Below are positions 1 through 35,320 of a stretch of DNA of 35,320 nucleotides, one piece after another; within the stretch, counting starts at the first letter, position 1; each line of letters starts with the position of its first letter. Position numbers and translations under genes: made by a program. The stretch lies in assembly GCA_019749875.1 (NCBI GenBank), contig JAIEPK010000155.1, positions 1 through 35,320 of the forward strand, read 5' to 3'. Under the pieces are notes generated by a model that saw only the letters and a list, made by a program, of their open reading frames with translations, was not told where the DNA came from and did no database searches. The stretch is from Candidatus Binatia bacterium (GTDB taxonomy: Bacteria > Desulfobacterota > Binatia > UBA12015).

Positions 1-1
1 C

Positions 2-289
2 ACGCCGCTCGCCAAGGCCGCGGTCGCGCCGACCATCGCGCACCGCGTGGTGCCGCACTACCCCGAGACGGCGCGCATGCGCGGCATCGAGGGCCAGGTC
101 GTCATCGAAGCCGTGATCGCGCGCGACGGCACCGTCGAGCCCGGCGTCAAGATCATCCAGTCCATTCCCGCCCTGGACGAGGCCGCCATCGAGGCGTTCC
201 GCCAGTGGCGCTTCACCCCGGGACGCGACGCGAGCGGCAAGCCGCTGCGCGTGATCCTGCAGGCTCCCGTTCGCTTCGTGCTCCGCTGA
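2..289 (+). CDS. TonB-family energy transducer, C-terminal end (partial)
   Basis: The reading frame is open from the left edge and ends at TGA 287-289, so only the last 95 codons are present. The visible part is a TonB C-terminal domain: a P-H-Y-P-E-T-A-R box, then GIEGQVVIEAVI, a DGTV turn, a SIPALDEAAIEAF helix and the closing QWRFTP signature, ending in a final beta strand. This domain reaches across the periplasm and touches the TonB box of outer-membrane receptors. The missing N-terminus should carry the membrane anchor and a proline-rich linker. exbB and exbD follow directly, so this is the transducer of a complete TonB-ExbB-ExbD system. A GTG at 47 could be read as a start but lies inside the conserved domain and is not the true one. 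Confidence 0.9.
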   Translation, partial: TPLAKAAVAPTIAHRVVPHYPETARMRGIEGQVVIEAVIARDGTVEPGVKIIQSIPALDEAAIEAFRQWRFTPGRDASGKPLRVILQAPVRFVLR

Positions 290-312
290 GGGCCTCTCTC
301 GAGGAAGGCTTC

Positions 313-1029
313 ATGCAGTTCTCCATCGTCGATCTCTGGCTCGCGACCGGCCCCGTCGGCAGGCTCGTCGTCCTCACGCTGCTCGCGATGTCGATCGCGT
401 CGATCTCGGTCGGCACCGAGCGCCTGCTCGCGCTGCGGCGCGCGCGACGTCTCTCGGCCGAGTTCCTCGCCGCGTGGCGCGACCGCGAAGAGCGTCCGTG
501 GAGCGGTGCCGTCGACGTCGCACCGGGTCCCGCCGATGCGTCACCCGCGGCGATCCTGCTGCGCGGCCTCGGCAACATCCTCGATCAGGGCATGCCGCAG
601 GAGATCGCGGAAAAGGCCTACGACCGGACTACCCGACGCCTGCTGCTCGCCTCGAGCGCACAGCTCCGCCGCGGCCTCGGCTTCCTCGCGACCGTCGGCT
701 CGACGGCGCCGTTCATCGGCCTCTTCGGAACGGTGCTCGGCATCGTCAACGCGTTCGCGCAGATGGCGTCGACCGGCCAGGGCGGCCTCGCCGTGGTCGC
801 GGGCGGCATCGCGGAGGCGCTGGTGACGACCGCGCTCGGCATCCTCGCCGCGATCCCGGCCTTGTGGATGTACAACAGCCTGAGCGGCGGCATCGTGGCG
901 CTCATGACCGAGATCGAGTGCGCCGCGGAGGAGCTCGCGGTGTCGGCGCTCGGTGCGGAGTACGCGGCACCGCTGCCCACGCCGCGACTCGTGCGGCGCG
1001 CCGCCGGCGGCCGGAGCGACGCGCGATGA
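313..1029 (+). CDS. exbB: ExbB/TolQ-type proton channel subunit
   Basis: 238 aa inner-membrane MotA/TolQ/ExbB-family protein. With ExbD it forms the proton channel that powers TonB. The ATG at 313 is preceded by GAGGAAGG at a good distance, and it lies just after the TonB-like gene stop. The protein has an N-terminal membrane helix (about residues 15-35), a cytoplasmic loop, then the family core: FLATVGSTAPFIGLFGTVLGI as the second membrane segment, and AGGIAEALVTTALGILAAIPA as the third. The short C-terminal tail is Arg-rich. Its stop codon overlaps the exbD start (ATGA), which indicates translational coupling. The TolQ alternative is less likely because the upstream gene ends in a TonB domain and no tolA, tolB or pal is present. 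Confidence 0.93.
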   Translation: MQFSIVDLWLATGPVGRLVVLTLLAMSIASISVGTERLLALRRARRLSAEFLAAWRDREERPWSGAVDVAPGPADASPAAILLRGLGNILDQGMPQEIAEKAYDRTTRRLLLASSAQLRRGLGFLATVGSTAPFIGLFGTVLGIVNAFAQMASTGQGGLAVVAGGIAEALVTTALGILAAIPALWMYNSLSGGIVALMTEIECAAEELAVSALGAEYAAPLPTPRLVRRAAGGRSDAR

Positions 1030-1445
1030 CCGGCCCGACGATCGACGACGGCGGCTTCCGCGCCGAGATCAACGTCACACCGCTGGTCGACGTGGTGCTC
1101 GTGCTGCTGGTGATCTTCATGGTGGTGACGCCGCTCATGAAGCAGGAGCAGCCCATCGACCTGCCGATCACGCGCGCGAGCCGTCCGGCCGAGGACACGC
1201 GCCAGCTCACGCTGACGATCGCCGCCGACGGCGGCTTGACGCTCGACGGTGCCGCGATCGCGCAGGACCGGCTCGGCGAGCGGCTCGAGGCGGTGTTCGC
1301 GGGACGCGAGGACCGCACGGTCTTCCTCGCCGCCGACAAGAGCCTGCCCTACGCGACCGTGGTGGAGGTCATCGACGCCTGCCGCGCGGCCGGCGTGTCG
1401 GCGATCGGGCTCGTGACCCAGAAGGCACCGCCCGCGGGTGCTTGA
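1026..1445 (+). CDS. exbD: ExbD/TolR-type biopolymer transport protein
   Basis: 139 aa partner of ExbB. A short cytoplasmic N-terminus with the motif INVTPLVDVVLVLLVIFMVV carries the single membrane helix. The Asp in PLVDVVLV is the family's essential proton-carrying residue. A periplasmic domain follows (about residues 50-135), ending in the typical VIDACRAAGVSAIGLVT segment. The ATG at 1026 overlaps the exbB stop by four bases. The next gene may begin at a GTG inside the last codons of exbD, so the operon probably continues into the hydrolase. Length and motif order are normal for the family. Confidence 0.93.
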   Translation: MTGPTIDDGGFRAEINVTPLVDVVLVLLVIFMVVTPLMKQEQPIDLPITRASRPAEDTRQLTLTIAADGGLTLDGAAIAQDRLGERLEAVFAGREDRTVFLAADKSLPYATVVEVIDACRAAGVSAIGLVTQKAPPAGA

Positions 1446-2562
1446 CGCGGCGTCCGCGCGCTCGCGCTGGTCGATGCACCCGCGCCGCGGGCGAGCACGC
1501 AGGCCGCGGCTCGCCGTGCAGCGCTCGCTCGCCGCCCTCGCGCTCGCCGCGCTCGTTCTGTACGGCATCGCTGCGGACGGGGTGGCGATGGCGATCGAGG
1601 GTGCACGGCGCGACGCCGACGGCAGGTTTCTCAACACGGCGGGCGAGCTCGGCTTCGCCGACCCGACGGTCACGCTGCCGTTCTTCGCGCGCCGTCTCGG
1701 CTCGATGCTCACCGGGCGCAGCGGGCACCCCGAGACGGTCGCCAACGACGGCGCGTTCCTGCGCGAGAACGCCCGCCACAGCGTGCCGACCGTGACCTGG
1801 ATCGGGCACGCGACCCTGCTCGTGCAGATGGACCACGCGAGCTTCCTGACCGACCCCATCTGGTCCGACCGCGCGAGCCCCGTCGGCTTCACCGGACCGA
1901 AGCGCGCGCAGGCGCCCGGCGTCGAGATCGAGGATCTGCCGCCGATCGACTTCGTGCTCGTGTCGCACAACCACTACGACCACCTCGACGTCGACACGCT
2001 GGCGACGCTCGCGAAGCGCGACCCGCACACGCTGTTCGTCGTGCCGCTCGAGAACGCGGTCACGCTGCGCGACGCCGGCGTGTCGAACGTCGTCGAGCTC
2101 GACTGGGGCGCGTCGGTCGAGATCGCGGGCCTGCGCGTGACGTGCCTGCCGACGCAGCACTGGAGCGGCCGCGGCCTCCTCGACCGCCGCGTGACCTTGT
2201 GGGGCTCGTACGCCGTCGCCGGCCCCGAGCACCGCTTCTACTTCGCGGGCGACACCGGCTACTTCCCCGGCTTCGCCGAGATCGGCGCCGCGCACGGCCC
2301 GTTCGACCTCGCCGCCATGCCGATCGGCGCGTACGCGCCGGCCGAGATGATGCAGCACTGGCACATGAACCCGGAAGAGGCGCTGCAGGCGAGCCGCGAC
2401 GTGCGCGCGCAGCGCATCGTGCCGATCCACTTCGGGACGTTCGACCTGAGCGACGAGGAGCCCGACGAGCCGCCGCGGCGTCTGCTTGACGCGGCCGCCG
2501 CGGGCGGGATGGCGCGCGAGGACGTGTACCTGCTGAAGATCGGCGAGACGCGCGCGTTCTAG
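1438..2562 (+). CDS. Metallo-beta-lactamase-fold hydrolase, NAPE-PLD/UlaG-like
   Basis: Metal-dependent hydrolase of 374 aa if started at GTG 1438, which overlaps exbD by 8 bases, or 362 aa from ATG 1474. Neither start has a strong ribosome site. A hydrophobic segment near residues 28-48 looks like a signal anchor. The core begins at TWIGHATLLVQM and LTDPIWSDRASP, then SHNHYDHLD supplies the metal ligands His177, His179, Asp181 and His182. Later ligand regions are LPTQHWSGRG, FAGDTGYFPGF and VPIHFGTFDL. This order matches bacterial homologues of N-acylphosphatidylethanolamine phospholipase D, so a lipid or phosphodiester substrate is plausible, but the substrate cannot be read from sequence. 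Overlap with exbD suggests co-transcription. A link to TonB-dependent uptake is only inferred. Confidence 0.85.
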   Translation: MLDAASARSRWSMHPRRGRARRPRLAVQRSLAALALAALVLYGIAADGVAMAIEGARRDADGRFLNTAGELGFADPTVTLPFFARRLGSMLTGRSGHPETVANDGAFLRENARHSVPTVTWIGHATLLVQMDHASFLTDPIWSDRASPVGFTGPKRAQAPGVEIEDLPPIDFVLVSHNHYDHLDVDTLATLAKRDPHTLFVVPLENAVTLRDAGVSNVVELDWGASVEIAGLRVTCLPTQHWSGRGLLDRRVTLWGSYAVAGPEHRFYFAGDTGYFPGFAEIGAAHGPFDLAAMPIGAYAPAEMMQHWHMNPEEALQASRDVRAQRIVPIHFGTFDLSDEEPDEPPRRLLDAAAAGGMAREDVYLLKIGETRAF

Positions 2563-2790
2563 TCCGGCCGCGCCTCTTCGCCAGCGACCGCGCGGCGGGC
2601 ATTCCGCGGTGCTCCGGACAGCAAAGGACGCGGCGTTCGCCCGCGCTCCGGCAGAACCGCTCATCTTTGCCATTGCACGGTCGTGCCGGATGGGGTGTGG
2701 TGGTCTCGTGGGTGCGCTTGACGACGAGTCGTGCCGGGGAGGTGAAGTGCCAGCAAGGTGGGCACGGGTGTCTCGTCGAAGGGACCGCGC

Positions 2791-3204
2791 ATGAACGACT
2801 TGACGCCCATCGTCTGGTCGGCGGAGTTCAGCGTCGGCGTTCCCGAGTTCGACCGGCAGCACCACCAGATCATCGACGTGATCAACCGGATGCTCGCCTC
2901 GCGCGAGACGTCGCCGCACTCGGAGACCGTATCGGACGCCCTCGACGAGCTGAGCCGCTTCGCCGACCGCCACTTCAAGGCCGAGGAAGCGTTCCTCACC
3001 GAGCGCAACTACTCCGCACTGGAGGAGCAGAAGGCGAGCCACCAGCTGTTCCGGCGGCGCACCCTCGAGCTGTGCCAGATGGCGCTCGAGCATACGTCGT
3101 CGACGCCGTCCGAGCTGCTCGCGTTCGTGCGCGGCTGGTGGGTGCGGCACATCCTCGAAGCGGACCGGCGCTACGCGCGCGAGCTCGGGCTGCTGCCGGG
3201 CTGA
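2791..3204 (+). CDS. Bacteriohemerythrin
   Basis: 137 aa single-domain hemerythrin, a four-helix bundle that binds O2 at a non-haem di-iron site. The ATG at 2791 is preceded by GAAGGGAC. Family signatures are clear: W9-S-x-x-F-S-V-G-V-x-E-F-D, then QHH (His24), HFKAEE (His61, Glu65), KASH (His84) and HILEAD (His120, Asp125). The usual fifth His, the first one in the common E-H-K-x-x-H motif, is Gln80 here (EQKASH). One iron ligand may therefore be missing or replaced, which could change the metal content or the chemistry. The gene stands alone: a 228-nt gap separates it from the hydrolase, and the remnant of pheT follows. A role in O2 or NO binding is the default guess. Confidence 0.9.
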   Translation: MNDLTPIVWSAEFSVGVPEFDRQHHQIIDVINRMLASRETSPHSETVSDALDELSRFADRHFKAEEAFLTERNYSALEEQKASHQLFRRRTLELCQMALEHTSSTPSELLAFVRGWWVRHILEADRRYARELGLLPG

Positions 3205-3208
3205 GGCT

Positions 3209-3229
3209 GGCCGCTCGCGGAGCGCGGCC
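3209..3229 (+). terminator. Possible hairpin after the hemerythrin gene
   Basis: Five bases after the hemerythrin stop, GGCCGC (3209-3214) can pair with GCGGCC (3224-3229) around a 9-base loop. No T-run follows, so it is at best an atypical terminator. In DNA this GC-rich such hairpins arise easily by chance. Confidence 0.25.
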
Positions 3230-3500
3230 CGACGCCGCGCCAGCGCTGCAGCGAGAGATCGGCGCGCGCCGCGCCCGGCAGGTAGCAGCCGCGGTCGAGC
3301 GGACGCAGCTCGATCGCGACGTCGAGGTAGAACGCGACGTAGCTCAGCACCGAGTGCAGGTCCGAGAGGCGCCTTGGGGTGCGCGACCAGCGCGCCGAGC
3401 AGCGGCTCGGTGCGGCTCAGGTGGTTCTCGTCGTCGTCGCGCACGACGGCCTCGCTGACGTCGAACACGCGGTGCGGGTACGCCGTCTTCGCGTCGGCGA
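3225..3500 (-). pseudogene. Decayed duplicate of an internal/C-terminal piece of pheT
   Basis: This stretch is a near copy of the intact pheT at about 4428-4741, in the same orientation. Between 3274-3497 and 4513-4738 I count about a dozen mismatches plus one 2-base gap (near 3370). Read on the minus strand it gives AKTAYPHRVFDVSEAVVR and DDDENHLSRTEPLLGALVAHP, then loses frame at the gap. A second frame regains RGCYLPG. Beyond that the match fades, with an eroded LQRW where pheT has LERW. No start or stop fits a working gene. It equals roughly PheT residues 443-515, with a worn tail to about 550. It lies about 1 kb beyond the 3' end of the real pheT, with the dienelactone hydrolase gene between them. 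It may be a relic of duplication or of a recombination event. Confidence 0.85.
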
Positions 3501-3614
3501 GACGCGCCCATTCTGATCGGAGTCATCGGCCTCGCTCCCGGGCACCTCGCAGACGACCGCGGGCGGGCTTGGACAAGGTCGCTCGGGACCCGGCGTCGCG
3601 GTATCAGGGGCGCC

Positions 3615-4343
3615 ATGAAGATCACGACCGAGCCGGTGGAGATCGCCGGGGTTCGCTGCCTCGTCGCCGCCCCCGCGCAGAAGTCCGCGACCGGGCGATT
3701 CCCCGCGATCCTCGCGTACTCCGACATCTTCCAGCTCACGCCGCCGCACGTGCGGATCGTGCAAAGACTTGCAGGCTACGGCTTCGTCGTGGTCGCACCC
3801 GAGATCTACACCCGCATCGAGCCCGCCGGCACGGTGCTGGACTTCGAGAAGGATCGCGAGCGCGCGCTCGCCGACGCCGAGAAGGTCGCGCTCGCGGACC
3901 TCGACCGGGACGTGCGCGCCGTTCTCGCCGCGGTGGCGCAGCGCAGCGACGTCGAGCCCACGAAGATTGGTGTCATCGGCTGGTGCTTCGGCGGGCACGT
4001 CGCGTTTCGCGCCGCGATGTTGCCGGAGGTCAGGGCGACGGCGTGCTGCTACGGCACCGGCATCCACAACGGCGAGCTCGGCGCGTCCAGGGACGCCGGC
4101 TCCCTCGAGCGCGCGCACGAGATCCGCGGCGAGCTGCTGCTCGTCTGGGGACGGAACGATCCGCACATCCCGGCCGACGGTCGCGCGCGCATCCACCGCC
4201 GGCTCGACGAGGCCGGCGTGCGCTTCGAGGCGCGCCTCTACGACGCCGAGCACACGTTCATGCGCGACGAAGGCGCTCGCTACGATGCCGAGGCGTCGGA
4301 TCGCGCGTTCGCTGCCGTGCTCGATCTCTTCCGCCGGATGTAG
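3615..4343 (+). CDS. Dienelactone hydrolase family protein
   Basis: 242 aa alpha/beta hydrolase of the DLH family, which classically hydrolyses dienelactones to maleylacetate in haloaromatic breakdown. Many members have other esterase roles. The nucleophile elbow is G-W-C-F-G-G with Cys124. Asp182 in GRNDPHIP and His213 in DAEHTFMRDE complete the Cys-Asp-His triad. Length is normal for the family (about 230-250 aa). The start ATG 3615 has GGGGCG just upstream, a modest ribosome site. The gene is convergent with pheT, with only 27 bases between the two stops and no clear terminator there. No other catabolic genes lie nearby, so the pathway is not indicated. Confidence 0.9.
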   Translation: MKITTEPVEIAGVRCLVAAPAQKSATGRFPAILAYSDIFQLTPPHVRIVQRLAGYGFVVVAPEIYTRIEPAGTVLDFEKDRERALADAEKVALADLDRDVRAVLAAVAQRSDVEPTKIGVIGWCFGGHVAFRAAMLPEVRATACCYGTGIHNGELGASRDAGSLERAHEIRGELLLVWGRNDPHIPADGRARIHRRLDEAGVRFEARLYDAEHTFMRDEGARYDAEASDRAFAAVLDLFRRM

Positions 4344-4370
4344 CTTCGCGCCGGTGACCGCGCTCGCCGG

Positions 4371-6068
4371 CTAGCGTGCGTCGGGGAGAGCGCTGATGCG
4401 CAGCTCGAGGTACGAGGCGGGCATCTTGACGCCCCAGCGCTCGAGGACCTCTGGGTGCAGCTCGCCGAGCATGCCGACGGACTTGCCGTCGAGCACCAGC
4501 TCCGCACCGCGGCCCGGCAGGAAGCAGCCGCGGTCGAGCGGCCGCAGCTCGATCGCCACGTCGAGGTAGAACGCGACGTAGCTCAGCACCGAGTGCAGGT
4601 CCGAGAAGCGCGCCTCGGGGTGCGCGACCAGCGCGCCGAGCAGCGGCTCGGTGCGGCTCAGGTGGTTCTCGTCGTCGTCGCGGACCACGGCCTCGCCGAC
4701 CTCGAAGACGCGGTGCGGGTACGCGGTCTTGGCGCTGCGCTCCTCGACCGCGAGCAGCGACGCGAGCAGCGTCGGGCGCAGCGCCGCGTAGCTCTCGCTC
4801 ATCGGGTTCTCGATCGCGACGACTTGCGAACCGTCGAGGCGGAGCCGCTCGGTGATGTCGACCTTCGAGCACAGGACGTTGGCGATGATCTCCTCGAAGC
4901 CGAGGCCGATCATCAGCTCGCGGACCTTGTCCTCGAGGAGCGTCAGGGTCGCGAGGCGGCCCGGTGTGAAGCGCGCCGGCCAGATCGGCTCGAGCGTGTT
5001 GACGCCGACGACGACCGCGAGGTCCTCGATGGCGTCGACCGGGTGCATGTAGTCCTGGCGGTACGGCGGCGTGCTGACGCGCGTCGTGTGCTTGGCGGTC
5101 GCGCTCTTCGCGACGTCGCAGCCGTAGGCGCGGAGCTGCTTCGCGATCTCGTCGTGCGAGAGCTCGCCGCCGAGCAGGCGGTTGAAGTCGTCGTTCGGGA
5201 CCTCGACCTCGTTGGGCAGCGGGTACGGCGCGCGCACCTCGCGACCGAACGGCGTGTCGAACGGGTACTCGACGACCATCGGCTCGATGGTCCAGCCGCG
5301 GTCTTCCAGGTCGACGGCGAGGATGTTCTCGACCAGCAGCACGCTCCGGAGATCCGTGCCGGTGGCCTCGACGAAGAGCTCGGTGTCGCCCGCGACAACT
5401 TCACCGATGGCGCGCGAGTTGATGATCGGCGGGAAGGACAGGATCTGGTCGTTCGCGTCCTGCAGCAGCGGCACCAGCGGCTTGCCGGCGAGGATGTGCG
5501 CGTACTCCTTGCCCTTCGGGTGCTGCTCCAGGATCTGCGCGAGGTTCAGCTCGTCGTCCATGCCGAGCGGGACGAACTTCGCGGTTCTGGGATCGACCAT
5601 CCGGTAGTGCACCGGGAACGCGATCTTCTGCGCGCGGTAGATGCCGACCGAGACCGTCTTCCGCTTCGCGCCGTAGCCGTCGCAGAGCTTCTCCTGCGAT
5701 TGGATCAGCTCGGCGAGCGACGCGTCGGTGACCGCGGGTCCGCGCGCGATGAAGCCCGCGACGTACGGGCGGATGTCGGCGGCCTTCGCGTCGGCGAGGA
5801 TCTTCTTGCCGCCGGGTGTGGCAGCGAACGCAGCGTGCGTCTCCGTCTTGCCGCGCCGGCGCGCGCGGATCTGGCGCGCGATGCCGGCCGCGGACCACAG
5901 GTCCGGACGGTTGGTGTCGTTGAGCTCGATGCGCGTGCGGCCGGTGGTCGGGTCCGGGCCCTTGAACTCGCCCTTCACCAGCTCCAGGTCGTCCTCGATG
6001 CGCGCGGGCTGATAGCCGTCGCCCACCAGCGCGTAGAAGTCGTCGAGGTCCACGAGAATCGTCGGCAT
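4371..6068 (-). CDS. pheT: Phenylalanyl-tRNA synthetase beta chain, archaeal/eukaryotic type
   Basis: 565 aa. Bacterial PheT is normally about 790 aa with an N-terminal tRNA-binding domain and a C-terminal anticodon-binding domain. This one has neither, and starts directly with MPTILVDLDDFYALVG as in archaeal and cytosolic eukaryotic enzymes. It contains the early RIELNDTNRPDLWSAAGIAR block, a B3/4 region (about 90-270) for editing of mischarged tRNA, and a B5 region (about 300-370, TPPYRQDYMHPVDAIEDLAV). The catalytic-like core ends with RTEPLLGALVAHPEARFSDL and LGELHPEVLERWGV. It forms a heterotetramer with PheS in the cytoplasm and charges tRNA-Phe. It lies 17 bases downstream of pheS in one operon. 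Transfer from an archaeal-type source, ancient or recent, is the likely origin. Confidence 0.93.
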   Translation of the reverse strand: MPTILVDLDDFYALVGDGYQPARIEDDLELVKGEFKGPDPTTGRTRIELNDTNRPDLWSAAGIARQIRARRRGKTETHAAFAATPGGKKILADAKAADIRPYVAGFIARGPAVTDASLAELIQSQEKLCDGYGAKRKTVSVGIYRAQKIAFPVHYRMVDPRTAKFVPLGMDDELNLAQILEQHPKGKEYAHILAGKPLVPLLQDANDQILSFPPIINSRAIGEVVAGDTELFVEATGTDLRSVLLVENILAVDLEDRGWTIEPMVVEYPFDTPFGREVRAPYPLPNEVEVPNDDFNRLLGGELSHDEIAKQLRAYGCDVAKSATAKHTTRVSTPPYRQDYMHPVDAIEDLAVVVGVNTLEPIWPARFTPGRLATLTLLEDKVRELMIGLGFEEIIANVLCSKVDITERLRLDGSQVVAIENPMSESYAALRPTLLASLLAVEERSAKTAYPHRVFEVGEAVVRDDDENHLSRTEPLLGALVAHPEARFSDLHSVLSYVAFYLDVAIELRPLDRGCFLPGRGAELVLDGKSVGMLGELHPEVLERWGVKMPASYLELRISALPDAR

Positions 6069-6085
6069 CGTCGTCGCTCGCTCGT

Positions 6086-7621
6086 CTAGCCGAGGATCGG
6101 GCTCTTGCGGCTGCGCAGGAAGTCCAGGTCGGGCGAGAACAGATCGCGGATGTCGTCGATGCCGAGCGCGACCATCGCCATGCGGTCGAGGCCGAGGCCC
6201 CACGCGATGACCGGAACGTCGATGCCGAACGGCTTCGTGACTTCGGGGCGGAAGATGCCGCCGCCGCCCAGCTCCATCCAGCCGATCTTCGGGTGGCGCA
6301 TGTGCGCCTCGACACTTGGTTCGGTGAACGGGAAGTAACCGGGAGTGAAGTACATCTCCTCGGCGCGCGCGATCTCCAGGCCGAAGAGCTTCATCAGGCC
6401 CAGCAGGTGGCGGAGGTGGACCTCCTCGCCGAGGACGATGCCCTCGATCTGGAAGAAGTCCGGCGCGTGCGTGGCGTCGACGTCGTCGAAGCGGAAGCAG
6501 CGCGCGATCGCGAAGTACTTGCCGGGGATGTTCGGGTTCTTGCCGAGCTGTCTCGCCGAGAGTGCCGTGCCTTGCGATCGCAGGATGAGTCTTCTGGTCG
6601 CGTCCCGGTCGAAGGGATAGCGCCAGCCGATGGATCCCGTCGCGCCGCCGTTCTCGTGCGCCGCGGCGACGTTGGAGGCCGCCGGCTCCGGCAGGTCCTT
6701 CGCGCGCGGCATGCCCTCGACGAAGTAGACGTCGTGGATCGCGCGCGCCGGGTGGAACTGCGGCATGAAGAGCGCGTCGTTGTTCCAGAACTCCGACTCG
6801 ACGATCGAGCCGCGCATCTCCTCGAAGCCGAAGGAGATCAGCTTGCGGCGGACGGCGTCGAGGAACTCGCGGTAGGGGTGTCTTCGGCCGCCCGTGCTGC
6901 GTGGGGGCGGGATCTGGAGGTTGTAGGCGCGGAACTTCACGTTCCGCCAGGAGCCGTCGCGCAGCATCTCGGGCGTGAGCTGCGAGACCTCGTCGGCGAC
7001 GTCGCCTGCTTTGGCTGCGAGGTCCCTGCCGAGGGCCGTGAGCTGGAGGGTGCGGCGCTTCTGCTCGCCGCGGCGGATGCCGAGGGAGGCCTTGCCGGGC
7101 TTGCCGGCGAGGTCGGTCGCGCGCTTCCACTCTCTTGCGCCGAGATCGCTCTCGAAGAAGCGCTCGCCGGTCGCGAGCTTCGTGACGAGCTGCTGGTCCG
7201 CCTCGATCGCCGACCAGTCGGCCTTGGCGACCAGCGTGAACTTGCCCTGCGCGACGGTGATGAGCTTCTGCTTCTTCAGCGCGCCGATCGCGGCGGAGAG
7301 GTCCTTCGCGTCGCCGAGGTCGGCCATCGCGGCGGGGCCCTGCTCGAGCTTGCGGCGGATCGCGAGCTCGGGGATCGCGTCCTTCGCGAACTGCTGGCCG
7401 GTCTCGTCGAGGGCGACGAAGGGGGTCGAGTCCTCGCTTGCGACCTCCACGGCGGCCTTGGCGAGGAGCCACTGGCTGGCCATGCGGGCCTGGGACTCCT
7501 GGATGGCGGCGAGCTCGGCGATGCGGGCCTCGCCGGCGGCGGCGTCCGTGCCGGCGAGGGCGCGGAGGACCTTGGCCTCGAGAGGGTGGAGTGTCGTGAG
7601 GAGGTCGGCGAGGTCGGTCAT
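6086..7621 (-). CDS. pheS: Phenylalanyl-tRNA synthetase alpha chain, archaeal/eukaryotic type
   Basis: 511 aa from ATG 7619-7621, much longer than bacterial PheS (about 340 aa). The extra N-terminal part (about 1-190) is the winged-helix region of the archaeal/cytosolic enzyme (LHPLEAKVLRAL, TVAQGKFTLV), instead of the bacterial coiled coil. The class II catalytic core follows: HPYREFLDAVRRKLISFGFEEM, MPQFHPARAIHDVYF (motif 1 region), CFRFDDVDATHAPDFFQIEG (motif 2), YFPFTEPSVEAHM, and motif 3 GLGLDRMAMV. It makes Phe-AMP and transfers Phe to tRNA-Phe. An upstream in-frame ATG at 7645 would add eight Arg-rich residues and is less likely. It is the first gene of the pheS-pheT operon. Spirochaetes are a known bacterial group with this enzyme type. 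Confidence 0.94.
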   Translation of the reverse strand: MTDLADLLTTLHPLEAKVLRALAGTDAAAGEARIAELAAIQESQARMASQWLLAKAAVEVASEDSTPFVALDETGQQFAKDAIPELAIRRKLEQGPAAMADLGDAKDLSAAIGALKKQKLITVAQGKFTLVAKADWSAIEADQQLVTKLATGERFFESDLGAREWKRATDLAGKPGKASLGIRRGEQKRRTLQLTALGRDLAAKAGDVADEVSQLTPEMLRDGSWRNVKFRAYNLQIPPPRSTGGRRHPYREFLDAVRRKLISFGFEEMRGSIVESEFWNNDALFMPQFHPARAIHDVYFVEGMPRAKDLPEPAASNVAAAHENGGATGSIGWRYPFDRDATRRLILRSQGTALSARQLGKNPNIPGKYFAIARCFRFDDVDATHAPDFFQIEGIVLGEEVHLRHLLGLMKLFGLEIARAEEMYFTPGYFPFTEPSVEAHMRHPKIGWMELGGGGIFRPEVTKPFGIDVPVIAWGLGLDRMAMVALGIDDIRDLFSPDLDFLRSRKSPILG

Positions 7622-8161
7622 GGCGGCTCGCGGCCGGGGCCGCAACCGCGTGTTTATCCGTCACGTCGTTGCGGCGCCATGGTGACGGCGGTGCGGCGCT
7701 CGCGGTGTGTGGAGCAGCGATCAGGACCGATCGCCTCCGAAGCGCGCGTCGCGTGATCGCGGCGATCGCTGCGGAGACGTCGCGGTTGCCATCCGTCAGT
7801 ATGGCGCCCATCGGGCGCGCACGCCCGGACACCTCGCGAATTCCGAGCGCGTGGACGTGCGGCGGCTGGTTGCAGGTGAAGCGTGTCAACAACAGCCGGC
7901 ACAAGCCCGGGAACCCTCCCATCCACGGCATCCGTCGCCGTCCGGCTCGTCCGTCCAATGCTCCGGTTATGGCGGCGCACCGGACCAAGTTTCGACGGCG
8001 TGTAGTTCAATAGATCGCCTCCGCCTTCGTCGCCCTGAAGACCGAAACACGGCAGGACTTGGCGGGAAAAACAGAAGGCGAGCGGGACTCCGTCAATCGG
8101 CGTCCGACCGTCGGGCCTCACCTCGACTGAGGTTTGCCCGCTGCGCGGGGTACTCACGACG
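7622..8161. other. 540-bp region with no supported gene
   Basis: This lies between the start of pheS and the end of the low-GC cassette-like gene. Open frames here have no domain signal and no consistent codon pattern. The pheS promoter should be at the left end, but I find no convincing -35/-10 pair. On the right side I looked for a second attC after the stop at 8162. Motifs such as GGTTATGG (near 7970) and GTGTCAAC (near 7883) are present, but no paired core boxes with a folded middle, so the end of the second cassette is unclear. Confidence 0.6.
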
Positions 8162-8788
8162 CTACTTCTTAGGCATTCCCGGTACCCCCGGAACCAGATT
8201 CCCTTGGGTCGCGGCCGTTACGAGATGGCCGTTCGCGTCTAGCCTCACCCAGCCCATGGTGACCATGTTGTTGACTAGGATCGAGAACTCCTCATCACTG
8301 AACGTGAAGCGGCTCTTCAGAAGATTCTTTATGTCGACCGGCGAGTACTTGCCTGAGGACTCTGTGACCATCGCTATTAGGGACGACCCAACGTCCTGCA
8401 TTCGTACGGCGGTTTGCATCTGCGTGGCCATGCCAGGTATTCCGCCGTCCATTGTCGAGGCATACATGCCGTCTGTTCGCACGGCGATTGCACGTTTGGA
8501 CAGCAGAGAAAGCACCGTTCTCTTTAACGCCTGCGTTGAGATCTCCTTCGTTGGTAGAACATCAGCGAAGTCTGGTGCGGCCAACTGGAACTTCTGTTGA
8601 ATTTGCTGCAATGCGATTCCGGTTGTGCCTGCATCCACGACGATCGAAAAGACCGTCACTTCCTGCCACTCCTTGATCGCTGACGATCGCAGGTCTGCTC
8701 GGATTGAGTTCGCACTGATCGCTAGTGACACTACCGCCGCGGCGGTCGACACAATGCCAGCGAGTTTGGCAACGCGTTCGAAGTCCAT
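8162..8788 (-). CDS. Hypothetical membrane-anchored protein with winged-helix-like regions
   Basis: 208 aa, family not recognised. The start ATG 8786-8788 has a strong GGAGAGGA ribosome site. Residues 10-27 (LAGIVSTAAAVVSLAISA) form one N-terminal membrane helix. The rest is cytoplasmic or periplasmic. Two segments have the helix-helix-strand pattern of winged helices: about 40-110, ending LSLLSKRAIAVRTDGMY, and about 140-195, ending VNNMVTMGWVRLDANGHLV. The tail is Pro/Gly-rich (GVPGMPKK). Base use is much less GC-rich than in neighbours, which suggests transfer. It begins about 50 bases after an attC-like site and shares orientation with the nuclease upstream, so it reads as a gene cassette. 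A role as partner, sensor or effector beside the nuclease is possible but not shown. Confidence 0.75.
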   Translation of the reverse strand: MDFERVAKLAGIVSTAAAVVSLAISANSIRADLRSSAIKEWQEVTVFSIVVDAGTTGIALQQIQQKFQLAAPDFADVLPTKEISTQALKRTVLSLLSKRAIAVRTDGMYASTMDGGIPGMATQMQTAVRMQDVGSSLIAMVTESSGKYSPVDIKNLLKSRFTFSDEEFSILVNNMVTMGWVRLDANGHLVTAATQGNLVPGVPGMPKK

Positions 8789-8838
8789 CTCGGATCCTCT
8801 CCAAAATTGCGTGAATCAGAGCGTTTAGGCTGTCAGCG

Positions 8839-8897
8839 GGCTAACGCCTTGCCGATGGGCGGCGGCCGAGGGCCGTCCGCTGAACGGCTTGTTATGC
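8839..8897 (-). mobile_element. Integron attC recombination site (59-base element)
   Basis: Exactly 59 bp between the simple sites. On the minus strand the left box is GCATAAC (8891-8897), then AAGCCGTTCAGCGGA, close to the common attC left consensus TAACAAKTCGYTCMAGCSGA with one base missing. The right end reads AGGCGTTAGCC (core box 8839-8845), which fits RRCGTTAGSC. The middle folds: GCGG and CGGCC pair with CCGC and GGCCG around a GAG loop, leaving one unpaired base, as attC hairpins do. It follows the 3' end of the nuclease gene and precedes the next gene start, exactly where a cassette attC should sit. No integrase gene is visible, so this would be a cassette cluster lacking integrase or the edge of a larger array. 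Confidence 0.8.
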
Positions 8898-8927
8898 GAT
8901 CCACCTTGCCTTGTCCGCGTGCGCCGG

Positions 8928-9863
8928 TCACGTCGTGACACGCCGCAATTCAAGCAGGATCTTGCCATGGCGGACGATTGCGTCGACCTTTGCGCGCATG
9001 GCGTCCGCGAAGGTGGTCATCCCTGACAACACAAGCGCGAGGTCTTCTCCCGTCATCAGGATGATACGGGGTGCATCACCCGAATACTTAGCGACGGCAT
9101 TCTGATCGAAGCCGGTCGCCGAGATGAAGAGCCCTCGAGTACTTTGGGCCTTTCCCCTAATTTTCCCGTCAAAGACCGAAAGGTCCTCCTGCACCGATGG
9201 GGCTTTTGTCCACTTCGCTTCGACAAGGTAATCAAACTTCTCATAGCGAAAGTGACCGTCGATCTGTTCACCCGGATGCCGGTAAGGGGGCGAGAACTCG
9301 AACTCACATAGTTGCAGGAGGTCGAAGAACAGCGCTTCAAGCTTGTATCCACGGGCCTGGGGCGTGACGTCCGCCGGAGAGGAGAGCTCTAAAAAGGACT
9401 CATTCAGCTCCTCAAGCCGGCGCTGCTGAGCCTGGCGTTCCGCCTGACTCTCCTTATACGTTTCGCGAGCGGCCTGTCGTTCCCGCCGCTTGAGTTCAGC
9501 ATCGATCGGGTCGTCGCCGACGAGCTGGCGAAACTCATCGAGCATCTGCTTGGCCTTCGCCACATCCAGGTTATCTCGGTCCACCGGCCCCCTGAGGCGG
9601 TAGAAACCGGAGACGAGGGCCTCAATCGTGTCTAGTTCTCCGGCCTCTTCCAGATCACCGAGAATATTCCGCATTAACTCGTATTTGTTGAATGACTCTC
9701 GGGGGTATCGGTCTCGCAGTGATCGAGAAACGCCACAGGAATCAAGAAAGCCGTGGAACCCGTTCCAGAACCAGAAACAAGCGCCAGCGAGACTGACCAT
9801 AGCCTCCTTTGCCTCATAGCTGGGTCGCTTTGTCATCAACCTAAGGCCTTCCGATGCAGCCAT
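8928..9863 (-). CDS. Restriction endonuclease-like protein (Mrr-type PD-(D/E)XK fold)
   Basis: 311 aa. The N-terminal half is helical, with a charged coiled-coil stretch near 120-160 (ELKRRERQAARETYKES). The C-terminal half is a nuclease core: GYKLEALFFDLLQLC, then HPGEQIDGHF (active-site Asp), then DYLVEAKW (the E-x-K pair), then GKAQSTRGLFISATGF and a final IILMTGEDLALVL segment. This is the layout of Mrr-like restriction endonucleases, which cut DNA, often modified DNA. No methylase lies beside it. The start is ATG 9861-9863; an in-frame ATG nine codons later (MTKRPS) is also possible. The gene is less GC-rich than the chromosome and is followed 31 bases later by an attC, so it looks like an integron cassette. 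Anti-phage or anti-plasmid defence is a reasonable inference. Confidence 0.82.
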   Translation of the reverse strand: MAASEGLRLMTKRPSYEAKEAMVSLAGACFWFWNGFHGFLDSCGVSRSLRDRYPRESFNKYELMRNILGDLEEAGELDTIEALVSGFYRLRGPVDRDNLDVAKAKQMLDEFRQLVGDDPIDAELKRRERQAARETYKESQAERQAQQRRLEELNESFLELSSPADVTPQARGYKLEALFFDLLQLCEFEFSPPYRHPGEQIDGHFRYEKFDYLVEAKWTKAPSVQEDLSVFDGKIRGKAQSTRGLFISATGFDQNAVAKYSGDAPRIILMTGEDLALVLSGMTTFADAMRAKVDAIVRHGKILLELRRVTT

Positions 9864-10017
9864 GTCGCGTAACCCAAGTTGGACAGGTGTGCTTGTACGA
9901 TCACAAGCCGACGGTGCCTGACGGAGGATTGCGCGCGGTCAAGCTAAGCGCCGCGTTCGGGTTTTGCAACACGCTACGATGCGTTAACGCGTCGAGCTCG
10001 CGCACGAATGTTGGAGC

Positions 10018-10035
10018 TGTCCGCTGGAGCGGACA
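10018..10035. promoter_or_regulatory. 18-bp perfect palindrome
   Basis: TGTCCGCT (10018-10025) and AGCGGACA (10028-10035) are perfect inverted repeats around GG. It lies about 155 bases upstream of the nuclease gene on the minus strand and near the edge of the low-GC segment. It could be an operator or a structural hairpin; there is no T-run to suggest a terminator. Confidence 0.4.
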
Positions 10036-10147
10036 CTGAGAGCGCAGGCGCGTCTACCGTTGTCGCAACGCGCAGCCTTCGGCGCCAAGTGCGCGCTCCC
10101 CGCCTCCCCAGATCGACGATCTCCACCTCGACCGCGCGGGCCAGCTT

Positions 10148-10330
10148 CTACTTCGTCGGCCAAAGGGCCTGCGGCTCGCTCGCGCACACCCCGCTGCCGC
10201 ACGCGCCGGGGTCGGTCGGCTCGCACGCCGGCCCGGCGTGCGAGCCGCCGCGGCACTTCCACTCGCCGAACGACGCGTCGCACGGCGGATCGACGGCCAC
10301 GTGCGCGAAGTCCAGGATTTGATCGTGGCT
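10148..10330 (-). pseudogene. Remnant of a Cys-rich protein gene, C-terminal end
   Basis: On the minus strand a frame ending at TAG 10148-10150 reads QILDFAHVAVDPPCDASF, then GEWKCRGGSHAGPACEP, TDPGACGSGVCASEP and QALWPTK. Nearly every codon over about 55 codons ends in G or C, and the spaced Cys residues look like a real small extracellular domain. There is no usable start codon: upstream the frame turns into Arg/Gly-rich noise. I read it as the surviving 3' end of a lost gene. The family is not recognised. A functional small protein with an unusual start is less likely. Confidence 0.4.
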
Positions 10331-10624
10331 CTGCCGCCGACCGCCCCGCCGCTGCGCGCTCGGCCACCGCCCGGGACCGCGCCGGCGTCGCTCGACGAGG
10401 CATGAGCCACCCGTCGCCCTGCCCCCACCGACGCTGGCCGCCGGACAGTCGCGTCCGCCCGGATTTCCCTTAACAGAGCACCGTCCGCTACGTACGTTGC
10501 GAGGCGGTCCGGGCCGCCGTGTCGGGGAGTCGCGATGTCCGATGACCGTGCTGGCGTCGAATCAGGCTTTCGGAGTTTCCTGTCCGTACGAGGATCGCTG
10601 CCGTGCCGTCGATCGAGGGGTTCC

Positions 10625-12706
10625 ATGGCCAGATTTCTCGCCGTCGCACTCCTCTTGCTCGCTCCTGCGCTCTGGCAACGCCCAGCAGCAGCGAGTTCTG
10701 ACGACTCGTGCGACCCGACCTGGATGCTGACGCACCGCGAGCGCACCGGCTGCGACGACATGCCGATCCTGCAGCCGGGAAACGACACGCGCACCACCCT
10801 GCTGCTGCTGACCCTCGACCGCCGCGGCAAGCCGATCACGCCGCCGCCCGCCAACGGCACGCCCGATCCCTTCGCCGAGTGGCCGACCTTCGCCGAACGC
10901 TTCACCTCGCAGCCCGCGGACACCGAACGCACCAACGACGAGTACGCGTACGGCGAGGGCTCGCGTTGCCTCACCAACAAGCCGGGCGCCGCGGCCTTCA
11001 CCGAGCAAGTGAAGGCCGCGACCGAGATCCCGGAGTCCGAGCGCACGACTTTGATCGCCGCACGCGACGGACTCGCACCGGACTGCACCGCCGCCGCTCC
11101 CACCGGCGGCGCCGCGATCGCGAAGGCGCTCGAGCCGGTGCAGTCGCCGCTCGGCAAGAGCTTCGCCGCCTACCTCATGGGTGCGCAGGCCTTCTACGAC
11201 GGCGACTACGACGCGGCGAAGAAGCACTTCTCGGGTCTCACTGGCGTCAAGCAGCCGTGGCTCGCGGAGACCGCGCGCTACATGCTGGCACGCGTCGAGG
11301 TGAACCGCGCGCAGATCGACGCCTTCGACGAGTACGGTAACCGCAAAGGCGATCCGGCCGACCCGAAGGTCATCGACGCGGCGGAAGCCGGATTCAAGGA
11401 GTACCTGAGCGCCTATCCGCAAGGCGCCTACGCCGCCTCGGCGCGAGGACTGCTGCGCCGGGTCTACTGGCTCGGCGGGCGGACGAAGCCGCTCGCCGAC
11501 GCCTACGTGGCGAGCCTCACCGCCGACACGCCGGATCCGGGCGGGATGGACGACATCGCCCTGCTCGACGAGATCGACAACAAGCTGCTGATGCCGTCGG
11601 ACGTCGCCGCGGCGAGCGATCCGATCCTGCTCGCGGTCGATGACCTCACCCGCATGCGCGACGGCAGCACCTTCCGTCGCGCGGACATCGAGGCGCAGCG
11701 TCCGAGCTTCGCGTCGAACACGCCGCTCTTCGAGTATCTGCTGGCCGCGCACGACCTCTACGTCGGGAACAAGCCCGACGCCGTGCTCGCCGCGATCCCT
11801 GCCGTCGCGCCGAAGGCACCGCTCAGCCATGTCGAGTTCAGCCGGCAGATGCTGCGCGGCATGGCGCTGGAGGCGCAGAAGGACCCCGGCGCGAGAGAGC
11901 ACTGGATGGCTCTGCTTCCGGCCGCCGTGCAGCCGCTGCAGCGTCCCGCGGTCGAGCTCGCGCTCGCCCTGCACGACGAGCAGGCCGGCAAGCTCGACGC
12001 GGTGTTCGCCGCGGACTCGCCGATCAGCAACGCGAGCATGCGCGAGATCCTGCTGCGGAAGATCGCCGATGCGGACCTGCTGCGGCGTCAAGCGAAGGAC
12101 ACCACGCTGCCGCAGCACGAGCGCGACGTGGCACTCTACGTCCTGCTCTACAAGGAGGTGACGCGCGGGAAGTACGCCGACTTCGTGAAGGACGTCGAGC
12201 TGGTCCGCGCCGATGCGCCGGCCGAGAGCTTCTACGGCGATCTCGGCACCACCGAGACGCCACCACTCGGCGTCTTCACGCAGACGACGACGCTCGGCGA
12301 CTACGGCTGCGGTCCGCTGAAGGAGACGGCGGCACAGCTCGCGAAGAATCCAACCGCGCCGAAAGCCCAGCTCTGCCTCGCCGACTTCATGCGCGCGAAC
12401 GGCTTCGACAACAACATGCTCGACTGGCAGCCGAAGGAGCCGCAGCTCGGCAGCACGCCGTCGCGGTTCAAGGGCGAGCCGTACGCGCGCTTCGAGGTCT
12501 ACAAGGCGCTGATCGCCAACCCGAAGACGCCGCCGGACGACAGGGCCTACGCCCTCTATCGCGCGGTGAACTGCTACGCGCCGGCGCAGAGCAACTCCTG
12601 CGGCGGCGAAGACGTCCCACAGAAGCAGCGCAAGGCCTGGTTCCAGGAGCTGAAGAAGCGCTACCCGAAGTCGACGTGGGCGAAGGAGCTGCAGCTCTAC
12701 TGGTGA
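10625..12706 (+). CDS. Secreted TPR-like protein paired with DUF3142
   Basis: 693 aa from ATG 10625. An in-frame ATG at 10535 would put 30 extra residues before a clear signal peptide (MARFLAVALLLLAPALWQ, cleavage near AAA-SS), so 10625 is preferred. The mature protein is mainly helical. About residues 150-280 show tetratricopeptide-like hairpins (FAAYLMGAQAFYDGDYDAAKKHF, FKEYLSAYPQGAYAASARGLL) similar to outer-membrane assembly or cell-envelope scaffold proteins. A second helical part holds YLLAAHDLYVGNKPDAVLAA. The C-terminal part has ELKKRYPKSTWAKELQLYW, which again looks TPR-like. Its stop is 4 bases before the next start, so it is coupled to the DUF3142 gene. Function unknown; a periplasmic protein-interaction scaffold is the best guess. 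Confidence 0.8.
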   Translation: MARFLAVALLLLAPALWQRPAAASSDDSCDPTWMLTHRERTGCDDMPILQPGNDTRTTLLLLTLDRRGKPITPPPANGTPDPFAEWPTFAERFTSQPADTERTNDEYAYGEGSRCLTNKPGAAAFTEQVKAATEIPESERTTLIAARDGLAPDCTAAAPTGGAAIAKALEPVQSPLGKSFAAYLMGAQAFYDGDYDAAKKHFSGLTGVKQPWLAETARYMLARVEVNRAQIDAFDEYGNRKGDPADPKVIDAAEAGFKEYLSAYPQGAYAASARGLLRRVYWLGGRTKPLADAYVASLTADTPDPGGMDDIALLDEIDNKLLMPSDVAAASDPILLAVDDLTRMRDGSTFRRADIEAQRPSFASNTPLFEYLLAAHDLYVGNKPDAVLAAIPAVAPKAPLSHVEFSRQMLRGMALEAQKDPGAREHWMALLPAAVQPLQRPAVELALALHDEQAGKLDAVFAADSPISNASMREILLRKIADADLLRRQAKDTTLPQHERDVALYVLLYKEVTRGKYADFVKDVELVRADAPAESFYGDLGTTETPPLGVFTQTTTLGDYGCGPLKETAAQLAKNPTAPKAQLCLADFMRANGFDNNMLDWQPKEPQLGSTPSRFKGEPYARFEVYKALIANPKTPPDDRAYALYRAVNCYAPAQSNSCGGEDVPQKQRKAWFQELKKRYPKSTWAKELQLYW

Positions 12707-12710
12707 GCCC

Positions 12711-13409
12711 ATGCGCGCCCTCTTCGCAGCAATTCTTCTGGCGCTGCTGGTCCCGCCGGCCGCCGCGGCGCCGACCGATGCGGCCCGCTACGACGCCTTC
12801 TTCCTCTGGGCGGGCGTCAAGCCGCAGCCCGTGCTGGCACACGCGCGCCGCCTCTACCTGCTGCAGGGGCAGGTCGAAGACGGCGACCCGGTGCGGCTGG
12901 TGGCGCAGCGTCCCGCGGTGCCGAAGATCCCGGACGCCGACGTCTGGATGGTGGTGCGCGTGGAGACGCTCGACTGGCCGGACCCGGTCTACAAGCAGGT
13001 GCTCGCGGCGCTCGCGCGCTGGCGCGCCGCGGGGAGCAACGTCGTCGGACTGCAGATCGACTTCGACGCCGGCACGCGACACCTCGAGCGCTACGCGTCC
13101 TTCCTCGCCGACCTGCGGAAGCGCCTGCCGCGCGAGTATCGTCTGTCGATCACCGGCCTGCTCGACTGGAGCAGCAACGGCGATCCCGCCGGGCTCGCGG
13201 CGCTGGGCGGCGTGGTCGACGAGGTCGTGCTGCAGATCTACCAGGGCCGTCGTGTGATCCCCGGCTACGCCGGCTATCTCGCGGCGCTCGACCGGCTGCG
13301 GGTTCCGTTTCGCATCGGGCTCCTGCAGGGCGGCGAGTGGGAGGCGCCGGATCGGCTCGCCGCCAATCCGTGGTTCCGCGGCTACGTGGTCTTCCTGGTC
13401 AACGAGTAG
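12711..13409 (+). CDS. DUF3142 domain protein
   Basis: 232 aa with a signal peptide (MRALFAAILLALLVPPAAA). The rest is a DUF3142 domain: LYLLQGQV, VWMVVRVETLDW, the core VVGLQIDFDAGTRHLERY, LSITGLLDWS, EVVLQIYQGR and a closing PFRIGLLQGGEWEAP/GYVVFLVNE. The pattern of Asp-containing strand ends (IDFD, RVETLDW) resembles a TIM-barrel glycoside-hydrolase-like fold, but no activity is established for the family. It overlaps no other gene and is tightly linked to the TPR-like protein upstream, so the two probably act together in the periplasm. Its last 35 codons have a degraded echo at 27593-27685. Confidence 0.85.
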   Translation: MRALFAAILLALLVPPAAAAPTDAARYDAFFLWAGVKPQPVLAHARRLYLLQGQVEDGDPVRLVAQRPAVPKIPDADVWMVVRVETLDWPDPVYKQVLAALARWRAAGSNVVGLQIDFDAGTRHLERYASFLADLRKRLPREYRLSITGLLDWSSNGDPAGLAALGGVVDEVVLQIYQGRRVIPGYAGYLAALDRLRVPFRIGLLQGGEWEAPDRLAANPWFRGYVVFLVNE

Positions 13410-13443
13410 TTCCGCGGCGAGCGCGTTCGCCGCCGGCGCATGG

Positions 13444-13602
13444 ATGATCCGCGTCGACGAGACTCTCGCGCGGGGTGACTTCATGTCGACCCTGCCCTTG
13501 TCCCCGCACACGCTCGACGCGATCGTGAGGCCGCAGCGATCGACCGCGCGGCGCAGGTCTCGACGGCCGACGCCCGAACGCGCGGCTGGCGCAGGGGACT
13601 AA
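13444..13602 (+). CDS. Possible small ORF ahead of DUF4160
   Basis: A 52-aa frame (ATG 13444 to TAA 13600-13602) ends three bases before the DUF4160 start. It reads MIRVDETLARGDFMSTLPLS and continues to an Arg-rich tail (TARRRSRRPTPERAAGAGD). The first half could be real and the second half looks like random high-GC sequence. No ribosome site is obvious. It may be a leader peptide, a decayed antitoxin, or nothing. Confidence 0.25.
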   Translation: MIRVDETLARGDFMSTLPLSPHTLDAIVRPQRSTARRRSRRPTPERAAGAGD

Positions 13603-13605
13603 CCG

Positions 13606-13842
13606 ATGCCGACGATCTGGCGGAACGGCCCGTATCGCTTCTTCTTCTACGCCAGCGACCGTCCCGAGCCGATGCACGTCCACGTGGAGGGCGGCGGGGG
13701 TTCTGCGAAGTTCTGGCTTCGACCGGTCCACCTTCGATCCAGTCGCGGCCTCGCGCGACATGAGCTATCTCGTCTCGAAGGCATCGTCGTCGCACGTCAC
13801 GAGCAGTTCGTGAGGGCATGGAATGAGTACTTCGAGGGCTGA
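13606..13842 (+). CDS. DUF4160 domain protein
   Basis: 78 aa, full family length. It carries the DUF4160 pattern: MPTIWRNGPYRFFFYASD, then R-P-E-P-M-H-V-H-V, AKFWLRPVHL, a helix ELSRLEGIVVARHEQFV and the closing W-N-E-Y-F. The paired His residues in PMHVHV are the family hallmark and may bind metal or act in catalysis. DUF4160 genes are usually found just before DUF2442 genes, as here, with a 20-base overlap. That arrangement resembles a toxin-antitoxin pair, but neither activity nor which partner is the toxin is established. Confidence 0.85.
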   Translation: MPTIWRNGPYRFFFYASDRPEPMHVHVEGGGGSAKFWLRPVHLRSSRGLARHELSRLEGIVVARHEQFVRAWNEYFEG

Positions 13843-14194
13843 GCAGCCGACGCCGTCGGCCGTGGCCGTGAAGGTCACGGGCGATGCGTTCTCGGTGGAG
13901 CTCGACGACGGTCGCACCGTCACGGTGCCGCTCGGATGGTATCCCCGCCTTGCCCACGCCAGCGCCCAAGAACGGCGGAACTGGCGGCTGATCGGGACTG
14001 GAGAGGGTATCCACTGGCCGGATCTCGATGAGGACGTCAGCGTCGAGGGCATTCTGCTCGGACGCCCGTCGGCGGAGAGCCAGGCATCGCTCGAACGCTG
14101 GCTCGCGACCAGAGAGCCACGGGCCGGCAAAGGAATCCGACCGGCGCGCGCAAGAGCCGCCAGGTCGGCTGGGCGACGTCGCATCCGCGGCTGA
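13823..14194 (+). CDS. DUF2442 domain protein
   Basis: 123 aa; the DUF2442 domain occupies about residues 10-90. Key segments: VKVTGDAFSVELDDGRTVTVPLGWYPRL, then ERRNWRLIGTGEGIHWPDLDEDVSVEGIL. The Trp-Pro-Asp-Leu-Asp-Glu-Asp motif is characteristic. The remaining tail is Arg/Ala-rich and probably disordered. The ATG at 13823 lies inside the end of the DUF4160 gene, so translation is coupled. Some relatives have a DNA-binding role in autoregulation, which would fit an antitoxin, but this is inference. Confidence 0.85.
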   Translation: MSTSRAEQPTPSAVAVKVTGDAFSVELDDGRTVTVPLGWYPRLAHASAQERRNWRLIGTGEGIHWPDLDEDVSVEGILLGRPSAESQASLERWLATREPRAGKGIRPARARAARSAGRRRIRG

Positions 14195-14261
14195 TCGTCG
14201 GCGTCACGGCGGCGCCAGGGCCCCCACGCCTCGGTTTCGAAAGGACCGATCGCGACTCCTC

Positions 14262-14313
14262 TTGTTCATACTTCGCGCTAAAGTCTTAATAGCCCGACCG
14301 GCTATTCAGACTT
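14262..14313 (+). promoter_or_regulatory. Promoter with overlapping operator-like palindrome upstream of the Fic gene
   Basis: AAGTCTTAATAGCC (14281-14294) and GGCTATTCAGACTT (14300-14313) are inverted repeats of 14 bases with a single mismatch, separated by CGACC. A weak promoter fits around it: TTGTTC (14262-14267), a 17-base spacer, and CTTAAT (14285-14290), which sits inside the left arm. A protein bound to the palindrome would block transcription. The fic start is 20 bases further on. The Fic protein has a C-terminal winged-helix-like segment, so self-repression is plausible. Confidence 0.65.
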
Positions 14314-14333
14314 CCTGAACGAGCGCGAGGCGA

Positions 14334-15497
14334 ATGAACCGAGGGAAAACAGGCCGTTACGAGGTCACGAACGTCGCGGGAGACCCGGTCCGCGCCTTCG
14401 TTCCGTCCCCGCTGCCACCCGTCCCTCCACTGGCGTACGACGCCGGGCTTCAGCTCACTCTCGAGTCGGCCGTCCTCGCCGTCGGACGCCTCGACGGGGT
14501 CTCGACCCTGCTGCCGGACACGTCGTTCTTCCTCTACTCCTACGTCCGCAAGGAGGCCGTGCTGTCGTCACAGATCGAGGGCACGCAGTCCTCGCTGTCC
14601 GACCTGCTGCTGTTCGAGCTGGCGGAGGCGCCCGGTGTGCCGCTCGACGACGTGGTGGAGGTGTCGAACTACGTCGCCGCGCTGGATCACGGCCTCGCCC
14701 GGCTGCGTGCGGGATTCCCGGTCTCGAACCGCCTGATCCGCGAGATCCACGGCGAGCTGCTCGCGCGGGGCCGCGGCAGCGGCAAGGACCCGGGCGAGTT
14801 CCGTCGCTCGCAGAATTGGATCGGCGGCAGCCGGCCGGCGACCGCAGCCTTCGTCCCGCCGCCGCACACCGCCGTGCCGGATTGCATGAGCGCGCTCGAG
14901 AGCTTCCTCCACGCGCGCGACGACGGGCTGCCGATGCTCGTCCGTGCCGGCCTCGCGCACGTGCAGTTCGAGACCATCCATCCGTTTCTCGACGGCAACG
15001 GGCGCGTCGGCCGTCTCCTCATCACGCTGCTTCTCTGTCAGGCGGGAATCCTGCACGAGCCGCTGCTGTACCTGAGCCTCTACCTGAAGCAGCGTCGCGC
15101 GGACTACTACGCCCTGCTCGACCGCGTCCGCCGAGACGGCGACTGGGAGGCGTGGCTCGCCTTCTTCCTCGACGGCGTCCGGGTCACGGCAGAAGGTGCC
15201 GTGGACACCGCCCAGCGCGTCGCCGCAATGTTCCGCGACGACCGCGCGATGATCGAGCCGACGGGACGTCGCGCCGGCTCCGCGCTGCGGGTACACGAGG
15301 CGCTGAAGGCACGTCCGATCCTCTCGCTGCCGGCGATCCGCGATCGGACCGGACTCTCGTTTCCCGCTGCGTCCTCGGCCATCGACCTCCTCGCCGACAT
15401 CGGGATCGTGCGCGAGCTGACGGGCAAGCGGCGCAACCGGCTGTTCGTCTACGACCGCTACCTCGCGATCCTGAACGAAGGAGCCGAACCGCCGTGA
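14334..15497 (+). CDS. Fic family protein (self-inhibited class II, with C-terminal winged helix)
   Basis: 387 aa. Fic enzymes transfer AMP or a related group from a nucleotide to Ser/Thr/Tyr hydroxyls of target proteins. The catalytic loop is H216-P-F-L-D-G-N-G-R-V-G-R, a perfect match to HPFx(D/E)GNGRxxR. The inhibitory helix motif (S/T)xxxE(G/N) is present before the Fic core as S78-S-Q-I-E82-G83, which makes this a class II enzyme whose own Glu blocks ATP. The N-terminal part (about 1-60) packs against the core. Residues 310-375 (LSLPAIRDRTGLSFPAASSAI, RLFVYDRYL) look like a winged helix that could bind DNA or targets. Start ATG 14334 has GCGAGG upstream. The gene faces the PIN/Phd pair and has its own palindrome. 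Confidence 0.92.
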   Translation: MNRGKTGRYEVTNVAGDPVRAFVPSPLPPVPPLAYDAGLQLTLESAVLAVGRLDGVSTLLPDTSFFLYSYVRKEAVLSSQIEGTQSSLSDLLLFELAEAPGVPLDDVVEVSNYVAALDHGLARLRAGFPVSNRLIREIHGELLARGRGSGKDPGEFRRSQNWIGGSRPATAAFVPPPHTAVPDCMSALESFLHARDDGLPMLVRAGLAHVQFETIHPFLDGNGRVGRLLITLLLCQAGILHEPLLYLSLYLKQRRADYYALLDRVRRDGDWEAWLAFFLDGVRVTAEGAVDTAQRVAAMFRDDRAMIEPTGRRAGSALRVHEALKARPILSLPAIRDRTGLSFPAASSAIDLLADIGIVRELTGKRRNRLFVYDRYLAILNEGAEPP

Positions 15498-15551
15498 GTC
15501 GGCGTCGATCCGCGCCAGGTCCCGACGAGGACGACGCCACCACGCCCCCCG

Positions 15552-16016
15552 TCACCGACGCCGCGCGCGCGATCGACGCTTTCCGAGGTCCACGACGTCC
15601 AGCCCGACCGCGCGGGCGAGCTGCAGCTGGCGCTCGTCGGCAGAGATCAGCTCGGCACACCGCAGGTGGAGCGCCGCGGCGACGTGCAGAACGTCGAGGC
15701 TCCGGCAGAGCGCCGTCTGGGCGTGTCGCCTCGCGAGGTCGGTTGCAGACGCGAAGACGTCGGCGAGATCCAGCGGTGTCGTCCGGAGTCGATGCGCCGA
15801 CAGGTCGTCCTCGATCTGCAGCGACACCGCACGCAGCTCGGCCGGCGTGATCGACCCGCGGCCGCAGTTGAGATGGACCGCGCTGGTCAGCTCGAGCGCG
15901 TGCAGCGGCGCGTACGGGATCTGCCCGGCGCGTCGCGCTTCCTCGCGCGCACGATCCGAGCGGATCTCGGGCAGGTAGAGCGGAACGATCGCGCTGGTGT
16001 CGAAGTACGCTTTCAC
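15552..16016 (-). CDS. PIN-domain toxin (VapC-like ribonuclease)
   Basis: 154 aa from GTG 16014-16016. The PIN fold opens with VKAYFDTSAIVPLYLPE, where Asp6 is the first metal-binding acidic residue. LHALELTSAV supplies the second (Glu), CRSLDVLHVAAALHL the third (Asp), and CAELISADERQLQLA the fourth (Asp). These four acidic residues bind Mg/Mn in RNA cleavage. The C-terminus is Arg-rich (GKRRSRARRR). The start overlaps the stop of the upstream antitoxin gene (GTGA), the usual coupling in such pairs. It is convergent with the Fic gene, 54 bases apart. RNA target unknown. Confidence 0.88.
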   Translation of the reverse strand: MKAYFDTSAIVPLYLPEIRSDRAREEARRAGQIPYAPLHALELTSAVHLNCGRGSITPAELRAVSLQIEDDLSAHRLRTTPLDLADVFASATDLARRHAQTALCRSLDVLHVAAALHLRCAELISADERQLQLARAVGLDVVDLGKRRSRARRR

Positions 16017-16258
16017 CTGCGCCCGCGGTCCTTGGCGATCTGACCGCTCGGCGCGGGCTCGATCTTCCGGCTGCCGAAGACGGACTTCGTCCGCGCCGCG
16101 AGGTCGGGCCAGTCGGCAGGCTCGTCGACAGCGCGGGTCGGGGTGATCCGCGCCACGGCCTTCCGGCGGCGCGTCACCTCGATGACCTCGCCGGCCTGCA
16201 CGCGCTCGAGGACGCTGCGGATGTTCTGCTGCAGCTCGCGAACGGTCACCTGCTTCAT
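16013..16258 (-). CDS. Phd/YefM-family antitoxin
   Basis: 81 aa. The N-terminus MKQVTVRELQQNIRSVLERV is the Phd/YefM DNA-binding fold, followed by QAGEVIEVTRRRKAVARITP, a close match to the family pattern. The C-terminal part, rich in Pro, Asp and Arg (DLAARTKSVFGSRKIEPAP), should wrap around and neutralise the PIN toxin, whose gene overlaps by four bases. There is no Shine-Dalgarno before ATG 16256-16258: a 13-bp palindrome ends three bases upstream, so the mRNA may be leaderless and the operon self-repressed. Confidence 0.88.
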   Translation of the reverse strand: MKQVTVRELQQNIRSVLERVQAGEVIEVTRRRKAVARITPTRAVDEPADWPDLAARTKSVFGSRKIEPAPSGQIAKDRGRR

Positions 16259-16261
16259 GTA

Positions 16262-16295
16262 ATGCAAATTGCATGACATTGTTGCCCCAGGCAAC
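16262..16295 (-). promoter_or_regulatory. Two palindromes in the Phd/PIN promoter
   Basis: ATGCAAATTGCAT (16262-16274) is a perfect 6-base dyad around one A. GTTGCCCCAGGCAAC (16281-16295) is a perfect 6-base dyad around CCA. On the minus strand TTGCCT in the second could be a -35, and the TGCAAT region of the first could overlap the -10. Phd-family antitoxins bind such dyads to repress their own operon, alone or with the toxin. Confidence 0.6.
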
Positions 16296-16669
16296 AGGGC
16301 CGCGGCGCGTGCCGACCCGGAGCTACCCCCGCCTGGCGGGAATGCCCTGCTGGCGCACGCGCGTCCCGTCGGTAAGGCGTGCGAAAACCGTCGCGGCCAG
16401 CCGAGCCAATGGTTGCCACCGTGAGCCGCGCGGACAGAGGAGCGAATGGGCGCATGAGCCTCGCCGCGACACTCCCGGTTCCGGGCGCGACGGCTTCGCT
16501 GACGCCCTGGGGTATGGCACTCTGACTCCGAAACCAGCACGAAGGCACGTGCGGCGACGAGGAATGGCGACGACAGAACACGACCGCATCGCGACGTTGC
16601 AGACGGCACGCCGCAACGTCGGAGCGATCGGCCTCACCGGCGGCAGGTAGGCTCCGCGGCGAGCGATCG
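16296..16669. other. 374-bp region with no supported gene
   Basis: It lies between the divergent Phd operon and the RelE/BECR-like gene. Both strands have open frames, but with irregular composition and no recognisable motif. I see no tRNA, attachment site or long repeat. The promoter of the gene at 16670 should be at the right end. Confidence 0.5.
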
Positions 16670-16984
16670 ATGCGAATCCTGTACGACCACCAGGGGCTGG
16701 CGATCCGCCTGACCGACGAGCGCCTCGCACACATCCTCGAGCATCCCGAAATGCACGGCATGGAAACCGCGATCGGCGAGACACTCTCGCACCCGCAGCA
16801 AGTCGTCCAGTCGTTTAGCGATCCGGGGGCACGCCTCTACTACCGGCACTACGTGGGAACCCGCGTCGGCGACAAATGGCTGAGCGTCATCGTCAAAGTG
16901 ACGGATGGCGATGCCTTCATTCTGACGGCCTACCTTACCGACAAGATCAAGCAGGGAGTCCGGCTATGGCCGAGCGAACATTGA
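16670..16984 (+). CDS. Putative toxin of the RelE/BECR-like type, DUF2283-linked
   Basis: 104 aa. The sequence has the layout RLTDERLAHILEHPEM, a helix AIGETLSHPQQVVQSF, then strands LYYRHYVGTRVGDKW-LSVIVK and FILTAYLTDKIKQG. This pattern, with the conserved His in ILEHPEM and the LYYR..Y strand, is typical of small nuclease-like proteins of the BECR (Barnase-EndoU-colicin-RelE) or DUF4258-like group. These sit just before DUF2283 genes. The following DUF2283 gene overlaps by 19 bases, which fits a toxin-antitoxin module. No catalytic set can be named with certainty, and the family assignment is tentative. Confidence 0.7.
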   Translation: MRILYDHQGLAIRLTDERLAHILEHPEMHGMETAIGETLSHPQQVVQSFSDPGARLYYRHYVGTRVGDKWLSVIVKVTDGDAFILTAYLTDKIKQGVRLWPSEH

Positions 16985-17166
16985 AGGTCTGGTTCGATGC
17001 CGAGGGAGATTTCCTCGAGGTGATCTTCGACCAGAAGCCGGGATACTTCCGGGAAACCGCGAACGACCAGGTCATGGAGAAGGTCGACGAGCAGGGCAAC
17101 GTGATCGGCTTCTCGGTGCTGCGGGTGAGCGCGCTCAAGGAGAGGCCACTCGAGGTCGCGCTGTAA
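16966..17166 (+). CDS. DUF2283 protein, putative antitoxin
   Basis: 66 aa, full family length. LKVWFDAEGDFLEVIFD, GYFRETANDQVMEKVDEQ and GNVIGFSVLRVSALKERPLEV give the DUF2283 pattern, a small beta-rich fold. The start ATG 16966 sits inside the end of the upstream gene and has GGGAG about seven bases before it. The GYFRET segment is highly typical. Its constant pairing with small nuclease-like genes suggests an antitoxin, but that is inferred from context. Confidence 0.85.
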   Translation: MAERTLKVWFDAEGDFLEVIFDQKPGYFRETANDQVMEKVDEQGNVIGFSVLRVSALKERPLEVAL

Positions 17167-17455
17167 GCTCACCCCGATGTCGGCAACCACGACGCGCGAC
17201 CCTGAGCTGCTTGCTCCCGGACGCGCGCCCCGTCAGTCACCACTCGCGCGCGAAATTTTGTGCGCGTAGCCCTTGATGGATTTCGCGAGGGCCATCCGCC
17301 GCTCGCGATCGGACCGTCGAGACGCCCCCGCCGAGCGCCTGCGAGGCCCGTCAAGCCACGCACGTCACGCGGGGCCGCGTCGCCCCTCGCGCGCCGGGAT
17401 CGTCGCGCATGCCCCACCGCAGCCCCCCTCGATTCGGCGGTGGTACACGCAGCCA

Positions 17456-19042
17456 ATGATCGCGACATCGCGCATCCATCCCGAAGCACTCGAGGATCCC
17501 GCCCCGCTACTCGCACCCGCCGACGTCGACCGGCTCGCCGACGAGATCGCCGAGGTGGCCTCTCTCATCGACGCCGCCGAGCACCGCCTTCTCACCCTCA
17601 TCCGTCGCTTCGACGAGGGCTCGGGCTGGGCGACGCACGGCGCGCTGAGCTGCGCGCACTGGCTGAACTGGCGGATCGGCCTCGACCTGGGCGCCGCGCG
17701 CGAGCGCGTCCGCGTGGCGCGTGCGCTCGCGGCGCTGCCGCTCGTCGACGACGCGCTCCGGCGCGGCGCGATCAGCTACTCGAAGGTGCGCGCGATCACA
17801 CGCGTCGCGAGTGCCGCGACCGAGGCGACGCTGCTGGAGATGGCGACGCACGCGACCGCGTCGCAGCTCGAGCGCATCTGCCGCGGCTACCGGCGCGTCG
17901 TTGCTGCGGACGTCGCGCGGCCGGAGAGCCTGGCGGACGAGGAAAGCTCACGCTTCGTCCGCGTGCGCGACACGGACGACGGCATGGTGCGCATCGAGGC
18001 GCGGCTCCGGCCGGAGGAAGCGGCCGTCGTGCTGCAGGCGCTCGACGTGGCGCGGCGGCGGGCGTGGGGCACGCGGACCGCGCATCCGGCGGACTCGTCC
18101 GGCGCGACGATTTCCGCGGAAACGTCACCGCCCGCGCGGTCAGCCGGACACGGGAAGCAGCACGAGCCGCCGCCGGCGCTGTCGCGCGCCGACGCGTTGG
18201 TCGCGGTCGCGGAGTCGTGGCTCTCCTCGGTCGCGACCGGCGACGATGGTCACGCCGCCGCGGGTCTGCCGGTCGAGCTGGTGGTGCACGTCGACCACGC
18301 GGCACTCGTGGCGGCCGGAGACGGCGCGGACGACCGGCACACCCCCGACGCGGACGACCGACGCGATGGCCACGCCCCCGACGCGACGGAGCTCGCACCA
18401 CACGCATCGCTCGCCGACGGCACGCCGCTCGCGCTCGCGACCGCTCGGCGCCTCGCGTGCGACGCGAGCGTCGTGCTCACCAGCGACGACGCGGACGACG
18501 CTCGCGACGTGGGGGGCGAGGGCCTTCCGTCACGCCGCACGCGCCGCATCTCGCCACGCCTGCGCCGCGCGCTCCGCCTGCGCGACGACGGCTGCCGCTT
18601 CCCGGGCTGCACGAACCGCCTCACCGACGCGCACCACGTCATCTCCTGGATCGACGGCGGTGCGACGACGCTCGCGAACCTGCTCTCGCTTTGCCGGCGA
18701 CACCACCGCTTCGTGCACGAGCACGGCTACCGCATCGTGTCGGGATCGGCGGGCGAGCCGCCGCGCTTCTTCCGTCGCGACGGTCGGCCGGTGCCGCTCG
18801 CGGACGAACCGGTTCGCACGCCGATCAGCACGCGGCTCGAGAGCGACGCGCCCGCGTCCGGAGCGCTCCCGGATGCGCACGCGGACGTGCTCACGGTGCT
18901 GCGCGCGGCGCACGCCGCTCGCGGCGTCGCGATCGACGCGGCGACGGCGTTCCCGCGCTGGGACGGCACGCCGCTCGATGCGCACCTGGCGGTGCAGGCT
19001 CTGCTCACCGCCACGCGCGGCGACGCAGCGCACGACTGGTGA
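17456..19042 (+). CDS. HNH endonuclease domain protein with DUF222
   Basis: 528 aa from ATG 17456. In-frame codons further upstream give a low-complexity Arg-rich stretch and are not believed; the 289 bases before the start hold no gene. The N-terminal half (about 15-230) is DUF222 (LIDAAEHRLLTLIRRFDEG, SCAHWLNWRIGLDLGAARERVRVARAL). A variable Asp-rich linker (about 285-310) contains an imperfect direct repeat, DDRHTPDAD / DDRRDGHAPDA. The C-terminal HNH nuclease has CRFPGCTNRL, TDAHHVISWIDGGAT, and NLLSLCRRHHRFVHEHGY, with Cys and His ligands intact. Such 13E12-type genes are often multi-copy in high-GC genomes and behave like selfish or mobile elements. The actual substrate is unknown. Confidence 0.9.
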   Translation: MIATSRIHPEALEDPAPLLAPADVDRLADEIAEVASLIDAAEHRLLTLIRRFDEGSGWATHGALSCAHWLNWRIGLDLGAARERVRVARALAALPLVDDALRRGAISYSKVRAITRVASAATEATLLEMATHATASQLERICRGYRRVVAADVARPESLADEESSRFVRVRDTDDGMVRIEARLRPEEAAVVLQALDVARRRAWGTRTAHPADSSGATISAETSPPARSAGHGKQHEPPPALSRADALVAVAESWLSSVATGDDGHAAAGLPVELVVHVDHAALVAAGDGADDRHTPDADDRRDGHAPDATELAPHASLADGTPLALATARRLACDASVVLTSDDADDARDVGGEGLPSRRTRRISPRLRRALRLRDDGCRFPGCTNRLTDAHHVISWIDGGATTLANLLSLCRRHHRFVHEHGYRIVSGSAGEPPRFFRRDGRPVPLADEPVRTPISTRLESDAPASGALPDAHADVLTVLRAAHAARGVAIDAATAFPRWDGTPLDAHLAVQALLTATRGDAAHDW

Positions 19043-19162
19043 TGCGAGAGCCACAGACGATGATCCGATCGACGGACGACATCGCCCTCGAGCGTGTCGC
19101 GGCCGGGGCCCGGATGGCGGACATGGAGCGAGCGGCTGCGACGGCACGGTGCTCGATCGAAG

Positions 19163-21270
19163 CTACCGCACCGTCACCGTCGCGCTCTGCCCCGGCGCAC
19201 CGAACAGCGTGACGTAGCCGAAACCGCTTCCCGCGGGCAGCGAAGCCACGGCACTCCCCACGCCATTCGCGACGCTCCTGAACGCGGGATCGTAGAGGTG
19301 CCACGCGCCGCCGGTGGTGATGCCGACCTCGACGGGCGTCGCGTCGGTCGCGAACGCGCGCCACTCGGCGTGTCCTTCGCCGCCGATGGTGACGACGTCC
19401 GTGTCGCCGCGCGGCACCACGGGTACCGATGCGATCGGCCGGTGCAGGTAGCTGCCGAAGCGGACCCACTCCGCGCCGTCTCGCTGCTCGATCACGAGGT
19501 CGTCGAGATCACGCCCGTTGAGCTGCGGGATGACGAGCATCATCGTCGCGACACGATCGCTCGTCGATGCGTCGACGACGTGGAAGCGCGTGTCGGGTTG
19601 CCCGGGCGCGGGTGCCGGCATGTCCGAGGGTGGACGAACGGCGATGATCCCGTCCAGACCGGGCACCGTCGCGAGACGGAGCCGGGGGTCCATGCTCGAC
19701 CACGCGAGCGCGTCGGGGCTCTCGTTCACGACGAGCCAGGTCGCCGACAGCCTGTCGCGCCATGCGTCGGACAGCCCGGCCGGCCGGCTCCGCACGCGCT
19801 GCGCGAGCACGCTCTGGTCGAGAACCTCGCCGTAGCCGGCCGGTGCGCGATTCAGGAGGTACTGCGTCGGCTCGCCGAGGAAGCTCGCATCGACGACCTT
19901 GAAGGCGCGCAAGGGATCCTGATCGCTCGCGAACCATCCGTCGTCGCGCAGCTGCAACGGAAACCCCGACGGCATCCAGCCGGCGTCGGAAAGCAGCCAG
20001 GCGGACAGCGAGCCGTCCGGCTGCGCGCGGAGCTGGAAGACGGTGCCTCCCTGCGCGTACTCCCCTTCGATCGCCGCGAGGAGGCCGTCCGGCACCGGCG
20101 CCACGGGCGGCACGGCCGGCGGAAGAGGCGACGGGAGCTCCGCGATTCGACCGCTCTCTGCGAGCGCGCGCAGCAGCACGCGCTCCGCGACGGCGATCGC
20201 CCGCGTCGAGCCGCCGCCGGTGACCGAGAGCACCACCACGCCGAGCTGCGCCTGCGGAGACACGACGAGCGCCGCTCCGTAGTCGTTGCTGTCGCCGCCT
20301 TCGCCCATCCGTCGAAGCCGACGGACGCGAGCCCGGGCTGCGCGACGGTGTCCCAGCCGAGCCCGAAAGCAAAAGATTCGTTGCGGACCGGATCGAAGCT
20401 GCCGATGGTCTGGTCCTGAGCCATCGCGGCCACCGCAGCATGGGACAGGATCCGCGTCTTTCCGACGGCGCCGTCGCCGAGGAACAGCATCGCGATGCGC
20501 GCGAGATCTCCTGCGGTGCTGTAGGCCCCACCTGCGGCGAGCGTGTTGACGAACTCCTGCGGCCGCGCGACGCCGTCTGCGTACGCCTTCGCGTACGTCC
20601 CGTCGGGAAACGGGGCGAGCGGATACCGGGTGCTCGTCATGCCGAGCGGCTCGAGGATCTCGTCCTCGACGAACGCGACGTAGCTCTGGCCGGTCAGCGC
20701 TTCGACGAGGGCGCCGACGACGGTGAAGCCGTCGTTGCAGTAGACGCTCATCGCGCCGGGCGGAGCCTTGAGCCGCGACGTGGAGAGCGTCTGCAGCACC
20801 TGATCCAGGTACGCCGGCGCGGGAGTGCGGATGTCGGCGTTGCGATAGTCGGTTCCGGGAAAGCCCGACGAGTGGTTGAGGAGCATCCGCACGGTGATGC
20901 CCTCGTAGCCGTCCGCGGCCATCCGGAACGCCGGCAGGTACTTGACCAGCGGCGTGTCGAGATCGACGACACCACGATCGACCAGCTTCATCACGGCGAT
21001 CGTCGCCCGCATCTTGCTCACCGAGCCGATGCCGAACAGCGTGTCGTCGCTCGGCGCTCGACCAGCCTCGCGATCGGCGACACCGAAGGTCTCGGTCCAG
21101 ACGACACGGTCGCGCTGCACGAGGGCGATCGCGACCGCCGAGGCGCCGTGCTGGAGGAGATCGTTCGCAGCGGTCCGTCCCTCGTCGATGGCAGCGTCGT
21201 ACGTCGGCTGCGACGACGTCGGGCCGCACGACGCGAGGAGGAGCGCGACGACGAGCGCGCGCGCGACCAT
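19163..21270 (-). pseudogene. Serine beta-lactamase-family hydrolase, lipoprotein, frameshifted
   Basis: About 702 aa if repaired. The upstream frame (ATG 21268-21270) gives a lipoprotein signal with lipobox L-A-S-C15, then a beta-lactamase/PBP fold: S83-V-S-K86 (catalytic SxxK), Y177-C-N179 (YxN), HSSGFPGTDYRN and FGLGWD. At about 20309-20316 the frame must shift by one base: GFDGWAK becomes MGEGGDSNDYGAALVVSPQ, after which the second frame runs to TAG 19163-19165. The expected K/H-T/x-G motif reads GEGG. After residue 340 a long C-terminal part (EYAQGGTVFQLR, AWSSMDPRLRLA) forms added beta-rich domains. It is either an inactivated gene or a sequence error. Relatives are esterases, D-amino acid peptidases or beta-lactamases. 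Confidence 0.8.
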
Positions 21271-21635
21271 CGGCACGGCGCGACCGGGATTGCCGTCCGC
21301 CTGCCCTTTCGTCCTCCGCATCGAGCACGTGAAGCGCGCACGTCGGCGCGCTCGGACTCCGTCGACCTCGGCTCGCCTCCGCATGCGCTCCACGAGATAC
21401 CTGTCCGGGCCAGAGCGCGAAATCACGAAAGGGCGGTGGACGAGGGCGCGCTCGCGTCCCGGCGACCCACGCTTCTCTGTCTTGATGACCTTCAGCTCGG
21501 CTGAACGACGAGCGTGGCTCAAATGCACCACCACACCGGGCCACGCCAACCGTGCGTTTTCCGTTGTGCACCGCTCGCACGATCTCCTAGTGTGGCGGAG
21601 CTCGGAGTCGCGACATCGGCTCCCGTGAGGCGACC
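21271..21635. other. 365-bp divergent intergenic region
   Basis: No gene is supported. An in-frame ATG at 21321 could lengthen the hydrolase signal by 17 residues. The promoter of the RCC1 gene is near the right end; nothing else is apparent. Confidence 0.5.
21564..21593 (+). promoter_or_regulatory. Candidate promoter of the RCC1 gene
   Basis: TTGTGC (21564-21569) and TAGTGT (21588-21593) are spaced by 18 bases and lie about 45 bases before the start codon. Match to the sigma-70 consensus is only partial. Confidence 0.35.
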
Positions 21636-23420
21636 ATGCATGACTCGAGTCGACGATCCGGACGCAACCGCAACTCGCTCTTCTCGATCTCGACCGCCAC
21701 CTGCGGCGCGGTCGCGGCAGCACTGGTGCTGCTCGGCGCCGGCATGGTGCACGCCGACGTTGCGACGCAGATCGCCGTCGGCGCGGGTCACGCGTGCACG
21801 GTGAACGATGGCGGCGGCGTGCTGTGCTGGGGCAGGAACCTGGCGGGCGAGGTCGGCGACGGCACGACCACGCAACGAACGACGCCGGTGGCCGTGACGG
21901 GGTTGTCGAGCGGCGTGGCCTCGGTGGACGTCGGCGACAGCCTCGAGTCGACCTCGGGGCCGTACGCAACGCTCGCCTATCGATCGCACAGCTGCGCGGT
22001 CACGACCTCAGGCACCGTCAAGTGCTGGGGGCTGAACCACTTTGGTGCGCTGGGTGACGGCACGATCACGAGCTCGAAGGTACCAGTCGACGTGACCGGG
22101 CTCTCGGGCATCGTGCAGGTTGCGGCCGGCGGGTGGCACACCTGTGCCCTCGCGGCCTCCGGGGCGGTCGCGTGCTGGGGCCGGAACGATCGGGGACAGC
22201 TCGGCGACGGAGCCCGCACCGACAGCTTGACGCCGGTGGCGGTCGCCGGGCTGCCGAGCGGCGTCGTTGCGATCGCGGTCGGACCGCAGCATGGCTGCGC
22301 GCTCACGACCGTCGGCGGCGTCAAGTGCTGGGGCGCGAACGCATCCGGTGAGCTCGGCGACGGCACCACGACCGACAGCTCGACACCGGTCGACGTGACG
22401 ACGCTGTCGACCGGGGTGCAGCAGATCTCGGCGGGAGGCCAGTTCGTGGGTTCCGGACACGGCGAAACGTGCGCGCTCACCGCCTCGGGCGGCGTCAAGT
22501 GCTGGGGCCAGAACAACGCCTACGTCTTCGGCACGACACCAGGGGACGTCGCCGGCCTGACGAGCGGCGTCACCGCAGTCTCGGTCGGTCCGGTGCAGTC
22601 GGCCGCGCTGATGGCATCCGGCGCGATCCGCGTCTTCCGTGTTCCCGAGCAGTCCTACGAGCAGCGGTTTCTCACCTCGGGCATGGCGAGCGCGGCGGCG
22701 GGCGGCGACCTGTGCGGCCTCACCACGACGGGCGAGATCCAGTGCGCGCACAACTTCAGCTTTCTCTTCGGTCGAGGGACGGTCGAGAGCGCGATCTTCG
22801 ACGGCGGCTGCGTCCTTGGCTTCGGCGACGACGACGGCGATGGGCTCTGCGACGGCTACGACTCCTGCACGAACGTCGCCGGCGGCGGCGTCTTCGCCGC
22901 GCGTCCCAGGCCGAGCTTCGCGATCTCCCGGACCGGCAGCGATCCGACCCCGGGCGACGAGCAGCTCACGCTGTCGGCGCGCTTCGCCCTGCCCGCGGAC
23001 ACGGCCTTCGGCGACCTCGATCCGGTCGGCAGCGGGATCACGATCGAGCTCGTGAATGCAGACGGTGTGCTGGGCACGACCGTTCTCGGCCCCGGATCGT
23101 ACACCGGCATCGGCTCGGCCGGCTGGCTCGCCGTCGCGCACGGCAAGACGTGGCAGTTCATCGATGCGACCGGCGGTACTCCCGCCGCCGTCGCGCGGGC
23201 GTCGCTCACCGATCGCGGCAAGGGGCTCGACGGTGGCACGATCGACATCCGCGTCACGGCGCGCCGCCAGACGCTACCGATCGTCGACCTGGTATCCACG
23301 CCAGCGATGCTCACCGTCGTCCTGGGCGACGCTGCTGCCGGCGCTGCGGGGATCTGCGCGCAGAGCACGTCGAGCCGGTGCAGCTTCACCGCGGCGAAGA
23401 CCAAGCTCACCTGCCGCTGA
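21636..23420 (+). CDS. Exported RCC1-repeat beta-propeller protein
   Basis: 594 aa. ATG 21636 has GTGAGG upstream. The N-terminus is a charged stretch plus a membrane-exporting helix (residues 23-40), ending in VHADVA. Residues 45-390 hold RCC1-type repeats built as H-x-C-A-L-x-x-x-G-x-V-x-C-W-G followed by G-x-L-G-D-G-T. I count five clear repeats and two worn ones (SAALMASGAIRVF, LCGLTTTGEIQCA), seven in total, enough for a seven-bladed propeller. At about 397-410 a calcium-loop-like DDDGDGLCDGYDSC follows. Residues about 425-594 form a separate beta-rich C-terminal domain (ending RCSFTAAKTKLTCR), similar to the one in the CSLREA protein at 32210-34255. Extracellular or surface binding is inferred. 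Confidence 0.85.
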   Translation: MHDSSRRSGRNRNSLFSISTATCGAVAAALVLLGAGMVHADVATQIAVGAGHACTVNDGGGVLCWGRNLAGEVGDGTTTQRTTPVAVTGLSSGVASVDVGDSLESTSGPYATLAYRSHSCAVTTSGTVKCWGLNHFGALGDGTITSSKVPVDVTGLSGIVQVAAGGWHTCALAASGAVACWGRNDRGQLGDGARTDSLTPVAVAGLPSGVVAIAVGPQHGCALTTVGGVKCWGANASGELGDGTTTDSSTPVDVTTLSTGVQQISAGGQFVGSGHGETCALTASGGVKCWGQNNAYVFGTTPGDVAGLTSGVTAVSVGPVQSAALMASGAIRVFRVPEQSYEQRFLTSGMASAAAGGDLCGLTTTGEIQCAHNFSFLFGRGTVESAIFDGGCVLGFGDDDGDGLCDGYDSCTNVAGGGVFAARPRPSFAISRTGSDPTPGDEQLTLSARFALPADTAFGDLDPVGSGITIELVNADGVLGTTVLGPGSYTGIGSAGWLAVAHGKTWQFIDATGGTPAAVARASLTDRGKGLDGGTIDIRVTARRQTLPIVDLVSTPAMLTVVLGDAAAGAAGICAQSTSSRCSFTAAKTKLTCR

Positions 23421-23475
23421 GCGCGGCGCGTCCGGCGCGCTCGCGCACGGGCGACTCATCGGCTAGGCCCGCACG

Positions 23476-23898
23476 ATGCCCGAACGCAGCCAGCGCGGCG
23501 CCTTTCTCACCGTCGTCGCGATCCTCCTCGCGGTCCTCGCGGTGTCGAACACCACCAAGGCGCTGCAGTTCCTGATCAACCCGAGCCACCTCGGCATCGT
23601 CATCTTCGGCGTGCGCTTCGAGAGCGTGCTCGCGAACGTCCTGCTCGGGCCGCTGCTCGGCGCGGTGCTCGCGGCGTACGCGTACGGCCTGTGGACGCTC
23701 AAGCCGTGGGTGGCACCGCTGTCGGTCGTCTACGCGTTCTACGTGCCGCTGAACCTGGTGCTGTTCTGGTATCGCAACGTCGGCCCCGAGATCCCGCCGC
23801 TGCGCTTCATCCTGGGTTATCTTGCGATCGCGTTCACGGGCTCGATCGGCACCGCGCTGTACCTCGCCTACCACCGCGAGAAGCTCGCACGCACATGA
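23476..23898 (+). CDS. Small integral membrane protein of unknown function
   Basis: 140 aa with four predicted membrane segments: about 10-32 (FLTVVAILLAVLAVSNTT), 40-68 (LGIVIFGVRF to LLGPLLGAVLAAYAYGLW), 75-97 (WVAPLSVVYAFYVPLNLVLF) and 108-130 (FILGYLAIAFTGSIGTALYL). The family is not recognised. A conserved-looking N-P-S-H stretch sits before the second segment. It precedes the DTW-domain gene by 25 bases on the same strand and may share its message, but no functional link is apparent. Confidence 0.75.
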   Translation: MPERSQRGAFLTVVAILLAVLAVSNTTKALQFLINPSHLGIVIFGVRFESVLANVLLGPLLGAVLAAYAYGLWTLKPWVAPLSVVYAFYVPLNLVLFWYRNVGPEIPPLRFILGYLAIAFTGSIGTALYLAYHREKLART

Positions 23899-23923
23899 GC
23901 TTGACGATCCGGGATCAAGCCCG

Positions 23924-24541
23924 GTGCTAGCGGCGACGAGCGCCGGCACGACACGCAGCGCGGAAGCTCCGCGACACCGCGCGCAGTGCTACCGCTGCTT
24001 CAAGGCCACGGCGACATGCATCTGCGACTCGGTCACGCGGGTCGCGAACCGCACGGGCATTCTCGTCCTGCAGCACCCGCGCGAGCGCCTGCACGCGATC
24101 GGCACGGTGCGCTTCGCGCGTCTCGGGTTGAGCAACGTCCGCGTCCGCACCTGCGTGCCGGGCACGGACGCGAGCCTGCCGCTGCCGCCACGCACTGCGC
24201 TGCTCTACCCCGCTTTAGGCGCGCGCGACCTCGCGACCCTGCCGCACGGCGAGCAGCCGCGCCACCTGGTGATCCTCGACGGCACCTGGACGCACGCGCG
24301 CAAGATGTACGCGACGCAGACCTGGCTGCACGAGCTTCCACAGGTGTGCTTGACACCCGACGAGCCGAGCCGCTACCGCCTGCGCCGCGAGCCGCGCGCC
24401 GACTACGTCGCGACGCTCGAGGCGATCGTCGCGGCACTGCGCATCCTCGAGCCGGACACCGACGGGCTCGACGCGCTGCTGGCGAGCTTCGCCGCGATGA
24501 TCGACCGACAGGCGACGTTCGGCGCGGCCCGGGCGCGGTAG
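23924..24541 (+). CDS. DTW-domain tRNA-uridine aminocarboxypropyltransferase
   Basis: 205 aa from GTG 23924. A start further upstream would overlap the membrane gene with Arg/Ser-rich sequence. It begins with a zinc-binding-like C-Y-R-C, then six residues, then C-I-C. The fold then shows RTGILVLQHPRERLHAIGTVRFA, a phosphate-binding-like ALLYPALGARDL, and the signature D-G-T-W in VILDGTWTHARKMY, followed by EPSRYRLRREP and TLEAIVAALRILEP. This is the TapT/DTWD family, which moves the aminocarboxypropyl group of S-adenosylmethionine onto U47 of tRNAs (acp3U). The family is widespread and the motif set is complete, so the assignment is firm; the exact tRNA position is inferred. Confidence 0.9.
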   Translation: MLAATSAGTTRSAEAPRHRAQCYRCFKATATCICDSVTRVANRTGILVLQHPRERLHAIGTVRFARLGLSNVRVRTCVPGTDASLPLPPRTALLYPALGARDLATLPHGEQPRHLVILDGTWTHARKMYATQTWLHELPQVCLTPDEPSRYRLRREPRADYVATLEAIVAALRILEPDTDGLDALLASFAAMIDRQATFGAARAR

Positions 24542-24697
24542 ACCGACACCCGCGTCAAGCCAGTGCGGGCGACGCGAGCGCGCGACGTCGCGACAGCGCG
24601 CTCCACATGGAGGACGATGCGGCACTCGCGCGAACGACGTCGCCGAAGCCCCCACCCCTTGCCGCAGCTCTCGACTCCCGAAATACATTCGCGTCGC

Positions 24698-25486
24698 GTG
24701 CTCGCTTCCACGAGGAACTTCTTCGTCTCCGTCCGCGTCGTCGTACCGGCTCTGCTCGTTCTGCTCGGCATGACGACGGCCGCCCGAGCTGCGGTTCCGG
24801 TGAGCGCGGGCGGCACTCCCGAGACGTTCGCGCAGCTCGTGACGCGCGACATCGTGCCGAGTCCGGGCGCATCACCGACGGTCACGGCAAGTGCCACGAT
24901 GAGCGTCGACAGCTCGTCGTCGTGCGTCTACGCCGAGCCGACGTTCAACAACGCCTCGTTCTCGCCGTCGTTCGTCGCGGGCAGCGTTCCGATCGACGCG
25001 GACTCGTACCCGGTCCAGTTCACCTACTTCAGCTCGCGACCGTACTCGGCGTCGCCCGGCTACGTCTTCGACTACATCGCGGTGGCGCTGCTCGACGTCT
25101 CGTGCAGCGTCACACCCGCGGGCGGCTCGGCCTCGGCGTTCCGCTTCCAGGTCCCGATCTATCTGTGCACCATCCCGAAGACGGACCCGACCCTGTCGGC
25201 GATCGGGCTGTCGACGTCGGGCTGTGCGATCACGACGATCCCGGCGGGATGCACCATCCCGTCGGCCGGCGTCGTCGCGTCGGGCGGCTACGCGCACAAC
25301 TCCGAGACCGAGAACCTGAAGGTCTACCAGCCGCCGTCGCCGACCACCTCGCCCGAGGAGACGCCCGCCATCGCGGTCGACCTGCAGCTCTTCTACAACG
25401 GCTTCACCGTCGCCGGGGCGCAGGGATTCAGCCCGTACCTCGTTCGCGTGGCGTGCTCGAGCCTGAGCGCGTTCACCAATCAGTGA
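24698..25486 (+). CDS. Secreted protein of unknown function
   Basis: 262 aa if started at GTG 24698, which gives a short positive N-terminus and a good signal peptide (VRVVVPALLVLLGMTTAARA, cleavage near ARA-AV). An ATG at 24617 in the same frame adds an unlikely charged extension. The mature part is Ser/Thr/Pro/Gly-rich and beta-strand-like, with several Cys (SSSCVYAEP, DVSCSVTPAG, LCTIPKTDP, SGCAITTIPAGC, VACSSLSAF) that could form disulfides. No known domain is recognised. It is the first gene of a tight three-gene set with the next two exported proteins, and probably shares their promoter. Confidence 0.75.
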   Translation: MLASTRNFFVSVRVVVPALLVLLGMTTAARAAVPVSAGGTPETFAQLVTRDIVPSPGASPTVTASATMSVDSSSSCVYAEPTFNNASFSPSFVAGSVPIDADSYPVQFTYFSSRPYSASPGYVFDYIAVALLDVSCSVTPAGGSASAFRFQVPIYLCTIPKTDPTLSAIGLSTSGCAITTIPAGCTIPSAGVVASGGYAHNSETENLKVYQPPSPTTSPEETPAIAVDLQLFYNGFTVAGAQGFSPYLVRVACSSLSAFTNQ

Positions 25487-25496
25487 GGCTCGCCCG

Positions 25497-26609
25497 ATGA
25501 CGCGGATCCTCTCAGCACCTCGTCGACACGCGCTGTCCGTGCTGCTGACGCTGCTCGCGATCGGGGCGCTCTGCCGGCCGCCGCACGCGGCTGCGTCGTC
25601 GAGCTGCGTGCCCCTCGAGCTCTTCCTCTACAACCTCACCGACGATCAGATCACGGCCAACTGGGTGGACGAGGCGGGCAACATGGTCGCCCTGCCGGTC
25701 GGTGCGCAGAGCGTCGTCTACCTCGGCCAGCCCTGCATCAACGTCTCCGGCGGCAAGGCGTTCCCGTTCAGCATCGAGGACCCGGCGAACGGCTTCGTCG
25801 ACGCGGAGTACACCATCAACGCCGAGAACTGCCTGCAGGAGAACTGGCTCGCGGCGCAGTCACGAGTTCCGCTGGGCTGCAGCGGCACGAGCTACCCCGA
25901 CAGCCTGTCGTACTACATCGAGTCGAAGCGACAGACCGTCTGCATTCAAGGGCCGCAAGGCTCGCCCAACAAGCAGAGTCCGAACGCCGCGGTCGGCATC
26001 ACCTCCATCAAGAGCTCCTGCCCGGGCTGGAGCCCGCTCTTCACCGTGGACTTCAACGACTCCGGCGGCGACGACCCCTTCGACTGGCCGATCGCTCTCG
26101 GGACGTTCACGCCGACCTCCGGCGAGGGGATGTCGGCGCTGCCGGTCCTGCCGGGCGTGTCGCCGTCGGGGGTCACGCCGTGCGTCGGCACCGCGTGCAT
26201 CGTTCCGGACGACGGCGACGACTACAAATTCTGGCCGGTGACGATCTTCTGGTACGCCACCCCGGGCGGCGGCGCCGGATTCACCTTCAACGGCGACAGC
26301 ACGTTCTCGCTCGGCGGCTCGTACGCGGGGCTCAACATCCCGTCGCAGCTGAGCAGCTTCCCGGCGACCAACAGCGACGACATCTACCTGGCGCCGGCCT
26401 CGACCACGATCGCCAGCTTCCCCGCGCCCTGCTGGCCGACGTTCGAGCAGAACGGCGCCCTGGCCAGCTGTGCGCCCACGGCCAACAACGTGCCGGCCTA
26501 CGTCGCGAACCCGAACGCGAAGTCCGGCCTCGCGCAGAGCATCCTCAAGATCTCCAACGACGTGGTGACCGCGCTGGTCGACGTCATCACCATCGGCGGT
26601 GTGTTCTGA
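25497..26609 (+). CDS. Secreted Cys-containing protein of unknown function
   Basis: 370 aa with signal peptide (ALSVLLTLLAIGALC, cleavage near HAAA-SS). The mature protein starts at a Cys-rich segment (SSSCVPLELFLYNLTDDQITANWVD), has GQPCINVSGGKAFPF, CIQGPQGSPNKQSP, then Gly/Ser/Pro-rich beta-rich parts (FTFNGDSTFSLGGSYAG) and ends AQSILKISNDVV. No family is recognised. It starts ten bases after the upstream stop and stops one base before the lipoprotein gene, so the three are one operon. Its N-terminal VDEAGNMVALPVG region looks like the folded beta domains of thaumatin-like or similar secreted proteins, but I cannot confirm this. Confidence 0.75.
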   Translation: MTRILSAPRRHALSVLLTLLAIGALCRPPHAAASSSCVPLELFLYNLTDDQITANWVDEAGNMVALPVGAQSVVYLGQPCINVSGGKAFPFSIEDPANGFVDAEYTINAENCLQENWLAAQSRVPLGCSGTSYPDSLSYYIESKRQTVCIQGPQGSPNKQSPNAAVGITSIKSSCPGWSPLFTVDFNDSGGDDPFDWPIALGTFTPTSGEGMSALPVLPGVSPSGVTPCVGTACIVPDDGDDYKFWPVTIFWYATPGGGAGFTFNGDSTFSLGGSYAGLNIPSQLSSFPATNSDDIYLAPASTTIASFPAPCWPTFEQNGALASCAPTANNVPAYVANPNAKSGLAQSILKISNDVVTALVDVITIGGVF

Positions 26610-26610
26610 G

Positions 26611-27489
26611 ATGACGACCCGATCCGCGAGCCCGGTCGCGAAGCTGGCGGCGCTGGCCCTGCTGCTCGGCGTGTCCGCCTGCGCCGACCGCGGCGGCCCC
26701 CCGTTCGCGGGGATCGAGGGCGCGTACGTGGTATCCGGCGGCGACCGCCGGCTCGAGCTGAACGGCGAGAGCGGCACCTACACCGCCGTCACGCCGGGCG
26801 GTGTCCAGACGGTGCCGGTGACGCTCGACGAGAGCGACATCTCGATCGGCACTCGCCAGCTCCCCTATCTGGCGAAGCGCGGGATCATCCTCGCCGGCGG
26901 CTACAGCGGCTTCGCCGCCGACTCCGTGGTGTCGGATCCGCGCGAGGTCCCCGGCACGTACACCACGATGACGGGCTCGAACTTCGCGGGCGAGCTGCGC
27001 ATCGAGGCCAGCGGCGAGTACGTCTGGTGCATGCGCAGCCGCATCGACGGCGACGCCTGCGCCGACGGCAGCAGCGCGAGCCGCGGTGCGACGCGCGTGC
27101 AGCCACGGATGGGCTTCAGCTTCGCGGGCGTGCCCGGCGTCTACGCGATCCACCGTCGCGGCGCCGCGGCCGCGATCTTCCCCGTGGGCGCGCAGAGCCT
27201 GCGTCTCATGGCCTTCACGCGAGCGTCGCAGGCGCCGCGCGGCTCCTTCGCGCAGCCGCCGCCCGGCGTGGTCGGCGATGCGGAGCCGATGACGGTCTCG
27301 TTCGAGAAGGGCGCGGTGAAGATCACCGGCGGCGCATCGTGGAGCGGGAGCTACGCTTACGTCGTCGAGGACGGCGTGATCCACTTCGCCTCGGACGCCT
27401 GCCCGGACGGCGTGTGCAACGCGATCTACAACGACGACCTCGGCACGTTGTACGCCGCGCGCCTGGGCAACGGGCTGTTCATCCGCTGA
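26611..27489 (+). CDS. Predicted lipoprotein of unknown function
   Basis: 292 aa. ATG 26611 is one base after the previous stop. The signal is AKLAALALLLGVSAC-AD, with lipobox V-S-A-C. The protein has weakly repeated 90-residue beta-rich units: GIEGAYVVSGGDRRLELNGESGTY, GTYTTMTGSNFAGELRIEASGEYVWC, GVPGVYAIHRRGAAAAIF, ASWSGSYAYVVEDGVIHFASDAC. Cys pairs (WCMRS, DACAD, DACPDGVCNAI) may be disulfides. The family is not known. As a lipoprotein in an operon with two secreted partners it may anchor them at the envelope. Confidence 0.75.
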   Translation: MTTRSASPVAKLAALALLLGVSACADRGGPPFAGIEGAYVVSGGDRRLELNGESGTYTAVTPGGVQTVPVTLDESDISIGTRQLPYLAKRGIILAGGYSGFAADSVVSDPREVPGTYTTMTGSNFAGELRIEASGEYVWCMRSRIDGDACADGSSASRGATRVQPRMGFSFAGVPGVYAIHRRGAAAAIFPVGAQSLRLMAFTRASQAPRGSFAQPPPGVVGDAEPMTVSFEKGAVKITGGASWSGSYAYVVEDGVIHFASDACPDGVCNAIYNDDLGTLYAARLGNGLFIR

Positions 27490-27839
27490 CGGCGCGACCG
27501 CGGCTGCGAGGCGCCCCGATCGTGGCTCGCCGTCACGATCGACGCGACGACTCGTGGTACGAAGTCCTCCGACGATCGATTCGGCGAGCTCGCGCCTGCT
27601 GCAGGGCGGTGATTGGGACGCGCCGGATCGGCTCGCGAGCAATCCGTGGTTCCGCGGCTCCGTCGTCTTCCGCGTCAACGAGGAGTGCCGCCGCCGGCGC
27701 GCGCGCCCTTCGCCGTCGTACGCACGCGGTGCAGATCAAAGGCGGGTGGTCGACACCGTGGAAGCCGCGCCGGACGCGCGCACCGCTCTCCGGTCCCACT
27801 GGACATCGTCGCCGGGTCCCGACAGACTCGCCGCTGACA
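27490..27839. other. 350-bp region with a DUF3142 tail remnant and no intact gene
   Basis: Apart from the DUF3142-like remnant (27593-27685), it holds nothing I can support. The right part has Arg-rich open frames without coding character. The promoter of the DUF4062-like gene should be near 27780-27830, but no clear boxes were found. Confidence 0.55.
27593..27685 (+). pseudogene. Remnant of a second DUF3142 gene, 3' end
   Basis: It translates as RLLQGGDWDAPDRLASNPWF and then RGSVVFRVNE. The intact DUF3142 gene ends GLLQGGEWEAPDRLAANPWF and RGYVVFLVNE, then stops. The match covers the last 30 or so codons and the stop is lost (GAG instead of TAG). Nothing of the upstream 200 codons remains. 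Orientation is the same as the parent at 13318-13406, 14 kb away. Confidence 0.8.
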
Positions 27840-29189
27840 ATGGCGAGCGCCGTCGCGACGAGCCTTCCCCCGATCAACCCGACGCGTCCTGCCGACGACG
27901 GGGAACCCGACGTCGACCCACGCCCCTTGGTGCGCGTGTTCCTCGCCAGCTCGAGCGAGCTGAGCGAAGAGCGCGCCCGCTTCCCGGACGTGATGCGGGA
28001 CATCGACGCGCTGCCCGACGTGCGGCGCAACCTCCGCGTCAAGGAGGTGCTCTGGGAAACGCACGCGACCGGCGGCGACCCGTCCGACATCAACTTCGCG
28101 ATCGCCCGCTCGGTCGATTTCGAGGGGCTCGATCTGGTCGTGGTCGTGGTGCGAAACAAGATCGGCAGGGGGACCGAGGGCGAGTTCGCGCGTGCGCTCG
28201 AGCTGTGGCGCCTGCACGATCGGCCGCAGCTCCTCGTCCTCGCGCGCACGCCGAGCGCGGACGCCGATCCGGTGCGAGTGGCCGAGGTGGAGACGTTTCT
28301 TCGCTCGGTGGTCGACGCGCACGTCGTCCCGACGCGCTACGGCACGATCGATCGCTTCGTAGAGCTCCTCCGCGAGAGCGTTCCGTCGGCGATCCTGAAG
28401 CCCGATCCTCATCCGGAGCCCGCGCCCCCGGATGCTCTGCGCCGCTGGTTCACGGCGAGCTCGGCCGTCAGCGTCCTGCTTTCGGCGGCGAGCATCGCTC
28501 TCGTGCAGATGATCTCCTACCCGTCGAGCGGCGTGAACCAGGGCAGCATTCTGGCGACGCTGATCGCGCCCGTGCTGCTCTTTCTCTCCTTGACGTGCAG
28601 CATCTTCCTGTACGACCGCCTGCTGCGCGGGCTGAAGCGGGTGTGGTTCTCGCGCAGCTGGCGCGACGCCAGCCTGTACGCGTCGATCCGCCACGTCGTG
28701 CCGGGTTTCTGCCTGCCGAGCCAGCTGCGGGCGAGCGTCCCGCTCGGCGTCGCGCCGAGCTTGGTCGCGGTCCTGTGGCTGGCGCTGGTGCTCGGCGCAC
28801 CCATCTATGCGCAGGGCTTGGTGCTGTTCCGCGAGATCACGACGTGGGATGTCGTGGTCGGCTGGGCTGCGACGCCGGGCCAGGACGGGCACGAGGTCAG
28901 TACCTTCGTCGATCGCGGCGGGCTGAAGAGCTGGCTGCTCGGCATCCAGGACCCGGCGGCGCGCGACGCGTACGAGAAGGACCCGAACGAGATCACGTAC
29001 GTCCACGCGCACGGCGCGTTCGGCAGCAGTGGCGGCTCTGCGGACAACCGTGGCCCGCAAGTCTGGCTGCCGGCTCAGGGTCTACTCTACCTCGCGATGT
29101 TCCTCGCAAGCATCGGGGTCGTGCTCGCCGTCTTCGCGCGCATCGCACGCCTACCGGTCACGCTGATGCGCACGCAGCGCAGGCGCTGA
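27840..29189 (+). CDS. DUF4062-like domain fused to a four-helix membrane region
   Basis: 449 aa from ATG 27840. Residues 30-165 resemble DUF4062 (TIR-like) domains: VRVFLASSSELSEERARF, VLWETHATGGDPSDINFAIA, LDLVVVVVRNKIGRGTEGEF. That order (SSSELxEER, WE, N.AI, GTEGEF) is the usual DUF4062 signature. Known relatives sit in conflict-system proteins. A short linker (about 185-200, Pro-rich) leads to TM1 (about 203-225), TM2 (237-260), TM3 (302-327) and TM4 (415-437); between TM3 and TM4 is a soluble segment of about 85 residues (FVDRGGLKSWLLGIQDPAARD). No ATPase or effector enzyme is attached. A membrane-acting effector in a stress or phage response is a reasonable inference. Confidence 0.75.
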   Translation: MASAVATSLPPINPTRPADDGEPDVDPRPLVRVFLASSSELSEERARFPDVMRDIDALPDVRRNLRVKEVLWETHATGGDPSDINFAIARSVDFEGLDLVVVVVRNKIGRGTEGEFARALELWRLHDRPQLLVLARTPSADADPVRVAEVETFLRSVVDAHVVPTRYGTIDRFVELLRESVPSAILKPDPHPEPAPPDALRRWFTASSAVSVLLSAASIALVQMISYPSSGVNQGSILATLIAPVLLFLSLTCSIFLYDRLLRGLKRVWFSRSWRDASLYASIRHVVPGFCLPSQLRASVPLGVAPSLVAVLWLALVLGAPIYAQGLVLFREITTWDVVVGWAATPGQDGHEVSTFVDRGGLKSWLLGIQDPAARDAYEKDPNEITYVHAHGAFGSSGGSADNRGPQVWLPAQGLLYLAMFLASIGVVLAVFARIARLPVTLMRTQRRR

Positions 29190-29370
29190 ATCGGAGTCGA
29201 TCGCCGCGCGCCCATTTGCGTACGATGCGCCCCGTTTCGCTGAGCGCCGAGGCTCTACGGTGGTCGCACCGTCACATGGCGCGCCTGGGTCTCGAGCGCT
29301 TCGAACGCGGAGAGTGGATTGCACGAACCGCGTCGCACGAGGTCGACGCACCACCGATGCGATCCGGGCT

Positions 29371-29399
29371 TGCGGGGTCTCGCCTGACGCGCCTACGGT
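29371..29399 (+). promoter_or_regulatory. Candidate promoter giving a near-leaderless message
   Basis: TTGCGG (29371-29376) and TACGGT (29394-29399) have a 17-base spacer, and the GTG start at 29406 would be at about +1. The -10 lies in an 11-base direct repeat, CTACGGTGGTC (29255-29265 and 29393-29403), whose first copy is 138 bases upstream. Both copies may be promoter elements. Confidence 0.35.
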
Positions 29400-29405
29400 G
29401 GTCCC

Positions 29406-30437
29406 GTGGCCCGCGATCCCGCAGGTAGGAGCCGTCACCCCGAGAGGGAGAAGTGGCGCACGACCTTCGCGACCATCCTGCTCGCGCTCCTCGCCTCGTC
29501 CGCGCCAGCCGCGGCGGCACTCTGCGGCGGCGCCGTCGGTTGCACCTGCGGCGACACCGTGGTCGCGTCGACGACGCTCACCGGAAACCTCGGCGTCTGC
29601 GACACGACGGGGCTCCGCATCCGCTCCGCGATCACGCTCGACTGCGCGGGCTTCACGATCACCGGCAGCGACGGCTCGAACGCGAAGTTCGGCATCGAGG
29701 TCGACGGCGCGGTCGGCGCGACCGTCAAGAACTGCAAGGTCACCAGGTTCCGCCGCGGCATTCGCGTCAACGGCGGCAGCGGCAACGCACTCCTCGACAA
29801 CGAGTCCTACGACAACAAGTACGGCATCGACCTCGCGGGCGGCACGGGGCGCAACGTCATCAAGAGAAATCTCGTCCGCATCAACCGCGACGAGGGCATC
29901 CACTTCGGCGAGTCGCACCGCAACAAGCTCATCAAGAATACGTTCTCGGACAACAAGCGCGAGAACGTCTACCTGCTGCGCAGCAACGGCAACCTGATCA
30001 AGAGCAACCGCATGGACCCGAGCAACGCGGCGGCGATCTTCGTCAAGCACTCGAGCCGCAACGAGCTCGTGCGCAACTGGATCGAGGACGCGGCGGTGCA
30101 GGTGCGCGGCGACTCGAAGCACAACGTCTTCGAGGGCAACTACCTGAAGGGCAACGGCTACGTGTTCGAGGCCTACGAGGAGCCCACGGGCTGGACGTTC
30201 CCGAGCGGCAACGAGATGCACGGCGACTGCATCCGCAAGACCGACTTCTGCTACCGGTTCCTCGGCGCATTCGACAACACGGCGACCGCGTCGCGCGTGG
30301 ATGCGGCGCGCTGCGCGCCGCCCGACCACAGCCCGGTCACGCTGGCGCCGCTCGGCGGCCAGGAGGCCACGGGCAACGTCGTCGAGCTCGCCGACCGCAC
30401 CTGCAACGACGATCCCCGCTGGAGCGCGGGGCGCTAG
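29406..30437 (+). CDS. Exported right-handed beta-helix protein (NosD-like)
   Basis: 343 aa from GTG 29406. The signal peptide is WRTTFATILLALLASSAPAAA. Residues 55-240 show short repeats typical of parallel beta-helices: ITLDCAGFTITGSDGSN, GIEVDGAVGATVKNCKVTRF, GIRVNGGSGNALLDNES, GIDLAGGTGRNVIKRN, GIHFGESHRNKLIKNTF, NVYLLRSNGNLIKSNRM. NosD-like proteins of this type are surface or periplasmic carbohydrate-binding or copper-handling factors. Copper-site residues are not evident. Eight or more rungs fit a single-domain helix. Cys residues at both ends (CGGAVGCTCG, CNDDPRW) could lock the structure. Confidence 0.8.
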   Translation: MARDPAGRSRHPEREKWRTTFATILLALLASSAPAAAALCGGAVGCTCGDTVVASTTLTGNLGVCDTTGLRIRSAITLDCAGFTITGSDGSNAKFGIEVDGAVGATVKNCKVTRFRRGIRVNGGSGNALLDNESYDNKYGIDLAGGTGRNVIKRNLVRINRDEGIHFGESHRNKLIKNTFSDNKRENVYLLRSNGNLIKSNRMDPSNAAAIFVKHSSRNELVRNWIEDAAVQVRGDSKHNVFEGNYLKGNGYVFEAYEEPTGWTFPSGNEMHGDCIRKTDFCYRFLGAFDNTATASRVDAARCAPPDHSPVTLAPLGGQEATGNVVELADRTCNDDPRWSAGR

Positions 30438-30539
30438 GCTCGGCCGTACGCACCGGCAAGCGTCGTCCTGCGCGCGGTCGCACGTCGCTCCGACGAGACG
30501 ACGGCGCAGGGGCCCCGGCCTCGGCTCGGACGAAACCGT

Positions 30540-30568
30540 TTGACGCTCGCGCCCCACTCCCCTAGCGT
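30540..30568 (+). promoter_or_regulatory. Candidate sigma-70-like promoter of the exported protein
   Basis: TTGACG (30540-30545) is five of six matches to the -35 consensus. After a 17-base spacer comes TAGCGT (30563-30568), a weaker -10. The start codon is 94 bases further on. Confidence 0.45.
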
Positions 30569-30661
30569 TCGCGCGACAGACCCAACCGCTCGCCAGCACT
30601 CCCACTCGTCACGTCCGGCACCAGCAGCGTGACCCGACCGACCTCACGAGAGAGAGGGACC

Positions 30662-32101
30662 ATGCACCGTCTTCGCGCAACCATCGCGGCCCTGCTGGTG
30701 CTCGTCGCAGCCTGTCTCGGTGACGTCGAAGCGCGCGCGCAATCGCTGGTCGCCGCACCCGGAACGAGCGGCGACCAGCTGCTGTTCTTCTACGACGCCA
30801 CCGCCGGACGCACGCCCTTCCTCGTGGTGTCGAACCTGTCGCCGTCGGCGCTGACGCTCGACATCGCGTGGTACCCGCAGGATCTCGGCCGCAGGCTCGC
30901 GACGCAGCGGCAGACGCTCGCGGCGGGCGGCAACGTCGTGCTCGACCCGTCGCAGGTCCAGGGCGTGAACGGCAACGCCGGGATCACCGTCGTGACGCCG
31001 ATCGTCGAGGGCGCCGAGGCCCGGCCGGTCGTTCCCGAGCCGGTGAACGACTCGCTCGCATCGGCGCCGTCGGGGCCTCTGGTGGGTGGCTTCACGCTGG
31101 CCGACCTCTCGACCGGGAGCGCGTTCGGCCAGAACCCGCTCGCGCGCATCGCCGTCACCGCCGACGGGAAGCGTGCCGCGGCAGGCGCGGTCGTCGACGG
31201 GACGACGGTCCGCTACCAGCGCATCGCCCCCGACGCGCTCACAATCCCATTCTACTTCGACCCGTCCACCGCGGGCTTCACGAACCGCGCGATCCTCGGC
31301 GCCTTCGAGGACCGCTACGCGGCCGACATCTTCAGCATCGGGCCGGCGAGCGTCGATCTGCAGGTCGGGCTCATCGACTCGACCGGTGCCGACGTCGCGT
31401 CCGCGTCGATCACGGTCAACGGCGTCCTGTTCACCGACGTGCAGACCCTCGCCGACGCGACACCGCTCACCAGCAGCGGCAAGGTGATCCTCGGCACCAC
31501 GGCACCGTTGCCGGCGAGCGCGAACCTGCTCGGCCTCATGAGCCAGTCGCTCGGGACGTTCTCGGTCGGACAAGGACTGCCCGGCTACTTCGCCCGGAAG
31601 GCACCGACGATCGTGCTCGACAACCCCGACTTCGATCTCGGGCGCGTGGGCTGGGGTCAGGAATCGCAGAACTTCCCGGGCGCCCTGATCGTCGAAGGGG
31701 GCACGGGCGGCGCGCCCGTGGCGGACTCGGGCACGCGTCTCGCGTGGCTCGGCCGGGTCAACGGCGAGACCAGCGAGCTGTCGCAGGTGATCGACGTGCC
31801 GGCCGGGGTCGGGCCTTCGTTCATCAAGTTCCGCTACCAGATCGCCAGCGAGGAGACGGAGTGCAGCCAGGTCACGCCGGTCGACACGCTGCTGCTGTTC
31901 GTCGACGGCAAGCAGGTGGACGGAGTCGTGATCTGCGCCGGGTTCAACACCGGCCCGACCTGGACCGACTTCGGCTTCGTCACCGACCTCGCCGACTACG
32001 CCGGCAAGACGATCGCACTCCGCATCCGCGGGAGCACGAACGGCACGTTGCCGAGCAGCGTGTTCCTCGATTCGCTGCGCATCGACTCGACGCCGCCTTG
32101 A
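30662..32101 (+). CDS. Exported protein with C-terminal jelly-roll-like domain
   Basis: 479 aa from ATG 30662, which has a GAGAGAGGGA ribosome site. An upstream in-frame ATG at 30629 adds a charged head with that site inside, so it is rejected. The signal peptide is TIAALLVLVAACLGDVEARA. The first half has repeated beta domains (FLVVSNLSPSALTLDIAWYP, ASITVNGVLFTDVQTLADATP). The C-terminal 145 residues (NPDFDLGRVGWGQE, LSQVIDVPAGVGPSFIKFRY, TLLLFVDGKQVDGV, KTIALRIRGSTNG, SSVFLDSLRID) look like a carbohydrate-binding-module-type jelly roll. Residue pattern is extracellular. It is probably a surface-binding or matrix protein. It is convergent with the CSLREA gene, 108 bases apart. Confidence 0.75.
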   Translation: MHRLRATIAALLVLVAACLGDVEARAQSLVAAPGTSGDQLLFFYDATAGRTPFLVVSNLSPSALTLDIAWYPQDLGRRLATQRQTLAAGGNVVLDPSQVQGVNGNAGITVVTPIVEGAEARPVVPEPVNDSLASAPSGPLVGGFTLADLSTGSAFGQNPLARIAVTADGKRAAAGAVVDGTTVRYQRIAPDALTIPFYFDPSTAGFTNRAILGAFEDRYAADIFSIGPASVDLQVGLIDSTGADVASASITVNGVLFTDVQTLADATPLTSSGKVILGTTAPLPASANLLGLMSQSLGTFSVGQGLPGYFARKAPTIVLDNPDFDLGRVGWGQESQNFPGALIVEGGTGGAPVADSGTRLAWLGRVNGETSELSQVIDVPAGVGPSFIKFRYQIASEETECSQVTPVDTLLLFVDGKQVDGVVICAGFNTGPTWTDFGFVTDLADYAGKTIALRIRGSTNGTLPSSVFLDSLRIDSTPP

Positions 32102-32209
32102 GGGGATCGGAAGCGACCTCGCGATTCGCCGAGCGCGCCCGCAGCCGCTCGACCGGCGACGGCGACGTCGAGACGACCTCGACGCCGCCGCCCACACCGG
32201 CTCGCTCGC

Positions 32210-34255
32210 TCAGCGCGCCTTCAGCAGAGTTGCCGTGTTGGTCGTCGCGCTCGCATAGGTCGCGCTGAAGCACGTCGCCGTGCTGCCGTTGCGCGCGACC
32301 ACCGTGATGCTCGGCGGCAGCGACGCGATCGGCAGCGGATCGGGCAGGTCGTCGCCCTTGCCGGTGAAGGTGAGCTTGGTCTTGCCGGCAGCACCAGCCT
32401 TCATCGTCACGGCGCTGATGCCGCCCGCGGCCGCGCTCGAGTCCTTGTACTTGTAGCCCGTGGTGCCGATCGCGGCCCACTTCGACGCGTCGCTCAGCCG
32501 GATCGCCGAGCGCAGCGTCGGGCCGTAGTACAGGCACAGATCGTAGACCGTCCCGGACGTCGGATCACCGAGCTGCGCCTGCGTGATGTCCGAGGCGCCG
32601 CCCTGGAACGTCCACTTGAGCGCGTCCTTCGTGCCGTCCGGGCTCAGGTCCTTCAGCAGCAGCGAGCTCTTGGTCGCCGTCTCGCAGACCGGCGGCTCGA
32701 CCGGGCAGTCGCCCGCTCCCGGCAGCTCGAAGGCGCCCTTGTCGCACGCGGCACCGCCGGTGTCGTTGCCGTCGAGCGGACGGAAGGCGCCGCGCTGGTC
32801 GGTGGTCACGGTGCTGCCGCAGCCGTTGATGCCGGCGGGGATGGCGTCGAGCGCGGCGCTGCCGGTCGTCAGCGCGTGCATCTCGGTGAAGCCGCCGTTG
32901 TCGGCGAGGCCGAGCAGGCCGGGATCCATGCCCGTGACGTCGCCGGTGCCGAGCACGATGCCGCAGCCGGCCACGCTCTCGACGTGGTTGTAGCCGCCGC
33001 TGGTGAACGCTCCGGAGCAGTCCGGGCTGCCGCCGCCGACGTTGTCGGCGACGACCGAGTCGCTCAGCGTCACGGTGCTCAGCACGCGCTGGATGCCGCC
33101 TGCGCCACCGACCGCGGTGTTGCCCGCGACGGTGACGAAGTCGAGCAGCATGGTGCCGGAGAACGACGACACGCCGCCGCCGCCGAGGCTCGACGCGGTA
33201 TTGCCGCTGATGGTCGTGTTGACCACGGTGGTGTTGCTGTTGGTGCCCGTGAGACCGCCACCACGGAACGCGGACCGGTTGTAGGCGATCGTGCAGTCGC
33301 GGATCGTGCAGGTGCTGCCGTGCGTGCAGTACACGCCGCCGGCCCAGTCGGTGGACTCGTTGTCCGCCACCGTGGTCTTCTCGAGCACCATGCTCGCGCC
33401 GCCGACGGTGATGCCACCGCCGTCGCCGCCGCTGCCGGTGCTCGAGAAGCAGTCGCCGCCAGCGCCGCAGGCGCCGATCGTCGTCGCGGCACCGGTGGCG
33501 CCGTTGCGGTTCTGGTCGATCAGGCTCGACTCGATGGTCAGCGCGCCGCTCGCGTAAACGCCGCCGCCGTCACCGCCCTCGCCGCCGTACGTCTTGCACA
33601 CCGCGCCGGCGCCCGGGCAGCTGATGCTGCCGGCGTTGCCGCCGCGGCCGGCTTGATTGTTCTCGACGATCACGCGGCGCAGCGTCGTGCTGGTGCCGGG
33701 CTGAGTGAGGATGCCGCCGCCAGGGCTGCCGGCACCGGCCGTCACGTCGCAGTTCGTCTGGTTGATGCAGCTCGCGCCGGTCGCCGTCTGCGGCACGAGG
33801 CCGTTCTGGATCACCACGTCCTCGACGACCACGGTGCCCGCGCGCACGTGCAGCACCCGATCCGTCCCGTTGCCGTCGATCGCCGTCAAGTAGCCGCCGG
33901 CGCCGCGGATGGTCACGTCGCCGAGGACGTCGAGGTCGCCGGTCGCGTTGCCGTCCTCGCCGGCGCCGACGCGCCGCAGACGGTACGTGCCGGGCGGCAC
34001 GGTGATCGTGTCCGCACCGCTGCCCGCGGCGCACCCGCTGACCGCGCCGTCCGTGTTCGCCGCCTGGATCGCCTCGCGCAGGCTGCAGTCGGCATCGCCG
34101 TTGAGCTCGTCGTTGGTCACGTTGACGGCGATCGTCGCCGCCGGCGCGCGGCCCGGCGCGACCAGGAGCATCGCTCCCGCGAGGAGCAGCGCCGCGGCGG
34201 CGAGGCTTCGCTGCCGAAGCCGATGTCGTGAAGAAGCGTGGCGGTTCATGGTCAT
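32210..34255 (-). CDS. CSLREA-domain right-handed beta-helix protein
   Basis: 681 aa; ATG 34253-34255 has a strong AAGGAGGAG site. Signal peptide: SLAAAALLLAGAMLLVAPG, cleavage near APAA-TI. Residues about 40-67 are a CSLREA domain (TIAVNVTNDELNGDADCSL-REAIQAAN, with C57). Residues about 90-500 are beta-helix rungs, many with GGG turns (GSPGGGILTQPG, GDGGGVYASGALTIESSLID, GGGLTGTNSNTTVVNTTISGN). The family's closing GAFELPGAGDCP follows. The remaining ~150 residues (TKSSLLLKDLSPDG to the end) form a beta-rich C-terminal domain that resembles the RCC1 protein's. It overlaps the small upstream gene by four bases and is probably controlled by the divergent regulator. Confidence 0.85.
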   Translation of the reverse strand: MTMNRHASSRHRLRQRSLAAAALLLAGAMLLVAPGRAPAATIAVNVTNDELNGDADCSLREAIQAANTDGAVSGCAAGSGADTITVPPGTYRLRRVGAGEDGNATGDLDVLGDVTIRGAGGYLTAIDGNGTDRVLHVRAGTVVVEDVVIQNGLVPQTATGASCINQTNCDVTAGAGSPGGGILTQPGTSTTLRRVIVENNQAGRGGNAGSISCPGAGAVCKTYGGEGGDGGGVYASGALTIESSLIDQNRNGATGAATTIGACGAGGDCFSSTGSGGDGGGITVGGASMVLEKTTVADNESTDWAGGVYCTHGSTCTIRDCTIAYNRSAFRGGGLTGTNSNTTVVNTTISGNTASSLGGGGVSSFSGTMLLDFVTVAGNTAVGGAGGIQRVLSTVTLSDSVVADNVGGGSPDCSGAFTSGGYNHVESVAGCGIVLGTGDVTGMDPGLLGLADNGGFTEMHALTTGSAALDAIPAGINGCGSTVTTDQRGAFRPLDGNDTGGAACDKGAFELPGAGDCPVEPPVCETATKSSLLLKDLSPDGTKDALKWTFQGGASDITQAQLGDPTSGTVYDLCLYYGPTLRSAIRLSDASKWAAIGTTGYKYKDSSAAAGGISAVTMKAGAAGKTKLTFTGKGDDLPDPLPIASLPPSITVVARNGSTATCFSATYASATTNTATLLKAR

Positions 34256-34527
34256 TTCTCCTCCTTCTGAACGCTACCCGGCCGTCGAGCAGCGAATGCC
34301 GGCTGCGATGCGTCGGCGGGCGCGAGCATCCGCGTGATGAACGCGATCAGCTCGTCGGCCGACGAGAAGCGTTCGGCGGTCCCCGACGCCATGTGCTCGG
34401 CGCGCCCGACGAAGAGCTCCCCGGCGGGTTCCGTCGCGCCGCGAAGCTGCACGACGAACGCGCGCGACGCGGGCAGCGGCGCACAGGTTCCCTTGCCTGC
34501 GTCGCACCGGCTGGTCTCGTCCTCCAT
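34252..34527 (-). CDS. Small conserved-looking protein upstream of the CSLREA gene
   Basis: 91 aa. FVVQLRGATEPAGELFVGRAEHMASG, then FSSADELIAFITRMLA, looks like a compact folded unit of about 60 residues. The N-terminal MEDETSRCDAGKGTCAP and the Pro/Lys-rich tail are probably flexible. No known domain is assigned; I have a general impression that similar small proteins occur in related genomes. Its TGA overlaps the CSLREA ATG (ATGA), so the two are co-translated. A cytoplasmic companion, assembly factor or regulatory partner is possible. Confidence 0.65.
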   Translation of the reverse strand: MEDETSRCDAGKGTCAPLPASRAFVVQLRGATEPAGELFVGRAEHMASGTAERFSSADELIAFITRMLAPADASQPAFAARRPGSVQKEEK

Positions 34528-34553
34528 GGGCGTGCCGATAGCGCGCGACGCCG

Positions 34554-34586
34554 CGCGAAGTCCGTTGAGAACGACGAAACTTCGCG
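34554..34586. promoter_or_regulatory. Inverted repeat between the divergent regulator and CSLREA operon
   Basis: CGCGAAG (34554-34560) and CTTCGCG (34580-34586) form a perfect 7-base dyad with a 19-base spacer. It sits midway between the two divergent starts. A weak TTGAGA (34565-34570) and TAAACC (34587-34592) pair faces the regulator. The dyad could be the binding site of that regulator. Confidence 0.4.
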
Positions 34587-34642
34587 TAAACCTGCGTTGG
34601 ACGGATGCGGGTGGAAGGCTATGTCAGTCGCGGTCCGTCGAC

Positions 34643-35320
34643 ATGGCGCCGGCTTCACCGAGCCTCGAGGGCATCACCTTTCCACCGTTCCACCTCGACC
34701 GTCGGGCCGGCCTGCTGCGGCGTGGCGAGACTCCACTCGCCCTGCGCCCGAAGACCTACGCGGTGCTGCTGCACCTCGCGGAGCGGCCCGGCGAGCTGGT
34801 GACGAAGCAGGCCCTGCTCGAGGCCATCTGGCCCGGCGTCGCCGTCACCGAGGACGTGGTGCGGCAGTCGGTCGGCGAGCTGCGCACGGCGCTCGGCGAC
34901 GAGCGCGCGACGCCGCGCTTCATCGCCACCGTGCCGCGACGCGGCTACCGCTTCATCGCAGAGCTCGCGGTCGACGAGGCGCGCCCGCCCGCACCGCCGG
35001 CGCACGCGGATGCCGCGGCGCGCGAGACGGACGGCACCGTGGTCGGCCGGGCGCGCGAGCGCGCCACGATCGCCGAGTGGCTGCGTGCGGTACGCAACGG
35101 TCGCCGACAGGTGGCGTTCATCGCCGGCGAGGCCGGGATCGGCAAGACGACGCTGGTCGATACCGTGATCGACGAGCTGCGCCGTGGCGCGGACACCACG
35201 TGCCGGATCGCGCGCGGTCAGTGCATCGAGCACTTCGGTGGCGGGGAGCCATATCTGCCGGTGCTCGAGGCGCTCGCCGAGATCTGCCGCGGCAGCGATG
35301 GCGCGGCGGCGCGCGCGGAG
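34643..35320 (+). CDS. Winged-helix transcriptional regulator fused to an AAA ATPase (partial)
   Basis: 226 codons visible; the frame is open to the right edge. The N-terminal ~100 residues are an OmpR/PhoB-type winged helix: ITFPPFHLDRRAGLLRRGET, LRPKTYAVLLHLAERPGELV, TKQALLEAIWPGVAVTEDVV, RQSVGELRTALGD and TVPRRGYRFIAEL. After an Ala/Pro linker comes VVGRARERATIAEWL, then the Walker A loop GEAGIGKTTLV (about residues 160-170) and the start of a nucleotide-binding domain. This is the CadC-like regulator plus AAA layout seen in signal-responsive activators. It faces the CSLREA operon across a 115-base gap with an inverted repeat, which suggests it controls that operon. Confidence 0.9.
   Translation, partial: MAPASPSLEGITFPPFHLDRRAGLLRRGETPLALRPKTYAVLLHLAERPGELVTKQALLEAIWPGVAVTEDVVRQSVGELRTALGDERATPRFIATVPRRGYRFIAELAVDEARPPAPPAHADAAARETDGTVVGRARERATIAEWLRAVRNGRRQVAFIAGEAGIGKTTLVDTVIDELRRGADTTCRIARGQCIEHFGGGEPYLPVLEALAEICRGSDGAAARAE

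Follow-up and report, generated by a model that had tools for sequence, protein, structure and literature searches.

The 35,320-nucleotide stretch of DNA analysed here (hereafter the window) makes up a complete contig (C661) in a metagenome-type assembly of 7.78 Mb and 680 contigs, with 3.57% contamination, and it contains a partial copy of pheT beside the intact gene, which raises the question of how such a copy arose and whether it does anything for the cell. On the + strand, tolQ-like and tolR-like genes are followed by an intact gene for a metallo-beta-lactamase-fold hydrolase (MBL; 1438-2562; PF12706, 165.9 bits; the start is that of the ORF caller and the real one may be further in), a bacteriohemerythrin gene (2791-3204; NF033749, 103.4 bits), the pheT fragment and a dienelactone hydrolase-family gene (3615-4343; PF01738, 123.3 bits). 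Beyond the latter, pheT (4371-6068, 565 aa) and then an archaeal-type pheS (6086-7645, about 512-519 aa; NF003210, 537.4 bits) lie on the - strand. The genome of the window (G000) was compared with G001, the sole other genome of its genus (relevant contig VGTK01000041), and with G002, a genome from another genus.

By local alignment, positions 3265-3493 match 4503-4734 in pheT over 229 aligned bases with 12 mismatches (94.8% identity) and three single-base gaps, two of which can be read as one 2-base gap. A search of the whole genome returned only two strong places, at 607 and 341 bits, the next best reaching 46 bits; the preliminary description, which had proposed a partial duplicate beside the intact pheT from bases, mismatches and gaps counted by eye, was accurate on each of these points. 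Both copies are antisense to the + strand, and third codon positions of pheT hold nine of the 12 mismatches. The segment thus significantly resembles a portion of a functional gene in the same genome, as a gene remnant should. No second allele of it was found elsewhere in the assembly, and a plasmid source was rejected after a comparison with 72,556 plasmids gave no match.

The fragment itself (3266-3493, - strand, about codons 445-521) lacks both ends of the gene, carries frameshifting deletions and shows relaxed constraint. Over 70 alignable codons it differs from intact pheT by seven synonymous and four amino-acid changes. When G001 and G002 are taken as outgroups, four amino-acid changes, one synonymous change and two to three deletions fall on the branch of the fragment, against three synonymous changes (four including the left-edge codon) and no amino-acid change on that of intact pheT, the remaining differences being ambiguous (Fisher p 0.04-0.07 for the contrast). 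This asymmetry, which emerged from the comparison of synonymous and non-synonymous changes that had been suggested for the segment, indicates that the fragment is dead and that the cell uses the other copy; judged from its sequence, the fragment is a scar predicted to make no enzyme, not a second synthetase. A function of its own, as an antisense RNA, a peptide or a regulator, would be in accord with the presence of the fragment and with nothing beyond it. Since the fragment is frameshifted and absent from G001 and G002, no Rfam match was found in positions 1-9000 and a simple scan of 2500-4520 found no promoter-like site, we consider such a function the least probable of all the explanations weighed here.

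Intact pheT is separated from its counterpart in G001 by a dN of 0.08 and a dS of 0.27, and the two copies in the window may have separated at perhaps half the depth of that dS. By identity the duplication appears younger than the genus split but not very recent, such that the earlier claim of a recent copy holds relatively (about seven synonymous differences in 70 codons) and fails if very recent is meant.

Abruptly decaying flanks had also been reported for the copy. This applies to the left edge, where a search of positions 3205-3265 gave no detectable signal of pheT tail homology, whereas the right edge is a junction: directly after the fragment, + strand positions 3491-3517 read CGC GTC GGC GAG ACG CGC CCA TTC TGA, which translates as RVGETRPF-stop and resembles the C-termini of MBL in the window (KIGETRAF-stop), in G001 (KIGETRPF-stop) and in G002 (RVGETREF-stop). 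That the fragment runs at this edge into what reads as a copy of the last MBL codons, to which it is directly fused, is a new finding. The 21-base motif TCGGCGAGACGCGCNCNTTCT occurs exactly at 2540 (the end of MBL) and at 3494 (the fragment edge), and nowhere else in the genome. The tail match, which was spotted by inspection and is hence post hoc and spans only 23-27 bases, was reached by none of 1000 shuffles in a targeted test, and that of tail plus spacer was equalled in 0-1 of 1000; the match of the spacer alone (3518-3589, + strand, a possible diverged copy of the post-MBL spacer at 2563-2619) is weak, at 34-47 of 1000. Genome-wide uniqueness, frame, stop codon and position at the fragment edge argue against a chance resemblance to the MBL tail. 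Two other sources of the tail were considered and rejected: a second MBL paralogue, as G000, G001 and G002 have only one MBL gene each, and a one-mismatch occurrence of the motif in contig C381, which reads ...GETHPFYELARR... and lies within another gene. The MBL gene at 1438-2562 is the left neighbour of the locus and the source or a homologue of the duplicated tail.

A head-to-tail repeat of a unit composed of MBL tail, spacer and pheT 3' part should place a pheT fragment with its 5' side against the end of MBL, and the fusion observed here has the features of such a duplication, in that the end of the first copy meets the start of the second and the outer flanks are repeated. The unit therefore occurs in two head-to-tail copies. 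Copy one contains the whole MBL gene, the hemerythrin gene and the dead pheT fragment, and copy two contains only the last MBL codons, the dienelactone hydrolase gene and the complete, functional pheT; the join of pheT, at about codon 445, to the MBL tail is the duplication join. An alternative is that the assembly misjoined two strains, the fragment being the live pheT of the other strain, and a contig from an assembly as fragmented and contaminated as this one lends itself to that explanation. However, the bases common to both sides of the join amount to about three (GCG, 3491-3493), which is consistent with the 3-10 bp of microhomology looked for at an illegitimate join, although not significant, and is too short for a graph misjoin. 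Moreover, the frameshifts and amino-acid changes of the fragment, which are its own, are missing from G001 and G002, and the assembly has no separate allelic contig. We therefore regard the assembly artefact that had been raised for this locus as improbable.

A synteny comparison with relatives, as had been advised, showed that G001 and G002 both keep MBL and pheT in convergent order without a duplicate. In G001, pheS-pheT faces the same MBL gene (84% at the amino-acid level) with the stops ~130 bp apart and nothing between them, and in G002 tolQ-tolR-MBL (68-69% at the amino-acid level for MBL) is followed by a PhoX-type gene and then by pheT-pheS. These layouts indicate that the convergent order is the older one and that the gap between the two genes gained genes more than once. 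The contents of the gap differ in all three genomes with this order, being nothing in G001, the PhoX-type gene in G002 and the hemerythrin and hydrolase genes in the window (gap coordinates: window 2563-4370; L061:6473-8176; L026:6430-6560), and the gap seems to have gained genes repeatedly.

The same comparison bears on the suggestion that the duplicate came from recombination during acquisition of the archaeal-type PheRS. PheT of the window is of the archaeal type, scoring 475.2 bits with TIGR00471 (cut-off 282.65) and 115 bits with the bacterial TIGR00472 (cut-off 402.65). Since G001 and G002 carry the same archaeal-type pheST beside the same MBL gene without a duplicate, the duplication is unrelated to that acquisition, and the apparent extra pheT is a dead scar that dates from after the line of this genome already had the archaeal-type enzyme.

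Some genomic islands rebuild the 3' end of the gene that they target, and here too part of a gene has been displaced from an intact copy, with cargo separating the two; the locus differs from such islands in having neither integrase nor attachment site and in that its fragment does not include the 3' end of pheT. Insertion of an integrative element into pheT, with the element providing a new 3' end, would account for this arrangement, but a single hydrolase gene and no recombinase lie between the copies, the fragment lacks the displaced 3' end and its stop codon and is bordered instead by the MBL tail, and intact pheT is equally close to G001 in its 3' part and in its remainder. We consider such an element very improbable.

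The two cargo genes each occur in one copy of the unit only. The family's 13 other genomes yielded no relative of the hemerythrin, and in the class (148 genomes) only three other genomes gave matches, all distant, the best at 37% identity; the best relative of the dienelactone hydrolase in other genomes of the family has 40% identity and lies elsewhere in the genome. With no close relative of either in the family, both genes look acquired.

How the second copy of the unit came to lie here is answered less firmly. We favour, at somewhat better than an even chance, the reading that the locus bears the scar of an insertion-duplication where MBL and pheT converge, probably with the allele of a relative. 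A fragment of the MBL-pheT locus of a close relative would have entered the cell, most likely in one event, and would either have formed a circle that integrated through a single crossover or have been attached homologously on one side and through 3-5 bp of microhomology on the other. The incoming DNA would have carried a second spacer together with a cargo gene, and the pheT fragment would then have decayed. Both routes have precedents, ligated linear DNA being known to integrate by a single crossover and other DNA to be joined through microhomology (PMC3240628). On this reading the locus would resemble the products of such single-crossover events, which leave flanking direct repeats, or of homology-facilitated illegitimate recombination (HFIR), in which foreign DNA is inserted by one-sided homology with a microhomology join; it differs in that the end product alone is seen, donor and event being reconstructed from it, and in that the coupled deletion of recipient DNA that is usual in HFIR is not evident.

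The main rival is a plain tandem duplication, within the lineage, of its own MBL tail, spacer and pheT 3' part, after which the cargo genes would have been lost reciprocally or inserted separately, the fragment would have decayed and gene conversion would perhaps have kept the pheT parts alike. This requires no donor, predicts the join of pheT to the MBL tail exactly as it is found and is in keeping with a fragment branch that looks neutral. The fragment is also closest to pheT of the window itself (94.8% identity vs 91.9% to G001), which counts against an origin from the allele of a relative. Nevertheless, the cell's own DNA would be expected to yield copies of equal likeness throughout, whereas past the join the tail copy has 4 differences from the resident tail in 23 bases, and the spacer is likewise far more diverged than the pheT copies, which differ by 5%. 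In AU tests of three groupings, that of the fragment with pheT of the window was not favoured when pheT alone was used (p 0.107) and was rejected when the tail was added (p 0.022; about 240 bases, with one source assumed). Extra steps are also needed to give each copy a different cargo gene. On this sequence evidence a plain tandem duplication seems possible but doubtful, and import of a relative's allele somewhat likelier.

Import of a relative's allele has difficulties of its own. The absence of pheT tail homology from 3205-3265 means that a further deletion is needed, and a search for a donor genome with a second allele found none. A mosaic breakpoint within the repeat was placed best at 3441, with a permutation p of 0.05 that rose to 0.16-0.45 with indels or without the join base. 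A variant in which the 3' part of intact pheT was the imported segment was rejected, as the profile of identity between this gene and that of G001 has no step in that part. A broader proposal, that single cargo genes are captured without any mobile element, is offered tentatively and is rather unlikely: a self-ligated MBL-pheT fragment of a relative, carrying the hydrolase gene, would enter by one crossover, and the essential tRNA-synthetase gene would serve as a recurrent landing site (for the hemerythrin and hydrolase genes here and the PhoX-type gene in G002).

Whichever route was taken, the kind of event is an ordinary local duplication and belongs to ordinary genome evolution, and the preliminary description had named the right class of explanation in duplication and deletion. 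Like the partial tandem duplications and pseudogene fragments of other bacteria, the locus has a truncated, frameshifted second copy in the same orientation with an abrupt join; unlike them, its unit covers two convergent genes and holds different cargo in each copy. At most, it offers a readable example of a bacterial gene gap gaining genes with partial duplication of both neighbours.

The archaeal-type PheRS is patchy in the family (loci considered: window 4371-7645, L098-L100 in G010-G012, and L101-L104). It is present in three genera (six genomes over the TIGR00471 cut-off); in the other three genera the only matches seen were either sub-threshold and bacterial-type-like, in frames of about 800-820 aa, or very weak, and no other genome among 198 sampled in the phylum passes the TIGR00471 cut-off. 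The two archaeal-type groups of the family are only ~44% identical, and proteins of Nitrospirae and Spirochaetales are not firmly separated from them, so that the family may have acquired the enzyme twice. Some spirochaetes are known to have undergone a similar transfer (PMC3191353).

Finally, pheS in G001 adjoins the counterpart of window 23439-24552, and the window has about 15 kb extra upstream of pheS (about 7700-23440). This region encodes a protein with an Mrr-type restriction endonuclease domain (8928-9863), a Fic protein matching the PADLOC SoFic model (14334-15497) and a PIN-domain protein (15552-16274), as well as a beta-lactamase-family protein and an RCC1-repeat protein.
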